From Erwinia aphidicola (GTDB lineage Bacteria; Pseudomonadota; Gammaproteobacteria; Enterobacterales; Enterobacteriaceae), in assembly GCF_024169515.1 (NCBI RefSeq), contig NZ_JAMKCQ010000001.1, positions 62,001-126,000 on the forward strand: a stretch of DNA of 64,000 bases. Reading direction: 5' to 3'. Within the stretch, counting starts at the first letter, position 1. Each line of letters begins with the position of its first letter. This document shows positions 1 through 64,000 of the stretch, one piece after another. The notes under the pieces were generated by a model. The model searched no databases and was not told where the DNA came from. It saw only the letters and a list, made by a program, of their open reading frames with translations. The position numbers and the translations under genes were made by a program.

Positions 1-1016
1 ATCAACAACTGCAGGCGGTCCAGCTGATTAAACAGCGCAAAGTGGTTAAATAGCGTGGTGCAGATCAGCGTCTGTAACAGGTAGTTACTCAGCGCCATCC
101 GTCCTACGGCGGTAATGCCGTGCGTGATGCGAAAACGCTGTAACTGCGGCCAGAAACCGAAGCATAACGCGGCATAGCCCAGCGCCTGCAGCGGCGCACT
201 GATTTCACGCGGCACCTGCAGGAAGAAGCCGGACCAGCGGAAATCCCACTGCGTTACCCACTGCATGACGATCGACGGCAGCTCAATCGCCAGGCCTGCG
301 GTAATGAGGATCAGTCCGCTGCGACGATAGTGCTGCAGGCTGTAGGTGCCCTGCAGCCAGCCGCTGCGCATCAGCGCGGCGCCCAGCATCATCAGCCCCG
401 CCAGCTGCCAGCCATACTGCGCCGCCAGCGCCATCAGCGCCGAACCCAGCATATCAAGACGATTAAACGCCGCTTCCCAACCGCCCTGAGTCCGCCAGAA
501 GGTTTCATACTGCACCTCGGCCGCACCCGGCAGCCAGGAGCTGTTAGGCGTGGGTCCGGACGCCAACCCGAGCACCACCAGCACCGCGCTACCGATCAGG
601 TAAAGCATCACGCCGGTGTTAAACAGCTGCCGCGTACCCGGCACGTCGCGGATCATGCGCCACGCAATTAACCCCACCAGCCCATAGGCCAGCAGGATAT
701 CGCCCTCCCACAGCAGCAGCGCATGCAGTAAACCGAAGATCACCAGCCACGACAGGCGCGACTGGATCCAGCGCTTGCCGCGTGGCAGCAGCAGTTGCAG
801 CCCGGCACCGAACAGAATGGCAAACAGCGTAAGAAATTTCGCCTGCGCCAGCAGATCCATGCTCGCCCATACCCAGAAATCGCTGGCGGACGGTAGCCCC
901 TGCCAGGCAGGATTAAGATAGGCGGCCTTCGGCAGGCCAAAGGCGGTGATATTCAGCAGCAGGATGCCGAGGATCGCCATCCCACGCACAAAATCCAGCG
1001 GAACAATACGCGGCAT
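1..1016 (-). CDS. yeiB: YeiB, DUF418 multi-pass inner-membrane protein (partial, C-terminus outside window)
   Basis: Reading leftwards from ATG at 1016, the frame stays open to the window edge for about 338 codons; E. coli YeiB has 385, so roughly the last 45 residues are missing here. The start MPRIVPLDFVRGMAIL matches the YeiB/DUF418 N-terminus (LDFVRGxAILGILLLN), followed by the conserved FGLPKAAYLNPAW segment. Several hydrophobic helices follow. Molecular function is not established for the family; an inner-membrane acyltransferase- or transport-like role has been suggested only from its topology. It lies downstream of folE on the same strand, as in E. coli, separated by about 80 bp that contain a hairpin. 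Confidence 0.93.
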   Translation of the reverse strand, partial: MPRIVPLDFVRGMAILGILLLNITAFGLPKAAYLNPAWQGLPSASDFWVWASMDLLAQAKFLTLFAILFGAGLQLLLPRGKRWIQSRLSWLVIFGLLHALLLWEGDILLAYGLVGLIAWRMIRDVPGTRQLFNTGVMLYLIGSAVLVVLGLASGPTPNSSWLPGAAEVQYETFWRTQGGWEAAFNRLDMLGSALMALAAQYGWQLAGLMMLGAALMRSGWLQGTYSLQHYRRSGLILITAGLAIELPSIVMQWVTQWDFRWSGFFLQVPREISAPLQALGYAALCFGFWPQLQRFRITHGITAVGRMALSNYLLQTLICTTLFNHFALFNQLDRLQLL

Positions 1017-1051
1017 AAAAGGTTCCACATCAGGGATGCTGAGGCCATTAC

Positions 1052-1080
1052 GGGCGGACCGATAAACAGGGGGTCCGCCC
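1052..1080. repeat. GC-rich intergenic hairpin (dispersed family) between folE and yeiB
   Basis: A nine-base stem, GGGCGGACC (1052-1060) with GGTCCGCCC (1072-1080), encloses an 11-base A-rich loop. It belongs to the GGGxGACC-loop-GGTCxCCC family found in many gaps of this window. It may act as an attenuator or transcript stabiliser between folE and yeiB. Confidence 0.7.
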
Positions 1081-1097
1081 CTGAGAGGGATAATCAG

Positions 1098-1763
1098 TTA
1101 ACGGTGGCGTACGGAGCGCAGAAACTCCTGCCGAGTGTTCTGGCTCGACTTGAACAGCCCACCCAGTGAAGTGGTGGTGGTGGCGCTGGTAGCATCACGA
1201 ATGCCGCGTGCTTTCACGCAATAGTGAACGGCATCGATCGATACGGCCACATTATTGGTGCCGAGCAGCGTTTGCAGCGCCAGCAGGATCTGCTGCGTCA
1301 ATCGTTCCTGCACCTGCGGGCGCGAGGAGAAGAACTGCACGATGCGGTTGATTTTCGACAGGCCAATCACCTTATCTTTCGGAATATACGCCACGGTCGC
1401 CTGGCCATCGATAATCACAAAATGGTGTTCGCAGGTGCTGGTCAGCGTGATATCACGTACCGTTACCATCTCGTCCACTTTCATTTTGTTTTCAATCAGG
1501 GTGATTTTCGGGAAGTTGGCGTAATCCAGGCCGGAAAACACTTCATTAACGTACATTTTGGCGATGCGCTGCGGGGTTTCCGCCAGGCTGTCATCTTCGA
1601 GATCGAGATTGAGCAGCTGCATAATCTCGGTCATATGACCGGCGATCAGCGCTTTACGCGTGTCATCATCCATGTCGCGCACGGGTGAACGCAGCGGGGT
1701 TTCCAGACCACGGGCAAGCAGTGCTTCGTGAACGAGTGTGGCTTCCTGACTCAACGTCGCCAT
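1098..1763 (-). CDS. folE: GTP cyclohydrolase I
   Basis: FolE converts GTP to 7,8-dihydroneopterin triphosphate plus formate, the first step of tetrahydrofolate synthesis, as a cytosolic toroidal homodecamer. The 221-residue product is nearly collinear with E. coli FolE (222). Zinc ligands are visible as C111 and H114 in the STCEHHF motif and C182 in HYCVKARG; the [10 protein letters not shown] segment and basic C-terminus are also typical. The ATG at 1763 is preferred over an upstream in-frame ATG at 1811: it gives the family length and has a GGAGAAAG ribosome-binding site just upstream. It is probably the first gene of a short folE-yeiB unit. Confidence 0.98.
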
Positions 1764-1820
1764 GATTTTCTTTCTCCGGCAGGTGTGACTTGCCAGGATT
1801 AAATCCCCCAATAGATTTCA

Positions 1821-1925
1821 TGTTGCAGGAAGGCGGCAACCGAACAAGTCCCCGGGAGCTTACATCGGTAAGTGACCGGGGCGCGTAAGGGCAGCCAACG
1901 CACCTGCAGCGTGAAAGATGAAGGG
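1821..1925 (+). repeat. Structured dispersed intergenic element between the MFS gene and folE
   Basis: The 251-bp gap upstream of folE holds a nested palindrome. The outer arms are TGCAGG (1824-1829) and CCTGCA (1913-1918). An inner stem CCCCGG/CCGGGG (1850-1855, 1876-1881) surrounds a further stem CTTAC/GTAAG (1859-1863, 1868-1872). The layout (GCAGGAAGGCGGCAA, GGAGCTTAC...GTAAGTGAC, GCCAACGCACCTGCA) resembles from memory an intergenic sequence repeated in many Erwinia, Pantoea and Serratia genomes. It reads on the + strand, opposite to both flanking genes. Function unknown. Confidence 0.55.
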
Positions 1926-2014
1926 GACAGTCCTGGCGAAAATTCTGAGGCCCTATTTTGGTACACATTGCCGGTGTAATCCAGTGAATCAGAGCAATTG
2001 ACGATGAAACTGCT

Positions 2015-3148
2015 TCATTCAGCCATCGCGTCACGCTGCCACACCAGCAGGCCGGCGATCAGCAGCGCCACGCCTGCCACATACAGCGCCGGTTCCAGCC
2101 GGTGCGTTAACGCGGTGGAGGCAGCCGACAGCAGCGGCCCGACCAACTGCCCTACCGCATAGCCGGTGGTCAGCAGCCCGGCGAGATAGCGCGTGTGCTG
2201 CGGCGCCAGTTCACGCGCGTACTGCAGCGACAGCTGCACCACGCAGAGGAAGCCGCCGCCGACCAGTGCGGCCCCCAGCGCCAGCCCGCCCAGTCCGGGC
2301 AGCAGATCGGAGGCAAATACGCCTAACGCCTGCACCCACAGCACCAGCGCCAGGCGGCGGTTACTGCTGCCCAGATGACGCGTGAGGATGCCAATCACAA
2401 TGCCGATCACCGCTGCCCCACCAAATACCGGCCAGACAAACTGGCTGATCAGGCCGGGGAAGCGGGTGGTCGCCATCTGGGCCAGAAAGGTGGCGGGCAG
2501 AATGTAACCAAACCCGGCCAGGCTGTAGCTCCACACCAGCCGCTTCAGGCCCGTCGTCAGGCGCAGCGGCTCCGGCGCAATATCCGGGCGATGAAGCTGA
2601 CCGGTGCGTGGCAGCGTGCGGGCGATCAGCGCCACCAGAATCAGCGCCAGCACGCCGTAAGCGGCCCACGCCCAGGCCGCGGAAACCTGCAGGCTATGCA
2701 GCCCGACGGCCAGCATGCCGCTAATAAAAATCCCGGTGCCGGGGCCAGCAAAAACGGCGGCGCTGAGGCCCGGACGCTGGTAGCGGTGCAGCTGCTCGTT
2801 GCTCCAGGCGGCGATCAGCACCATCCCCCAGCCGCTGGCCCAGCCGATCAGGAAGCGCACCACGCCGTGCAGCCACGGCCCGGAGACGCAGGCCGACAGC
2901 AGCGTCAGCAGCACGGCGCCCCAGATGCCGGCCTGTAAGCGCCACTCTACCCGGCGCGTAGCGCGCATGGCGTCAAACGAGCCGCACAAATATCCCAGAT
3001 AGTTTAAGGCCGCCACCACCGCCGCGCTGGTCAGCGACAGCTGATGTTCGGCTATCATTAATGGCACCTGCGGCGTAAAGGCAAAACGCCCAATCCCCAT
3101 TGCTACTACCAACGCCAGAAAGGCGCTAAACGCGACGCGCACAGCCAT
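2015..3148 (-). CDS. YbfB/YjiJ-family MFS transporter
   Basis: A 377-residue, strongly hydrophobic protein with about 12 predicted membrane spans. The N-terminus (FSAFLALVVAMGIGRFAFTP) is the hallmark of the YbfB/YjiJ subfamily of major facilitator transporters, and the AMRATRRVEWR cytoplasmic loop also fits. Substrate is unknown; members are usually annotated as drug or sugar-type exporters. It is divergent from a LysR regulator about 100 bp away, the classic layout for regulator and target, so it is probably controlled by that regulator. There is no equivalent at this place in E. coli. Confidence 0.85.
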   Translation of the reverse strand: MAVRVAFSAFLALVVAMGIGRFAFTPQVPLMIAEHQLSLTSAAVVAALNYLGYLCGSFDAMRATRRVEWRLQAGIWGAVLLTLLSACVSGPWLHGVVRFLIGWASGWGMVLIAAWSNEQLHRYQRPGLSAAVFAGPGTGIFISGMLAVGLHSLQVSAAWAWAAYGVLALILVALIARTLPRTGQLHRPDIAPEPLRLTTGLKRLVWSYSLAGFGYILPATFLAQMATTRFPGLISQFVWPVFGGAAVIGIVIGILTRHLGSSNRRLALVLWVQALGVFASDLLPGLGGLALGAALVGGGFLCVVQLSLQYARELAPQHTRYLAGLLTTGYAVGQLVGPLLSAASTALTHRLEPALYVAGVALLIAGLLVWQRDAMAE

Positions 3149-3250
3149 TTTTACCTCAGATTCTGTTTTTCAGTTGCCACCAGCATGGGGGATGAGTAAA
3201 CTCACGAAAAGTGAATAATAGTAATCAAGTTACTTACAATAAGAGAATAC

Positions 3251-4129
3251 ATGGATCTGACCCAGCTAAAAATGTTCTGTGCCGTGGCCGAAAGCGGATC
3301 GGTGGTGCGCGCGGCGGAGCAGCTTCATCGCGTCCCGTCCAACCTCACCACTCGCCTGCGCCAGCTGGAAGAAGAGCTGGGCACCGATCTGTTTATCCGC
3401 GAAAAACAGCGCCTGCGCCTGTCGCCGATGGGGCATAATTTTCTCTGCTATGCCCAGCGCATTCTGGCGCTGAGCGAGGAAGCGCTCAATATGGCGAAAG
3501 GCGGCGAACCCGCGGGTAATTTCGCGCTCGGTTCGATGGAAAGCACCGCCGCCACTCGCCTGCCCACCCTGTTGGCCGAGTTTCATCAGCGCTATCCGGC
3601 CGTATCGCTGGCGCTGAGTACCGGCACTTCCGGCGATATTATTGAGCGCGTGCGCGCCGGTACGCTGGCCGCCGCGCTCGTCGACGGTCCAATCAACGTT
3701 GATGAGCTGAACAGCTGTAAAGCGTTTCCTGAGCAGATGGTGTTGATCTCAAGCACCGAGCATGCCCTGATAACCCAGCCGGCTGACGCCGCAGGCTGTA
3801 CATTGTTTGGCTTTCGTCCCAGCTGCTCCTATCGCGTGCGCTTTGAGAACTGGTTCCGCGCCGCCGGGGTACAGCCCGGCAACGTGATGGAGATCCAGTC
3901 CTATCACGCCATGCTGGCCTGCGTGGCCAGCGGTGGCGGCCTGGCACTGTTACCCGCCGCCGTGCTGGAGCAGATGCCCGGTCGCGAGCGCGTGCGCCAG
4001 CACCCCATCCCCGCTGAATTACGTGATACCGACACCTGGCTGGTGTGGCGTCGCGATGCTTTCACTCCCAACGTGGAAGCGCTGAAGTACCTGATTATTG
4101 AACAATTTGACGAGAAGTCCAGCGATTAG
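3251..4129 (+). CDS. LysR-family transcriptional regulator, PtrR (YneJ)-like
   Basis: A 292-residue LysR-type regulator: N-terminal winged helix-turn-helix (about 1-60, MDLTQLKMFCAVAESGSVV...VPSNLTTRLRQLEEELG) and a C-terminal periplasmic-binding-like effector domain. Similarity to E. coli PtrR/YneJ, regulator of putrescine use, runs throughout (RVPSNLTTR, FIREKQRLRLSPMGHNFL, GSMESTAATRLP, SYHAMLACV). No putrescine gene lies nearby here, so the ligand may differ. It is divergent from the MFS gene and upstream of frmA in the same direction. The shared 102-bp spacer presumably carries its operator. Confidence 0.88.
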   Translation: MDLTQLKMFCAVAESGSVVRAAEQLHRVPSNLTTRLRQLEEELGTDLFIREKQRLRLSPMGHNFLCYAQRILALSEEALNMAKGGEPAGNFALGSMESTAATRLPTLLAEFHQRYPAVSLALSTGTSGDIIERVRAGTLAAALVDGPINVDELNSCKAFPEQMVLISSTEHALITQPADAAGCTLFGFRPSCSYRVRFENWFRAAGVQPGNVMEIQSYHAMLACVASGGGLALLPAAVLEQMPGRERVRQHPIPAELRDTDTWLVWRRDAFTPNVEALKYLIIEQFDEKSSD

Positions 4130-4161
4130 CAGCGCTTTTCCTCAACCCTGGTTACGCTTAA

Positions 4162-5319
<1,158 letters not shown>

Positions 5320-5330
5320 GCGAGGAAAGG

Positions 5331-6173
5331 ATGCCATCCACACTGGAGCTTTTAGAAGAACATCGCCTGTTTGGCGGCTGGCAGCAGCGCTATCGCCACC
5401 CGTCAACCAGCCTCAACTGCGCGATGACCTTTAGCGTATTCCTGCCTGGCCCAAAAGGCAGTACCCCGCCGCCGGTGGTGTACTTCCTCGCGGGGCTGAC
5501 CTGCAGCGATGAGAACTTCAGCGTTAAGTCCGGCGCGCAGCGCGTAGCCGCCGAACTGGGGCTGGTGCTGGTGATGCCGGATACCAGCCCGCGCGGCGAA
5601 AGCGTTGCCAATGACGAGGGCTATGACCTCGGCCAGGGCGCCGGGTTCTACCTCAATGCCACCGAGGCACCGTGGGCCAGTCATTTTCGCATGTATGACT
5701 ACATCAACGATGAGCTACCGGCGCTGATTTCCGGTAATTTCAACGTCAGCGATCGTCAGGCGATAATGGGGCACTCGATGGGCGGCCACGGCGCGCTGAT
5801 GATTGCGCTGCGTAATCCGGGGAAATTCAGTTCGGTGTCGGCATTTGCCCCTATCGTCAATCCGCTGGAAGTGCCGTGGGGGCAAAAAGCCTTCCGCGCT
5901 TATCTGGGTGATGATGAGACGACGTGGCGTCAATACGACAGCTGCTGGCTGATGCGTAACGGCGGTGCGGTGCTGCCGATGCTGATCGACCAGGGGGACA
6001 GCGATCAGTTCCTCGCCGATCAGCTGCGGCCGCAGCGGCTGGAAGAGATTGCGCTGGAGGTGAAGTATCCGTTAACGGTGCGTGAGCAGCCGGGATACGA
6101 CCACAGCTACTTCTTTATCGCCAGTTTTGTTGAGGATCACCTGCGCTTCCATGCGCAGCATCTGCTGGCATAA
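5331..6173 (+). CDS. yeiG: S-formylglutathione hydrolase
   Basis: A 280-residue esterase-D family alpha/beta hydrolase that splits S-formylglutathione into formate and glutathione. The nucleophile elbow GHSMGGHG places the catalytic serine at 149; the acid is probably in [10 protein letters not shown] and the histidine in GYDHSYFF. It is closer to E. coli YeiG than to FrmB from memory of both sequences (EHRxFGGWQQR start, [15 protein letters not shown] end). GAGGAAAGG precedes the ATG. It is almost certainly co-transcribed with frmA, giving formaldehyde detoxification in one operon. No frmR-type repressor gene is adjacent. Confidence 0.96.
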
Positions 6174-6178
6174 AAATC

Positions 6179-6250
6179 GGGCCGACCGAAACAGAGGGTC
6201 GGCCCCTACATGATTGCGCCCAGAGGCCGACCTTTTTTTCCGGTCGGCCC
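6179..6250. terminator. Two tandem GC-rich hairpins between convergent yeiG and ABC ATPase genes
   Basis: Hairpin 1 pairs GGGCCGACC (6179-6187) with GGTCGGCCC (6197-6205). Hairpin 2 pairs GGCCGACC (6225-6232) with GGTCGGCC (6242-6249) around a T-rich loop. Both belong to the dispersed hairpin family and probably act as a bidirectional terminator for the two converging transcripts. Confidence 0.65.
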
Positions 6251-6254
6251 ATAA

Positions 6255-7040
6255 TCAAAACGCCGGTGATTCAACTAATCCATCAATTAATACCTGCGGG
6301 GTGCCCTGCGAACAGCGCTCAATGCGCCCTTTCACGCCGTACACCCGTGCCAGGCTCTGCGGCGTGATCACCTCTTCTGGCAATCCATCCGCTATCAGCT
6401 CGCCGTTCTGCAACATCAGCACATGCTCACCGTGGCGCAGCGCGATATTGATATCGTGTACCACTACCACCGTGACGATATTGCGCAGCCGCGTTTCGCG
6501 CCGCACCAGATCCATCACGTGGAACTGGTAGTTCAGATCCAGCGCGCTAAGCGGTTCATCCAGCAGCAGCAGCTCCGGGCGGCGGATCAATGACTGCGCC
6601 AGGCCCACCAGCTGCTTCTGCCCGCCGGAAAGCTGGTCGAGATAGCTCAGCGCCAGATGAGCGATCCCCAACTGCTCCAGCAGCGCCATCACTTCCGCTT
6701 CGCTGGCAGCACTGCTCCGCCCGCCGCTGGCGCGCTGCGCCACGATAATCGACTCCAGCACGTGCAGATGCACCCCGGCGGGCAGCGACTGCGGCAGATA
6801 GACCACGCGGCTGGCGCGGCGGGCAAACGGCAGCGCCATCAGCTCTTCACCATTTAGCCACAGCTCACCGGAGGCGCGGTTAAGCCCCGCCAGCGAGCGC
6901 AGCAGCGTCGATTTACCGCAGCCATTCGGCCCCAGCAGTACGGTGATTTTGCCGCGTGGCAGCAGGGGCACATTGAGGTCGCTGATAATCTGGCGCTTCG
7001 GATAACCGGCGTTAAAGCCGCTGATTTTTAACCCCTGCAT
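6255..7040 (-). CDS. ABC transporter ATP-binding protein, iron/siderophore (FecE/FepC) type
   Basis: A 261-residue cytoplasmic ATPase that energises the partner permease. Walker A is GPNGCGKS (37-44), the ABC signature LSGGQ (137-141), and Walker B LLLLDEPLSALD; the overall pattern (KSTLLRSLAGL, LPQSLP) is that of ferric-siderophore/B12 importers. The ATG overlaps the permease stop codon by one base (TGATG), so translation is probably coupled. The open frame extends further upstream, but that part lies inside the permease gene and is out of family. Substrate cannot be told from sequence alone; a ferric siderophore is most likely. Confidence 0.92.
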   Translation of the reverse strand: MQGLKISGFNAGYPKRQIISDLNVPLLPRGKITVLLGPNGCGKSTLLRSLAGLNRASGELWLNGEELMALPFARRASRVVYLPQSLPAGVHLHVLESIIVAQRASGGRSSAASEAEVMALLEQLGIAHLALSYLDQLSGGQKQLVGLAQSLIRRPELLLLDEPLSALDLNYQFHVMDLVRRETRLRNIVTVVVVHDINIALRHGEHVLMLQNGELIADGLPEEVITPQSLARVYGVKGRIERCSQGTPQVLIDGLVESPAF

Positions 7041-8122
7041 CAGACACTCCCTCGGTGGCGCAGAATAATACTCAGGAAGAACGGCACACCCACCAGCGAG
7101 GTCACAATGCCCACTGGAATGATCACACCGGGGATCAAATTCTTCGACACCACCGAGGCCATCGACAGCACCAGCGCCCCGGTCAGCGCACTGGCAGGCA
7201 GATATAAGCGGTGATCTTCGCCAAACAGCATTCGAGCGATATGCGGTGCCACCAGGCCGATAAAGCCAATGGGCCCGACGAACGCCACCGCCAGCGCGGA
7301 GATAATGCTGATGCGCAGCAGCGTCGCGAGGCGCAGGCGGCGCACGTCGATGCCAAAACTGACGGCGCGATCTTCGCCAAGGCGCAGCGCGGTGAGTTTC
7401 CAGCTGCTCAGCAGCGAAAACGGCACCAGCACCAGCAGCGCGATGCACAGCACGCCCAGTTTATCCCACGACGCGCGCGCCAGGCTGCCCATGGTCCAGA
7501 ATACCAGCCCCTGCAGGGTGTCTTCGCTGGCGATAAACTGCATCATCGACACCAGCGCGTTGAAGGTGAACACCAGCGCAATGCCAAACAGCACCACGCC
7601 GGAGGTTGCCACCTGCGTCCAGCGCGTTACCGCATCCAGCATCAGCGCGGCAAACAGCGCAAAGACAAACGCATTGGCGGAGATAAACCACTGATCGGGA
7701 ATGCCCGGAATACCGATGCCCAGCACAATCGCCAGCGCGGCGCCAAACGCGGCGGCGGAGGAGACGCCAAGGGTAAACGGACTGGCCAGCGGGTTATTCA
7801 GGATGGTTTGCATCTCAGCCCCGGCGAGGCCCAGCCCCAGCCCAACCACCACCGCCATCAGCGCATAGGGCAGGCGAATATCCCAAACGATCACCCGGGT
7901 GCCGGCATCAACCGTTTCCGGCGACAGCAGCGTTTGCCACAGCGTGGAGAGCGACAGGCCCGAAGGGCCAAGGGTAAAGTCCAGCACCAGCGAGGCGACA
8001 ATCGCCAGCAGCAGAATCGCCATCATCAGCAGGCGGTGGCGCAGCAGCTGATGGTAGCGCCCCATCACGCCTTCAGGAGGCTGCGCGGCAGAGGTTGCCA
8101 GCGGTTCGTGGGTTACACTCAT
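7040..8122 (-). CDS. ABC transporter permease, FecCD/BtuC family (iron-type)
   Basis: A 360-residue membrane protein with about nine or ten helices and the FecCD hallmarks: LGLGLAGAEMQTILNNPLASPFTLGVSSAA near 96-125, VGPIGFIGLVAPHIARMLFG, and a C-terminal VGVPFFLSIIL. It forms the translocation pore as a homodimer with the downstream ATPase. No binding protein or TonB receptor gene is adjacent, so it must borrow a periplasmic partner encoded elsewhere. A strong Fur-box match lies about 45 bp upstream of its start, pointing to iron-repressed expression. Confidence 0.92.
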   Translation of the reverse strand: MSVTHEPLATSAAQPPEGVMGRYHQLLRHRLLMMAILLLAIVASLVLDFTLGPSGLSLSTLWQTLLSPETVDAGTRVIVWDIRLPYALMAVVVGLGLGLAGAEMQTILNNPLASPFTLGVSSAAAFGAALAIVLGIGIPGIPDQWFISANAFVFALFAALMLDAVTRWTQVATSGVVLFGIALVFTFNALVSMMQFIASEDTLQGLVFWTMGSLARASWDKLGVLCIALLVLVPFSLLSSWKLTALRLGEDRAVSFGIDVRRLRLATLLRISIISALAVAFVGPIGFIGLVAPHIARMLFGEDHRLYLPASALTGALVLSMASVVSKNLIPGVIIPVGIVTSLVGVPFFLSIILRHRGSV

Positions 8123-8166
8123 TTGAATCCCTGTTTTTGTGTTCAGGTGCGATAAAATAGAGCAAA

Positions 8167-8181
8167 TGATAATACGTATCA
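8167..8181. promoter_or_regulatory. Putative Fur box upstream of the iron-type ABC genes
   Basis: TGATAATACGTATCA matches the 7-1-7 Fur consensus TGATAATNATTATCA at 12 of 14 fixed positions. It lies between the permease start and the lysP terminator, where the ABC promoter should be, and is inferred to give repression by Fe2+-Fur. Confidence 0.7.
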
Positions 8182-8210
8182 GTAATATTTGTAATCCCAG
8201 ATTTCAGAAT

Positions 8211-8237
8211 AAAAAAAGGCGCGGAGAGCCCGCGCCT
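8211..8237 (-). terminator. Rho-independent terminator of lysP
   Basis: On the minus strand, GGCGCGG pairs with CCGCGCC (8230-8236 with 8218-8224) around a five-base loop, followed by a run of seven T residues. It lies 20 bp beyond the lysP stop codon. Confidence 0.88.
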
Positions 8238-8257
8238 GAGTTAACTTTCCGCCCGAT

Positions 8258-9724
8258 TTATTTCTCGAATTTCGGGAATTCCATCTCGCTGTACTTCACG
8301 AAACGCGTTTTGCGCGTCAGCTTGAATCCGAACCAGATAATCAGGAACAGCGGGATACCGATGTAGGTTGCCGCCACGCCGCCCCAGTCGATGGTGTCGG
8401 ACAGGAATGCCTGGTAGTTCTGGCCGAGGGTAATAATCAGGCACAGCACGAAGGCGAAGATCGGCCCCAGCGGGAAGAAGCCGGAGCGGTAAGGCAGATC
8501 GGCCAGATCGTGCCCCTGCGCCACATAACCGCGGCGGAAGCGGTAGTGGCTGATAGCAATCCCGAGCCAAGCGATAAAGCCGGTCATGCCCGAGGTATTC
8601 AGCAGCCACAGGTAGACGGTCTGATTACCAAACATGGAGGTCAGGAAGCACAGGCCCGCGACCACGGTGGTGGCATACAGCGCATTACGCGGCACGCCGC
8701 CTTTCGACAGCCTGGCGAAAATGCGCGGCGCTTTGCCTTCAGACGCCAGGGTGTAGAGCATACGCGTGGAGGCGTACATGCCGGAGTTACCCGCCGACAG
8801 TACCGCCGTCAGGATCACCGCATTCATCACCGCCGCAGCCGACAGCAGGCCAGCGTGCTGGAACACCAGGGTGAACGGGCTGACGCTGATGTCTTTCACA
8901 TCGTTGCGCAGCAGGCTCGGGTCGGTGTACGGGATGATCAGGCTGATCACCAGAATGGCCAACACGTAGAATAGCAGGATACGCCAGAACACCTGGCGCA
9001 CCGCGCGCGGAATGTTCTTCGCCGGATCTTCCGATTCCCCGGCGGCGATGCCGATAAGCTCGGTGCCCTGGAAGGAGAAGCCGACAATCATCGCCACGCC
9101 GATCATGGCGGCAAACCCACCGGAGAATGGCGCATCGCCAATCTGCCAGTTGTGCCAGCCCGCGCTCTCACCGCCGCGCAGAATGCCGACGATCATCGCC
9201 ACACCGACAATAATAAAGATGATCACGGTGGCGACCTTGATCAGCGAGAACCAGTATTCCGCTTCGCCGAAGCCTTTCACCGAGATGTAGTTAAGCAGGA
9301 AGATCAGGCAGAGGAACAGCGCGCTCCAGATCCAGCCTGGGGTATCCGGGAACCACCAGGTCATCACCAGCTGTGAGGCGACGAGGTCAACGGCGATGGT
9401 CACCGCCCAGTTGTACCAGTAGTTCCAGCCCAGCGCGAAGCCGAAGCCCTCTTCGACGTATTTTGCGCCGTAGGTAGAAAATGAGCCTGAGACCGGCATA
9501 AACGCCGCCAGCTCACCGAGGCTGGTCATCAGGAAGTAAACCATCAGGCCGATCAGCGCGTATGAGAGTAGCGCCCCGCCCGGGCCAGCCTGCGAAATGG
9601 TCGCGCCAGAGGCGACAAACAGACCGGTACCAATTGAACCGCCAATGGCGATCATCGTTAAATGACGAGCTTTAAGCTCACGCCTTAACCCAGGCGGTTG
9701 TGTTGTTTTTGTGTCATGATCCAT
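8258..9724 (-). CDS. lysP: Lysine-specific permease
   Basis: LysP is an inner-membrane APC-family symporter that imports L-lysine and, in E. coli, also modulates CadC. The 488-residue product matches E. coli LysP (489) in length and in the amino-acid permease signature (LKARHLTMIAIGGSIGTGLF near 18-37) and has 12 hydrophobic spans. It is monocistronic: a strong terminator follows, and a yeiE gene on the same strand lies upstream, as in E. coli. No lysine riboswitch-like leader was seen in the 193 bp upstream. Confidence 0.96.
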   Translation of the reverse strand: MDHDTKTTQPPGLRRELKARHLTMIAIGGSIGTGLFVASGATISQAGPGGALLSYALIGLMVYFLMTSLGELAAFMPVSGSFSTYGAKYVEEGFGFALGWNYWYNWAVTIAVDLVASQLVMTWWFPDTPGWIWSALFLCLIFLLNYISVKGFGEAEYWFSLIKVATVIIFIIVGVAMIVGILRGGESAGWHNWQIGDAPFSGGFAAMIGVAMIVGFSFQGTELIGIAAGESEDPAKNIPRAVRQVFWRILLFYVLAILVISLIIPYTDPSLLRNDVKDISVSPFTLVFQHAGLLSAAAVMNAVILTAVLSAGNSGMYASTRMLYTLASEGKAPRIFARLSKGGVPRNALYATTVVAGLCFLTSMFGNQTVYLWLLNTSGMTGFIAWLGIAISHYRFRRGYVAQGHDLADLPYRSGFFPLGPIFAFVLCLIITLGQNYQAFLSDTIDWGGVAATYIGIPLFLIIWFGFKLTRKTRFVKYSEMEFPKFEK

Positions 9725-9868
9725 GTTTTAACGCTGCGCCTTGCAAAAAATGAGGCGCGATTATAGCAACATGGGCATCCCGGTATAGCGATAACGCCAC
9801 GTTATAAGTTAGCTTCATGATCGGCGGCGGATTATTAGCGCGGGTACGTCAGGTGTAAACCCTCAGCA

Positions 9869-9896
9869 CGGGGCGAGCGGAAAAATGGTCGCCCCC
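9869..9896. repeat. GC-rich hairpin repeat downstream of yeiE
   Basis: GGGGCGAGC (9870-9878) faces GGTCGCCCC (9887-9895) with one mismatch, and CCTCAGCAC precedes it, as in the copies near 31.3 and 52.3 kb. It sits just past the yeiE stop codon and may serve as its terminator. Confidence 0.6.
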
Positions 9897-9917
9897 TGCG
9901 GGGGATCGTCGGCCCGG

Positions 9918-10784
9918 TTACTCGGTGCAGTAACTCAGGAAACGGCTCAGCGCTTTCGAAATATGCTTCTGGCGGTGGTGAATGCGGTACAGCGTGCGCT
10001 TGAGCGCGGGCAGCGGTATCGACACTTCCACCAGCGTTCCCATCTCCAGCTGCTCGGCAATCACCCGCCGCGACAGGCAGCTGATCCCCATGCCGTGGCG
10101 CACCGCATTTTTAATCGCCTCCGAATTGCCCAGCTCCAGCGCCAGCTCAAACTGCGGCAGGTGCGACAGCAGCAGATAATCGACAATCTCACGCGTGCCG
10201 GAACCGTGCTCACGCAGGATCCATGGCGCAGCCGCCAGGCTTTTCAGTGAGACCGGCTGGCTGAGGATCGCGGCACCCGGTGCGGCAAACACCACCAGCT
10301 CATCCTCCAGCCACGGCTCGGTGATGAGCTCGGCCATATGACACGGCCCCTCAATTAAGCCGATATCGACGCGAAAATCCGCCACGGCGGTGATCACATC
10401 CTGACTGTTGCCGACGCTCATCTCCAGCGGCAGCGCCGGGAAATCGCGGCGGTAGTTAGCGATCATCCCCGGCAGTAGATAGTTGCCAATGGTGCTACTG
10501 GCCGACACGCGCAGCGCGCCGTTATCTTCGCGGAACAGCTGCTCGATCTCCAGCGCCTGCTCCAGCAATCCGACCGCGCGCGGATACAGCAGGCGGCCAT
10601 GCTCGTTAATGACCAGCCGTTTACCGACGCGGTCAAACAGCTGCACGCTGAGCTGCCCCTCCAGATCGGCGAGGGCGGCGCTGACGGCCGACTGCGATAG
10701 CGCCAGCACCTGAGATGCCTGGGTGGTCGATCCGCTTTTCAGCACCTCGGTAAAAACTTCCAGCTGGCGCAGCGTGATATGCAT
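9918..10784 (-). CDS. yeiE: LysR-family transcriptional regulator YeiE
   Basis: A 288-residue LysR regulator with an N-terminal DNA-binding helix-turn-helix ([36 protein letters not shown]) and a C-terminal ligand domain. Length and context (lysP-yeiE-yeiH) match E. coli YeiE, which has been linked to sulfite and iron responses in enteric bacteria. It is divergent from yeiH, and the 149-bp spacer is AT-rich with near-palindromic stretches suitable for a LysR operator. That yeiH is its target is inferred from the layout. Confidence 0.93.
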
Positions 10785-10933
10785 AGTCGTTCCTTACGGT
10801 TATTGCGGCGCATCGGGCCTCGATCAGACGATAACGCGTTAACACTTATAGTGGTTAATTATAAATATATAATCAATTTCTCTTTTATACCAGCCCCCCT
10901 CATTATGTGGATATTGCATAAGGAGAAGAGATC

Positions 10934-11986
10934 ATGGCTGAACTGAATATTACTCATCATCATCCGCGTCCAACGCGTTTTGCTCCCGGCGTATTGCTGG
11001 CGCTGGTTATTGCCGCTGCGGCGATCTGGCTGGGCAACCAACCGCATATCGCCGCGCTGGGCCTGGGATCGTTAACGCTGGCGATTATCGGCGGGATCGT
11101 GGTCGGTAATAGCGTCTATCCGCGCATTGCCGTGCGCTGTGACAGCGGCGTCGTGCTGGCCAAACAGCGCCTGCTGCGCGCCGGTATCGTGCTGTATGGT
11201 TTTCGCTTAACTCTGCAACAGCTTACCGATGTCGGCATTAGCGGTGTGATTATCGATGCGCTGACGCTCAGCTCCACCTTCGTGCTTGCCTGCTGGCTGG
11301 GGCAGCGCGTGCTGGGGATGGACCGTGATACCAGCTGGCTGATCGGCGCGGGTAGCAGCATCTGCGGCGCCGCGGCGGTACTGGCGACCGAACCGGTGGT
11401 GAAAGCGGACCCGGCCAAAGTCGCGGTCGCCATTGCGACGGTAGTGATTTTCGGCACGCTGGCAATCTTTATCTATCCGCTGATGTGGCCGCTGGTGAGC
11501 CACTGGCTGCCGCAGATCAGCGCCAGTGAATTCGGCGTCTATACCGGTTCCACCATGCATGAAGTGGCGCAGGTAGTGGCCGCCGGTCACGCGATTGGCC
11601 CAGATGCAGAGAACTCAGCGGTCATCGCCAAACTGCTACGCGTGATGATGCTTGCGCCGTTCCTGGTGCTGCTGGCAGCGCGGGTGCGCCGCAGTGACAG
11701 CAGCAAAAGCAGCGGGCCGATTACCTTCCCGTGGTTCGCGCTGATGTTCATTGTGGTCACGCTGTTTAACTCGCTGCATCTGCTGCCGCCGGTGGTAATT
11801 AGTTATATCAATCAGCTGGATAACATCTTACTGGCAACGGCGATGGCGGCGCTTGGCCTGACCACCCATGCTGGCTCACTGAAAAAGGCGGGCCTGAAAC
11901 CGCTGCTGCTCGGACTGATGCTGTTTGTCTGGCTGATTGTCGGTGGCGGTGCGATCAATCTGGCGGTCGCGCATTTGATGGCATAA
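10934..11986 (+). CDS. yeiH: YeiH, UPF0324 (PSE family) membrane protein
   Basis: A 350-residue inner-membrane protein (E. coli YeiH 349) with about ten helices. Conserved family segments are visible: SVYPRIAVRCDSGVVLAKQ, LRAGIVLYGFRLTLQQ, LIGAGSSICGAAAVLATEPV, and TGSTMHEVAQVVAAG. The UPF0324 family is uncharacterised at the transport level; a sulfur-oxyanion export role is suggested by association with YeiE but is not shown by sequence. A good ribosome site (AAGGAGAAGAG) precedes the ATG. Confidence 0.95.
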   Translation: MAELNITHHHPRPTRFAPGVLLALVIAAAAIWLGNQPHIAALGLGSLTLAIIGGIVVGNSVYPRIAVRCDSGVVLAKQRLLRAGIVLYGFRLTLQQLTDVGISGVIIDALTLSSTFVLACWLGQRVLGMDRDTSWLIGAGSSICGAAAVLATEPVVKADPAKVAVAIATVVIFGTLAIFIYPLMWPLVSHWLPQISASEFGVYTGSTMHEVAQVVAAGHAIGPDAENSAVIAKLLRVMMLAPFLVLLAARVRRSDSSKSSGPITFPWFALMFIVVTLFNSLHLLPPVVISYINQLDNILLATAMAALGLTTHAGSLKKAGLKPLLLGLMLFVWLIVGGGAINLAVAHLMA

Positions 11987-12051
11987 TTCCTGCCGTTTTC
12001 CGGTTATGATGATGCGCCTGCATTGCGCAGAATCATTAACAGGAGAACGGC

Positions 12052-12894
12052 ATGAAATATATCGGTGCCCACGTCAGCGCGGCTGGCGGTGTGGATCAGG
12101 CGGTACAACGCGCATATGAACTGGAAGCGACTGCTTTCGCGCTCTTTACCAAAAACCAGCGCCAGTGGCGCGCGTCTCCGCTGACTGATGAAGTGATTTC
12201 CGCCTTTCGCCTCGCCTGTGAAAAGTATCACTACACGCCCGGGCAGATCCTGCCGCACGACAGCTACCTGATTAACCTCGGCCACCCGGTGAGTGAAGCG
12301 CTGGAGAAGTCGCGCGAAGCTTTCCATGATGAAGTAACGCGCTGCATGCAGCTCGGCCTGACGCTGCTGAACTTCCATCCCGGCAGCCATCTGCATCAGA
12401 TTAGCGAAGAGGATTGCCTGAAGCGTATCGCCGAGTCGATCAATATCGTGCTGGATAAAACCGAAGGGGTGACGGCGGTGATCGAAAACACCGCCGGTCA
12501 GGGCAGCAATCTTGGCTTCCGCTTTGAACATCTGGCCGCGATTATCGACGGCGTTGAGGATAAATCCCGCGTCGGCGTCTGCATTGATACCTGCCATGCA
12601 TTTGCCGGGGGCTACGATCTGCGCACGGAAGATGAGTGCGTGAAAACCTTTGCCGAGTTTGAGCGTATCGTTGGCTTCCAGTATCTGCGCGGGATGCACC
12701 TCAATGATGCCAAGAGCGAGTTTAACAGCCGCGTCGACCGTCACCACAGTCTTGGCGAAGGCAACATTGGTAAAACGGTGTTTAGCTGGCTAATGAAGGA
12801 TGCGCGTTTTGACGGGATCCCGATGATTCTGGAAACCGTTAACCCGGATATCTGGAAAGATGAGATTGCGTGGCTGAAGTCGGAACAGCGTTAA
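12052..12894 (+). CDS. nfo: Endonuclease IV (AP endonuclease)
   Basis: Nfo cleaves 5' to abasic sites and trims damaged 3' ends in base-excision repair, using three zinc ions in a TIM barrel. The 280-residue product (E. coli 285) shows the AP endonuclease 2 motifs: [13 protein letters not shown] start, [26 protein letters not shown] with the zinc-binding Glu, [16 protein letters not shown], and [20 protein letters not shown]. In E. coli it is SoxRS-induced; no clear soxbox could be identified here. AACAGGAGAACGG is a strong ribosome site. It converges on fruA. Confidence 0.97.
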
Positions 12895-12901
12895 AAAAGT
12901 A

Positions 12902-12962
12902 GGGGTCAGGCATGCCTGACCCCTTTTGATAACCTGTTACCAGGGCGAGGCATGCCCCGCCC
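12902..12962. terminator. Tandem palindromes between convergent nfo and fruA
   Basis: The first is a perfect 22-bp palindrome with arms GGGGTCAGGCA/TGCCTGACCCC (12902-12923), followed by TTTT, a good terminator for nfo. The second (12943-12962) has arms GGGCG and CGCCC around AGGCATGCCC, with one mismatch. Both are variants of the dispersed hairpin family. Confidence 0.75.
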
Positions 12963-12976
12963 CTACGGTGATAAGA

Positions 12977-14671
12977 TTACACTTTCAGTGCTTCTGCTTC
13001 CGGGCGCTTCAGCACCGCGTAAGCCAGGCCAGCAATGAGCGTACCGACGATAATCGCCCCCAGGTAGCCCAGCACCGGGGTGATAGCGCCAGGGATCAGC
13101 AGTACAAACAGACCGCCGTGTGGCGCCATCAGTTTGGCACCAATCGCCATCGACATCGCACCCGTTACCGCACCACCGATGATGCAGCAAGGCAGGACGC
13201 GCATCGGGTCACGCGCCGCAAACGGAATCGCACCTTCAGAAATAAAGCACAGTCCCAGTACCAGCGCCGCTTTGCCGCCTTCCTGCTGACCCTTGTTGAA
13301 CTTCTTACGCGCAACCAGCGTCGCCAGGCCCATCGCCAGCGGTGGCACCATACCGGCGGCCATAATCGCTGCCATAGGAGCGTAGGTTTGTGAGCTTAAC
13401 AGCCCAACGCCGAACGCGTAGGCCACTTTGTTCACCGGGCCGCCCATATCAGTACACATCATGCCGCCGAGAATCGCCCCCAGTACGACCGCGTTGGCGG
13501 TACCCAGGTTCGCCAGCCACGCGGTCAGACCGGACATAATGCCGGCAACCGGCGTGCCCACGACGTAGATCATCAGCAGACCGGTGATCAGGCTGGCAAC
13601 CAGCGGAATGATCAGGATCGGCTTCAGCGCTTCCATACTGGTCGGCAGTTTCACCTTCGAGCTGAGGAACTTCGCGGCATAGCCGGCAATGAAACCGGCG
13701 ATAATCCCGCCAAGGAAGCCGGCGTTAATGCTGGTGGCGATCATCCCGCCAATCAGCCCCGGGGTCAGACCCGGACGGTCGGCAATCGAGAAGGCAATAA
13801 AACCTGCCAGCACCGGCACCATCAGGGCGAAGGCACTGCCACCCCCAATCTGCATCAGCGCCGCAGCCAGCGTACCCTGCTCTTTAAACGCGGTGATACC
13901 AAAGGCAAACGACAGCGCGATGCTCAGACCCCCTGCGACCACCATCGGCAGCATGTAAGAGACGCCGGTCAGCAGATGACGATAAGCCCCCGCTTTCTCT
14001 TTCTTATCTTCGGTAGCGGAAGAGTGGCCGCCCTGCGGCTGATATGGCTTGGCTTCCGCCACGGCCTTATCCAGTTCCTGCGCGGTTTTCTTCAGCGCAA
14101 GTCCGGTAGAGGTGCGGTACATCGGCTTGCCGGCAAACTTCGCCAGATCCACTTCAATATCCGCCGCGACGATCACCAGGTCGGCCTCTGCCACTTCTTC
14201 CGCAGTGATTGCGTTACCCGCGCCCACTGAACCACGGGTTTCCACCTTCACCCACCAGCCGCGCTTTTTCGCTTCGGTGTCGATGGCTTCCGCCGCCATA
14301 AAGGTGTGCGCCACGCCGGTCGGGCAAGCAGTGACGGCCACGATACGTTTTGGCCCTTTGCTGGCGGCCGCAGCCGGTGCCGGTGCCGCGCTCACCGCTG
14401 GCGCAGTGTACGGCTGGGCGTCAGTCTGCGCTTTCGCCAGCACTTGTGCAGGTTCGCGCATCAGCTGCTCGATATCCGCCAGATAGATGGCTTTACCGTT
14501 CAGCGTGCTGTCCGCTGGAATATTTTTACCTGCAACAATGACCTGGTCCGCCTCTGCCGGATTATCCGTCAGCGTCAGACCGGCTTTTGCAGCAGCCGCA
14601 GTAGTGATATTTTTTGCCAGATAGCCCGTTGCCAGTCCCAGCGAAGAATCGATTATCAGCAGCGTTTTCAT
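12977..14671 (-). CDS. fruA: PTS fructose transporter subunit EIIB'BC
   Basis: FruA imports fructose as fructose 1-phosphate. Domain order in the 564 residues: a duplicated IIB' domain (about 1-100), an Ala/Pro-rich linker, an active IIB domain with phosphorylated Cys116 in VAVTACPTGVAHTFMA, then a membrane IIC domain (about 225-560). Length equals E. coli FruA (563). It is the last gene of fruBKA, 16 bp after fruK. Expression is presumably repressed by Cra through the two operators upstream of fruB. Confidence 0.98.
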   Translation of the reverse strand: MKTLLIIDSSLGLATGYLAKNITTAAAAKAGLTLTDNPAEADQVIVAGKNIPADSTLNGKAIYLADIEQLMREPAQVLAKAQTDAQPYTAPAVSAAPAPAAAASKGPKRIVAVTACPTGVAHTFMAAEAIDTEAKKRGWWVKVETRGSVGAGNAITAEEVAEADLVIVAADIEVDLAKFAGKPMYRTSTGLALKKTAQELDKAVAEAKPYQPQGGHSSATEDKKEKAGAYRHLLTGVSYMLPMVVAGGLSIALSFAFGITAFKEQGTLAAALMQIGGGSAFALMVPVLAGFIAFSIADRPGLTPGLIGGMIATSINAGFLGGIIAGFIAGYAAKFLSSKVKLPTSMEALKPILIIPLVASLITGLLMIYVVGTPVAGIMSGLTAWLANLGTANAVVLGAILGGMMCTDMGGPVNKVAYAFGVGLLSSQTYAPMAAIMAAGMVPPLAMGLATLVARKKFNKGQQEGGKAALVLGLCFISEGAIPFAARDPMRVLPCCIIGGAVTGAMSMAIGAKLMAPHGGLFVLLIPGAITPVLGYLGAIIVGTLIAGLAYAVLKRPEAEALKV

Positions 14672-14687
14672 TTAGCTTCTCCTGCTG

Positions 14688-15626
14688 TTAGTTATAGGGT
14701 TGTAGGTCGACACGCGCCATCATCGCGGCCAACTGGGTACGATCGGTAACGCCCACGTTGCTCTGGCTGACGGCCATCGCCGCCACTGCCGTTGCAAGAC
14801 GCAGTGTGTGCTCGCTGGATTCGCGCATCAGCAGGCCGTAGATCAGCCCGCCAACCATCGAATCACCGGCACCCACGGTGCTTACAACTTCACAGGCAGG
14901 TGGTTTTGCAATCCATTCGCCTGAAGCATTCACCCACAGCGCCCCTTCGGCACCGAGAGAGATCACCACGTGTGCGATACCCTGCTCACGCAGCGCATGT
15001 GCTGCTTCAATCACATCTTGTAATGTCGGGAGTTTACGCCCCGCCCAGATTTCCAGCTCGCGGCGGTTAGGCTTGACCAGCCACGGCGCGGCTTTCAGGC
15101 CAGCGACCAGCGCCTCACGGCTGCTGTCAAAAATAATGCACGGGCAGTGGGTACGCAACTGCGTCATCCATTCGGTGAACGCATCCGGATCGACGCCTGC
15201 TGGCAGACTGCCGCTGACGCAGACCATGTCGAACTGACCCAGCCAGGTCAGCGAGTCGGCGGTGAAGCGCTCCCAGTCCTGAGCGGTGACTTCAAAACCT
15301 GAGAAGTTCAGGTCGGTCACGTCGCCGTCTTTTTCAGTCAGCTTCACGTTGATACGCGTGCGCCCTTCCACCACCTGGAAGCGGTTGGCGATGCCAAGGT
15401 CGCTAAACAGGTGCTGGAAGCCGTCCTGATTCTCTTTGCCGAGGAAGCCGCCAACGGTGACGTCGATGCCGAGATCCTTCAGCACTTTGGCCACGTTGAT
15501 GCCCTTGCCCGCCGCGTGCAGCCCGGTGGTTTTTACCAGGTTGACTTCTCCGCGTTCAACTTCCGGCACGTACCCGACCAGGTCATAGGCCGGGTTGAGG
15601 GTAATGGTGGCTACGCGTCTGCTCAT
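14688..15626 (-). CDS. fruK: 1-phosphofructokinase
   Basis: FruK phosphorylates fructose 1-phosphate to fructose 1,6-bisphosphate with ATP. The 312-residue product is a PfkB/ribokinase-fold enzyme: the N-terminal [13 protein letters not shown] strand, the [19 protein letters not shown] substrate motif, and the C-terminal [17 protein letters not shown] signature carrying the catalytic Asp. Its ATG overlaps the end of fruB by 4 bp, indicating coupled translation within fruBKA. Confidence 0.98.
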
Positions 15627-16756
15627 GCTGCCCCCTCACCCAGGCCGGAAGCGATGGCGGCGCCGATGGCATCCAGCGCGGCGCGGGCATCTTCACCGCT
15701 GGCGGTGAAGCGCAGACGGTGGCCTTTTTTCACGCCCAGCGCGACCACTTTCATCAGGCTGCGGCCGTTAGCGGGCTTGCCGCTGCCGTCGAGGTTAGTC
15801 ACGGTGACATCACAGTTGAACTGCTTGATCACACTGACCAGGGCGGTGCCCGGACGGGCATGCAGGCCATGTTCATTACGAATGCTGAACTCTTCGGTCA
15901 GCACGTCTGCCTGTTCGGACACTTCGCTGGTTAACAGCGCGAGGATCCCGGCGGCATCGGCGCTCAGCAGGCGATCGGCTTTCTGCTGGATCAGCAGATC
16001 GCTTAAATAGTTGAGCACGGTTAACGGCTGGTCATCGGCGACGGATACGGTAATCAGCAGCTGTGCAGTTTCACCATTAACATCAAACGGTGCGGCAGCG
16101 CGGCTGATTGCCACGGCGCTGGCGAGGTTACCGCTGGTGCTGTCGCTCAGCCAGATGCCCTGCCCGAGGTTCAGCGGCTTACCGGCAATCACGCAGGTCA
16201 GGAATGAGGCATCTACCGCGCCCGCCTGCTGTAAACGCCCGGCGTTCAGCGCCTGCAGGGTCATCAGATCGCTGGCTGCAACGTCGGTGGCAATCAGCGA
16301 GGTATCAAATTTGAATTCGGCGGCCAGCTTCTCACCCATCAGGATGCTGCGCAGAGTCTCGGCAGAGTCGGCCGTTTTCAGCTGTTCCGTTACGCTGTCA
16401 TCGCTCAGTACGTGCGTCAGCTGGCGCAGCAGTGCCAGATGCTCGTCAGACTTCGCCGCAATGCCGATCACCACATAGGCGGTCTGATCGTCACCCCAGG
16501 CGATGCCCTGCGGGAACTGGAATACCTGCACGCCGGTTTTCAGCACCAGGTCGCGGGTATCGGTGGTACCGTGCGGAATAGCGATGCCGTTACCCAGATA
16601 GGTAGAGGTCTGCTGTTCACGCGCCAGCATGCCGTTTACGTAGCCTTCGCCCACGTTACCTGCTGCGGTCAGCGCGGCAGCAACCTGACGAATGGCATCC
16701 TGTTTGTCGCCGGCCTGGGCACCAGGCTTAATGGCGTTGAGTTCTAACTGGAACAT
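15623..16756 (-). CDS. fruB: PTS fructose-specific EIIA/FPr fusion (diphosphoryl transfer protein)
   Basis: FruB relays phosphate from enzyme I to FruA. In 377 residues it joins an EIIA domain (phosphorylated H62 in GNGIAIPHG), a central M domain, and a C-terminal HPr-like FPr domain with H299 in [11 protein letters not shown]. Both histidines sit at the same numbers as in E. coli. It is first in the fruBKA operon and preceded by two Cra operator matches, so the operon should be induced when fructose 1-phosphate releases Cra. Confidence 0.98.
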
Positions 16757-16777
16757 GGTTCTCCTCGCTGCTGAATT

Positions 16778-16856
16778 TGAATCGTTTCAGCTAATTTGAG
16801 AAAAAAAGCGCTATCACCTTGATAACAACCTGAAGCGACAACGCTGAAACGTTTCA
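16778..16856. promoter_or_regulatory. Two Cra (FruR) operators upstream of fruBKA
   Basis: TGAATCGTTTCA (16778-16789) and the perfect palindrome TGAAACGTTTCA (16845-16856) both match the Cra consensus TGAAWCGNTTCA. They lie 22 and 89 bp upstream of the fruB start, the same two-site layout as in E. coli. Confidence 0.9.
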
Positions 16857-17129
16857 ATGAGTTTGGTCCCGTTAGCGGATCCGTTGCAAGTTTTACTGTG
16901 AACGGCGTAGCAGATTTTTGATGTCCCGCACATTTCATCAAGGTTTTTCGGAAAAAGAGCCCCTTAACTCAAATAGCTGAAGGCCTGCTGAAGCCAGACG
17001 GCACAGGGCTTTATTGTGCAAAAAGTGCGTTAATTCCACACACTTGCGCGAAGAATGGCAAAAGCATTCCCGCCCGCTGGATAACGGCGTAAAATCTCGC
17101 CGTTTTTCCTTACCAGGCCCGATTACCCC

Positions 17130-18338
17130 ATGCAAATACCCGCTGCCCCCTCCAGAACCTTGCCCGGCAACCGCTCGCTGGCCTTCCTCGTGGTGGCTTT
17201 TATCTCTGGCCTCGCCGGGGCGCTACAGACCCCGACTCTCAGCCTGTTTCTCACCAGCGAAGTGCAGGTGCGGCCTTTTATGGTCGGGCTGTTTTTCACC
17301 TTTAATGCGGTCATTGGCATTCTGGTCAGCCAGCTGCTGGCGCGCTACTCGGACCGCAAAGGCGACCGTAAAACGCTGATCCTTTACTGCTGCCTGCTCG
17401 GTGCGCTGGCTTCTCTGCTGTTCGCCTGGAACCGCAGCTACTTCGTGCTGCTGCTGGTTGGCGTGCTGCTTTCCAGCTTTGGCAGCAGCGCAACGTCGCA
17501 AATGTTTGCGCTGGCGCGTGAGCACGCCGATAAAACCGGGCGCGAGAGCGTGATGTTCAGCTCGGTGATGCGCGCACAGATTTCTCTGGCGTGGATGATT
17601 GGCCCGCCCTTAGCCTTTGCGCTGGCGCTCGGCTACGGTTTCCGCACCATGTATCTCACCGCCGCCATTGCCTTTGTGCTGTGCGCGGTGATTGTGCGCT
17701 ACCTGCTGCCGTCAATGCGCAAAAAGACGTTGGTCACCGCTATGCCTGTTCAGGCGCCGCGCCAGCACCGCCGCGCTACGCTGACGCTGTTTATCGCCTG
17801 CACGCTGATGTGGTCCTGCAACGGGCTGTATCTGATTACCATGCCGCTATACGTAGTCAATGAACTGCATCTGCCGGAGAAGCTGGCGGGGATCATGATG
17901 GGGCTGGCGGCCGGGCTGGAGATCCCGATCATGCTGCTGGCGGGCTATTACGCCAGGCGCTTTGGCAAACGCCTGTTAATGCGCATCGCCGCCGTTGCCG
18001 GCCTGCTGTTTTACGCCGGCACGCTGCTGTTTGATGGTGAGATGCAGATGCTGGTATTGCAGGGGCTGAACGCGGTGTTTATCGGTATCCTCGCGGGTAT
18101 TGGCATGATCTACTTCCAGGATATGATGCCCGGCCAGGCCGGAGCGGCAACTACGCTGTTCACCAACTCAACGCGGATGGGCTGGATTGTTGGCGGCGCG
18201 CTGGCGGGTGCCGTGGCGCAGTTCTGGAGCTATCATGGCGTATTGTGGTTTGCGGTGGTGATGATGGCGGCAGCAATCGCCTGCCTGTTACGCGTGCCGG
18301 AACCAAAAGTGCAGAGTTGTGAAGTGGCACAAGGGTAA
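17130..18338 (+). CDS. setB: Sugar efflux transporter SetB
   Basis: A 402-residue, 12-span major facilitator protein of the sugar efflux transporter family, which exports lactose, glucose and related sugars. Family features include FISGLAGALQTPTLSLFLTSEV near the first helices, the ARYSDRKGDRKTLI loop between helices 2 and 3, and SRMGW-like NSTRMGWIVGG near the C-terminus. Gene order (fru operon divergent from setB, then yeiW) follows E. coli. The stop lies one base from the convergent yeiW stop. Confidence 0.93.
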   Translation: MQIPAAPSRTLPGNRSLAFLVVAFISGLAGALQTPTLSLFLTSEVQVRPFMVGLFFTFNAVIGILVSQLLARYSDRKGDRKTLILYCCLLGALASLLFAWNRSYFVLLLVGVLLSSFGSSATSQMFALAREHADKTGRESVMFSSVMRAQISLAWMIGPPLAFALALGYGFRTMYLTAAIAFVLCAVIVRYLLPSMRKKTLVTAMPVQAPRQHRRATLTLFIACTLMWSCNGLYLITMPLYVVNELHLPEKLAGIMMGLAAGLEIPIMLLAGYYARRFGKRLLMRIAAVAGLLFYAGTLLFDGEMQMLVLQGLNAVFIGILAGIGMIYFQDMMPGQAGAATTLFTNSTRMGWIVGGALAGAVAQFWSYHGVLWFAVVMMAAAIACLLRVPEPKVQSCEVAQG

Positions 18339-18339
18339 T

Positions 18340-18594
18340 TCAGGGCGCGGTTTGCGCCTCCAGATCCAGCAGAAACACCATCGCCTGCTGGCGGCTACTG
18401 CCGCACATCGTCAATTCCGGCTGCAGCCCGGCACAGACTTTCGGCCGCAGCGGGGAGCCGAATATTTTGCAGCGCGACTGGCTGTCGAGCTGTACGCAGG
18501 GCGTGTTCGCCGGTTTGCCGTTGGGCATGCCGGGAATAGGCGATGAAATTGACGGTGCTGTACAGCAGGCACCACATCCGGCACGACATTCCAT
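18340..18594 (-). CDS. yeiW: YeiW, YkgJ-type cysteine-cluster protein
   Basis: An 84-residue protein, the same length as E. coli YeiW. The N-terminal [11 protein letters not shown], then CVQLD, RCKIFG, VCAGLQP and TMCG give the cysteine pattern of the UPF0153 (CxxCxxCC zinc/iron-binding) family; binding of a metal is inferred. The start at 18594 is chosen because it begins the family alignment. Function is unknown. Confidence 0.85.
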
Positions 18595-18663
18595 CACTGA
18601 CCCCCTGTAATAAGATCGCGACAATAGCAGCTCGCCCCGCTGAATACTATTCTTTAACGACGG

Positions 18664-18702
18664 CCCCAAGGGTCGACCGAAAAAGAAGGTCGACCTTTGG
18701 GG
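18664..18702. repeat. Long GC-rich hairpin, dispersed family
   Basis: A 15-bp stem pairs CCCCAAGGGTCGACC (18664-18678) with GGTCGACCTTTGGGG (18688-18702), broken by a single G-T pair, around an A-rich loop. This is the longest stem of the family here and lies upstream of yeiW. Confidence 0.7.
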
Positions 18703-18737
18703 TATGCCCGAAAATGACGTCCATCGCTAAACGTCCT

Positions 18738-19072
18738 TTAACCGGTCTGAGCTTAGCCTGAGCACGCCGGAACGGCAAAAGACGCTCCCTGCGGGCCTCG
18801 GCACGCGGCATCCCTGCCGCGTGACGTCCGGCTTACCTCAGGCCGAGCTCATCCCCCACTATCATCGTGCTCGCTGTGGGTTTTAAACCGCGACGCTGAA
18901 GCTTTGGGTGCAAGGAGTGAGGGCTGATTGCAGCAGGCCCACGGCCAGGGATGGCCGTGAGCCAGGCTACAGGGATGTATTCATGCCGGTGCGGAAAGCA
19001 GCCCTCCCTCCTGAAACCGGGCATCTGTCATCCCGCGATAATATTCAGATCAGTTTTTGTGGGAACACCTCA
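18738..19072 (+). repeat. Dispersed repeat element, copy A (longest, about 335 bp)
   Basis: This occupies most of the gene-free stretch between yeiW and efpL. Copy B (41155-41391, inverted) and the truncated copy C (35761-35841, same orientation) share its two ends: GCCGGAACGGCAAAAGACG with GGGCCTCGGCACGCGG on the left, and CGCGATAATATTCAGATCA on the right. Copy A has about 90 extra bases in the middle (near 18901-18993). Two hairpins stand out, CACGCGGC/GCCGCGTG with loop ATCCCT (18802-18823) and CACGGCC/GGCCGTG with loop AGGGAT (18940-18959); the loops are complementary. No coding frame is convincing. Confidence 0.82.
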
Positions 19073-19207
19073 CAGGTTGCCCCCTACGATTCCCTGAGAT
19101 TTTGATGATCTTCCGGACAGATATTTTCACTGCGCCATCTTGCCTGGCGGCAGCGGCGCGAGTAACGTGTCGCGATAATTTATCCTCTTCACGACGAGAC
19201 CTGTTTT

Positions 19208-19780
19208 ATGCCAAGAGCGAACGAAGTTAAAAAGGGCATGGCGATCAATTACAACGGCAAGCTGCTGTTAGTCAAAGATATTGATGTACAAAGTCCCAGC
19301 GCCCGTGGCGCGTCTACCCTGTATAAGATGCGCTTTACCGATGTGCGTACCGGCCTGAAAGTCGAGGAGCGCTTCAAAGGCGATGACCTTCTCGACACCA
19401 TCCAGCTAAGCCGCCGTCAGGTCACCTTCTCCTATATTGACGGTGACGAGTACGTGTTTATGGATGACGAAGACTACACCCCTTACAACTTTAAGCAGGA
19501 GCAGATTGAAGATGAGCTGCTGTTCCTGCCGGAAGGCGGCATTCCGGGTATTCAGGTGCTGACCATGGACGGCCAGATTCTGGCGCTGGAGCTGCCGCAA
19601 ACGGTGGACATGGAAATCGTTGAAACCACGCCTGGCATTAAAGGCGCTTCCGCCAGCGCCCGCACCAAACCGGCCAAAATGAGTACCGGCCTGGTGGTGC
19701 AGGTGCCGGAATACCTGAGCAACGGCGACAAAATCCGCATTCACATCCCGGAACGCCGTTACATGAGCCGCGCTGACTAG
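19208..19780 (+). CDS. efpL: Elongation factor P-like protein EfpL (YeiP)
   Basis: EfpL binds ribosomes stalled at difficult sequences and helps peptide-bond formation, overlapping with EF-P. The 190-residue protein has the three beta-barrel domains of the EF-P family (KOW-like, central OB, C-terminal OB). The tip loop reads SPSARGAST with Arg33 where EF-P carries its modified lysine, the distinguishing feature of EfpL. The C-terminus ([21 protein letters not shown]) is typical. It is monocistronic, in the same position as E. coli yeiP. Confidence 0.97.
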
Positions 19781-19797
19781 CCTTCGCCTGCGACCAT

Positions 19798-19826
19798 AAA
19801 AAAAGGCGCGGTCTGATGACGGCGCC
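19798..19826 (-). terminator. Rho-independent terminator of the small secreted-protein gene
   Basis: On the minus strand GGCGC (19826-19822) pairs with GCGCC (19809-19805), followed by seven T residues. It ends the transcript of the gene starting at 20176. Confidence 0.7.
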
Positions 19827-19858
19827 GTTGATGTTATGTTATAACAACTTGATTATGA

Positions 19859-20176
19859 TTACTGATACTCTACCGTGACAATCCCCACTCTTCGCTGCGC
19901 ATCAATCCAGTGGATTTTGCTGCTGCCGATATTGTAGGGCAACTGCTGTGCGGTCGTGCTGTTCAGTGCCAGCGTGCTGACTTTTGTCTTGCCGTTGCGC
20001 TGACAGGAGACATTAACCTGGGTTTTATTCACATCGGAATCGCAGAGAGACTCAACGATACTGCCTTGAAAATTAATAACACCCGAACCGCTCGTTGATT
20101 GACTATTCCCTGCCATAACACTGCTCGTCCATGAGGCGAATAGCACCACGGCCGCAGCCGAAAAAATGCTTTTCAT
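19859..20176 (-). CDS. Small secreted protein resembling a fimbrial-subunit N-terminus
   Basis: A 105-residue protein with a Sec signal peptide (MKSIFSAAAVVLFASWTSSVMA, cleavage after VMA at about 22). The mature start GSGVINFQGSIVESLCD recalls the first strands of type 1 fimbrial subunits (GxIxFxGxIVxxxC), and two cysteines (in SLCD and VSCQR) are spaced for a disulfide. It is shorter than a usual pilin (about 150), and no chaperone or usher gene is near. The start at 20176 has GAGGTGAGC upstream, better than the in-frame ATG at 20218. Absent from this position in E. coli. The fimbrial link is a weak inference. Confidence 0.7.
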   Translation of the reverse strand: MKSIFSAAAVVLFASWTSSVMAGNSQSTSGSGVINFQGSIVESLCDSDVNKTQVNVSCQRNGKTKVSTLALNSTTAQQLPYNIGSSKIHWIDAQRRVGIVTVEYQ

Positions 20177-20295
20177 GCTCACCTCATCGTTTATTGTGTT
20201 CCTTATTAGGATAGCCAATTACAATTAGTTACATGATGAAAACAAATCACGGTAAAGAACGATAAATATCATTAAAGTTTCTTCAAGGAGTGCCG

Positions 20296-21264
20296 ATGAC
20301 CCGCGTAAATCTGATTACTGGCTTTCTCGGAAGCGGAAAAACCACCACCCTGCGCCATCTGCTGGCCAGCAAACCTGCTGGTGAAAACTGGGCGGTGCTG
20401 GTAAATGAGTTCGGCGAAATCGGTATCGATGGTGCCCTGCTGGCGGAGAGCGGCGCGGTTCTGAAGGAAATACCCGGCGGATGCATGTGCTGCGTCAACG
20501 GCCTGCCAATGCAGGTCGGGCTAAATATGCTGCTCAAGCAGACCCGGCCCGACCGCCTGCTGATTGAACCCACCGGCCTTGGCCACCCTAAACAGATCCT
20601 GGATATGTTATCGGCGGCGGTATATCAGCCGTGGATCGATCTGCGCGCCACGCTTTGCCTGCTTGATCCGCGCCAGCTGGCGGATAATCGCGTAGTAGAA
20701 AATGAAAACTTCCGCGATCAGCTGGCCGCCGCCGATATCATTATTGCCAATAAGCAGGATCGCTGGGACGAGGTCACGCAAACGGCGCTCAGCCAGTGGC
20801 AGCAGGATTTCGGCCATGCGCGGCCGCTGGTGCGCACCTCTCAAGGCACCATCGACGCCGCCCTGCTCGATCGGCCGCGCAGCAATCAGCAGGCCTTGCC
20901 CTCCCCTTTGCACCATTCTCACGGCGCCCCCTCACCGCTGGCCTCGCTGCGGCTGAATGAAAATTCCCGCTGGCGCCGCGCGCTGAATCAGGGCCAGGGC
21001 TATTATGCGGCGGGCTGGATTTTCGACAGTGACACCGTATTCGACACCATCGGCCTGCTTGAATGGGCGCGGCTGGCCCCCGTTTCGCGCGTAAAGGGCG
21101 TGCTGCGGATCGCCGAGGGCCAGGTGAGCATTAACCGCCAGGGCGCCGACTTCCATATCGAAACCCGCCAGTTGCCGCCGCCGGACAGCCGGATTGAGCT
21201 TATTCACCAGGAACAGTCCGACTGGAATATTTTACAAAGTGCTTTGTTGAGCCTTCGTTTATAA
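20296..21264 (+). CDS. yeiR: YeiR, COG0523-family zinc-binding GTPase
   Basis: A 322-residue G3E GTPase: P-loop GFLGSGKTT (9-17), the metal-binding CxCC motif at C63/C65/C66 (GGCMCCVNG), NKQD-type specificity motif, and a C-terminal CobW domain. YeiR in E. coli binds zinc and is thought to act in zinc allocation or metallochaperoning. The ATG at 20296 is chosen over a GTG two codons upstream because AAGGAG ends five bases before it. Its stop codon overlaps an ATG in the lpxT frame (TAATG), so the two genes probably form an operon. Confidence 0.94.
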   Translation: MTRVNLITGFLGSGKTTTLRHLLASKPAGENWAVLVNEFGEIGIDGALLAESGAVLKEIPGGCMCCVNGLPMQVGLNMLLKQTRPDRLLIEPTGLGHPKQILDMLSAAVYQPWIDLRATLCLLDPRQLADNRVVENENFRDQLAAADIIIANKQDRWDEVTQTALSQWQQDFGHARPLVRTSQGTIDAALLDRPRSNQQALPSPLHHSHGAPSPLASLRLNENSRWRRALNQGQGYYAAGWIFDSDTVFDTIGLLEWARLAPVSRVKGVLRIAEGQVSINRQGADFHIETRQLPPPDSRIELIHQEQSDWNILQSALLSLRL

Positions 21265-21314
21265 TGTCAGGCATACTCTACGCCGCGACATTTCTTAATA
21301 AATCCTTAATCACA

Positions 21315-22022
21315 ATGACAACTAAACGCCTGCTAACCATACTGGCCCTAAACGCTGCGGGCTTTGCGCTGTTCTTCTCGTGGTATCTGCCGGAGAATCA
21401 TGGCCAGTGGTTTATCCTCGACAAGACGATTTTCTACTGGTTTAACCAGCATCTGGTGACTAACCAGGCCCTGCTGTGGCTGGTAGCCATCACCAACTTC
21501 CGCGCGTTTGACGGCGTGTCGCTGCTGGCGATGGGTGCGCTGTATCTGCACTTCTGGCGCCGTGAAACCCCACAGGGGCGCCGCCGGATGTTGGCAATTG
21601 GCATCACGATGCTGATTACCGCGGTCGGTCTGAACCAGTTAGGGCATTTGATCCCGGTCTCTCACGGCAGCCCGACGAAGTTCTTCCCGGACGTTAACCA
21701 CGTGACCAGGCTGACCGGCATCCCGACTAAAGACTCCTCTGCGGACAGCTTCCCGGGCGATCACGGCATGATGCTGATGATATTCGCCTGCTTTATGCTG
21801 CGTTATTTCACCCGTCGCGCGTTTGCCGTCGCTGTGGTTATCGTGCTGGTATTTGCTCTGCCGCGCGTCATGATTGGCGCCCACTGGTTTACCGATATCG
21901 CCGTGGGCTCGTTATCGATAGTGCTGGTTGGTATGAGCTGGTGGCTGATCACTCCTGCGAGTGATTATCTGGTGAACTGGCTGGATCGAAACCTGCCGGG
22001 AAAATATAAGCCGCGGAAATAA
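21315..22022 (+). CDS. lpxT: Lipid A 1-diphosphate synthase LpxT (YeiU)
   Basis: LpxT transfers phosphate from undecaprenyl pyrophosphate to lipid A at the periplasmic face of the inner membrane. The 235-residue protein (E. coli 237) is a six-span PAP2-family enzyme with the motifs KDSSADSFPGDHGMM and PRVMIGAHWFTDI supplying the catalytic histidines. The chosen ATG (MTTKRLL) gives the family start; an alternative ATG at 21264 overlaps the yeiR stop and would add 17 residues, possible through coupling. In E. coli the enzyme is inhibited by PmrR. Confidence 0.94.
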   Translation: MTTKRLLTILALNAAGFALFFSWYLPENHGQWFILDKTIFYWFNQHLVTNQALLWLVAITNFRAFDGVSLLAMGALYLHFWRRETPQGRRRMLAIGITMLITAVGLNQLGHLIPVSHGSPTKFFPDVNHVTRLTGIPTKDSSADSFPGDHGMMLMIFACFMLRYFTRRAFAVAVVIVLVFALPRVMIGAHWFTDIAVGSLSIVLVGMSWWLITPASDYLVNWLDRNLPGKYKPRK

Positions 22023-22530
22023 TTTATCGGCAGTAGCGAAACGGCGGGGAATATTTCCTCGCCTGCTGCTGCGATAATTGAAATTAATTAGTCTGCTAAC
22101 GAAGCGTGATAAATAGAATTTGTTATGCTCTGGCCCGCACAAAATCCTCTGATTTTCCCATCCGTCCAGCCCGATAATTCTGATTTTAACTTGACTATGA
22201 GCGCGTTGTTGCAAAATTGCACTTAGGTGCACACGGTTGCGCTACAAATTGACGATAATGTAACCAATTCGTTGCGTAATGATTTCACATCACAAAAACC
22301 TATAAAAAACTGCTTAAAACCCCTCGCCATGCGGCTTGTAATCGGTTAACCTCACTTTCAATTAGACGATCTGGCTAAAGTATTTCGGTAAGTTACATTT
22401 TAAAGTGTGCTAAATCACACATTTTAACGTTTTCCGAATTGTCTTAGCTCACCGGACTAATTAATCTCGTTTCGCTCCGTCACTTTTCTAACGACTTGGT
22501 CGTTAAGGACTTCAAGGGATCACAAATATA
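22023..22530 (+). promoter_or_regulatory. Long mepS upstream region with an inverted repeat
   Basis: About 510 AT-rich bases without a gene precede mepS. A perfect GTGTG-N6-CACAC repeat lies at 22405-22420; it has CRP-site symmetry but not the TGTGA/TCACA core. No clear small ORF or terminator was found in the region. A long transcribed leader or several promoters are possible. Confidence 0.4.
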
Positions 22531-23103
22531 ATGGTCAAGTCTCAACCTATTCTGAGATATGTTTTGCGGGCGCTCCCCGCTGTCGCGTTAGCGGCGCTGT
22601 TGTCAGCATGTAGTTCGAACAGCGGACACAATGTACAAACTGATACTCATGCAGTTAAAAGCCAGAACGGTTTTTTACTTCAAGCGTCTCAGGATGAATT
22701 CGAACAGATGGTTCAGAATGTGGATATCAAATCCCGCCTGATGGACCAGTACGCGGACTGGAAGGGTGTGCGTTACCGCTTAGGCGGTACCAGCAAGCGC
22801 GGCGTTGATTGCTCCGCCTTTGTACAGAACACGTTCCGTGAGCAGTTTGGCCTGGATCTGCCCCGCTCGACCTATGAGCAGGAAGATACCGGTAAAAGTA
22901 TTCAGCGCACGAAATTGCGCCCGGGTGATTTAGTTCTGTTCCGTGCAGGCTCTACGGGTCGTCATGTCGGTATTTATATCGGTAATGATAACTTCGTTCA
23001 TGCCTCCACCAGCAGCGGTGTGATGATTTCTAACCTGAATGACTCATACTGGAAAAATCGCTACCGCGATGCACGTCGCGTACTGAGCCATACGCAAAGC
23101 TAA
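22531..23103 (+). CDS. mepS: Murein DD-endopeptidase MepS (Spr)
   Basis: MepS is an outer-membrane lipoprotein that cleaves D-Ala-mDAP crosslinks so that new glycan strands can be inserted. The 190-residue precursor has a lipobox LLSAC with lipidated C27 and an NlpC/P60 domain. The catalytic triad is C94 (RGVDCSAF), H145 (GRHVGIY) and H157 (FVHAST), equal to C68/H119/H131 in mature E. coli numbering. In E. coli its level is set by NlpI-Prc proteolysis. A strong terminator follows. Confidence 0.97.
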
Positions 23104-23142
23104 CTTCCGATCTCCTGAAGTTCGCGAAACACGAGATATGAA

Positions 23143-23169
23143 AACGCTGCCCAGGCAGCGTTTTTTTTT
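23143..23169 (+). terminator. Rho-independent terminator of mepS
   Basis: AACGCTGCC pairs with GGCAGCGTT, followed by a run of nine T residues. Confidence 0.93.
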
Positions 23170-23331
23170 GCCTGATTTTCAGCACCAATAGCGGCGCTGA
23201 AAAAGGATTGATACACATCAATAATCATAGAGACAGAACGGCCAGCGCCGTTATATTCTCATGGGCTTCATCAGAGAGCAGTATTTGACGACAACATAAT
23301 AAGAACCGGCGAAAACGGGAGAAAACACCCA

Positions 23332-24921
23332 ATGCCACTCACCACCACCGTCAGGCGGCATGTGACGCATCCGCGCAGGATAATCTGCCTGAGTGCGGCA
23401 ATGGGGCTGCTCTTTTTTCTGTTATTTGTTGCTATCACGCTGATCCTGACCTGGAACCGGCGCTCCGAAGGCCATAACCGGCTTGCCGGATATACGCAGT
23501 CTTATGTCATCAACGTTTTCGATGAGCTGAAAACCACCCTGTTGCCCTTGCAGGGCGCGACGCAGGCTCCCTGTGAGCAGGTTCGCAGTGATTTAACCCA
23601 GCGCGCGGCCTTTGCGGCCAATATTCGCGCCATCCTGCTGGTGAAAGATCACAGCGCTTTTTGTTCATCCGCCACCGGCCCCATGGCGCTGGATATCGAT
23701 GAAATCTCACCCGAAACCGACGCCAGCCGTGCCGTTGATATTCGCCTGATCCCCGGAACGCCAATGGTGCGCAACACACCCGCTATCGTGCTGTGGCTGA
23801 AGAATGCTTCCCAGCCCGGCAGTGGGATTTTTACCACGCTGAATATCAACCTGACCCCTTACCTGCTGCTCGCTTCGCGCCAGCAGGAGATCAGCGGTAT
23901 GGCGATTGCCGCCGGGCAGAGGGCGCTGACCACCTGGAATGACAAAGTGGTCAACCGCAGTCAGCTGCCCGCCAGCCCGCTGCGTAAAATCGCCATTACG
24001 GGCTATCCACTCACGCTCTATCTGTATGGTGAAGTGCTGCCCGGGCGCGATGTTCATATTATTTTGCTGGCCGGGTTGCTGCTGGGCGTGCTGATTACCT
24101 GCGGCTGCTTCCTGCTGTTGACCCTGCGCCTGCGCCCCGGCAAGGAGATCCTGCTGGGGATTAAGCGCGGCGAGTTTCACGTTGAGTACCAGCCGGTCAT
24201 TGATGCCAGCAGCGGCAAACCCTACGCGATCGAAGCACTGCTACGCTGGACGCATCCGACCGAGGGACGCATTCCACCGGACTCCTTTATCAGCTACGCC
24301 GAAGGGCAAAACCTGATCGTCCCACTGACCCGCCATCTGTTTCGCCTGGTGGCGCGCGATGCTCATCGCCTGCGTCACGCCGTGCCTAAGGGCACCAAAA
24401 TGGGTGTTAATCTCTCCCCTGCTCATCTGGTTCATCCGACCTTCCGTCAGGACGTCAACGACTGGATCAGCGCGATGCCAGCAGACCACTTTGGCTATGT
24501 GTTTGAGATTACCGAACGCTCCATGGTGGCTGAGGCAAATGCCGACGAGGTGTTTGACTGGATCCGCGAGCGCGGGATCAAGATTGCCATTGATGATTTC
24601 GGCACCGGGCACAGCGCCCTGATCTATCTGGAAAAGTTCCAGTTTGACTACCTGAAGATTGACCGTGGCTTTGTGCAGAGCATTGGCATGGAGACGGTAA
24701 ACTCACCGGTGCTGGACACCGTGCTGAGCCTGGCGAAAAAGCTGAATCTCAAGACCGTGGCCGAAGGGGTGGAAACCGGCGAACAGGCGCTGTGGTTAAT
24801 TAACCGCGGCGTGACGCATATGCAGGGTTACCTGTTCAGTCGTCCACGCGGTGTGGCGCAGCTGATCGAATATTATCTGCAGCAGCAGGCACCGGCGAAA
24901 ACTCTCAGACGTCGCGATTAG
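23332..24921 (+). CDS. pdeN: CSS-motif c-di-GMP phosphodiesterase PdeN (Rtn)
   Basis: A 529-residue inner-membrane enzyme hydrolysing c-di-GMP. Transmembrane helix 1 (about 20-40) and helix 2 (243-265) bracket a periplasmic domain with the redox-sensing CSS motif at 111-113 (AFCSSATG). The cytoplasmic EAL domain begins near 270 with EALLRW at 301-306; DDFGTGHSAL and EGVETGEQA are intact, so it should be active. Position between mepS and yejA matches E. coli rtn/pdeN. In the CSS family, disulfide formation in the periplasm holds the enzyme inactive. Confidence 0.95.
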   Translation: MPLTTTVRRHVTHPRRIICLSAAMGLLFFLLFVAITLILTWNRRSEGHNRLAGYTQSYVINVFDELKTTLLPLQGATQAPCEQVRSDLTQRAAFAANIRAILLVKDHSAFCSSATGPMALDIDEISPETDASRAVDIRLIPGTPMVRNTPAIVLWLKNASQPGSGIFTTLNINLTPYLLLASRQQEISGMAIAAGQRALTTWNDKVVNRSQLPASPLRKIAITGYPLTLYLYGEVLPGRDVHIILLAGLLLGVLITCGCFLLLTLRLRPGKEILLGIKRGEFHVEYQPVIDASSGKPYAIEALLRWTHPTEGRIPPDSFISYAEGQNLIVPLTRHLFRLVARDAHRLRHAVPKGTKMGVNLSPAHLVHPTFRQDVNDWISAMPADHFGYVFEITERSMVAEANADEVFDWIRERGIKIAIDDFGTGHSALIYLEKFQFDYLKIDRGFVQSIGMETVNSPVLDTVLSLAKKLNLKTVAEGVETGEQALWLINRGVTHMQGYLFSRPRGVAQLIEYYLQQQAPAKTLRRRD

Positions 24922-25031
24922 CCGGTACTGTCAAAACGGGTAAAAAGCCTTTAATATCATTGCTCCGCCCGGCTAATGGTGTCAGGCTTACGCAGATTAC
25001 TGACCCCTCACAGGTGGGAGCCGATGAAACC

Positions 25032-26840
25032 ATGATTGCGCGTATTGTTGCCCTGACTTTATTTGGCCTGACCGCCAGCGTTGCGCAGGCGGAAAAGATT
25101 AATGTGAGCTACAGCTTTGCTCAGCTGGGTACAGCGAAATACGCCAGCGGTTTCAACCACTTTGATTATGCCGACCCGGCCGCACCGAAAGGCGGCACTA
25201 TTACCCTCTCCGCCATTGGCACCTACGACAACTTTAACCGTTACGCCATGCGCGGCAACCCGGCCGTAGGAACGGAGTCGCTGTACGACACGCTGTTTAC
25301 CTCCTCGGATGATGAAACCGGCAGCCTTTACCCGCTGGTGGCCGAGTTCGCGCGCTACCCGGATGATTACCGCTGGGTTGAGGTCAGTATCAATCCGCGC
25401 GCACGTTTCCACGACGGTACGCCGATTACCGCTGAAGATGCGGCCTTCACCTTTAAACTGTTTATGACCCAGGGCGTGCCGCAGTATCGCGTGATCTATA
25501 AGGGCGTAACGGCAAAAGCCATTTCGCGCCTGACGGTACGTTTTGAGCTGCCAAAGTCGGACCGTGATCAGATGCTCTCTTTGCTGTCGTCGAAAGTTTT
25601 TCCGAAAAGCTTCTGGAAAGATCACAACCTCGCCGACCCGCTGCCGTCACCGCCACCGTCCAGCGGTCCGTACCGCATCACTGCCTATAAAGTGGGCCAG
25701 TCCGTCACTTATACGCGGGTGAAAAACTACTGGGCTGCAAACCTGCCGGTGAATAAAGGTCGCTACAATTTCGACACCATGCGTTATGACTACTATCTGG
25801 ACGATAATGTCGCCTTTGAAGCGTTTAAGGCCGGGGCGTTTGATTTCCGCGCCGAAGGCTCGGCCAAGAAATGGGCTACGCAGTACAGCGGCAATAACTT
25901 TGCACGCGGCTATATCGTTAAGGATGAGGTACCTAATACCGTCAGCACTGATACCCAGTGGCTGGCGTTTAATATCCAGAAGCCGCAGTTTGCCGACCGC
26001 CGGGTGCGTGAAGCACTCTCCCTGCTGTTCAATTTTGAATGGATGAACAAAGCGCTGTTCTATAACGCCTACCGGCGCGTCGACAGCTATTTCCAGAACA
26101 CCGAATATGCGGCGCGCAGCTACCCGGATGCCAAAGAGCTGGAAATTTTAGGGCCGTTAAAGGGCCAGTATCCGGCGGAGGTGATTGATAAGATCTATCA
26201 GCCGCCAAAGTCGGACGCTTCTGGCTACGATCGTGGCAAACTGATGCAGGCGCTGGATTTGCTGAAGCAGGCGGGCTGGGAGCTGAAAAATCAGCAGCTG
26301 GTGAATGTGAAAACCGGCCAGCCATTCCGCTTCGAACTGCTGCTGCGCAGCGGTGGCAACGACCAGTGGGTGCTGCCGTTCCAGCATAATCTGGCGCGTA
26401 TTGGCATTACCATGAACGTGCGCCAGGTTGACAGCTCGCAGTATCTGGCGCGCCTGCGCAAGCGCGATTTCGATATGCTGCCTACGCGCTACCTGGCGTT
26501 TGCCACGCCGGATGCGCAGCTGCAGATTGTCTGGGCTTCGGCCTATATCGACTCGTCATGGAACACGCCGGGCGTGACCAGCCCGCTGGTGGATAATCTG
26601 ATTGCGCAGATTGTGCAGCATCAGGGCGACAAAAATGCCCTGCTGCCGCTGGGCCGCGTGCTGGATCGCGTGCTGCTGTGGAACTATTACATGATCCCGA
26701 TGTGGTATGCCGCCAACGATCGCTATGCGTACTGGAACAAGTTCTCGATGCCGACCACGCGCCCGACCTATGCGCAGGGCATCGACAACTGGTGGTACGA
26801 TGTCAATAAAGCCGCACAGCTGCCGGCGCAACGTCGTTAA
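25032..26840 (+). CDS. yejA: YejA, peptide ABC transporter periplasmic binding protein
   Basis: A 602-residue family-5 solute-binding protein (E. coli 604) that delivers peptides, including microcin C in E. coli, to YejBEF. The signal peptide [20 protein letters not shown] supports the start at 25032 rather than an in-frame ATG 24 codons upstream. Conserved blocks include [45 protein letters not shown] and [20 protein letters not shown]. It heads the yejABEF operon, 11 bp before yejB. Confidence 0.97.
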
Positions 26841-26851
26841 GGAGCCAGACT

Positions 26852-27943
26852 GTGGGTGCTTATTTAATTCGTCGCTTATTACTGATTATTCCCACGCTGT
26901 GGGCGATTATTACTATCAACTTCTTTATTGTGCAGATTGCCCCCGGCGGCCCGGTCGATCAGGCGATTGCCAATATTCAGTTCGGCCAGACCACCGGCAT
27001 GCCTGGCGCCGCCGGAGAGGGCGCGGCGCACGGGCGCAGTTCGCTCAATGCCTCACCGGGCGACAATCAGTATCGCGGCTCGCGCGGGCTGGACCCGGAG
27101 GTAATCGCGGAGATCACCAAACGCTACGGCTTTGATAAGCCGCTGCACGAGCGCTACTTCACCATGCTATGGAACTACATTCGTTTCGACTTCGGTGACA
27201 GCCTGTTCCGCAGCAGCTCGGTGATCCAGCTGATTAAAGAGAGCCTGCCGGTTTCGGTGACGTTAGGGCTGTGGAGCACGCTGATCATCTACCTGGTGTC
27301 GATCCCGCTGGGGATCAAAAAGGCGGTGCGCAACGGCAGCGCGTTTGATATCTGGAGCAGCACGCTGATCATTGTCGGCTACGCCATCCCCTCTTTCCTG
27401 TTTGGTATCATCATGATCGTGCTGTTTGCCGGCGGCAGCTACCTCGACTGGTTCCCGCTACGTGGCCTGGTATCCCCGCAGTTCGACACGCTGCCGTGGT
27501 ACGGCAAGGTCACAGATTATCTGTGGCATATCTGCCTGCCGGTGCTGGCAACCGTGATTGGTGGCTTCGCTACGCTGACCATGCTGACGAAAAACTCGTT
27601 TATGGATGAGATCCGCAAGCAGTATGTGGTGACCGCACGCGCAAAGGGGCTGGACGAGAAAAAGATCCTTTATCGCCACGTGTTCCGCAATGCCATGCTG
27701 CTGGTGATTGCCGGGTTTCCGGCCACCTTTATCAGCATGTTCTTTACCGGGTCGCTGCTGATTGAAGTGATGTTCTCGCTCAACGGCCTCGGGCTGCTTG
27801 GCTATGACGCCACCATCCAGCGCGATTACCCGGTGATGTTCGGCACGCTGTATATTTTCACCCTGATCGGCCTGCTGCTCAATATTCTCAGTGATATCAC
27901 CTATACGCTGGTCGACCCACGTATTGATTTTGAGGGCCGCTAA
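26852..27943 (+). CDS. yejB: YejB, peptide ABC transporter permease
   Basis: A 363-residue (E. coli 364) inner-membrane permease of the oligopeptide/dipeptide type with about six helices and the EAA loop containing [22 protein letters not shown]. It begins with GTG, eight bases after the GGAG of AAGGAGCC; no nearby ATG is better. Its stop overlaps the yejE start by one base. Confidence 0.97.
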
Positions 27944-28968
27944 TGAGCCGTTTAAACCCGATTAATCAGGCGCGCTGGGCGCGATTCCGCCATAACCGCC
28001 GCGGCTACTGGTCGCTGTGGGTTTTTGCCGTGCTGTTTGCCCTGTCGCTGGGCGCAGAGCTGCTGGCCAACGATAAGCCGCTGGTGGTGCACTATCACGA
28101 CCGCACCTATTTCCCGCTGCTGGTGAACTATACCGAAAGCGACTTCGGCGGCCCGCTGGAGACCCCGGCGGATTATCAGGATCCTTGGCTGAAATCGCGG
28201 CTGGCAGCAAACGGCTGGGCAATCTGGGCGCCGGTGCGCTTTGGTGACGACACCATTAACTTTGCCACCGATGTTCCCTTCCCTTCCCCCCCCTCGGCGC
28301 AGAACTGGCTGGGCACCGATGCCAATGGCGGCGACGTGCTGGCGCGCATTCTTTACGGCGCCCGCATCTCGCTGCTGTTCGGGCTGATGCTGACGCTGGC
28401 CTCCAGCGTGATTGGCATCCTCGCCGGCGCGATTCAGGGCTATTTCGGCGGCAGGGTCGACCTGTGGGGCCAGCGCTTTATTGAAGTGTGGTCGGGCATG
28501 CCGACGCTATTCCTGATTATCCTGCTCTCCAGCGTGATCCAGCCCGGCTTCTGGTGGCTGCTGGGCATCACCGTGCTGTTTGGCTGGATGAGCCTGGTGG
28601 GGGTGGTGCGTGCCGAATTCCTGCGCACGCGTAACTTTGACTATATCCGCGCCGCGCAGGCGATGGGCGTCAGCGACTGGCGCATTATGTCGCGCCATAT
28701 GCTGCCCAATGCGATGGTCGCCACGCTCACCTACCTGCCCTTTATTCTCTGCGGCTCAATCACGACGCTGACTTCGCTCGATTTCCTCGGTTTTGGTTTA
28801 CCGATGGGTTCGCCGTCGCTGGGTGAGCTGCTGCTGCAGGGCAAAAACAACCTGCAGGCGCCGTGGCTTGGCCTGACCGCTTTCTTCTCGCTGGCGATCC
28901 TGCTGTCACTGTTAATATTTATCGGCGAAGCGGTGCGCGACGCCTTTGACCCCAGCAAGGTGTATTGA
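27943..28968 (+). CDS. yejE: YejE, peptide ABC transporter permease
   Basis: A 341-residue permease, partner of YejB, equal in length to E. coli YejE. A large periplasmic loop after the first helix (NDKPLVVHYHDRTYFP, PADYQDPWLK) is characteristic of this subfamily. The EAA loop is seen at IRAAQAMGVSDWRIMSRHMLPNA. It overlaps yejB by one base and ends one base before yejF. Confidence 0.97.
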   Translation: MSRLNPINQARWARFRHNRRGYWSLWVFAVLFALSLGAELLANDKPLVVHYHDRTYFPLLVNYTESDFGGPLETPADYQDPWLKSRLAANGWAIWAPVRFGDDTINFATDVPFPSPPSAQNWLGTDANGGDVLARILYGARISLLFGLMLTLASSVIGILAGAIQGYFGGRVDLWGQRFIEVWSGMPTLFLIILLSSVIQPGFWWLLGITVLFGWMSLVGVVRAEFLRTRNFDYIRAAQAMGVSDWRIMSRHMLPNAMVATLTYLPFILCGSITTLTSLDFLGFGLPMGSPSLGELLLQGKNNLQAPWLGLTAFFSLAILLSLLIFIGEAVRDAFDPSKVY

Positions 28969-28969
28969 T

Positions 28970-30553
28970 ATGGCACTACTCTCGATTCAGGATCTGAGCA
29001 TTGCCTTTCGTCAGGGCGCGCAAGAGCGCCGCGTGGTCGAGGGGCTGTCGCTGTCGGTCGATGCCGGAGAGACGCTGGCGCTGGTCGGCGAGTCCGGCTC
29101 CGGAAAAAGCGTCACCGCCCTGTCGGTGATGCGCCTGCTGCCAACGCCGCCGGTAGTATATCCGCAGGGTGATATTCTGTTTGCCGGGCAGAGCGTGCTG
29201 CACGCCGATGAGCGCACGCTGCGCGGCCTGCGCGGTAACCGCATCGCGATGATCTTTCAGGAGCCGATGGTGTCGCTTAATCCGCTGCACAACATCGAAA
29301 AGCAGCTGTACGAGGTGCTGTCGCTGCACCGCGGCATGCGCCGTGAAGCCGCACGGGCCGAGATGCTCAGCTGCCTTGATCGCGTGGGCATCCGCAATGC
29401 CGCGCAGCGCCTGAGTGATTTTCCGCATCAGCTTTCCGGGGGTGAACGTCAGCGCGTGATGATCGCCATGGCGCTGCTGACCCAGCCTGAATTGTTGATC
29501 GCCGATGAACCCACCACCGCGCTGGATGTGACGGTGCAGGCGCAGATCCTGGTGCTGCTGAAAGAGCTGAAGCAGGAGATGAATATGGGCCTGCTGTTTA
29601 TCACGCACAATCTGAATATCGTGCGCCAGCTGGCGGACAGCGTCACGGTGATGCGCAACGGTCAGGCGGTCGAACATAATCGCACCCAGCAGCTGTTCAG
29701 CGCACCACAGCATCCCTATACGCAAAAGCTGCTGGACTCCGAGCCGGAAGGCCAGCCTGACCCGGCTGACAGTGCTGCGGAGCCGCTGCTGCGGGTAGAG
29801 AATCTGCAGGTGGCCTTCCCAATCAAACAGGGGCTGATGAAGCGCACTGTGGGCTATCACCACGCGCTGAAGTCACTGAGCTTTACGCTGCGCCCGGGTG
29901 AGAGCCTTGGGCTGGTGGGGGAATCCGGCTCTGGCAAAAGCACCACCGGGCTGGCCCTGCTGCGCCTGCTGCATTCGCAGGGTGAGATCTGGTTTAAACA
30001 GCAGCCGCTGCATTTGTGGAACCGTAAAAAGATGCTGCCGGTTCGCCGTCAGATCCAGGTGGTGTTCCAGGATCCAAACTCATCGCTCAACCCGCGCCTC
30101 AACGTGCTGCAGATTATCGCCGAGGGTCTGCAGGTGCACCATCCCGAGCTGAATGAAGCCGAGCGCGAGGCGCGCGTGATAACCGCTATGGAAGAGGTTG
30201 GGCTGGATCCGGCTACGCGCCAGCGCTATCCGTCAGAGTTTTCCGGCGGTCAGCGCCAGCGTATTGCCATTGCGCGCGCCCTGATCCTGCAGCCGCAGCT
30301 GATCATCCTGGATGAACCGACCTCATCGCTCGACCGTTCGGTGCAAAAGCAGATCCTCGCGCTACTGAAAAATCTTCAGCAGCAGCACCGGCTGGCCTAT
30401 ATCTTTATCAGCCACGATCTGCGCGTGGTGCGGTCGTTATGCCATCAGGTGGTGGTGTTGCGGCAGGGAGAGGTGGTGGAACAGGGCATGTGCGAAAGCG
30501 TGTTTAGCGCGCCAGCGCAGGAGTATACGCGCCAGCTGCTGGCGTTAGCCTGA
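28970..30553 (+). CDS. yejF: YejF, fused duplicated ABC ATPase
   Basis: A 527-residue protein with two complete ATPase domains. Each half has a Walker A (GESGSGKS), an ABC signature (LSGGERQRV in the first, FSGGQRQRI in the second) and a Walker B followed by DEPT. It powers YejABE peptide uptake from the cytosolic side. The start at 28970 (MALLSIQDL) matches the family; an upstream in-frame ATG lies inside yejE. It converges with and overlaps the yejG end by nine bases. Confidence 0.97.
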
Positions 30554-30877
30554 GAACGGCTCGGCAATGCCTACGCCAAAGTTTTTCAGACGGCAGGTGG
30601 TGGCGCATTCGTCTTCGCGCTGGACGAACAGGCAAGGCTCCCCTTCCCACTCCAGCACCGAACAGCTGAGCTGAATTTCAGCCAGCGCGGCCTCAATCTT
30701 CTGCATAATTTCCCACGCAGAAGCCCCGCTATGGCTGAGCAGGCGCAGCCCGATCACATCGTCATCGCTGTTCAGGAGGTTGAGTGCGCGTGGTTCGACA
30801 GCCATGCCAACAGGCCCGGCGCACCAGCGATAGCTTTGCGGCAAACGATGTACTACTGAATGTTGTAACGTATTCAA
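30545..30877 (-). CDS. yejG: YejG family protein
   Basis: A 110-residue protein (E. coli YejG 114) of unknown function, in its conserved place convergent with yejF. It begins MNTLQHSVVHRLPQSYRW and carries the family's LLNSDDDVIGLRLLSHSG segment. No signal peptide or membrane segment is visible, so it is presumably cytosolic. Confidence 0.9.
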   Translation of the reverse strand: MNTLQHSVVHRLPQSYRWCAGPVGMAVEPRALNLLNSDDDVIGLRLLSHSGASAWEIMQKIEAALAEIQLSCSVLEWEGEPCLFVQREDECATTCRLKNFGVGIAEPFSG

Positions 30878-31392
30878 CAGGGTTCCCCAGAGCGAATTTT
30901 AAACAATATTTTCACAAATAATTCACAAGGTAAATCATCAATTGGCGCCAGCAAAGCAACTCATTAATAACTGGCACTATTTACCCTGCAACTGCTTACC
31001 CTTCAGCGGGATAAATCCTGCGTTCGGCGGTTTTTTTGAGAGCTACCTCTCATTTATTCGTTATATTTACCGCGTTCGCCGGGCAATCACAACCAATTTT
31101 GCTGCAATCTGGTTACTTATTGCGAAATATTTTTACAAATAATCAACATATTGAGCAGGGTTTTAGTGGGGAAGCCAGGTGATATGGCTCGAGCGGAGAA
31201 AGGCTCTTCATTGGGGACGGTGCAGATCCTCGGCACGGGGCGACCGGGAAAATAGGTCTTCATCGGGGACGGCGCAGATCCTCGGCACGGGGCGACCGGA
31301 AAAAATGGTCGCCCCCTACGGCGGGCGATTACACTGTAGGGGCTGACCCTCTTTTTCGGTCAGCCCGGGGTCAGCCTGGAGTCAGCCCGGGG
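30878..31392. repeat. Gene-free stretch: AT-rich promoter region then tandemly duplicated hairpin repeats
   Basis: The first 250 bases are AT-rich and probably contain the yejG promoter. From about 31207 a unit of about 52 bp (CTTCATYGGGGACGG, CAGATCCTCGGCACGGGG, then a stem) occurs twice in tandem. The second unit ends in a full hairpin, GGGGCGACC/GGTCGCCCC (31289-31315); the first has lost its second arm. A third hairpin pairs GGGCTGACC with GGTCAGCCC (31340-31367), followed by repeated GGGGTCAGCC. These lie at the 3' end of bcr and could terminate it. Confidence 0.7.
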
Positions 31393-32595
31393 TCAGCCCA
31401 CCCTATCCGATTTACGTGGCCGTGAAGCGTAGGTAAACAGCACAATCGACACGGTCGCACAGATAAAGATCGCGCCCACCATCGGCCATGCGCTGTTGAA
31501 GGTGATCAGCGACAGCAGTGCGCCAGCCAGCGCCCCCACGCCAAAGCGCAGCGTGCCCGCCAGCGAAGACGCAGTACCGGCCATATGTGGAAACTCTTCC
31601 AGGATCACCGCCATTGCATTGGATGACACCATCGCCACGCAGCCGATAAACATCGCCACGCCAAACACCAGCGGCAGGAAGCCGAGGTTCAGCGCGCTAA
31701 CGATCACCATCCAGACGCCCATGGTGAACTGGATCAGCAGCCCAAGGCGGAACATCACCAGCGGCCCAAAACGGCGCACGCAGCGGCTGTTAAGCAGCGT
31801 CATCAGGAACAGAAACACCACGTTAAGCGCAAAGTAATAGCCGAAATCCTGCGGCGAGATGTGGTTCAGTTCGATGTAAACAAACGGACCGGCATTGAGG
31901 AACGAGAACAGCCCGGCAAACGAGAAGCCGCTCGCCAGCATGTAGCTGAATACGCGCTTATGGCGGAACAGCGACAGGAAATTACGCAGGGTGGTGCGCA
32001 GGTTAAACTTCTGGCGTTGATCGTGCGGTAACGTCTCTTTGATCTGGGTCACCACCATCACGGTGGTGATGACGGCCGCGGCCGAAATGGTCCAGAAAAT
32101 CGCGTGCCAGCTCCAAATCAGCAGCAGCCAGCCGCCGACAATCGGTGCCAGCAGCGGTGCAATAGTGGTGACCAGCATCACGAAAGACATCATGCGTGAA
32201 AACTCCTCTTTCGAGTAAGTGTCACGCATCAGGGCGCTGATCACCACGCTGCCGGCCGCCGCCGACAGGCCATGCATAAAGCGCAGGACAATCAGCTGAT
32301 CGATGGTCTGCGCCATGGCACAGGCCCCGGCAGCAATCGCAAAGATCAGCGTGCCAACGGCAATCACCGGTTTGCGGCCAAAGCTGTCCGCCAGCGGGCC
32401 ATATACCAGCTGCCCGAGCGCGAAGCCAAGAATATAGGCGTTTAGCGTCATCTGTACGCTGCCCGCAGAGACCGAGAATTCGCGGGCGATTTGCGGCAGC
32501 GCCGGAAGATACATATCAATCGACAGCGGCATTAACATCGCCAGCAGTCCGAGGATCACCACCAGACCCACAGAGGAATTCTTATCCTTAGCCAC
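31393..32595 (-). CDS. bcr: Bicyclomycin/sulfonamide-type MFS drug efflux pump Bcr
   Basis: A 400-residue, 12-span DHA1 exporter (E. coli Bcr 396). The first helix [20 protein letters not shown] and the motif A loop [12 protein letters not shown] are near-identical to Bcr, as is [20 protein letters not shown] start at 32595 is preferred: it leaves a 22-bp gap after rsuA, has AAGGGTGGG upstream and gives family length, whereas an in-frame ATG at 32643 lies inside rsuA. Cotranscription with rsuA is likely, as in E. coli. Confidence 0.95.
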
Positions 32596-32617
32596 GCACC
32601 CACCCTTTAAAAAAGTC

Positions 32618-33322
32618 TTAACGCGCCAAACCGACGCTGGCAATTTCTTCTTCTGTTAACGGACGGTATTCACCCGGTTCCATATCCGCATCCAGGGCAA
32701 TCGCGCCGATGCGCTCACGGTGCAGGGCCACCACGTGGTTGCCGACGGCGGCGAACATACGTTTAACCTGGTGGTAGCGCCCTTCGCTAATGGTCAGGCG
32801 CACCGTCTGCGGGTCAATCACTTCCAGCGTCGCCGGTTTGGTCAGGGTCTTCTCATTATGCAGCTGCACGCCGTCGGCAAACTGCCGGGCAGTATCGTCA
32901 GAGAGCGGCGATTCCAGCGTCACCAGATAGGTTTTCTCGCAGTGATGGCGTGGAGAGGTAATGCGGTGCGACCACTGACCATCATCGGTCATCAGCACCA
33001 GCCCGGTGGTGTCGATATCCAGACGCCCAGCGGCGTGCAGTTTGTAAGCGGTCGGTTCAGCGAGGAAATAGAGCACCGTCGGGTGATCCGGGTCATCCGT
33101 TGAGCAGACATAGCCCTGCGGCTTATTCAGCATAAAGTAGCGCGGCCCCACCTGAACGTGCAGCGGGTTGCCGTCATATTCTACTGCGCTTTCCGCGCTG
33201 AGTTTAAAGGCACCACTGCGTACCACTTCACCGTCAACGGTGATTTTATTGGCGCGAAGTTCGCGTGCGGCGATGGCGCGGCTGACTTCCAGCTGCTGGG
33301 AAATAAATTTATCAAGTCGCAT
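32618..33322 (-). CDS. rsuA: 16S rRNA pseudouridine(516) synthase
   Basis: RsuA isomerises U516 of 16S rRNA. The 234-residue protein has an N-terminal S4 RNA-binding domain ([11 protein letters not shown], about 1-60) and a catalytic domain with [17 protein letters not shown] holding the catalytic Asp. The C-terminal [17 protein letters not shown] matches the RsuA/RluB family. The start at 33322 is fixed by alignment; the frame remains open 45 codons upstream without similarity. Confidence 0.97.
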
Positions 33323-33505
33323 TAACTCTGCACTGCCTGTTATTTGGGGTGAAAACGGAAAATTATGTCTTGGATGTGGCGCTGAACGCTCATCCAGAAT
33401 GGATTGAACAGTATAACGGGAGAAACCCACAAGGCACAGAGGGGATCGTACTCGCAAAGTAATTTCGTGGCATAATATGCCTTTGTTGCTGCTTTACGAG
33501 TGTTC

Positions 33506-35260
33506 ATGTCGTTTACCCTACGCCCCTATCAGCAGGAAGCAGTGGATGCCACCATCAGCTACTTCCGCCGCTCCAGCCAGCCCGCCGTCATTGTGCTACC
33601 GACCGGTGCCGGAAAAAGTCTGGTGATTGCCGAACTGGCACGCGTGGCGCGCGGACGCGTGCTGGTGCTGGCGCACGTTAAGGAACTGGTGGCGCAGAAC
33701 CACGCCAAGTATCAGGCCTACGGGCTGGACGCCGACATTTTCGCCGCCGGGCTGCAGCGCAAAGAGAGCCGCGCCAAAGTGGTGTTTGGCAGCGTGCAGT
33801 CGGTGGCACGCAACCTTGAGCTGTTCGATGCCGAATTTTCGCTGCTGATTGTCGACGAGTGCCACCGCATCAGCGACGCCGACGACAGCCAGTACCAGCA
33901 GATTATCAACCAGCTGCGCCAGCATAATCCGCAGCTGCGCCTGCTCGGGCTTACGGCCACGCCTTACCGTCTGGGAAAAGGCTGGATTTACCAGTTCCAC
34001 TATCATGGCATGGTGCGCGGCAATGAACGCGCGCTGTTCCGCGACTGCATCTATGAGCTGCCGCTGCGCTACATGATTAAACACGGCTTTCTGGTGCCGC
34101 CGGAGCGGCTGGATATGCCGGTGGTGCAGTATGATTTTAGCCGCCTGCAGGCGCAGGAAAACGGCCTGTTTAGCGAAGCCGATCTCAATCGCGAGCTGAA
34201 GCAGCAGCAGCGCATCACGCCGCATATCATTCAGCAGATTGTTGAGTTTGCCGAACAGCGTGAGGGCGTGATGATCTTCGCCGCCACCGTTGAGCACGCG
34301 CGTGAGGTGCTCGGCCTGCTGCCCGGCAGTAAGGCGCTGATCAGTGCCGGAACCCCGGCCGCCGAACGCGACGCGCTGATTGCCGCGTTTAAAGCCCGCG
34401 AGCTGCGCTACATGGTTAATGTAGCGGTGCTGACCACCGGCTTCGATGCCCCGCACGTGGATCTGATTGCCATTCTGCGCCCGACCGAGTCCGTCAGCCT
34501 GTATCAGCAGATCGTCGGGCGCGGCCTGCGCCTCAGCCCCGGCAAAACCGACTGCCTGATCCTCGACTATGCCGGCAACCCTCACGATCTGTTCACCCCG
34601 GAAGTGGGCGCACCGAAGGGCAAAAGTGATAACCAGCCGGTGCAGGTGTTCTGCCCCGGCTGCGGCTTTGCCAATACCTTCTGGGGGAAGACCACCGCTG
34701 ACGGCACCCTTATTGAGCATTTTGGCCGCCGCTGTCAGGGCGTGCTGGAGGATGATGACGGCCTGCGTGAGCAGTGCGATTATCGCTTCCGTTTTAAAAA
34801 CTGCCCGCAGTGCAATGCCGAAAACGATATCGCCGCCCGCCGCTGCCGCGAGTGCGACACCATTCTGGTTGACCCGGATGATATGCTGAAAGCCGCGCTA
34901 AAGCTGAAGGATGCGCTGGTGCTGCGCTGTGCCGCAATGGTGCTGGAGAGCGGCAGCGACGAACACGGCGAGTGGCTGAAAGCACGCTATTACGATGAAG
35001 ATGCCACCGAGGTCAGCGAGCGTTTTCGCCTGAAAACCCCGGCGCAGCGTACGGCCTTTGAGCAGCTGTTCCTACGCCCGCATCAGCGTGCTCCCGGCGT
35101 GCCGCTCGGCTGGAAAACCGCCGCTGATGTGATCGCCCTGCAGCCGTTACTGCGCCATCCTGATTTTGTGGTGGCGCGCAAACAGCGCCATTTCTGGCAA
35201 ATTCGCGAGAAAGTGTTTGATTACCAGGGGCGTTTTCGCCGCGCAAACGAGCTGCGCTGA
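33506..35260 (+). CDS. radD: DNA repair helicase-like ATPase RadD (YejH)
   Basis: A 584-residue superfamily 2 ATPase involved in double-strand break repair and recombination together with RecA and SSB in E. coli. Walker A LPTGAGKS (31-38), the DECH box, and helicase motifs [10 protein letters not shown] and [10 protein letters not shown] are intact. A C-terminal zinc region carries [12 protein letters not shown] and [18 protein letters not shown]. An in-frame GTG two codons upstream is less likely. Divergent from rsuA, 183 bp away. Confidence 0.97.
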
Positions 35261-35294
35261 GTTATTGCGTTGCCTGGGGGGCGGTATTCGGCTA

Positions 35295-35396
35295 TAATCC
35301 CGCCCGCTTTTGCCGGGTTTCACCCGGTCAAAGCTGAACAATCCAGACTGCTGCTGGGTCGCCTGTAGCAGGATTAAAAATTGAAGAGACTTAACA
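35295..35396 (+). promoter_or_regulatory. rplY 5' leader, probable L25-binding autoregulatory RNA
   Basis: The sequence TATAATCCCGCC (about 35293-35304) looks like a -10 box at the start of the leader. A CCGGGT/ACCCGG hairpin follows (35313-35327), then an asymmetric stem with GACTGCTGCTGGGTCGCC. An L25 leader that mimics 5S rRNA loop E and mediates autoregulation is known in gammaproteobacteria; assignment here rests on position and the visible stems. Confidence 0.55.
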
Positions 35397-35681
35397 ATGT
35401 TCACTATTAAAGCAGAAACTCGTAAAGAGCAGGGCAAGGGTGCGAGCCGCCGCCTGCGTACAGCTAACAAATTCCCGGCAATCATTTATGGCGGAAACGA
35501 AGCAGCTGTAGCTATCGAACTGGACCACGACTCCGTACTGAACCAGCAGACTAAGCCTGGTTTCTACGAAGAAGTGCTGACTCTGGTTGTAGATGGTAAA
35601 GAAACCAAAGTTAAAGTGCAGGCTGTCCAGCGTCACCCGTTCAAGCCAAAACTGCACCACATCGACTTCGTTCGCGCTTAA
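35397..35681 (+). CDS. rplY: 50S ribosomal protein L25
   Basis: L25 binds loop E of 5S rRNA in the central protuberance. The 94-residue product is the short enterobacterial form ([22 protein letters not shown]-terminal HHIDFVRA) without the CTC extension seen in some bacteria. In E. coli yejK follows directly; here a 5.8-kb insertion separates them. A strong terminator lies about 30 bp downstream. Confidence 0.98.
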
Positions 35682-35710
35682 TTGCCCGAGTGAAAATGAT
35701 GTAAAGAAAA

Positions 35711-35734
35711 CGCCGCATCTGCGGCGTTTTTTTT
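35711..35734 (+). terminator. Rho-independent terminator of rplY
   Basis: CGCCGC pairs with GCGGCG around a four-base loop (35711-35726), followed by eight T residues. It marks the left edge of conserved backbone before the island. Confidence 0.93.
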
Positions 35735-35760
35735 CGTCTGAATATTGTGGTGATTGGGGG

Positions 35761-35841
35761 CGGGCCTCAGCACGCAGCATCCTTCCTGATACCTGTCATT
35801 CCGCGATTATATTTAAATTAATTTTTGTGGGGCTGCTTCAG
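35761..35841 (+). repeat. Dispersed repeat element, truncated copy C (left flank of island)
   Basis: About 80 bp align with both ends of copy A, with its middle deleted: GGGCCTCAGCACGCAGCATCC on the left is joined to CATTCCGCGATTATATTTA and TTTTTGTGGGG on the right. Several base changes suggest an old relic. Its orientation matches copy A and is opposite to copy B at the far side of the island. Confidence 0.72.
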
Positions 35842-35962
35842 AAAAGGTCCATCACATCACTACATTTCATGCATATGAAAAACTGTTAACAATCATTCAT
35901 TAAATAAAGTTTAGCTAAAATATTTTACGGCAGTAGGCTCAATATAATCCTGTAAAGACATA

Positions 35963-36078
35963 TCCCCCAATCTCATCCTGGATGAGGATTATCAATTGAA
36001 GCTTAAAGTAGGATAAAATATTTTTCTCAGCACGAAAGAATCAGAATATATCCCTTCAGGTCTTGTAAAGTAGCCTTT
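35963..36078 (+). pseudogene. Decayed tandem duplicate of the oxygenase gene's leader and first codons
   Basis: This stretch aligns at a fixed offset of 137 bp with the leader and start of the gene at 36133. A 26-base run (36024-36049) is identical to 36161-36186. Read in the same frame, it starts with TTG at 35996 and gives L-K-L-K-V-G-stop, then NIFLSTKESEY and a second stop, against MKLNVDQHILLSTKESEY in the intact gene. The upstream palindrome CTCATCCTGGATGAG corresponds to the CTCACCCTGGAGAG segment before the real gene. A leader-peptide role is conceivable but less likely than decay. Confidence 0.8.
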
Positions 36079-36132
36079 GTATCGTTCTATAAGGATACCA
36101 CCCCAAACCTCACCCTGGAGAGGATTTATCAA

Positions 36133-37206
36133 ATGAAGCTAAATGTAGATCAACATATTCTTCTCAGCACGAAAGAATCAGAATATGTTCGTTCAGTTCT
36201 TGAGAATATTGCTTACGACCCATCGGGTTCTGATTTGTATCTAAACGAAATCCGTAAGGTTGCTTATGCGACATTTCCTGAGCGTGTAATAACAGCAATC
36301 AATCGAATTAAAAGCTTTTCATCTAGCGCTCTCGGTTACTTACAAATTGATAATCTTCCAATAGACAAGGGTGTCACTGGAAGCCCCCGCCACAGAGAAA
36401 CCGGCAATGCATTCAAAAATGGCGTATTAAGCGAAAATGTACTGGTGACGATGGGTGTACTTATCGGTGAACCATATTCTATTGCTCATGAAGGTCATGA
36501 GCTGGTAAATAATCTTACACCACATAAAGAGGCCGCAAAAGAATTTACCGGTCTTGGATCTGAAGTTGAGCTTGATTTCCATATCGAAAATGCCGCACAA
36601 GCGTATATGCCAGAAGGTGACACCTCACCTCTTGCTCTTATATTACTTGGCGTACGTGGTGAACTTCACGGGGGCCCACAGACCCGTATTTCAGACTGCC
36701 GCCGGGCGTTAGAAAAACTTTCTGAGGAAGATATAAAACATCTTTATGGCAAAAATTTTATTATTCGCGTGCCGTACCGTTGGCGTGGCGCTTCTGCTGA
36801 ACCACGTGATAATACGGACTTAAGCCCAATTCTTTCAGGCCCTATCTCTGCTCCACGTGTCACCGTGGCTTTCTACCCTGATATGGTGCTTGCAGTTAAT
36901 CAAAGCGCCAAACAGGCTCTTGAAAACCTTTATCAGGCGGTACGTGAAGTCTCATTTGGCATTCAGATAAACCCTGGCAGACTGATACTCATCAATAACA
37001 GTTTCACTCTGCATTCCCGTGATAGTTTTAAACCCAATTTTGATGAAAATGATCGTGCACTTCGCTGGGTTCAGAGAGTTTTCGTTGCCCGAAACCTGTG
37101 GAACTTCAGAGAGTTCACTGCTGTAGAAGATCGCGTATTTGACCCCACAAACAAAATAGCAGCGTCTGAAAAGACAAATCTTAAAACTGCATCATCAGCA
37201 GCGTAA
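36133..37206 (+). CDS. Fe(II)/2-oxoglutarate-dependent oxygenase, clavaminate synthase-like (probable amino-acid hydroxylase)
   Basis: A 357-residue protein of the TauD/clavaminate-synthase superfamily, which uses O2 and 2-oxoglutarate to hydroxylate, often, free amino acids. The facial triad is H150 and E152 (DFHIENA), and H294 (TLHSRDSF); the HxE form is typical of clavaminate synthase, AsnO, VioC and lysine hydroxylases rather than TauD (HxD). R308, 14 residues after H294 in NDRALRW, is the expected 2-oxoglutarate anchor. GGAGAGG lies nine bases before ATG and may be partly masked by the CCTC...GAGG hairpin. First gene of the four-gene cluster; base composition is visibly AT-richer than its neighbours. 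Substrate unknown. Confidence 0.87.
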   Translation: MKLNVDQHILLSTKESEYVRSVLENIAYDPSGSDLYLNEIRKVAYATFPERVITAINRIKSFSSSALGYLQIDNLPIDKGVTGSPRHRETGNAFKNGVLSENVLVTMGVLIGEPYSIAHEGHELVNNLTPHKEAAKEFTGLGSEVELDFHIENAAQAYMPEGDTSPLALILLGVRGELHGGPQTRISDCRRALEKLSEEDIKHLYGKNFIIRVPYRWRGASAEPRDNTDLSPILSGPISAPRVTVAFYPDMVLAVNQSAKQALENLYQAVREVSFGIQINPGRLILINNSFTLHSRDSFKPNFDENDRALRWVQRVFVARNLWNFREFTAVEDRVFDPTNKIAASEKTNLKTASSAA

Positions 37207-37244
37207 AGCCTTTACGACACCGCTAACGCCAAAAAGGAATGTTA

Positions 37245-38627
37245 ATGAAACCAGCCAGTCGGACATCCCTCAAGCGCTACATTCCGGGTGGCGCCGGTAA
37301 TATAACGGGAACCTTACTTGCAACCAGCTTCGGTTTCATTGTCGTCCAACTGGATGTCACAATAGTGAATGTTGCACTTCCGGAAATTGGAAGCAGCTTA
37401 CGGACAGGTATATCAGGGCTTCAGTGGGTGGTTGACGCTTATACCCTTTCATTTGCTGCCCTGCTGCTTACAGCCGGATCTGCCGGAGACCGGTTTGGAA
37501 GCCGCAATGTTTTTAATGCCGGTCTTTTACTATTCTGTATGGCCTCCCTGACATGTGCGCTTGCACAGTCGGTCGACCTACTTATCGCGGCTCGCTGCCT
37601 TCAGGGTGCCGGCGCGGCGCTTATACTTCCAACCTCTCTGGCGCTACTTTCACACGCGTGCGCAGAAGATTCAGCAGCGAGAAGCCATGCAATCGGATGG
37701 TGGAGTGCTATCGGGGGAGGTGTAAGCGCCATGGGACCGGTCGCAGGGGGGCTTCTCATAACAGGTTTTGGATGGCGCGCCATCTTCCTGGTAAATCTTC
37801 CCGTATGTTTATTAAGCTTGTGGGCAACCCACCGGTTTGTGGCTGAAACACGGGCAACTAAAAGTGAAAGCTTCGATACGCCCGGCCAGATTCTGGCAAT
37901 CTTATTTCTGTTTTTACTCACCTACTCCGTTATTGAAGCCGGGGCAAAAGGATGGTTTTCCTCGGCAATATGGACTGGTTTTATCCTGGCACTAACCACT
38001 GCATTATTATTTCTGGCCAGAGAATCACGGGCTGCAAATCCTATGTTACCGCTCACTTTATTTCGCAGCCCTGTACTAACAATTTCCGTTATTTTAGGAC
38101 TACTTTCAAATCTGACTTTTTATGCCCTGATATTTATTCTGAGTATTTTTTTCCAAAGTGTAAAGGGATATACGCCTACTGAGACAGGGCTGGCTTTATT
38201 GCCTTTTACCGTGATTATAATTGCCAATGTAGCAAGCAGTCGGCTTGCCAGACATTTCACATCCCGCATGACGGTTATTGGCGGCGGAGTTTTATCTGTT
38301 CTTAGCTTCCTGCTTTTACACGGTCTGGAGCAGAATACACCTTATTACGTTATCATGCTGTGCATGATGTTACTGGCGATAGGCTCTGGAATAAGCACGC
38401 CTGCTCTCACATCAGCCATTCTGAGCAATGTCCCGTCAACCTGCTCTGCAACTGCATCGGCCATCTTCAACGCATCACGTCAGGTAGGGAGTGCGCTGGG
38501 CGTGGCGCTGTTAGGCGCCATGATGACAGGTACCACTGATAATATGACAGTGGGCGCCAGTCTTGCCTTTGATATTTCAGCAGTGCTGCGGATGGCCGGA
38601 GTCATACTGGCCGTATTGTTTCTGTAA
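37245..38627 (+). CDS. DHA2-family (EmrB/QacA type) MFS exporter
   Basis: A 460-residue, 14-span major facilitator exporter. Diagnostic motifs are LDVTIVNVALPEIG in helix 1, WVVDAYTLSFAALLLTAG in helix 2, the GDRFGSRNVF loop, and motif C in ISAMGPVAGGLL-like GGVSAMGPVAGG. Its most likely role is export of the cluster product and self-protection, as BacE does in bacilysin clusters; this is inferred from context. The ATG at 37245 follows AAAAAGGA by six bases; an in-frame ATG two codons earlier overlaps that site. It lies 38 bp after the oxygenase gene and 28 bp before the first ATP-grasp gene. Confidence 0.9.
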   Translation: MKPASRTSLKRYIPGGAGNITGTLLATSFGFIVVQLDVTIVNVALPEIGSSLRTGISGLQWVVDAYTLSFAALLLTAGSAGDRFGSRNVFNAGLLLFCMASLTCALAQSVDLLIAARCLQGAGAALILPTSLALLSHACAEDSAARSHAIGWWSAIGGGVSAMGPVAGGLLITGFGWRAIFLVNLPVCLLSLWATHRFVAETRATKSESFDTPGQILAILFLFLLTYSVIEAGAKGWFSSAIWTGFILALTTALLFLARESRAANPMLPLTLFRSPVLTISVILGLLSNLTFYALIFILSIFFQSVKGYTPTETGLALLPFTVIIIANVASSRLARHFTSRMTVIGGGVLSVLSFLLLHGLEQNTPYYVIMLCMMLLAIGSGISTPALTSAILSNVPSTCSATASAIFNASRQVGSALGVALLGAMMTGTTDNMTVGASLAFDISAVLRMAGVILAVLFL

Positions 38628-38655
38628 AGAAATCATTTCAAACAGGAGAGTAAGC

Positions 38656-39813
38656 ATGATGAGGCTTGTAATTATTGGCATCCGCAAAACGGGAACCAGC
38701 CTGACACTGGTTGATACTGCGCTAAACAGAGGGATTGACGTAACAATAATAAGCAACCCCGAGGACAAAATAGACGGAATTTTTTCTCCTGTCGTTGTAA
38801 TAGAGTATATAACCTCAAGTGTCAGTATCATCACTAACTGGATTAAGGGAAATTATCCAACTCCTGAATCCAGCCTGAGAATCACCACGTTAAACGATGT
38901 GTACGCATGTGTTACAGCGCAGGTAAACTCGGCGCTTAATCTTCCAGGGCCAGACGTCTTGTGCGTCTCCCGTGCAGTGTCAAAACATCAACAGAAGAAA
39001 ATATTCAGCGCTAATAAAATACCCACTTCCGGGTTTTGGAAAATTAGCCTTTCAGAACTTGAAAAAAAATCAGAAATCCTCGACAAACTTGAATTTCCAG
39101 TAGTTGTAAAACCCTCAGAGGGGACTGCCAGCAATGGTGTAAAACTATGCAATCTTTACTCTGAAGTCATCAGCCACCTTAATTTCCTTGCCGAACAAAA
39201 AAACCTGAGACCCGACCTGGTTCCCAGCGATATTATTCTTCTGGAAGAATATTTACCAGGTGCAGAATACTGCGTGGAATATTTTGACGGGAAATATGTG
39301 GGAGCCATACGCAAGTCTAAACGTTACGGCAATGATTTTTTTGAACGCGGCTATACTTCAGAACTTAATATAGATGAGAAAGCGCTACGCAATCTTATCG
39401 AAACAGGTTCTCGAGCAGTCGAAGCAGCAGGGCTGAATTGGGGTCCGGTTCATATTGACTGCATTGTGAATGATGGTCTGGCAAGCATTATTGAAATGAA
39501 TCCCAGAATTGCAGGCAGTTTTATCTGTGACATTGTACGCGATGCCTACAGCTTCGACATGATTGAAAACCTTCTCAATAAACTTCAGGGGAAAGACGTT
39601 ACTGTTCCCGTGAAGTTTATTCCTGACGCCTATGCCTGCGTTAATTTTTTCCTGGAAAGCGATCCGCTGCCCTGGGCGTTTGCTGAAAGTGGAGAATTGA
39701 AGAATGACATTATACACATCACTTATGGCCCACAGCACCTGAGGAACCGCAATCGCAGGGCATACGTTTACACAAAAATTTTAATGCGGACTAATCAACT
39801 CGAGACTGATTAA
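38656..39813 (+). CDS. ATP-grasp ligase 1 (putative L-amino acid/peptide ligase)
   Basis: A 385-residue ATP-grasp enzyme. Visible elements are nucleotide-binding K152 in PVVVKPSEGTASNGV, the E197/E198 hinge in LLEEYLPG, and metal-binding residues D268, E280 and N282 in GPVHIDCIV...IIEMNPRIAG, with R284 as catalytic arginine. This pattern is that of carboxylate-amine ligases such as BacD and DdaF, which activate a carboxylate as an acyl phosphate and form a peptide bond. AACAGGAGAG provides the ribosome site; a second ATG immediately follows the first. Its stop is directly joined to the start of the next ligase. Substrates cannot be read from sequence. Confidence 0.88.
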   Translation: MMRLVIIGIRKTGTSLTLVDTALNRGIDVTIISNPEDKIDGIFSPVVVIEYITSSVSIITNWIKGNYPTPESSLRITTLNDVYACVTAQVNSALNLPGPDVLCVSRAVSKHQQKKIFSANKIPTSGFWKISLSELEKKSEILDKLEFPVVVKPSEGTASNGVKLCNLYSEVISHLNFLAEQKNLRPDLVPSDIILLEEYLPGAEYCVEYFDGKYVGAIRKSKRYGNDFFERGYTSELNIDEKALRNLIETGSRAVEAAGLNWGPVHIDCIVNDGLASIIEMNPRIAGSFICDIVRDAYSFDMIENLLNKLQGKDVTVPVKFIPDAYACVNFFLESDPLPWAFAESGELKNDIIHITYGPQHLRNRNRRAYVYTKILMRTNQLETD

Positions 39814-41079
39814 ATGAAATTAATAAATACTGTGGCCATTGTGGATGGTGCATCAACCAGCGCCTATCTGGCGCCTGCTTTTCGTTCTTATGGCATTAAA
39901 TGCGTGCACGTACTCAGCAGTGAGTCACTGCCAGATCGGCTCAAAGTGCAAATCATTCATACAGACTTTATACGTAGTGTCGTTTACCAGGGAGACATTA
40001 GTGTGCTGGCAAATATGCTGAAAGATTTGCAAATCGATGTGGTTTTACCAGGCGGGGGGAGTGGCATTGAGCTTGCCTCCGAACTTGCTGATGCACTTGA
40101 CGTCCCCTATAAAAACCCCGGGCATCTGGCAAAAGCCCGCCGTCATAAATATGAACAGATTGAAATATTGCACCGTAGCGGTTTACTCACGCCAAAACAG
40201 TATCAGTCAGATCAGGTTGCTGGGATCGTGGAATGGACACGCACTCATCTGACCCTGCCGGTCGTGGTGAAACCTACACGCGGAGCAGGTGTAAGCGGAG
40301 TAAAGGTATGCCACACCCTCTCTCAGATCCGGGAGGCTTCTGAAAGCATTCTCAACTCTAAATCTTATTATAATGAAGATCAGAATGAAATTCTGGTTCA
40401 ATCCTGTACAGAAGGTCAGGAATTTATTGTTGACATCGTGTCTTTTAAGGGAATTCACAAAGTTGTCAGCGTATGGCAAGTTGATCGCGACCGCCGCGAG
40501 TCGCCACGGCTTGAAAAAATGATGGTGGTCGATCATACGCAGCAGAGTTACTCACAGCTTATTGATTACGCTAAAAAGGTTTTGAATGTGGTGGGGCTAA
40601 ATTATGGCCCATCACACATGGAAGTTATGTTAACCAGTGAAGGCCCGGTCATCGTTGAGCTGAACTCCCGCCTTCATGGAAGCCTCGACCCTTTATTGAC
40701 CACAGCCGTTACGGGCGAAAACCATGTTTCCGCTACAGTAAACGCCTTTGTTAATACGTCACATTTTATCGACAGCATCAGTCAGGACCCCGTATTCAGC
40801 GGCTTCTGCGGTCATATACTGTTGGTTTCGCCAGTCTCAGATCGTGAATTCAGGGGCTTTCCGTGGGACAGAATTGAAAACCTCCCGTCTTTTGTTAGTG
40901 TAAAGCGCTGGGTGAAGCCCGGTGACATACTTCAGGTCACTACAGGCTTACAGACAGCCATCGGTATGGTCGGATTGTTTCATAAGAAATTCGAACAATT
41001 GGATACGGACTGGAAAGAAATCAGGAAAATTGAAAAAGATTACTTTTCACTACCTCAAATGCCTGCCGAGCCAGCATAG
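39814..41079 (+). CDS. ATP-grasp ligase 2 (putative L-amino acid/peptide ligase)
   Basis: A 421-residue ATP-grasp enzyme. K153 lies in LPVVVKPTRGAGVSGV, a hinge in EILVQSCTEGQEF, and metal and catalytic residues are E270, E282, N284 and R286 in GPSHMEVML...IVELNSRLHG. The N-terminal domain (VLPGGGSGIELASELADAL) matches the pre-ATP-grasp domain of amino-acid ligases. It is not a near-copy of ligase 1, so the pair probably catalyses two successive condensations. The start codon follows the previous stop with no gap, implying coupled translation. Last gene of the cluster; no terminator hairpin is evident before copy B of the repeat. Confidence 0.88.
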   Translation: MKLINTVAIVDGASTSAYLAPAFRSYGIKCVHVLSSESLPDRLKVQIIHTDFIRSVVYQGDISVLANMLKDLQIDVVLPGGGSGIELASELADALDVPYKNPGHLAKARRHKYEQIEILHRSGLLTPKQYQSDQVAGIVEWTRTHLTLPVVVKPTRGAGVSGVKVCHTLSQIREASESILNSKSYYNEDQNEILVQSCTEGQEFIVDIVSFKGIHKVVSVWQVDRDRRESPRLEKMMVVDHTQQSYSQLIDYAKKVLNVVGLNYGPSHMEVMLTSEGPVIVELNSRLHGSLDPLLTTAVTGENHVSATVNAFVNTSHFIDSISQDPVFSGFCGHILLVSPVSDREFRGFPWDRIENLPSFVSVKRWVKPGDILQVTTGLQTAIGMVGLFHKKFEQLDTDWKEIRKIEKDYFSLPQMPAEPA

Positions 41080-41154
41080 GTTGAGATTAAGCATCTTGGT
41101 CGAACTTCCGAAAACTTCTACCTACTAGAATTTCTTCAGTAATAAGGTCGCCCC

Positions 41155-41391
41155 TGAGGTATCCCCATAAAAATTGATCTGAATATTATCGCGGGATGAC
41201 AGCTGTCGCTTTGAGGAGGAAGGCTGCTTTCAACATAGCCTCATCGTCGCAGTTGTAAACCCACAGCGAGCACAATGATAGCGGGGGCTGAGCTCAGCCT
41301 GAGGTAAGCCGGACGTCACGCGGCAGGGATGCCGCGTGCCGAGGCCCGCAGGGAGCGTCTTTTGCCGTTCCGGCGTGCTCAGACCGGTTAG
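41155..41391 (-). repeat. Dispersed repeat element, copy B (inverted, right flank of island)
   Basis: Read on the minus strand it aligns closely with copy A: CTAACCGGTCTGAGCACGCC, the CACGCGGC/GCCGCGTG hairpin, CTCGCTGTGGGTTTA and CGCGATAATATTCAGATCA are shared. It lacks about 90 bases from the middle of copy A. It fills most of the gene-free stretch between ATP-grasp ligase 2 and yejK; the remaining bases (41392-41490) hold a half-hairpin remnant, GGTCAGCCCCTA. Confidence 0.82.
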
Positions 41392-41490
41392 CAGGCGTAT
41401 AGCGAGGGGGCAATTCAGAGGATACCTTAGCGGTCAGCCCCTAAAAAGAGTGGTAGCATCGACCCGTTATGGCCCCCCTCTTCCCTGCGG

Positions 41491-42495
41491 CTACTTCCCG
41501 CTGGTGCGGCGCTGCAGCTGGTCGCGCAGGTTCGGTGGCGTGCCTTTGATGGTCAGCGTGTCCGTCACCGGATCCCAGAAAATACGCTCGCCTAACAGCA
41601 TCGCATCGAAGTTGATGGTTAAGCCGCCGCCGCTGCCGGCAAACTTGGTTAACTGACGCAGCGTGCTGCGATCGGCCGGGAAGCTCTCTTCCAGCTCGTA
41701 GCCCTGCTCCTGGGTAAACGCCTGGAAGGTTTTCTCTCCCAGCGGCGCCAGCTCGTTCGACAACTCCGCCAGTTCAATCTCTTCACCGGACTTCAGCTGC
41801 TCGTTGCAGTAGGTCGAGACCTGCTGGCGATAGTTCTGACGCTCGTTTTTATCCAGGCTCGCCTCTTCGCAGTAATCATCCACCGCCTGTAACAGGCCGC
41901 GGTTCTGCGCTTTGGTGTCCAGCCCGACGCTGGCGCCGAGAAAGTCCATAAAGAAATCGGAGACTTTACGTCCTACCCGCCCGCGCAGGAAGGTGAGATA
42001 GCGCGTCGATTCCGGATTGGTTTCCCACTCGGTCAGATCGATACGCGCGACAATATCCGCGTGGTTGATATCCAGATAGTGCGTGCTGCTGATATCCAGC
42101 TCTTCATTAACGCGCATGCTGTTCTGGCTGCTGAGCACCGCAATCAGCAGGTACTCAACCGCCAGATAGCGGTAGTGGCCGAACAGCACAATGCCGCCTT
42201 CCGCAAACGGGTACTTGCCCAGCTCATCGCGCAGGCGTGCGCTGGCCGCGCGGCTGAACGCCAGGAAGTCATTCTCACCCTTGCGGCAGTTACGCAGCGC
42301 ATCGGCCAGCTCGCTCTCTTCATTGAACAGGCCGTAGGCTTTGCTCTTGGCGCTGTAAACACGATGCAGCTCTTCCATCATCGCCGTCACGGTCACATTG
42401 GACGGCAGCAGTGAATCGCGCAGGACCAGCTCAAGCGTTTGTTCGTCACGTTTGATCATCTGGTGAAGGGCAATCTGGTCGATATCCAGACTCAT
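41491..42495 (-). CDS. yejK: Nucleoid-associated protein YejK (NdpA)
   Basis: A 334-residue (E. coli 335) nucleoid-associated protein that interacts with topoisomerase IV and gyrase in E. coli. It starts [19 protein letters not shown] and ends with the [13 protein letters not shown] [11 protein letters not shown] segment. The ATG at 42495 is chosen by alignment and a GGAGAG ribosome site; the frame stays open 13 codons further up. It is divergent from yejL-yejM, as in E. coli. Confidence 0.96.
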
Positions 42496-42651
42496 GGTAA
42501 ACTCTCCTTTAAGCACAGGCGCGTATTCAATCACTGTGCGCCTTTACGATCAACTGCAACAAGTTTACGCGGATGATTACGATAAAAATGCAGAAAAAAA
42601 TGCGCTCTTACGGTAAGATAGCGCCTTTTAAATCTCAGTAAAATTGACCTC

Positions 42652-42882
42652 ATGGCCCAATCATCTCGCTACAGTAACGAACGCGTGGAACGCATCCTCG
42701 CAGAAATGGTGCAGGTTCTGGAACAAAACCAGGCCCCAACCGATCTTTCCCTGATGGTTCTGGGAAATATGGTGACCAATCTACTTAACACCAGCGTGGC
42801 ACCTGCGCAGCGCCAGCATATGGCTCGTTCGTTTGCCGAAGCCCTGCAGGCTTCCGTGATCAACAACGACAAAGCCCACTAA
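42652..42882 (+). CDS. yejL: YejL, UPF0352 protein
   Basis: A 76-residue (E. coli 75) helical cytosolic protein of unknown function. [19 protein letters not shown] and [13 protein letters not shown] are the family signature. It lies 20 bp before yejM, with which it is probably co-transcribed. Confidence 0.96.
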
Positions 42883-42902
42883 AGAGACGCCCCGATCCCG
42901 CT

Positions 42903-44654
42903 ATGGTAACAAATCGACAGCGCTACCGAGAAAAAGTCTCCCAGATGATCAGCTGGGGGCACTGGTTCGCCCTGTTTAACATCATTTTTGCCTTTGTTCT
43001 CGGCAGCCGTTACCTGTTTGTCTCCGACTGGCCAGCCTCGCTGGCCGGACGTATCTACTCTTTCAGCAGCTGGATTGGTCACTTCAGCTTTATTGTCTTT
43101 GCCGCCTATCTGCTGATTGTTTTCCCGCTCACCTTTGTGGTGATGTCGCAACGCCTGCTGCGTTTCCTGTCGGCGATTATTGCCACCGCCGGGCTGACGC
43201 TGATCCTCATCGACAGCGCGGTGTTCGCCCGCTTCCACCTGCACCTGAATCCGGTGGTTTGGGAACTGGTCGTTAACCCCGACCAGAGTGAGATGGCGCG
43301 CGACTGGCAGCTGATGTTTATCAGCGTGCCGGCGATTTTCCTCGTTGAGATGCTATTCGCGACGTGGAGCTGGCAGAAATTGCGCAGCCTCAACCGGCGC
43401 AGCTTTGGTAAACCGCTGGCCGGGCTGTTTATCACCGCGTTTTTTACCAGCCATCTGATGTATATCTGGGCAGATGCTAACTTCTATCGCCCGATCACCA
43501 TGCAGCGCTCTAACCTGCCGCTCTCCTATCCAATGACCGCGCGTCGCTTCCTGGAAAAACACGGGCTGCTGGATGCGCAGGAGTACCAGCGCCGTCTGGT
43601 CCAGCAGGGCAATCCAGAAGCGGTATCGGTGGCTTACCCGCTTAACGACATCACCTTCAGCGATAAAGGCACGCGCAATAATCTGCTGGTGATCACCGTT
43701 GATGGCCTGAATGAAGCCTCAATGGCGAAATCGCTGCCCAATCTGATGCGCTTCGCCGACGATAACGTGCGCTTCAGCCAGCACTTCAGCTCCGGCAGCT
43801 CAGAAGACAGCGGTCTTTTCGGCCTGTTCTACGGTATCTCACCAAGCTATATGGACGGTGTGCTGTCGTCGCGCGTGCCGTCAACGCTGATCAATGCGCT
43901 AAGCCAGCAGGGTTACCAGTTTGGCCTGTTTGCCAGCGACGGCTTTAATTCGCCGCTGTATCGTCAGGCGTTGCTGTCCGACTTCTCACTGCCGAGCGCG
44001 CAAAATCAGTCCAACGCGGATACCACCAGCCAGTGGCAGCGCTGGCTGGACAGCCATAAAAATGTGAGCAGCCCGTGGTTCTCCTATATTTCCCTGTCGA
44101 CGGCAGATGACAGCAACAGTGCGGATAAAACTACGCTGCGCCACTACAACCGCGCAGCCGGTAACGTGGATAAACAGATTCAGAACGTGCTGACCACGCT
44201 CGATCAGAAAGGTCTGCTGGCGAATACCGTGGTGGTGATCACCGCCCAGCACGGCGTAGTGCTGGATGGCGAAGCCGTAGCGGGGAATCGTGAAATGCTG
44301 CAGGTGCCGCTGGTAGTACACTGGCCAAACACGCCGGCGCAAACCGTGAATAAACTCACCGATCATCAGGACATCATGACCACCCTGATGCAGCGGCTGC
44401 TGCACGTCAGCACCCCTGCGGTGGATTACTCGCAGGGCGAGGATCTGTTTGCCGCTCAGCGACGTCATAACTGGGTTGCCAGCAGCACCAACCATCAGCT
44501 GCTGATCACCACCCCACAGGAGACGCTGGCGCTGGATAATAACGGCAGCTATGCCGCATGGGATAGTCAGGGCAATAGTCTGAAAGACCATAAGCCGCAG
44601 CTGGCACTGCTATTACAGGTGTTGACCGACGAGAAGCGCTTTATCGCCAATTAA
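42903..44654 (+). CDS. yejM: YejM (PbgA/LapC), LPS-level sensor at the inner membrane
   Basis: A 583-residue (E. coli 586) inner-membrane protein. Five N-terminal helices (about 1-190) carry the essential function: binding LapB and, in response to periplasmic lipid A, tuning FtsH degradation of LpxC. The C-terminal periplasmic domain has an alkaline phosphatase/sulfatase fold (LVITVDGLNEASMAKSLP, SGSSEDSGLFGLFYG, TAQHGVVLDGE) but is non-catalytic in E. coli. The gene order yejK-yejL-yejM-tRNA-Pro is conserved. Confidence 0.97.
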   Translation: MVTNRQRYREKVSQMISWGHWFALFNIIFAFVLGSRYLFVSDWPASLAGRIYSFSSWIGHFSFIVFAAYLLIVFPLTFVVMSQRLLRFLSAIIATAGLTLILIDSAVFARFHLHLNPVVWELVVNPDQSEMARDWQLMFISVPAIFLVEMLFATWSWQKLRSLNRRSFGKPLAGLFITAFFTSHLMYIWADANFYRPITMQRSNLPLSYPMTARRFLEKHGLLDAQEYQRRLVQQGNPEAVSVAYPLNDITFSDKGTRNNLLVITVDGLNEASMAKSLPNLMRFADDNVRFSQHFSSGSSEDSGLFGLFYGISPSYMDGVLSSRVPSTLINALSQQGYQFGLFASDGFNSPLYRQALLSDFSLPSAQNQSNADTTSQWQRWLDSHKNVSSPWFSYISLSTADDSNSADKTTLRHYNRAAGNVDKQIQNVLTTLDQKGLLANTVVVITAQHGVVLDGEAVAGNREMLQVPLVVHWPNTPAQTVNKLTDHQDIMTTLMQRLLHVSTPAVDYSQGEDLFAAQRRHNWVASSTNHQLLITTPQETLALDNNGSYAAWDSQGNSLKDHKPQLALLLQVLTDEKRFIAN

Positions 44655-44729
44655 CTGCACAAATCCTGCGCAGTCAAGATGTTAGCCGCTTGCAATCGAA
44701 GTGAAGTTGAGTAATATAACGTCATCTGT

Positions 44730-44806
44730 CGGCGCGTAGCGCAGCCTGGTAGCGCATCGTCATGGGGTGGCGAGGGTCGAGAGTTCAAATCTCTCCGTGC
44801 CGACCA
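44730..44806 (+). tRNA. proL: tRNA-Pro (anticodon GGG)
   Basis: Seventy-seven bases fold as a complete cloverleaf with encoded CCA. The acceptor CGGCGCG pairs with CGTGCCG, the D stem is GCGC/GCGC, and the anticodon stem TCGTC/GGCGA encloses ATGGGGT with anticodon GGG. The T arm GAGAG-TTCAAAT-CTCTC is perfect. The initial C-G pair and position match E. coli proL. Confidence 0.96.
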
Positions 44807-44820
44807 AAATACTCCAATAG

Positions 44821-44854
44821 AAAAGGAGCTAATCTTACGATTAGCTCCTTTTTT
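44821..44854 (+). terminator. Strong terminator after tRNA-Pro
   Basis: A 14-bp perfect stem (44821-44834 with 44839-44852; core GGAGCTAATC/GATTAGCTCC) with loop TTAC. The T-run lies partly within the stem, and the A-run on the other side lets it work for the converging small gene as well. Confidence 0.93.
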
Positions 44855-44863
44855 GTTTCAGGG

Positions 44864-45139
44864 CTACTGGCCGCAGTGCTTGCCACTGCCCGGCTGTGCT
44901 TTACCTGCCTGCTGACGCTGACGGCGGGCCGGCGGGGTTCCCTGGGGATGCAGACAGGACTGACAGCGGGTCACCGGTCCGAATCGCAGCCTGGCCACTC
45001 TTAATGCATCGCTTGCTGAGAAAAAACTGCCGAGAAACTCGCGCTGCTGCACGGGAGGAAGGTGGCGACAGCCCTTGACATGGACGCCGTACAGGCCATT
45101 TTGCTGTGGTAATTTATTAATATAATAAAAAGTAAACAT
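44864..45139 (-). CDS. Small conserved hypothetical protein with spaced cysteines
   Basis: A 91-residue protein. YYINKLPQQNGLYGVHVKGCRHLP followed by EFLGSFFSASDALRVAR and CQSC (C59, C62; also C24) recalls a widespread uncharacterised bacterial family with the pattern YxNxNxQxNGxxxVHxxxCxxLP, YLGxFxSxxxAxxxAxxxYP, Cxx(C)C. The cysteine/histidine spacing could bind a metal. The C-terminal 25 residues are basic and outside this pattern. No function is known. It converges on the tRNA terminator. Confidence 0.72.
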   Translation of the reverse strand: MFTFYYINKLPQQNGLYGVHVKGCRHLPPVQQREFLGSFFSASDALRVARLRFGPVTRCQSCLHPQGTPPARRQRQQAGKAQPGSGKHCGQ

Positions 45140-45458
45140 CTCCAGACCCTTATCGCCTTGTTGTTTTTATAACCTTATTAACATTAGACCGCTGCGCAGA
45201 ATTTGGTATTAAGACTGCCGTCTTACATCGATTTTCAGAATTTCCTGCCCTGAAAAGGCTAAAAAGTGTAGTTAACGCGGCGAAAAAGGGGAGGAAAAAA
45301 GGCGCCTCTTTACAGTTTTTTTTCACTGTAGCTAAAGTTTTCACTGGTCGTAAAATTGTGGCGATCTTCTCAATTTTCAACCCTGCAACAAAACTGTCAC
45401 AGTAATATCATAGGCTGTCGCTACACTTTCCCGGCAATCCGTAAACAGGATCAAACCC
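45140..45458. promoter_or_regulatory. Gene-free AT-rich stretch with a Pho-box-like sequence
   Basis: Most of this region shows no coding signal. At 45383-45400, CTGCAAC-AAAA-CTGTCAC resembles a PhoB box (CTGTCAT-AWAW-CTGTCAY): the second half matches fully, the first at four of seven positions. It lies about 60 bp before the next gene. Confidence 0.3.
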
Positions 45459-45665
45459 ATGGCGACGATCAAAGCAAAAAACCTTAAAGATGCAGAAGAA
45501 ATGCTGTACTCCGGGATTAGCAAAGTAGAACTGGCTTACGACATCGGCAGCGATGATTTCTTTCGCCTGGCCAGCCAGTGGTGTGACCGCGGCGCTAAAA
45601 TCTCCAAGGGTGACGATCACTTCGTCGTCTCTCTGAAAAGCATGGCGATACCGCCAAATCACTGA
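45459..45665 (+). CDS. Small hypothetical protein (68 aa)
   Basis: The product begins MATIKAKNLKDAEEML and is acidic-to-neutral and probably helical, with no signal peptide or membrane segment; a single Cys lies in QWCDRG. AACAGGATC precedes the ATG, and codon use is like that of neighbouring genes, supporting a real gene. Not recognised as any named E. coli protein. It precedes the phosphopantetheinyl transferase gene by 75 bp. Confidence 0.65.
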   Translation: MATIKAKNLKDAEEMLYSGISKVELAYDIGSDDFFRLASQWCDRGAKISKGDDHFVVSLKSMAIPPNH

Positions 45666-45740
45666 TGCGTTAAAGTAGCTTTTGATATCCGGCCATTAAC
45701 CTGTTTAAATATTTTATCTTTTTTACACAGGTTAGTGGCT

Positions 45741-46451
45741 ATGTCTGCCCTAAGCACCCCACTGTTCAGTAACTACACCCTGCGCCCCCTCGACGACTAT
45801 CCGGCTATTTTGCTACTTGATGTGCATTTCGACGCCAGCCAGTTTGCGGAATCCCTGTTCAGCACCTTGAACATCACCCCACCCGCGCATCTCATTCGCG
45901 CCGTGAAAAAGCGCCGCGCTGAATATCTGGTCAGCCGCTACTGCATTCAGCAGGCGATGCAAACGCTGGGGATTGAGGGTTTTGTGCTGCGTAACGGGGA
46001 AGACCGCGCGCCAGTCTGGCCTGAGGGAATCGGTGGGTCGCTGTCCCATACGCAGCATCGGGTATGCGCGCTGCTGACGCGGGAGCGCGGACTGCTACTG
46101 GGGGTGGATTGCGAACGCCTGATGACGGCGGAAACTGCCGCCGAAACCCAGCATATGTTAATCAACGCGGCGGAAAAGCGCCTGCTGGAGCAGTGCAGCC
46201 TGCCGTTTAACCTGGCTCTGACGGTGGTGTTCTCGCTAAAGGAGAGCCTGTACAAAGCGCTCTATCCGCAGCTGTTGCAGTTTATGGATTTCAGCGCGGC
46301 GCAAGTGGTGGCCTGCAGTGACGATCTGCAACAGCTGACGCTGCGGCTGACGCACACTTTTTCAACAGAGATGGTGGCCGGGCGGGAGTTTATTGGCAGA
46401 GCGCAGGTGCAGCCCGACGAGGTGTTAACCTGGGTCGTCGGGCAGCAGTGA
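45741..46451 (+). CDS. 4'-phosphopantetheinyl transferase, EntD type
   Basis: A 236-residue enzyme that moves phosphopantetheine from CoA to carrier-protein serines. Motifs are GGSLSHTQHRV (98-108), the Mg-binding GVDCER with D123 and E125, and FSLKESLYKALYP with K167/E168. The start MSALSTPLF is preferred; a GTG lies two codons upstream. No NRPS, PKS or siderophore synthesis gene lies in the window, so its carrier-protein partners are elsewhere. The nearby ATP-grasp cluster would not need it. Confidence 0.9.
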   Translation: MSALSTPLFSNYTLRPLDDYPAILLLDVHFDASQFAESLFSTLNITPPAHLIRAVKKRRAEYLVSRYCIQQAMQTLGIEGFVLRNGEDRAPVWPEGIGGSLSHTQHRVCALLTRERGLLLGVDCERLMTAETAAETQHMLINAAEKRLLEQCSLPFNLALTVVFSLKESLYKALYPQLLQFMDFSAAQVVACSDDLQQLTLRLTHTFSTEMVAGREFIGRAQVQPDEVLTWVVGQQ

Positions 46452-46461
46452 TAAGCTTGCG

Positions 46462-46632
46462 TTAGCGGTTTTCATCCTGTCCACGCGGCTCCGGCGTGGT
46501 CAGCTCATAGAGATCGACACCGTACAGTTCGATCATCGGTATCATCGCCTCGACCACGCGACAGCTGTCAAAGGTTGCCATACCAGAGGGGCCTTCAAAA
46601 TAACGCGTAAAGTGCTGCCAGAACCCTTTCAT
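46462..46632 (-). CDS. Small hypothetical protein (56 aa)
   Basis: The product starts MKGFWQHFTRYFEGPSGM and ends in a charged tail. A strong AGAGGAGAAC ribosome site lies before the ATG at 46632; the frame is open further upstream but without one. No homologue is recognised. It converges with the transferase gene, 10 bp from its stop. Confidence 0.6.
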   Translation of the reverse strand: MKGFWQHFTRYFEGPSGMATFDSCRVVEAMIPMIELYGVDLYELTTPEPRGQDENR

Positions 46633-46835
46633 ACTCTGTTCTCCTCTGCTCAGTGAACCCTGATTAAACCTGACGATCGCCCTGCGGCAAAATACCCATT
46701 TCTCACAGCTATTTGCGTTTTCCGGCAAAGGCCGCCATTCCCGTCTGGCGACTGTTTTAAGCCAGATTTGTTGTTTTACAGCCCCCCTTCAGCCCTTCAA
46801 TAATTGCCCGCATCTGAACTGAACAAGGATGCATT

Positions 46836-47849
46836 ATGGCTTACCGACTGAGCTTACTGGATAAAAGCCCGCTGGCCGAAGGCGAGAGCGCATCTGCCGC
46901 GCTGGCCCGCACCGTAGCCCTGGCACAGCAGGCGGAGGCGCTGGGCTATCATCGTTTCTGGCTGGCCGAGCATCACAATACTCAGGCGCTGGCCAGCCCG
47001 TCGCCGGAAGTGCTTATCGCCTGGATTCTGGCGCACACTACCCACCTGCGCGTCGGTTCCGGTGGCGTGATGCTGCAGCACTACAGCCCCTATAAAGTGG
47101 CGGAAAACTTTAACCTGCTGGCCGCGCTGGCCCCGGGCCGGGTGGATCTTGGCGTCGGTAAAGCGCCGGGCGGCCTGCCGCTGTCGACCAAAGCCCTGCA
47201 GCTTGGCGTGCATGCTGAAGAGAAAGGCGATTTTGCCAGCCAGCTCAAGCTGCTGGATAGCTGGCTGAATGCCAGACCCACGGGCAAAGAGGAGGACCAG
47301 CTGCTGGCGACGCCGCTGCCCGCCCGCCCCGCCGAACGTTTTCTGCTGGGGGCCAGCGAAGCCAGCGCCCGACTGGCGGCACAGCTGGGCTGGCAGTTTG
47401 TTTTCGCCGCGCATTTGAACGGTGACCGTCAGGAGCTGGAGCGCTCGCTGGCAGCGTATCGCGACCTGAGCGGCGGCAAATCCGCACTGCTGGCGGTACA
47501 GGTGATTGTCGCCGACTCCCCGGCCGCAGCCGAACTGCTGGCAGCGGACCTGCAGCAATACCGGGTTCATGTGGATAACGGTCAGAGCGTCACCGTGGGC
47601 AACCTTGAGCAGGCGCAGGCGTTTATTCGCCAGTCGGGTGCTACCCGGCATCGCATCGAACCGCGTGAATCGGCGGTGCTGAAGGGAACTGCATCCCAGG
47701 TTCACGCCCGGCTGGCGCAGCTGCACCAGCAGTTTGGCGTCGAGGAATTTATCATCGATACGCCGCTCAACGCCGCGGTACCGCGCCTCACCTCCCTGCG
47801 CCTGCTCGCCAGCCGCCAGCCCGCCATCGCGCAGGAGGCCGTATTATGA
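46836..47849 (+). CDS. Luciferase-like flavin-dependent monooxygenase (LLM class, MsnO8-like)
   Basis: A 337-residue TIM-barrel monooxygenase using reduced flavin supplied by a reductase. Signatures are YHRFWLAEHHNTQALASPSPEV near 40-60, LRVGSGGVMLQHYSPYKVAENF, and GRVDLGVGKAPGG. It starts an operon with an M20 deacylase, a GNAT acetyltransferase and an amino-acid ABC importer. In B. subtilis comparable monooxygenases (the YtnJ group) oxidatively remove the S-alkyl group from N-acetylated S-alkylcysteine; that role here is inferred from context. Its stop overlaps the next start by 4 bp. Confidence 0.9.
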   Translation: MAYRLSLLDKSPLAEGESASAALARTVALAQQAEALGYHRFWLAEHHNTQALASPSPEVLIAWILAHTTHLRVGSGGVMLQHYSPYKVAENFNLLAALAPGRVDLGVGKAPGGLPLSTKALQLGVHAEEKGDFASQLKLLDSWLNARPTGKEEDQLLATPLPARPAERFLLGASEASARLAAQLGWQFVFAAHLNGDRQELERSLAAYRDLSGGKSALLAVQVIVADSPAAAELLAADLQQYRVHVDNGQSVTVGNLEQAQAFIRQSGATRHRIEPRESAVLKGTASQVHARLAQLHQQFGVEEFIIDTPLNAAVPRLTSLRLLASRQPAIAQEAVL

Positions 47850-48976
47850 GCCACGATTTTGCCCAACAGCTGATCGCCTGGCGCCGCGAGCTGCATCAGT
47901 TTCCCGAGCTTTCCAATCAGGAGTTCGCCACTACCGAACGCATTAAAAACTGGCTGCGGGCTGACGGCATCACCCTGCTGCCGTTTGATCTGGCGACCGG
48001 CGTGGTGGCGGAAATCGGTCAGGGCGAGCCGCTGATTGCTTTGCGCGCCGACATCGATGCCCTGCCGATAGAAGAGGTGGTAGCGGTCGAGTTCCGTTCG
48101 CGCAACGCCGGAGTGATGCATGCCTGCGGTCACGATGTGCATACTTCGGTGATGCTCGGCGCGGCGCGGCTGCTAAAAGCGCGTGAAAAAACCTTACCCG
48201 GCCGCGTGCGGCTGCTGTTCCAGCCTGCGGAAGAGCGCTTCGGCGGGGCCAAAACGCTGATCGCCGCCGGCGCGCTGCAAAACGTCGCGGCAATCTTCGG
48301 CATGCATAACGCTCCGGAGCTGCCGGTCGGCACCTTCGCCACGCGCGGCGGCCCGTTTTACGCCAACGTCGACCGCTTTGAAATCGAGGTGTACGGCAAA
48401 GGGGCACATGCCGCCCGCCCGCAGGAAGGGGTCGATGCCATTGTCACTGCCAGCCAGATCGTCACGGCTCTGCAAACGCTGGTCAGCCGCAGCTACAGCC
48501 CGCTGGAAACGGTGGTGGTCAGCGTCACGCGTATTGAGGGCGGAAATACCTGGAACGTGCTGCCGCAAAAAGTGGTGCTGGAAGGCACCGTGCGCACCTA
48601 CAGCGATGCCATTCGCCGTGATGTGCCCGTGCGCCTCGCGAAGCTGATTGAGGGCGTTGCCGCCGGGTTTGGCGCGCGCAGCGAACTCAACTGGCACCCG
48701 GGTCCGCCCGCCGTGGTCAACACCGAGCGCTGGGCCGAGTTCAGCAAACGGGTGGCGGCACGCGCCGGGTACGAGGTGCAGCACGCCGAACTGCAGATGG
48801 GCGGCGAGGATTTTGCCTTCTATCTGCATGATACCCCCGGCACCTTTGTCAGCATCGGCAGCGCCAGCGAGTTTGGCCTGCATCATCCCGCGTTTAACCC
48901 GGACGAGGCCCTGCTCTCCCCCGCTGCGCACTATTTCAGCCAGCTGGCGCAGGATGCATTACACGAGATCGCTTAA
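47846..48976 (+). CDS. M20-family amidohydrolase / N-acyl-amino-acid deacylase
   Basis: A 376-residue dinuclear metallopeptidase of the M20D group that cleaves N-acyl bonds of amino acids. The metal site is seen in MHACGHDVH (C94, H96, H99), the catalytic Glu in QPAEE (about 129-130), then HNAPELPVG and GGEDFAFY near the C-terminus. No signal peptide, so cytosolic. Alongside a GNAT enzyme it would remove the acetyl group at the end of an N-acetyl-dependent route, like SndA of B. subtilis. Translationally coupled to the monooxygenase gene. Confidence 0.92.
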   Translation: MSHDFAQQLIAWRRELHQFPELSNQEFATTERIKNWLRADGITLLPFDLATGVVAEIGQGEPLIALRADIDALPIEEVVAVEFRSRNAGVMHACGHDVHTSVMLGAARLLKAREKTLPGRVRLLFQPAEERFGGAKTLIAAGALQNVAAIFGMHNAPELPVGTFATRGGPFYANVDRFEIEVYGKGAHAARPQEGVDAIVTASQIVTALQTLVSRSYSPLETVVVSVTRIEGGNTWNVLPQKVVLEGTVRTYSDAIRRDVPVRLAKLIEGVAAGFGARSELNWHPGPPAVVNTERWAEFSKRVAARAGYEVQHAELQMGGEDFAFYLHDTPGTFVSIGSASEFGLHHPAFNPDEALLSPAAHYFSQLAQDALHEIA

Positions 48977-49029
48977 CCGGCAGGGAACTGCCGAACTTTC
49001 ATCTGCACACATAATAAGAGTCACTCACT

Positions 49030-49968
49030 ATGAAAAAAACACTGCTCCTCAGCCTGCTCAGCGCTTCGCTGTTACTCAGCATCACGGCACGCGCCGAAAC
49101 CGTCACCGTGAACGGCACCGGGATCAGCGTCGAAGCCAACGCCGCGCCAATCCATGCGCCGGTCAACCCGCAGGCGGTCGCGCTGCTGCCGAAGGATCTG
49201 CGTCTGGCGCAGCCGGGCAAGTTTACCGTGGCGGTTGCCGCGCTTAACTCCCCGCCGTTAACGCTGTTCTCCGACGACAATAAAACCCTGCAGGGCAGCG
49301 AGGTAGACATCGCCCGCCTGGTGGCCGACAGCCTCGGGCTGGAGCTGAATGTGGTACCTACCTCGTGGGAAGACTGGCCGCTGGGCGTCAGCTCGGGCAA
49401 ATATGATGCGGCCATCACCAACGTGACGGTGACCAAAGCGCGCAAAGAGAAGTTCGACTTCGCCACCTACCGCAAGGACTCGCTGGGTTTTTACGTCAAA
49501 TCTGACAGCAAAATCACCTCACTGACCAAAGCGCCGGATATTGCCGGGCTGCGGATTATTGTCGGCTCCGGCACCAATCAGGAAGCGATCCTGCTGGCGT
49601 GGGATGAAGAGAACCAGAAAAACGGCCTGAAGGCCTTCACGCCGATCTACGTCAAGGATGATGCCGCGCAGACACTGGCGATCCAGTCCGGCCGCGCCGA
49701 TGCTTACTTCGGCCCGAACGTGATTGGCGCATGGAAAGCGGCGCTGACCGGCAAAACCAAACTGGTCGGCAGCGTAGACGGCGGCTGGCCAAAAGCGGCG
49801 CACATCGCGGTGACGCTGAAGAAAGGCAGCGGTCTGGTGACGGCGGTGAATGCCGCGCTGAACGGCGTGATCAAAGGCGGCGAGTACGACAAAGTGCTGA
49901 ACCGCTGGGGCGAAGGCATTGAGCGCCTTGACCACTCAGAAATTAACCCGGCCGGTCTGGGCGATTAA
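49030..49968 (+). CDS. Amino-acid ABC transporter periplasmic binding protein (family 3)
   Basis: A 312-residue precursor with a signal peptide (MKKTLLLSLLSASLLLSITARA). The mature protein has a family-3 fold: PPLTLFSDDNKTLQGSEVDIARLVADSLG, WPLGVSSGKYDAAITNVTVTKAR, and IAGLRIIVGSGTNQE. The N-terminal extension before the fold (about 23-60) is longer than usual. It feeds the permease and ATPase encoded further down; the likely ligand is a cystine-like or S-modified cysteine, inferred from the operon. Confidence 0.92.
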   Translation: MKKTLLLSLLSASLLLSITARAETVTVNGTGISVEANAAPIHAPVNPQAVALLPKDLRLAQPGKFTVAVAALNSPPLTLFSDDNKTLQGSEVDIARLVADSLGLELNVVPTSWEDWPLGVSSGKYDAAITNVTVTKARKEKFDFATYRKDSLGFYVKSDSKITSLTKAPDIAGLRIIVGSGTNQEAILLAWDEENQKNGLKAFTPIYVKDDAAQTLAIQSGRADAYFGPNVIGAWKAALTGKTKLVGSVDGGWPKAAHIAVTLKKGSGLVTAVNAALNGVIKGGEYDKVLNRWGEGIERLDHSEINPAGLGD

Positions 49969-49979
49969 CGGAGGTCCGT

Positions 49980-50504
49980 ATGAGCCATGAACAATTTCGC
50001 CAGCTGTCGCCGGAAGCCCCGGAGCTGGAACCGATTATCGACGGGCTTTTCGGTGAATACAGCGCGCGCTACGGCGACTTTTTTGCGCGCGATGCCGAGG
50101 TTGAACTGACCGAATGGTATCTGCCACCGCGCGGCATGTTTGTGGTGCTGGAGCGCGACGGCGAGATTATTGCCATGGGCGCCTATAAGCCACTGGATGC
50201 GGAAACCGCCGAGCTGAAGCGTATCTGGACGCGCGGCGATCTGCGTCGCCAGGGGCTGGCGCTGAAAATCCTGCAGGAGCTGGAGCGGCTGGCACTGCAG
50301 GCTGGGTATCGTCAGGTGTATCTCACCACCGGTTTCCGCCAGCCGGAGGCGGTGCGCCTCTATCTGTCGCACGGCTATCAGCCGCAGTTTGACACCACGC
50401 GCGACCCGGAAGAGTACAGCCGCGCCCCTTACGATGGCCGCCTGCGCTTTACCAAAGCGCTGCATCAGCATGCCACAACAGGAGCCACCCATGAAATCGA
50501 CTGA
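49980..50504 (+). CDS. GNAT-family N-acetyltransferase
   Basis: A 174-residue acetyltransferase. The acetyl-CoA-binding motif A is IWTRGDLRRQGLALKILQELE (about 82-102), followed by YLTTGFRQPEAVRLYLSHGY. It is embedded between transporter genes, so the substrate is probably what the transporter brings in; SnaA of the B. subtilis ytm operon is the functional analogue proposed. It overlaps the permease gene by 14 bp. Confidence 0.9.
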   Translation: MSHEQFRQLSPEAPELEPIIDGLFGEYSARYGDFFARDAEVELTEWYLPPRGMFVVLERDGEIIAMGAYKPLDAETAELKRIWTRGDLRRQGLALKILQELERLALQAGYRQVYLTTGFRQPEAVRLYLSHGYQPQFDTTRDPEEYSRAPYDGRLRFTKALHQHATTGATHEID

Positions 50505-51393
50505 AACCCTGCGCGTGGTGCCCGCCCGCTATCCGCTGCGGCTGGTGGGTGCGGCGATTGCGCTGTTTATTCTGGCGGTGGTGATCCAGTCGGTGGCGTT
50601 TAATCCACGCTGGGAGTGGTCGGTGTTTGCCCACTGGTTCTTCCACCCGGCCATCCTCAGCGGGCTGGGGCAGACGCTGCTGCTGACGCTGATTGCCAGC
50701 GTACTGAGCATCGTGCTCGGCGTCGGGCTGGCGCTGGCGCGCCTCTCCCCTTCCTGGCTGCTCTCCGGGCTGGCGTTCAGCTATATCTGGCTGTTCCGTT
50801 CGCTGCCGCTGATTGTGGTGCTGATTATTCTCTATAACTTCTCTTACCTGTACGACACGCTGTCGATTGGCATTCCGTTTACCGCGCTAACGCTGGCTGA
50901 GTACCACACTATCGACGTGCTCGGCCAGTTCAGCACTGCGGTGATTGGCCTGACGCTGGTGCAGGCGGCCTACAGCGCGGAGATTATTCGCGGCGGCATT
51001 CTCGGGGTCGATCAGGGGCAGTTTGAAGCCGCTGCGGCGCTCGGCCTGCCCGCCTCACGCCGCACCTATCGCATTATCCTGCCGCAGGCGCTGCGGGCGA
51101 TTATCCCGACCGGCTTCAACGAGATTATCAGCCTCGCCAAAGGCACCGCGATGGTCTACGTGCTGGCGATGCCGGAACTGTTCTACACCATTCAGATGGT
51201 CTACAACCGCACGCAGCAGGTGATCCCACTGCTGATGGTGGCGGCGGTCTGGTATCTGATTATCACCACCGTTCTGTCCGCCGTTCAGCACTATGTTGAG
51301 CGCTGGCTGGCACGCGGCGCCACGCGTGAATCCGGGTCGCGCACCGCAACCACTGCGCCGGGCGCCGCCGCCATCACCCCAATCAGGAGCTAA
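50491..51393 (+). CDS. Amino-acid ABC transporter permease (HisMQ type)
   Basis: A 300-residue membrane protein with about five or six helices and the EAA loop FEAAAALGLPASRRTYRIILPQA. A single permease gene implies a homodimer. The ATG at 50491 with AGGAG upstream is preferred over upstream in-frame starts, which lie inside the acetyltransferase gene. The C-terminal tail is Thr/Ala-rich and unusual. Confidence 0.92.
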   Translation: MKSTETLRVVPARYPLRLVGAAIALFILAVVIQSVAFNPRWEWSVFAHWFFHPAILSGLGQTLLLTLIASVLSIVLGVGLALARLSPSWLLSGLAFSYIWLFRSLPLIVVLIILYNFSYLYDTLSIGIPFTALTLAEYHTIDVLGQFSTAVIGLTLVQAAYSAEIIRGGILGVDQGQFEAAAALGLPASRRTYRIILPQALRAIIPTGFNEIISLAKGTAMVYVLAMPELFYTIQMVYNRTQQVIPLLMVAAVWYLIITTVLSAVQHYVERWLARGATRESGSRTATTAPGAAAITPIRS

Positions 51394-51395
51394 CC

Positions 51396-52190
51396 ATGTC
51401 TGAAGCGATTGCACTGGAAAACGTCCCGACCCTTGGCCATATCTCCATCGCCGGGGTGAGTAAAAGTTACGGCAAATTTAAAGCGCTGGACGATGTTTCA
51501 CTGGAGCTGACGCCGGGTTCGGTGACGGTGATCATCGGCCCGTCCGGCTCCGGCAAGTCCACCCTGCTGCGCGCGATTAATCATCTGGAGCGCGTGGACC
51601 AGGGCTTTATCCGCATTGACGGCGACTATATTGGCTATCAGCGGCGCGGCAACCGGCTGTACGAGCTGAAGGAGAAAGCGATCCTGCGCCAGCGCACCGG
51701 CGTCGGCTACGTGTTCCAGAATTTCAATCTGTTCCCGCATATGACGGTACTGGAAAATATTATTGAAGCGCCGCTGGCTCATAAGCAGCTCAGCCGCGAG
51801 GCAGCGGAACGGCGGGCGCTGGAACTGCTGGAAGCCGTCGGGCTACGCCATAAGGCCGATGCCTGGCCGCGCCACCTTTCCGGTGGCCAGCAGCAGCGCG
51901 TAGCCATTGCCCGGGCGCTGGCGCTTAACCCGAAGGTGATCCTGTTCGATGAACCCACCTCAGCGCTGGACCCGGAGCTGGTGGGCGAAGTGCTGGACAC
52001 CATTAAAAAGCTGGCGCGCTCCGGCACCACGCTGGTGGTGGTGACCCACGAGATTGGTTTTGCCCGCGAGGTGGCGGACCAGGTGGTGTTTATGGTGGAA
52101 GGAAAGATTGTCGAACAGGGCAGTGCACGGCAGGTGCTGAACCAGCCGCAGCACCCACGCACCCGGCGTTTTCTGGCGAAAGTATTGTAG
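51396..52190 (+). CDS. Amino-acid ABC transporter ATP-binding protein
   Basis: A 264-residue ATPase of the GlnQ/HisP type: Walker A GPSGSGKS (48-55), signature [15 protein letters not shown], Walker [15 protein letters not shown] and the H-loop [13 protein letters not shown] short insertion after Walker A ([19 protein letters not shown]) is like that in TcyN-type ATPases. Last gene of the six-gene operon; hairpin repeats follow. Confidence 0.93.
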
Positions 52191-52224
52191 GACCTGCGGC
52201 ACGGGGCGAACACGTTGTTTTGTA

Positions 52225-52421
52225 GGGGTTGACCTTCTTTTTCGGTCAACCCGTTGCGGTACCAGTGCGTTTCACCGCGTCGAGGGCGACCGAAAAAAAT
52301 GGTCTTCATTGCGGCCGGTGCAAACCTGCAGCACGGGGCGACCGAAAAAAATGGTCGCCCCCTACGGGGGGGAACCCGCTGCGGTATCGGTATCGGTATC
52401 GGTGCGTTTTACCGCGTCGAG
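52225..52421. repeat. Tandem composite of hairpins and duplicated yojI 3' end
   Basis: Unit 1 is a hairpin GGGTTGACC/GGTCAACCC (52226-52252) joined to a segment ending GCGTTTCACCGCGTCGAG (to 52284). Unit 2 is a hairpin GGGGCGACC/GGTCGCCCC (52335-52360) joined to the same tail (52373-52421), which here is the coding end of yojI and contains about three GGTATC copies. Between them lies a partial hairpin and a spacer (GTCTTCATTGCGGCCGGTGC) like that near 31.26 kb. The tail has therefore been duplicated together with the hairpin repeat. Confidence 0.7.
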
Positions 52422-54038
52422 CGTGGCGGCATCGCGCTCAATGCCGGTCAGCTCGCTCAGCACGCCGTCACGCATCTCCAGCAGGCGGTCGGCATGCAGG
52501 AAGTAGTGGTCATCATGGCTGATGGCAAACACCGTTTTCCCCATCTCCTTTAACCACGGCAGCAGCTCGCGATAGAAAATGCGGCGGAAGTGCGGGTCCT
52601 GATCCGCCGCCCATTCGTCCAGCAGCAGAATGTCACGCTGTTCGGCGGTTGCCAGCAGCAGCGCCAGGCGCTTAGTCTGCCCCTTCGACAGCTTGAGGTT
52701 CAGCACCCGGTTGCCCTCCAGCTTGATCTTGTCCTGCATCTTCAGGCGTTCCAGCCAGCTCTGCACCAGCGCCGGATCGATCGCCTTACCCTGGTCATCA
52801 ATCAGCCGATCAAACAGATGCACGTCGGTAAACACCGCCGAGAACATGCGGCGGTAGCTGTCCATCGCCGCGCTATCAATCACCTTGCCATCCAGCAGGA
52901 TCTCACCGGAAACCGGCTGATACAGCCCGGTCAGCAGCATCGCCAGCGTTGACTTACCGCTGCCGTTGCCGCCAATCAGGAACACCAGCTCGCCACGCTT
53001 CAGCGTCATGTTCACCGGGCCAACGGCAAAACCGTGGTCGCCGTAGTGGAACATCAGATTGCGCAGCTCCAGCGTCTGCCAGCTTTTTGCCGCCGGCAGC
53101 TGCGGGAACTCCGCCTGATACGGCGCCAGATTAAACCTGTTCAGCTTGTCAAATGCCACCTGCGCGGTGAGTAACGTCGGCAGCGCGCCAACTGCTGACA
53201 GCATGGGCGTGCGCAGGAACAGCAGCGTCAGAGAGTAGGTTGCCGCCACGGCGGTATCGGCCCAGCCCAGGCTGTTGGCGAGGTAAAACGCCAGCCCGAT
53301 GGCGCCGAGCATCATAATATTCGACCAGTTCACCGCGCTGAGGTGATAGGTATCGGCACGCACGATGTGATGACGGTAGGTTTTGGCATCCACGCTGTAG
53401 ACCTCGTCGAAGATCTGCTGCGCGCGCTGACGGTTGAGCGCCAGCTCTTTACGCCCTTCAATAATGGTCTGGAAGTCAGCGTACAGGTTATCTTCGGTAT
53501 CACGCAGGATTGCCATATGGCGGTAAACCCGCGCCACCAGCAGCCAGCCGCCGATGATGGTGATCGCCACCCAGACGGCGGTCACCACCAGCATTTTCGG
53601 CGACAGCCAGGCCAGGTAGGCCGCAGAGCCGACGGTCAGGATAATCCCCTGGATTAACTCCGGCAGGCGCACAAAAGCGATAGTAATATTGCGCACGTCG
53701 CTGGTCAGCCCGGCCAGCAGCTGTGCGCTGCCGATCTGCTCAATGCGCTCTACGCGGGTGTCGAGGATGCGTTTGATAAACTCGCCGCGCAGGCGGTAGA
53801 CAAAGTGGTGGCCGAGCAGCGTCAGCGCCAGCTGCGAGCCAAGCGTTACCGCCATCAGCAGCAGCAGCAGGCCGAGAAGCTGTGGCAGCACCATCAGCGA
53901 GGAATTTAAGGTGACGATCAGCTCGCGGTTAATAAACGCGATTAGCCCGATCCCCAGCGCGGCGCTGAGCAGGCTGAGCACAATCACCAGAATAAACGGC
54001 CAGCGGTACTGCTTGTAAACGACGTGAAGCAACTCCAT
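52362..54038 (-). CDS. yojI: YojI, ABC-type peptide exporter (SyrD/PvdE family)
   Basis: A 558-residue fused membrane-ATPase exporter; E. coli YojI (547) exports microcin J25. Six N-terminal helices lead to Walker [11 protein letters not shown], signature [16 protein letters not shown], Walker [14 protein letters not shown] and AISHDDHYF. The last 12 residues ([13 protein letters not shown]) are encoded by a GGTATC repeat and a hairpin element, so the original stop was probably lost. A Fur-like box lies about 55 bp upstream, unusual for this gene. Confidence 0.95.
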
Positions 54039-54091
54039 GAAAACATCCCGGCAGGTAAAAAAGCAGCTTGCAGTTTAATGAGAAGCAAGAC

Positions 54092-54114
54092 GATATCAAT
54101 AACAATTCTCATTC
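54092..54114. promoter_or_regulatory. Putative Fur box upstream of yojI
   Basis: On the minus strand TGAGAATTGTTATTG matches the Fur 7-1-7 consensus at 10 of 14 fixed positions and continues into GATATC. It sits in the 97-bp gap between alkB and yojI, right for control of yojI. Confidence 0.5.
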
Positions 54115-54135
54115 GGGAGAGTGCCGCGGGGGAAA

Positions 54136-54777
54136 TTAGCGGGCGCGGCGGAAGGTGAGATTAAAGCGGAACGCCCCGGCCAGCGGATGAATGCCCGGCT
54201 TAAGCGGCAAAATGCCGTGATAGCGCAGGCGCGACGGACCGCCCCACACCACCACATCGCCATGCTCCAGCAGCACGCGCTGGCAGGCATCACCGCGTTC
54301 GAAGCCGCCGAACAGAAATATCGCCGGTAACCCCAGCGAGACAGAAACAATCGGCTGGCGCAGGTCGCGCTCGTCTTTATCCTGATGCAGCGTCAGTTTC
54401 GCCCCCGGCTGGTAGCGGTTGAGCAGGCAGGCATCGGGATTGAAGCCGTTAAACCCCGCCTCGCGCGCGCAGGTCACCGCCAGCTGGCGAAACAGCGGCG
54501 GCATCGCGGGCCAGCGCTGCCCGCTCAGATTATCCTGCTCGCTGTACTGATAGCCGCGTGAATCGGTGGTCCAGCCGGAATCACCGCAGTTGGTCATCGC
54601 CACCGACATGCGGTGGCCGCCGGGCGTGATGCGGTGACGAAACGGGTTCTCTGCCGCGACCTGCTCCACCAGCGTCATCAGTTCTTCTGAACGTGCGCGG
54701 GCGCGACGGCGCAGGATCACCGCCCCTTCTGCCAGCGGCTCCTGCCACGGGCTATCTTCGGCAAACAGATCGAGCAT
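54136..54777 (-). CDS. alkB: Alkylated DNA repair dioxygenase AlkB
   Basis: AlkB removes methyl groups from 1-methyladenine and 3-methylcytosine by Fe(II)/2-oxoglutarate oxidation. The 213-residue protein has iron ligands H131, D133 (LHQDKDERD) and H187 (RYHGIL), numbers identical to E. coli. NRYQPGAKLTLHQDKDE and RFNLTFRRAR complete the family pattern. In E. coli alkB follows ada; here ada is absent and apbE is directly upstream (13 bp), so Ada-driven induction of this operon is doubtful. Confidence 0.97.
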   Translation of the reverse strand: MLDLFAEDSPWQEPLAEGAVILRRRARARSEELMTLVEQVAAENPFRHRITPGGHRMSVAMTNCGDSGWTTDSRGYQYSEQDNLSGQRWPAMPPLFRQLAVTCAREAGFNGFNPDACLLNRYQPGAKLTLHQDKDERDLRQPIVSVSLGLPAIFLFGGFERGDACQRVLLEHGDVVVWGGPSRLRYHGILPLKPGIHPLAGAFRFNLTFRRAR

Positions 54778-54790
54778 CGGCTCTCCTTAA

Positions 54791-55840
54791 TCAGTGCGTG
54801 GAGGACGGGGTAAGAAAGGCAGCAAACTGCGGCGACATCCAGCTCTCAAAGCGATCCCCCTGCTTGTAGATCAGATACACCGCCAGTTTATCACGCAGCG
54901 CCAGCGCTTTCGCGCGCTCGGTACCCAGCACCATCAGCCCGGTATCCCAGCCATCGGCCTCCAGCGCGGTTGTGGCGATCACCGTGGCAGAAACCAGCTT
55001 GTGCTGAATCGGCTGCCCGGTTGCCGGGTCAATGACGTGCGAGATGCGCTTACCGTCCAGTTCATAATAGTTGCGATAGCTGCCGGAGGTGCTGATGCCG
55101 TGGCCCTGTAAATCGACAATTGCCTGCACCGCATTCTCTTTATCGGTCGGTTTCTGGATCGCCACCTGCCAGGCATTGCCCTGCGCGTTTTTCCCGCGCG
55201 TCAGCACTGCCCCGCCGACCGATACCAGATAGTTGTTGATCCCTTCCCGCTCCATCAGGCGCGCCAGGTGATCGGTGGCGAAGCCTTCGCCGACGGTAGA
55301 GAGATCAACATACAGCCCGGGCAGATCTTTTTGCAGCCAGGCCTGCCCGGCGCGGTTGATCACCTGCAAGTGCTGCAGGCCAGTCAGCGCGCGTGCGGCG
55401 GCGATCTGCTGCGCGTCCGGCGTTTTAACCGGCTGCTTATCCGGCCCGAAGCCCCACAAATTCACCAGCGGCCCGACGGTGATATCCATCGCGCCCTGCG
55501 TCTGCTGGCCAATGCGCAGCGACAGCGTGACGATATCCGCCATATTGTTGCTCACCGGCTGCGGGTCCGTACCGCGATAGTGATTAAACCGTGACAGCAC
55601 CGAGTCATTTTTCCAGGTCGACAGCTCATGGTCGTCGTTGTCCAGCTGCTGCTGAACCGCTGTTTGCAGCGCCGCGCGCCGATCCGCTGCCACTCCGGCC
55701 AGGCTAACTCTCCAGAATGTTCCCATAGTGCGCCCTTCGAGTACCATACCATCAGGACCTTTCGATGGCTGAGGCGCGTCACAGGCTGCCAGCAAGCAAA
55801 CCACCATAAAACTTAAAAAACACCGCCAATTACTCTTCAT
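54791..55840 (-). CDS. apbE: FAD:protein FMN transferase ApbE
   Basis: ApbE attaches FMN covalently to threonine residues of target proteins such as NqrB/NqrC and RnfD/RnfG in the periplasm. The 349-residue precursor is a lipoprotein (lipobox LLAAC, C20). Family motifs: EGRTMGTFWRVSLAG, STVGEGFATDHLARLMEREGINNYLV, and HVIDPATGQPI with the Mg-binding Asp. It precedes alkB on the same strand. Confidence 0.96.
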   Translation of the reverse strand: MKSNWRCFLSFMVVCLLAACDAPQPSKGPDGMVLEGRTMGTFWRVSLAGVAADRRAALQTAVQQQLDNDDHELSTWKNDSVLSRFNHYRGTDPQPVSNNMADIVTLSLRIGQQTQGAMDITVGPLVNLWGFGPDKQPVKTPDAQQIAAARALTGLQHLQVINRAGQAWLQKDLPGLYVDLSTVGEGFATDHLARLMEREGINNYLVSVGGAVLTRGKNAQGNAWQVAIQKPTDKENAVQAIVDLQGHGISTSGSYRNYYELDGKRISHVIDPATGQPIQHKLVSATVIATTALEADGWDTGLMVLGTERAKALALRDKLAVYLIYKQGDRFESWMSPQFAAFLTPSSTH

Positions 55841-55999
55841 ATTTGCCTGTAATCTTAATTAAAAACTGGTCCGATCCGGGTTATCGCGCAGGAAAAACTC
55901 AGATTCGAGACCTTGATCTTGCGGCGTGCTCTCACCAGGATAGTGGCTGAACAGGGCCGATCCCCGCCCCCTTTTTTCACCCTTAACAGGAGAGCCATA

Positions 56000-56110
56000 A
56001 TGATCTATTTCGCGCTTCTCATGATTTCCACCGCACTGATTATCTTTGCGGGCTATAAGCATTACAAGCAGACACACACCCGCCAGCTGCATCGCCCGCG
56101 CTATCGCTGA
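56000..56110 (+). CDS. Small single-span membrane protein (36 aa)
   Basis: MIYFALLMISTALIIFAGYKHY is a hydrophobic N-terminal helix followed by a basic tail rich in His and Arg. AACAGGAGAG lies seven bases before ATG. The organisation is typical of small inner-membrane proteins, but no family is recognised and the length gives little statistical support. Confidence 0.5.
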   Translation: MIYFALLMISTALIIFAGYKHYKQTHTRQLHRPRYR

Positions 56111-56307
56111 TGCTAACCCGGCTCCCCTGTTGGCCAGGGGAGTTGCCCTTGCGGCACTCTCTTCGTGCGCGCTGCACCGTATTAGCGCAGCTATTCTGCC
56201 CTGCCGCACCTTAATCCCGCCTCAATCGCCCCCGCTTAGCTGGCACGTTTTCTGCAAGCATGGCTGGAGACAGAAAATGTTTTCTGCTGACCGCGAGGGA
56301 TACTACG

Positions 56308-56460
56308 ATGCGCAACAAAAATTCGGTTAAAGAGAACCAGGCACGTCGTCGCCTGCTGCGTTTTTCGCTGTTTACGCTCGGTGGGATGGGGCTGGAAGGC
56401 AGTTACCTGCCAACGAAAGATCAGAGTAGTGAGAAGAAAGCGGGCGTGATTGCCGCGTAG
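56308..56460 (+). CDS. Possible small protein (50 aa)
   Basis: The product begins MRNKNSVKENQARRRLLRF and has one weakly hydrophobic stretch (SLFTLGGMGLEG) after a run of arginines. GCGAGGGA lies before the ATG. It ends just before a hairpin pair that could terminate it. No homologue is recognised; the evidence is the ribosome site and a suitable terminator only. Confidence 0.35.
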   Translation: MRNKNSVKENQARRRLLRFSLFTLGGMGLEGSYLPTKDQSSEKKAGVIAA

Positions 56461-56478
56461 ACAGGTTGATATTGAACA

Positions 56479-56535
56479 GGGGCGACCGGAAAAAAAGGTC
56501 GCCCCGATGGGCCGTTCGGAAAAGACGATCGGCCC
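56479..56535. terminator. Two hairpins downstream of ompC
   Basis: GGGGCGACC/GGTCGCCCC (56479-56505) and GGGCCGTTC/GATCGGCCC (56509-56535) are members of the dispersed family and lie between the small + strand gene and the end of ompC. They probably end both transcripts. Confidence 0.65.
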
Positions 56536-56559
56536 CTACAGTCGGGCCGACCCTTTTGA

Positions 56560-57666
56560 TCAGAACTGGTAAACCAGGCCCACTGCCACCACGTCGTCGG
56601 TGTTGATACCGGCGGCTTCGGTGAAGTCGTTGCTGTCCATCAGGTTGATCTGGTAATCAACATAGGTAGACATATTTTTGTTGAAGTAGTAGGTGGCGCC
56701 CACGTCGATGTACTGCTTCAGGTTCTGGGTGCCCCAGTTCTGAATGTCGGTACCGCGTGAGGTCACGTATGCCAGGGATGGGCGCAGGCCGAAGTCGAAC
56801 TGGTACTGAGCAACCAGCTCCCAGTTTTCTGCTTTATCCGCAAAGCCGTAGGCGGCTGGGTTGTCGGTGCTGCCGAAACGGGTGGCGTTGTACGATTTGG
56901 TGTACATCGCGGCCAGGTAGATATTGTTGGCATCATATTTCAGACCACCGGTGTAAGCCTCAGCTTTGTCACCGTTACCCAGCAGCGCTGCGCTGTTCTG
57001 AGTGTTGGTACGGTCGGAGGAGAACATGGCCGCACCGGCGCTGAAGCCCTGACCGAAGTCATAGGTGGCAGACAGACCGTAGCCATCACCGTTCTGCGCG
57101 GTGGCGCTGCGGTTGCCGGCGACTTCTGCATCGCTGTCGTTTTTGCCCTGGTACTGTACGGCGACGTTCAGGCCGTCAACCAGACCAAAGAAGTTGTTGT
57201 TACGGTAGGTCGCCATGCCGTTACCGCGCTGGAACATAAAGTTGTCCGCGCCGTAGGTATCGCCACCGAACTCTGGCAGCACGTCGGTCCATGCGCCGAT
57301 GTCATAGGCTACGCCATAGTTACGACCATAATCGAAAGAGCCAGCATCACCAAATTTCACACCAGCAAAGCCAACACGCGTGTAGCTGTTTGCCGTACCC
57401 TGAGATTCTGCGGTGTTCAGCGCAGCCTGGTACTCCCACTGGCCGTAACCGGTCAGCTGGTCTGAAATCTGAGTTTCGCCCTTGAAGCCAAAGCGCAGGT
57501 AAGACTGGTCGCCATCGGTGCCGGAGTCGTCAGAGAAATAGTGCAGGCCGTCAACTTTACCGAAAAGGTCCAGTTTGTTGCCGTCTTTGTTATAAATTTC
57601 TGCTGCACCGGCCGATGCTGTAACCAGCAATGCCGGGACCATCAGGGAAAGAACGCGAAGTTTCAT
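56560..57666 (-). CDS. ompC: Outer-membrane porin OmpC
   Basis: A 368-residue precursor (E. coli 367) of a 16-strand trimeric general porin. The signal peptide [21 protein letters not shown] is followed by [19 protein letters not shown], and the constriction loop 3 holds [14 protein letters not shown]. The terminal [12 protein letters not shown] ends in the BamA-recognised phenylalanine. The start at 57666 is set by the signal peptide and a GAGAGGGTAAT site. Identity as OmpC rather than OmpF rests on locus: apbE/alkB on one side, micF on the other. It has a long leader of about 100 bases. Confidence 0.96.
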
Positions 57667-57769
57667 TTTATTACCCTCTCGATTATAAGTCTTATTTGCC
57701 ACTGCGTGCTGAATATGGATTTGAGCACGAAGTGTCATGTTAAGCCGAGGTGAGTAATAATCTATCAGG

Positions 57770-57831
57770 AAAATGATACTGAATTTCCGAAAGTGTTTCA
57801 TTTAAGGTAAAAATATTACAAAATGTAATTT
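57770..57831 (-). promoter_or_regulatory. ompC promoter with OmpR-like boxes
   Basis: On the minus strand TTACATTTTGTAATATTT and ATGAAACACTT resemble OmpR C-boxes of the E. coli ompC promoter (TTTACATTTTGAAACAT). They are followed by a -10-like TATCAT (57778-57773). EnvZ-OmpR control is inferred from these matches. Confidence 0.65.
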
Positions 57832-57985
57832 AAGCGGAACTTTTATACAGCACAAATAGATAAAAATTATGGCATCTAAAGACAAGAAAATAAGATAAGT
57901 CCATAATTACATCAACTTAACTGGAAACCTATCCTTGCGCACTGAATGATAAAAATTTTCACCCATGTGGATGTATTATTACCCC

Positions 57986-58079
57986 GCTATCATCATTTTA
58001 TTTCAGTATTACCTTCATTCACCCCGAATGAGTTGCCACATTTAGTATTCCCGCCGGGCTTAGTTCCCGGCATTTTTTT
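57986..58079 (+). ncRNA. micF: MicF small RNA
   Basis: MicF represses ompF translation by antisense pairing with Hfq. The RNA would start GCTATCATCATTTTATTT, sharing the GCTATCATCATT 5' end with E. coli MicF, then ATTACC and TCATTC, its pairing region. It ends in a terminator stem GCCGGG/CCCGGC (58053-58071) followed by seven T residues. Length is about 94 nt (E. coli 93). A -10-like TATTAT lies at 57974-57979. It is divergent from ompC, exactly as in E. coli. Confidence 0.9.
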
Positions 58080-58266
58080 GCCTTTTTTCACCCAGCGTCA
58101 AAAAATGTCAATAACGGTAAAGTTAACCACGGCAACAAAATAAGTCCCCGCTTTGCCGGGAATTTACGCCAGATAACTGAAAAATATCCGGCGTGCTCCT
58201 CTCTAAATTGCCAATCAATTAAGCGCCGAAAATAACTGCCCCTTTCAGTAAGCCTGGCCGTAATAT

Positions 58267-59436
58267 CTAACGCTCACGCAGCGACTCTTTGACTTTATTC
58301 AGCGGCTTAATCAGGTAATCCATGACGGATTTCTGGCCCGTTTTAATTTCAACATTGGCGACCATGCCCGGCACGATAGGGAATTTGCGCCCTGCTTTAT
58401 TGGTCAACTCGGCTTTGTCGGTGCGCACATAGACGCGGTAGTAGTACTGATCGCGTTTGACCTCATCCTGTAAGGTATCCGGCGACACGGTTTCCACCTC
58501 GCCGTGCAGGTCGCCATAGATCGAAGAGTCATAGGCGGTCACCTTCACCGTGGCGGGTAGCCCGGGGCGGATATAGGCGATATCACGCGGGTTAATGCGC
58601 GTTTCAATCAGCAGCTGATCCTCTAACGGCACAATCTCCATCAGCTTGCCGCCAGGCTGCAGTACGCCGCCTACGGTGGTGACCTGGATATCCTTCACGA
58701 TACCGCGCACCGGCGAATAGATTGTGGCGCGGGTGAGCTGATCCTCTTTACCGGTCATCACCTGCAGCTGAGCGTCGAGGTCGGCGTTATTTTTTACCTG
58801 CTCTTCACGGGCGCGTACCGCGTAGTCATTGCGCGCTTCGTCAATTTTTCCCTGCAGCTCAGTGACCTGACGCCGCAGGCGGATCACCTCTACCTGACCG
58901 GCTGCACCTTTTGCCACCAGCGGCTCAGTCATGCGCAGCTCGTCCTGCACCAGCTTTTTCGACTGTTGCAGGTTGCTAACGGTTTCCGTCAGGTTCTGGC
59001 GCCGTGACTGATAGAGCTGGGTCTCACGCGCCACCAGGTCTGGCTCTTTCAGGGTGGCTGCACTGAACTGCAGCGGTGCGCCGGTCAGCTCCGCGCGCAG
59101 GCGCTCTGCCGAGGCGCGCAGGGTGGTCGCTTTGGAGGCCGCCTCGCCGAAGTTCGACTGGAAGCGGGTCGGGTCGAGCTTTGCCAGCACCTGCCCCTTC
59201 TCCACGATGTTGCCCTCGTGCACGTTTAGCTCATCGACGATGCCGCCGTCGAGGCTTTCGATCACCTGCGCACGGCTGAGCGGGGTGACCTTGCCGGTAC
59301 CGACGGTAACTTCGTCAAGAATGGCGAAGTGCGCCCAGACAATAAAGAGCACCAGCGCAGCGGTACAGATCCAGATAATGGCGGAGGTGCGCCGTTCATT
59401 TTTTTTCAGGCTGCGGTCGATCAATACCAGGCTCAT
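58267..59436 (-). CDS. HlyD-family type I secretion adaptor (LapC-like)
   Basis: A 389-residue membrane-fusion protein linking the ABC exporter to the TolC-like channel. One helix near 18-38 anchors it in the inner membrane. Then come a biotinyl-lipoyl half motif (GGIVDELNVHEGNIVEKGQ), a long coiled-coil hairpin (about 90-240), and a beta-barrel with PVRGIVKDIQVTTVGGVLQPGG. The C-terminal RTDKAELTNKAGRKFPIVPGM is the usual HlyD signature. It overlaps the ABC gene by 4 bp. Confidence 0.94.
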   Translation of the reverse strand: MSLVLIDRSLKKNERRTSAIIWICTAALVLFIVWAHFAILDEVTVGTGKVTPLSRAQVIESLDGGIVDELNVHEGNIVEKGQVLAKLDPTRFQSNFGEAASKATTLRASAERLRAELTGAPLQFSAATLKEPDLVARETQLYQSRRQNLTETVSNLQQSKKLVQDELRMTEPLVAKGAAGQVEVIRLRRQVTELQGKIDEARNDYAVRAREEQVKNNADLDAQLQVMTGKEDQLTRATIYSPVRGIVKDIQVTTVGGVLQPGGKLMEIVPLEDQLLIETRINPRDIAYIRPGLPATVKVTAYDSSIYGDLHGEVETVSPDTLQDEVKRDQYYYRVYVRTDKAELTNKAGRKFPIVPGMVANVEIKTGQKSVMDYLIKPLNKVKESLRER

Positions 59437-61592
59437 GCGGCATCTCCCCGGGCGGGCGTGGCGGCCGGCGGGGTGCTGGCAGCAGTGGCACGCTTAAGAA
59501 TCTCATCTTTCGGGCCGTCGGCGATGACCCGCCCGTTGTCCATCACGATAATGCGATCGACCATTTTCAGCAGCGCCGGGCGGTGGGTGACCAGCACCAG
59601 CGTGCGTCCGCTCAACCAGCCCTGCATCTGCTTAATCACATGCTCTTCCAGCTGTTCATCCATTGAAGCGGTCGGCTCATCCATCAGTACCACCTGCGGC
59701 TGGCGCAGGATCATACGGCTCAGCATCACCATCTGCCGCTGCCCGCCGGACAGCCCGCGCCCACCCTCATTAATAATGCGGTCGAGGCTGGCGGCATCCT
59801 GCTGGATCAGGCTCAGCGCCCCGCTGACGCGTAGCGCCTGCAGCATATCCTGCTCGCTGGCGTGGGGATTCCCCAGCATCAGATTCTGGCGCAGCGTGCC
59901 GAAGAACAGGCGTGAATCCTGCGACAGCCAGCCGAGCTGACGGCGCAGATCCACCGGGTCAATACGGCGCAGATCAACGCCATCGACCATCACTTTGCCC
60001 TGGCTGGCCAGTGCCTGGCCGGCCAGCAGCTTGAGCAGCGTCGATTTTCCGGCACCGACGCGGCCAAGAATGGCGATGCGCTCCCCCGGTTTAATCTGCA
60101 GCTGATTGATGGTCAGCACGTTTTTCGGGTTCTCTTCCTCATAGCTGTACTGCACGCCGCGCAGATCGTAGTGCCCGGTCAGCGTTGGGCAGTGCGCCAT
60201 TTCGCCCTCCTCCGGCTGGTCGAGCGGCTTTTTCAGCAGTTCGTCCAGACCGTTCATCGCGCTTTTTGCATGCTGCCAGCGCGAGAACACCATCGTCAGC
60301 TGCATCAGCGGCGCAATGGTGCGTGAGGAGAGCATGCTGCTGGCGACCAGGGTACCGGTGGTAATTGCGCCGTCGAGCACCAGATAGACGCCGAATACCA
60401 GCATGCTGGCATAGGTCAGCTGCTGCACGCTGGAGGCCCAGCCGGTGAGCCGGGCGCCCCACAGTCGCTGCTGCATGCCGATGGCGGCGCTCACTTCATG
60501 CGTCTGCTCCCACTGGCGCTGGAAGTACGGCTCCGCCTGCAGCGATTTAATATCCTCAATCCCTTCAATGGTCTCCACCAGGATCGCGTTGCGCAGCGCC
60601 CCTTCGCGCAGCCCCTCTTTTGCCAGTTTCGCCATCGGGATCTGGATCAGCAGGCCAGGAATGACGATCAGCGGGATCGCCAGCAGCGGCACAATCACCA
60701 GCGGGCCGCCGATAAACGCCATGATAAACAGGAACAGGATGACAAACGGCATATCTGCTGCCGCCCCGACGGTGGTGGAGGTCAACAGCTCGCGCACCTG
60801 GTCTATCTCACGCAGCTGGGAGATAAACGAACCGGTGGATTTGGGCCTGGCCTCGTTGCGGATGTTCATCGCCCTGGCAAACAGCATGGAGGAGACTTTC
60901 AGGTCGATGCGCTTCCCCATCAGATCGGAAACCTGGGTACGCATCAGGCGGATAAGATATTCAATCACCGCCGCGATCAGTACGCCGCCGAACAGCACCC
61001 ACAGCGTCGATTCGGACTGTGCGGGGATCACCCGGTCATAGATCTGCATCGAGAACAGGATCCCGGCCAGCGCCAGCACGTTGCCAACAATCGAGGCCAG
61101 TGAGATCTCACCAATTCGGCGCCCCATTCCTTTGAAGTTGTGCCAGAACCAGTGCTCTTTATACGGCTGAACAAATTCATCGATGCGCGCATCGCGCCCG
61201 CGCGCCGCCACGCCAACGATGCCGACCTCCTGCTGGCTCTGGGCCAGCAGCAGCGCCAGCTCGCTTTCGCGTACCACGTCGCCGCCGTCGCTCAGCCAGT
61301 AGCGGGCGTTACCTTCGCCGTCGATGGCTTCCAGCACCACCACGCTGCCGTTCTCCATGATCAGCACCACCGGCGTGACCTCCTGTCGCCAGCGGATCTT
61401 ATCGCGCGGGGTCATGGTGAGATGCAGACCGAGCAGCCCGGCCAGGCGCTCCAGCTGCTGAGGCGGGCTGAGGTGTTCGAACCAGCGCATCTGCTGACGC
61501 AGGGTTTTTCCATCGGCCGGCTTACCGAAGCGCGCCGCCACGCGCAGCATGGCATCGATCCAGTTTTCGGTGGTTGCGGTTTGTTTCGTCAT
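59433..61592 (-). CDS. Type I secretion ABC exporter (LapB-like)
   Basis: A 719-residue exporter for a large adhesin. The N-terminal 130 residues form a C39-peptidase-like domain without the catalytic cysteine (an HlyB-type docking domain), then six helices (about 165-430) and an ATPase with Walker A GRVGAGKST, signature LSGGQRQMVMLSR and Walker B VVLMDEPTASMD. FISQLREIDQVRELLTSTT is characteristic of LapB/RTX exporters. Second in the order TolC-ABC-HlyD, downstream of the adhesin. Confidence 0.95.
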   Translation of the reverse strand: MTKQTATTENWIDAMLRVAARFGKPADGKTLRQQMRWFEHLSPPQQLERLAGLLGLHLTMTPRDKIRWRQEVTPVVLIMENGSVVVLEAIDGEGNARYWLSDGGDVVRESELALLLAQSQQEVGIVGVAARGRDARIDEFVQPYKEHWFWHNFKGMGRRIGEISLASIVGNVLALAGILFSMQIYDRVIPAQSESTLWVLFGGVLIAAVIEYLIRLMRTQVSDLMGKRIDLKVSSMLFARAMNIRNEARPKSTGSFISQLREIDQVRELLTSTTVGAAADMPFVILFLFIMAFIGGPLVIVPLLAIPLIVIPGLLIQIPMAKLAKEGLREGALRNAILVETIEGIEDIKSLQAEPYFQRQWEQTHEVSAAIGMQQRLWGARLTGWASSVQQLTYASMLVFGVYLVLDGAITTGTLVASSMLSSRTIAPLMQLTMVFSRWQHAKSAMNGLDELLKKPLDQPEEGEMAHCPTLTGHYDLRGVQYSYEEENPKNVLTINQLQIKPGERIAILGRVGAGKSTLLKLLAGQALASQGKVMVDGVDLRRIDPVDLRRQLGWLSQDSRLFFGTLRQNLMLGNPHASEQDMLQALRVSGALSLIQQDAASLDRIINEGGRGLSGGQRQMVMLSRMILRQPQVVLMDEPTASMDEQLEEHVIKQMQGWLSGRTLVLVTHRPALLKMVDRIIVMDNGRVIADGPKDEILKRATAASTPPAATPARGDAA

Positions 61593-61629
61593 AGAACTGC
61601 CTTATCTGGTTGTCATGCACACGGCCGCT

Positions 61630-62985
61630 TTACAGCGACGGCAGCGTTTGCCCACTGTTTGCTTCACGATCGATGCCTAAAATATCCAGCAGATTGTCGA
61701 CGGCGGCAGCGTAGCGGACCGTGGCATCCCAGCCGTCGTACAGCGCCGTCAGGCGGCCGCTGTCGGCCTGAAAGACATCCTGCTCCACGCTAAGCAGGTC
61801 ATTCAGGCTGCGTTTGTTCAGTTTGTACTCATCGGCGTAGACCGAACGCGTATGATCCGCGCTGTCCAGCTGCATCTCACCCGCCTGCTGGCGCTGCTGC
61901 GCGCCGATCATGTCGGCGTAGGCGGTGGAGGCATTCTGGTTGATTTGCAGCTTTGACTGCTGGATGGCGGCTTCGGCGGCTTCGCGGTCGCCCTCGGCGG
62001 CGCGGGTTTTGGCATTAACCAGCCCGCCCTGATAGAGCGGCGCTTCGACCTGCAGTTGCAGCTCGTCGTCCCAGTAAGAGCGGCTCTGGTTTTCATAGCG
62101 GGTGCGCCCCGCCTGCACTTTGATGGTCGGCCAGTGGTTGGAGGAGGCCTGGCGCACGCGCTCCATCGCCGCTTCCTGCTTGGCCTGCGCGCTGCGCACC
62201 GCAGCGCTTTTCTCATAGGCAATCTTATCCAGCGTGACCTGCTGGTTGAGCAGTGCCTTCGGCAGTTCCGGCAGATTGTCGGACATCACTCCGGTCAGCA
62301 CCGTCAGCTGCGCGCGCGCCGAGCGCTCCTGCGCACGATACTGCTCCATGCTGGCGTTCATCCCGGCGATGCGCGTTGACGCCTGCAATACGTCGGACTG
62401 CGAGCTAAGCCCGGCGTCGGCGCGCAGTTTCGCCATGTCGCGCACCCGCTCCAGCGAGCGAATGTTGGCGCGCGCGGCCTCCACCAGCGCCTGGTAGCGC
62501 TTGACCGACAGATAGGCTTGCAGCGTGTCCTGCGCCACGGTGGTCATGGTGTCGTAAAGGGCATATTGATAGGCTTCAGAGAGCTTGTGCTGTTCATCAA
62601 TCGCCCCGCCGGTGCGGCCAAAGTCATACAGCAGCTGGCTGAGGGTGATGCCGCCAGAAGCGCTGTTGTTCAGGCTGCCTGCGGAGTCGGTCTGCTGCGA
62701 GCGCCCACCGCTGGCCGCCAGCGAGATTTGCGGATACCACGCGCTTTTCGCCGCATCGAGATCGGCGTCGCCAACACGAATTTGTGCGGCAGCTTCAGAA
62801 ATTTTCGGGTTGCGGGCAAAAGCGCGCAGGATGGCATCGCGCAGGGTCAGGGTAGCAATCTGTTCTTCGGTCGGTGCCGCGCGCCAGTTAAATGCCGCGA
62901 CCGGCTGCTGTTGCGCGGCCAGCGCCGTCTGACTACTCAGGCAGGTGGCAAGAATAATAACCGCGCCACGGGCGGAATTAGCCAT
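61630..62985 (-). CDS. TolC-family outer-membrane channel (LapE/BapB-like)
   Basis: A 451-residue outer-membrane efflux protein with a signal peptide (MANSARGAVIILATCLSSQTALA). Two repeats of long helices and strands follow, e.g. KYP-like NPKISEAAAQIRVGDADLDAAKSAWYPQISL and YADMIGAQQ. AAGGAGAG precedes the ATG at 62985; an in-frame ATG 17 codons earlier lacks a ribosome site. It provides the exit duct for the neighbouring adhesin. Confidence 0.93.
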   Translation of the reverse strand: MANSARGAVIILATCLSSQTALAAQQQPVAAFNWRAAPTEEQIATLTLRDAILRAFARNPKISEAAAQIRVGDADLDAAKSAWYPQISLAASGGRSQQTDSAGSLNNSASGGITLSQLLYDFGRTGGAIDEQHKLSEAYQYALYDTMTTVAQDTLQAYLSVKRYQALVEAARANIRSLERVRDMAKLRADAGLSSQSDVLQASTRIAGMNASMEQYRAQERSARAQLTVLTGVMSDNLPELPKALLNQQVTLDKIAYEKSAAVRSAQAKQEAAMERVRQASSNHWPTIKVQAGRTRYENQSRSYWDDELQLQVEAPLYQGGLVNAKTRAAEGDREAAEAAIQQSKLQINQNASTAYADMIGAQQRQQAGEMQLDSADHTRSVYADEYKLNKRSLNDLLSVEQDVFQADSGRLTALYDGWDATVRYAAAVDNLLDILGIDREANSGQTLPSL

Positions 62986-63356
62986 TGAACTCTCCTTAAT
63001 ACCCCGGAAAAATGAAAAACGCCCGCGGAAAAACACAAGCTGTGCTGTTTCTTCCCACGTATCACGTTGGCCAGCATCACAACCATGATGCCAGGCTTTA
63101 CCCGGTGTGCTTAAGGATTACCATGTAATCCGTAACAAGAATAAATTGGCTCAGTGCCAAAAAAATGCAAAGAATTTTCATGCCGTTATCAATACCGGCG
63201 TCGTTGAGTGCCAGTTTCAATACTGGGTTGACTGGCGCCACAACGACCAACAGCGGCCGAAGCCGCTTCTGGTCATTATTTTTACCAACCCATCACTTCC
63301 TCTTAACTTTAGACCCCCTGCACGGGAATGCGAACCGCGCAGGGGTTATTTTTTTG
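62986..63356. other. Gene-free spacer between adhesin and TolC-like gene with a hairpin
   Basis: No convincing gene. Arms CCCCTGC (63315-63321) and GCAGGGG (63339-63345) form a hairpin followed on the + strand by a T-rich run, an orientation opposite to the adhesin transcript. On the minus strand it has an A-rich side first and no T-run after, so it may only partly terminate the adhesin mRNA. Confidence 0.5.
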
Positions 63357-64000
63357 TTATACGACATGGACCTGCAGATTGTGCTGGATCAATACGTCAC
63401 CCAGGGTGTTCTCCGACGACAGCGCCGAGTTGTGGTAGACGTCATAGGTTTGCCCGCCGACCGTGCGCTGCCCGGTGGTAGCCCAGATGCCGCCATCACC
63501 GTTGGCCAGCGTAACCTGGTCACCCAGCGTCCCTTTAATCAACAAATCATCCGTCTGCTTGTCGGTGATGTTCAGCGCCTCATTAAGGTCCAGCTTGATG
63601 CTGTTATTGCCCGCCTTGCCGAGGTCGATAATCTCGATATGCTCCACCTTCAGCCCGAGCGAGGTGAGATCCAGCGTGAGATGCTCGCCGTTCAGCACCA
63701 GGGTGTCGGTCCCTGCGCCACCGTCGATATGGCTAAAGTCCATTGAGCCAACCGAGATGGTGTCGTTACCGCTGCTACCCGTCACCGAGTCGCCATGCAG
63801 CACCTGCCCGTCCGCCAGCGTAATGGTGACGCCGCCGATGGTGTAAGCATCGCTGTCAGCCTCGACGGAAGTGGTCGCCGCTGCCGCGGTGCTGGTCGTC
63901 GCGCTGGTGCTGGTCGTGGCGGCATCGGTGCTGCTGGTGTCGCTGTCGGTCACCAGCGTCGAGTGAACTGCTGCGACGGCATGCGCCGTGCTGCTGCTCT
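63357..64000 (-). CDS. C-terminus of a large type I-secreted adhesin (BapA/LapA/SiiE-like), partial
   Basis: The last 214 codons of a gene whose start lies beyond the right edge. The frame stays open to the edge, passing through a Ser/Thr/Ala-rich spacer (TDAATTSTSATTSTAAAATT). Then comes a C-terminal secretion domain: ITLADGQVLHGDSVTG, an RTX-like GSSGNDTISVGSMDFSHIDGGAGTD, the HIEIIDLGKAGNNSIKLDLNEAL block and final NLGDVLIQHN-like GDVLIQHNLQVHVV. This architecture is that of giant biofilm adhesins exported by the adjacent system. Confidence 0.92.
   Translation of the reverse strand, partial: SSSTAHAVAAVHSTLVTDSDTSSTDAATTSTSATTSTAAAATTSVEADSDAYTIGGVTITLADGQVLHGDSVTGSSGNDTISVGSMDFSHIDGGAGTDTLVLNGEHLTLDLTSLGLKVEHIEIIDLGKAGNNSIKLDLNEALNITDKQTDDLLIKGTLGDQVTLANGDGGIWATTGQRTVGGQTYDVYHNSALSSENTLGDVLIQHNLQVHVV

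Follow-up and report, generated by a model that had tools for sequence, protein, structure and literature searches.

A compact four-gene cluster of Erwinia aphidicola, with an oxygenase, an exporter and two ATP-grasp ligases, as a probable carrier-free route to a small exported peptide

Between rplY and yejK in the chromosome of Erwinia aphidicola we found a small, horizontally acquired kit of four genes (Table 1), all of them intact and under purifying selection, which probably makes a small peptide without a carrier protein and exports it, most likely as an antimetabolite that would act on competing microbes. The pathway is compact, intact and horizontally moving across gamma- and betaproteobacteria. 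The oxygenase (Ox) would use Fe(II), O2 and 2-oxoglutarate to oxidise an amino acid, either before or after its incorporation into the peptide; each of the two ligases (AG1 and AG2) would spend ATP to turn a carboxylate into an acyl phosphate and join this to an amine, so that a di- or tripeptide results; and the MFS protein would export the product, thereby also protecting its maker. The substrates, the order of the steps, the direction of export and the target of the pathway are those that we infer.

Table 1. Features of the cluster and its surroundings in the window, that is, the whole stretch of 64,000 nucleotides analysed
Feature	Position	Strand	Length	Remarks
Ox, Fe(II)/2-oxoglutarate oxygenase, clavaminate synthase / AsnO / VioC type	36133-37206	+	357 aa	TauD match, AsnO profile, invariant residues
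MFS exporter, DHA2/EmrB-like	37245-38627	+	460 aa	PF07690
AG1, ATP-grasp ligase	38656-39813	+	385 aa	variable member of the set
AG2, ATP-grasp ligase	39814-41079	+	421 aa	PRK07206 subfamily, distant relative of dapdiamide synthase DdaF
rplY	35397-35681	+		left chromosomal neighbour
L25 leader	35347-35372			beside rplY
yejK	41491-42534	-		right chromosomal neighbour
134-nt tandem duplication, copy 1	35932-36065	+		Ox leader and first codons
134-nt tandem duplication, copy 2	36069-36202	+		contains Ox start
Dispersed genomic repeat, left flanking copy	35760-35782	+
Dispersed genomic repeat, right flanking copy	41327-41349	-		inverted; within a unit of about 140 bp

An earlier note on this DNA had described four collinear genes with gaps of 38, 28 and 0 bp in an AT-richer block between rplY and yejK, and both parts of that description held: all ORFs lie on the + strand, the GC content is 46.0% for the four genes against 57.1% for the 64-kb window, and the comparison with other Erwinia loci agrees. 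For the exporter we took as start the ATG corresponding to that of Pantoea; the mechanical ORF begins at 37239. In 17 of the 18 loci compared from other genomes of Erwinia, only 55-181 bp separate rplY from yejK (the remaining one is a stretch without rplY); this distance is 5809 bp in the window and reaches 5930 bp in E. aphidicola L004, and the four genes are an insertion relative to other Erwinia. A search in near mode of E. coli genomes gave no match for 36133-39900. The flanking inverted repeats were rejected as the ends of a mobile element belonging to the insert itself, because their 23-nt sequence is dispersed across the genome (22 matches at up to 3 mismatches, with six copies in one array, and 0 matches for the reversed control); they may have served recombination. 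The 134-nt copies before and at the start of Ox are 75% identical at a spacing of 137 and occur in both E. aphidicola copies of the locus, the sequence being single in loci L001, L002 and L005. A promoter scan stayed at chance level (9 found, 8.5 expected).

It was in a scan of species genomes that the four families were seen to travel as a set, since 22 of the 25 loci with an oxygenase had them all, and homologues standing consistently alone or in unrelated operons, which the earlier note had named as grounds for giving up its proposal, were not what we encountered. The set is present in Erwiniaceae, Burkholderiaceae and Comamonadaceae, and also on a Rahnella plasmid, with Pantoea, Rahnella, Robbsia, Burkholderia and Variovorax as carriers besides Erwinia. 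The gene order varies by genus, being Ox-MFS-AG1-AG2 in Variovorax, Ox-MFS-AG2-AG1 in Robbsia, and Ox divergent from MFS-AG2...AG1 in Burkholderia. The dN/dS values are 0.06-0.10 against P. alfalfae and 0.06-0.13 against Pantoea Mb-10, with dS close to saturation, and 0.11-0.27 within species. Because the set recurs across families and on the Rahnella plasmid with low dN/dS, we regard it as more than chance, and the four genes as one unit are supported. This co-occurrence with rearranged order, together with the purifying selection and the kinship of Ox and of the ligases, is what argues for a carrier-free peptide. The earlier note had not recognised the set as a described pathway, and we likewise found no published description of it, or of its product, in open-access papers.

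Two features of this distribution we count against the main reading. One Pseudomonas locus (L027) and one Halomonas locus (L028) carry an oxygenase free of ligases and exporter; and the version on Pantoea and Rahnella plasmids has a TetR gene and three further biosynthetic genes (AG3, a PLP enzyme and an FMN monooxygenase) without counterpart in the Erwinia set, among whose four genes no separate immunity gene was seen either.

Ox matches TauD (PF02668) with 36.1 bits against a cut-off of 27, and its closest solved relative is AsnO (2og5, profile E 3.8e-21). The iron triad H150, E152 and H294 is at the positions given earlier, and together with R311 it is unchanged throughout two alignments (9 and 10 sequences, among them that of the window). 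R308, which had been proposed as the VioC-type arginine, exists and is not invariant, being Ser in L027. Given that R311 and R315, both in the RWVQR motif, do not vary and fall in the alignment on the Arg-Trp...Arg of AsnO, of an arginine beta-hydroxylase and of clavaminate synthase, R311 is likely the 2-oxoglutarate arginine, and by triad and arginine Ox belongs with the clavaminate synthase-like Fe(II)/2-oxoglutarate enzymes. Judged by sequence, it is nearest to hydroxylases of amino acids, both RWxxR arginines being kept. Ox stays below the NCBIfam equivalog cut-offs of GntD (101.3 of 345), Cs1 (84.2 of 450) and VioC (63.8 of 418.6). Its AlphaFold model was poor (pLDDT 56.9) and was left out of fold searches.

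Both ligases retain the ATP-grasp lysine and the E-x-N-x-R motif (K152, E280, N282 and R284 in AG1; K153, E282, N284 and R286 in AG2), which we take to be the ATP and metal residues that the earlier note had seen kept. AG2 exceeds the PRK07206 cut-off (307.4 bits against 302), and the solved L-amino acid ligase 30vh ranks first for it by sequence (profile E 1.1e-60). For AG1, sequence comparison, Foldseek and Z all put the L-amino acid ligase BL00235 first, with BacD/YwfE next by Z. By fold or sequence and by these residues, both would thus belong with the L-amino acid (dipeptide) ligases, AG1 also in its predicted fold, and neither lies nearest to a primary-metabolism enzyme such as those of purine synthesis, a kinship that the earlier note would have held against itself. 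Neither is an equivalog of the named ligases, AG2 reaching 219.8 bits of the 840 for DdaF and AG1 42.8 of the 850 for BacD; these wide misses, as those of Ox for GntD, Cs1 and VioC, we also count against the main reading. The exporter matches the general MFS family with 156.7 bits, and with 223.4 bits it falls just under the DHA2/EmrB cut-off of 230.2 (TIGR00711).

AG1 differs between strains far more than the other three members; that of the window strain is 81.6% identical to its counterpart in strain JCM 21238. Among seven representative loci, the mean identity between Paraburkholderia and Burkholderia is 72% for the core (oxygenase, AG2, exporter) vs. 48% for AG1, and between Robbsia and Variovorax 68-69% vs. 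50%; the end branches of Robbsia and Paraburkholderia are 1.67 and 1.97 in the AG1 tree vs. 0.13-0.44 in those of Ox, AG2 and MFS. The excess is absent in L001-L005 (p 0.17) and between L002 and L031, which are nearly identical; of 10 Variovorax pairs, no more than 5 show in AG1 the highest dS among the four genes, with AG2 often in second place. The identities suggest a replacement of AG1 in Robbsia and Paraburkholderia; this was not upheld, because the AU tests on AG1 reject neither Robbsia+Enterobacterales (p 0.363) nor Paraburkholderia+Burkholderia (p 0.345), and the former clade is well supported by AG2 alone (100/99; Ox 55/16, MFS 67/64). We tentatively propose, as an idea that may well be wrong, a steady core with an exchangeable AG1 slot. 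Alleles of AG1 would be exchanged, or would diverge, from strain to strain and from genus to genus; the oxidised residue would stay the same while its partner amino acid changed with the carrier, so that one pathway would yield peptides peculiar to each strain. If the slot does set the partner residue, it would provide a natural range of ligases for making peptides with an oxidised amino acid, and an example of a stand-alone ligase pathway that switches specificity.

The chemistry of Ox may be another than the hydroxylation of a free amino acid: it could be a desaturase, or act on the peptide after ligation, leaving a dehydro residue in the product, a minority view that we nevertheless take seriously. 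An amidohydrolase lies directly 3' of the oxygenase in L027 and L028 (no gap in one case, a 4-bp overlap in the other), and that of Pseudomonas, the one compared with solved structures, matches a solved enamidase (E 3.1e-98), but both loci are those without ligases and exporter, and their oxygenases reach an identity of no more than 49-50%. At two positions that are Asp in AsnO and in the arginine hydroxylase 4m23, Ox carries alanines (Ala240 and Ala246; the first Asp is present in CAS1 and lysine hydroxylase too, whose second lies two columns further on), whereas the RWxxR motif presumably suggests a free alpha-carboxylate on the substrate. In mangotoxin, as far as the consulted part of its description goes, the oxidation takes place on the finished tripeptide (PMC13185094). 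With the same chemistry, the peptide might instead be directed at a host, be it plant or insect, or serve as a signal, which we think rather unlikely: the given sources of three Pantoea/Rahnella plasmids are soil, alfalfa seed and flour, and mangotoxin, from a like pathway, is described in that same part as antagonistic to plants and as having both herbicidal and antimicrobial properties (PMC13185094), but nothing in the cluster is specific to a host target, a dedicated DHA2-type pump suits self-protection, the diversification of AG1 fits microbial conflict at least as well, and the carriers include Burkholderia species of mixed habitats.

That the ATP-grasp enzymes form no peptide at all but a cyclic amide, an ester or another amino-acid-derived small molecule we hold improbable, given the first rank of L-amino acid ligases for AG1 and AG2 alike. 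Still less probable is that the locus in Erwinia is what remains of the seven-gene pathway of Pantoea and Rahnella, broken and making nothing complete. AG3, the PLP enzyme and the FMN monooxygenase are absent beside the cluster, the genome's best matches to AG3 and to the monooxygenase, the two searched genome-wide, are only 44% and 38% identical, and the leader is duplicated; yet Variovorax, Robbsia and Paraburkholderia likewise have the four genes without the extra three in the stretches examined, Pantoea sp. Mb-10 keeps the four with just part of AG3, and the Erwinia genes are intact and selected. A small exported peptide is our preferred reading.

Among known systems, the dapdiamide cluster (dda) of Pantoea agglomerans resembles ours in DdaF, the distant relative of AG2, and in that an Fe/2-oxoglutarate oxygenase takes part; unlike ours, it uses the adenylating ligase DdaG, according to the part of PMC12568646 consulted, and the tethering NRPS protein DdaD, according to a reference title therein, and families of both types are absent among the window's four genes. 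The fungal E-64 pathway also places an Fe/2-oxoglutarate oxygenase before stand-alone amide-forming enzymes, including an ATP-grasp enzyme for which, per the same excerpt, no identity with other characterised members can be detected, but its oxygenase epoxidises fumarate and its second amide enzyme is an adenylating synthetase (PMC12568646). The HxE...H and RWxxR motifs and significant profile matches link Ox to AsnO, VioC, clavaminate synthase and GntD, from which it differs in the equivalog scores, in the company of two ligases and an exporter and, for AsnO and the arginine hydroxylase, in the two alanines. With the L-amino acid ligases BacD (of bacilysin), BL00235 and RizA the identity is 14-19%. 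Pantoea Natural Product 3 (MN807451) has eight genes, 8,487 bp and 49.06% GC, and the available portion of the survey reports it from Pantoea only; the Pantoea version of the present cluster, compared with it by size and GC alone, has 8,941 bp with seven genes, or 10,012 bp with TetR, and 50.2-50.9% GC.

Mangotoxin is a product of Pseudomonas syringae. In the six-gene mbo cluster, as presented in the consulted part of the study, an oxidase and the ATP-grasp ligases MboC and MboD give an NRPS-free tripeptide with an oxidised residue; the oxidase, a diiron enzyme of the heme-oxygenase-like type, has a reductase of its own, and the guanidino group is hydrolysed by MboE (PMC13185094). Unlike this, the window's four proteins match only TauD (weakly CsiD), MFS and ATP-grasp-fold families, and a mangotoxin-type oxidase, a flavin/iron-sulfur reductase and the MboE family are absent among them. 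The two clusters share two free-standing ATP-grasp ligases beside one oxidase, and by analogy this logic speaks for a carrier-free peptide in Erwinia too. The mangotoxin logic has been reconstituted, as the same part reports (PMC13185094), and since no more than four proteins are involved, three soluble enzymes and a membrane protein, the chemistry of the present cluster can be rebuilt in vitro.

The four genes are all intact, run in the same direction, and are separated by gaps of 38, 28, and 0 bp, so that the open reading frames bear out the collinear arrangement described in the earlier note. By Pfam, they encode one TauD-type oxygenase (Ox), one MFS protein, and two ATP-grasp_4 proteins (AG1 and AG2), with a GC content of 46.0% vs. 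57.1% for the window, and we recognised no description of this set in the published literature (open-access full texts). The Ox residues named previously are present, but R308 is a Ser in one relative. R311 and R315 are invariant among the aligned relatives, and their motif (RWVQR) lines up with its counterpart in clavaminate synthase, AsnO, and an arginine hydroxylase; R311 is thus the likely conserved 2-oxoglutarate arginine.

Coordinates of the E. aphidicola set, its borders, and the related loci
Feature	Sequence	Coordinates
Four-gene set	window	36133-41079
Ox	window	36133-37206
MFS	window	37245-38627
AG1	window	38656-39813
AG2	window	39814-41079
Left inverted repeat copy	window	35760-35782
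Right inverted repeat copy	window	41327-41349
Ox-leader tandem duplication	window	35932-36202
Repeat array	L080 (window's genome)	G000:C1:579300-582300
AG2, frameshifted	L001 (Rahnella sikkimica plasmid)	15801-17059
AG2 and MFS relatives	L081 (Erwiniaceae, G168:C44:48000-62000)	7022-10013
Five-gene row	L082 (Erwinia, G001:C33:14000-26000)	~2298-7541
Ox relative, amidohydrolase, and SBF permease	L027 (Pseudomonas)	6834-11170
Ox relative, amidohydrolase, and SBF permease	L028 (Halomonas)	7968-11208

The proposed insertion between rplY and yejK was confirmed with YejK as query in 36 Erwinia genomes, which returned 20 loci, two of them from E. aphidicola: both genes are adjacent, 55-181 bp apart, in 17 of the 18 other loci (the remaining stretch lacks rplY), vs. 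5.8-5.9 kb apart in E. aphidicola. Ox was found at high identity in only two of 37 Erwinia genomes, both E. aphidicola, a third match being 31% identical and located in a different cluster. For AG2, 3 of 392 Erwiniaceae genomes gave a match at 1e-60, in one case at only 40% identity. The insert is bounded by inverted copies of a genome-dispersed repeat. This repeat is about 140 bp long; its core matches the genome at 22 sites, and six of these form one array with a spacing of about 360-410 bp. The Ox leader and first codons are tandemly duplicated in both E. aphidicola copies and single in the Pantoea and Rahnella copies L001, L002, and L005. The duplication is about 94% identical between the two E. 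aphidicola copies, and its first copy opens a six-codon frame starting with ATG in the other strain (L004) and TTG in the window.

An Ox-based scan of 84,980 species genomes, pattern-based and by design missing more remote relatives, gave 25 loci, and all four families occur in 22 of these, which upholds the four-gene unit of the earlier note, with the loci not being independent since 14 are from Burkholderia and one is from the window's own species. AG1 is absent from one Burkholderia locus (L012), and one Pseudomonas and one Halomonas locus have Ox without ligases or exporter; the full set is found in Erwinia, Pantoea, Robbsia, Paraburkholderia, Burkholderia, and Variovorax. Ox also matched 7 of 72,556 plasmid records (one, from Vibrio, partially), adding Pantoea alfalfae, P. 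agglomerans, and Rahnella sikkimica as carriers, and the Ox of E. aphidicola JCM 21238 is 99% identical to that of the window. Gene order varies across genera while the set is retained, which argues that the four genes would function together. The AG2 of the R. sikkimica plasmid is annotated in its record as a 912-bp part alone. In a 2.8-Mb Erwiniaceae genome, the AG2 and MFS relatives (about 40%) of L081 adjoin a frame of 121 aa that looks, on visual comparison, like the Ox N-terminus and has no Pfam match, and this locus is perhaps a decayed or alternative version of the set.

On the three Pantoea/Rahnella plasmids, a TetR gene lies ahead of the set, and three more genes come after it: a third ATP-grasp gene (AG3, which shares 44% identity with AG1), one for a PLP enzyme (PRK07505, 485 bits vs. 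a cut-off of 342), and one for an FMN monooxygenase of the NtaA/DmoA family (TIGR03860, 349.8 bits vs. a cut-off of 279.7). In Pantoea sp. Mb-10, the four genes are accompanied by just a part of AG3. Close orthologues of AG3 and of the FMN monooxygenase were not found in the window's genome, where the best matches are AG1 itself (44%) and a 38% match, respectively. An SBF-family permease, which may serve as another exporter or as an importer, shares the stretch with Ox in 18 of the 25 loci (Burkholderia 13/14, Variovorax 2/5, Paraburkholderia, Pseudomonas, and Halomonas, including L022, L025, L007, L027, and L028) and is absent from the Erwinia, Pantoea, and Robbsia stretches. L027 and L028 carry it without ligases, and there the gene directly after the Ox relative is an amidohydrolase, which in L027 matches a solved enamidase (E 3.1e-98). 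A fatty-acid-desaturase-family gene lies immediately upstream in L027.

Of the two ligases, AG1 is the variable one. It is 81.6% identical between the two E. aphidicola strains, vs. 96.5-98.9% for Ox, MFS, and AG2, with a dS of 0.344 vs. 0.045, 0.117, and 0.085, respectively (synonymous chi-square, p 2.4e-16), and the DNA identity is mostly 97-100% over about 36.3-38.0 kb, 93-95% over 38.0-38.5 kb, 72-94% across 38.5-39.8 kb, and 98% again from 40.3 kb. AG1 dS is also the highest in the Pantoea/Rahnella pairs L001-L002 (p 2.0e-10) and L002-L005 (p 4.7e-9), and no excess was seen in L001-L005 (p 0.17) or the near-identical pair L002-L031. In Burkholderia (related loci, 105 to 120 pairs), AG1 likewise tops the four genes in mean dS (0.302; others 0.226-0.243) and mean dN (0.066; others 0.026-0.045), and its dS exceeds that of the other three genes in 5 of 10 Variovorax pairs. 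Its identity falls below the mean of the other three by 24 points in Paraburkholderia-Burkholderia and by 18-21 points in Robbsia vs. Erwinia, Pantoea, and Variovorax, the remaining between-genus differences being -14 to +4. The Robbsia and Paraburkholderia AG1 branches are long in the tree, and AU tests did not reject their common descent. Synonymous divergence that is raised within a species is less readily explained by relaxed constraint alone than by either of two candidates: exchange with an allele outside the sample, or alleles maintained for a long time.

Most likely, Ox would produce an oxidised amino acid, and the steadier AG2 and the variable AG1 would assemble a di- or tripeptide for export by the MFS protein. 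From the conservation of each ligase, we infer that AG2 may act on the oxidised residue, with the partner falling to AG1.

Another Erwinia genome carries a different five-gene row (L082) of an AsnA-like synthetase, a VioC/GntD-like oxygenase, an ATP-grasp protein, an MFS protein, and an Asp/Glu racemase. The related literature consulted included a survey of twelve Pantoea clusters (PMC11350110) and PMC7744662, PMC4010436, PMC12568646, and PMC13338154. In size and GC, the two features compared, the Pantoea version of the set differs from PNP-3, an eight-gene Pantoea cluster. Mangotoxin (PMC13185094) is an NRPS-free tripeptide made, as would be the case for the Erwinia product, with two ATP-grasp ligases and one oxidase; its oxidation comes after ligation, so that in the proposed Erwinia pathway oxidation may come before or after ligation.
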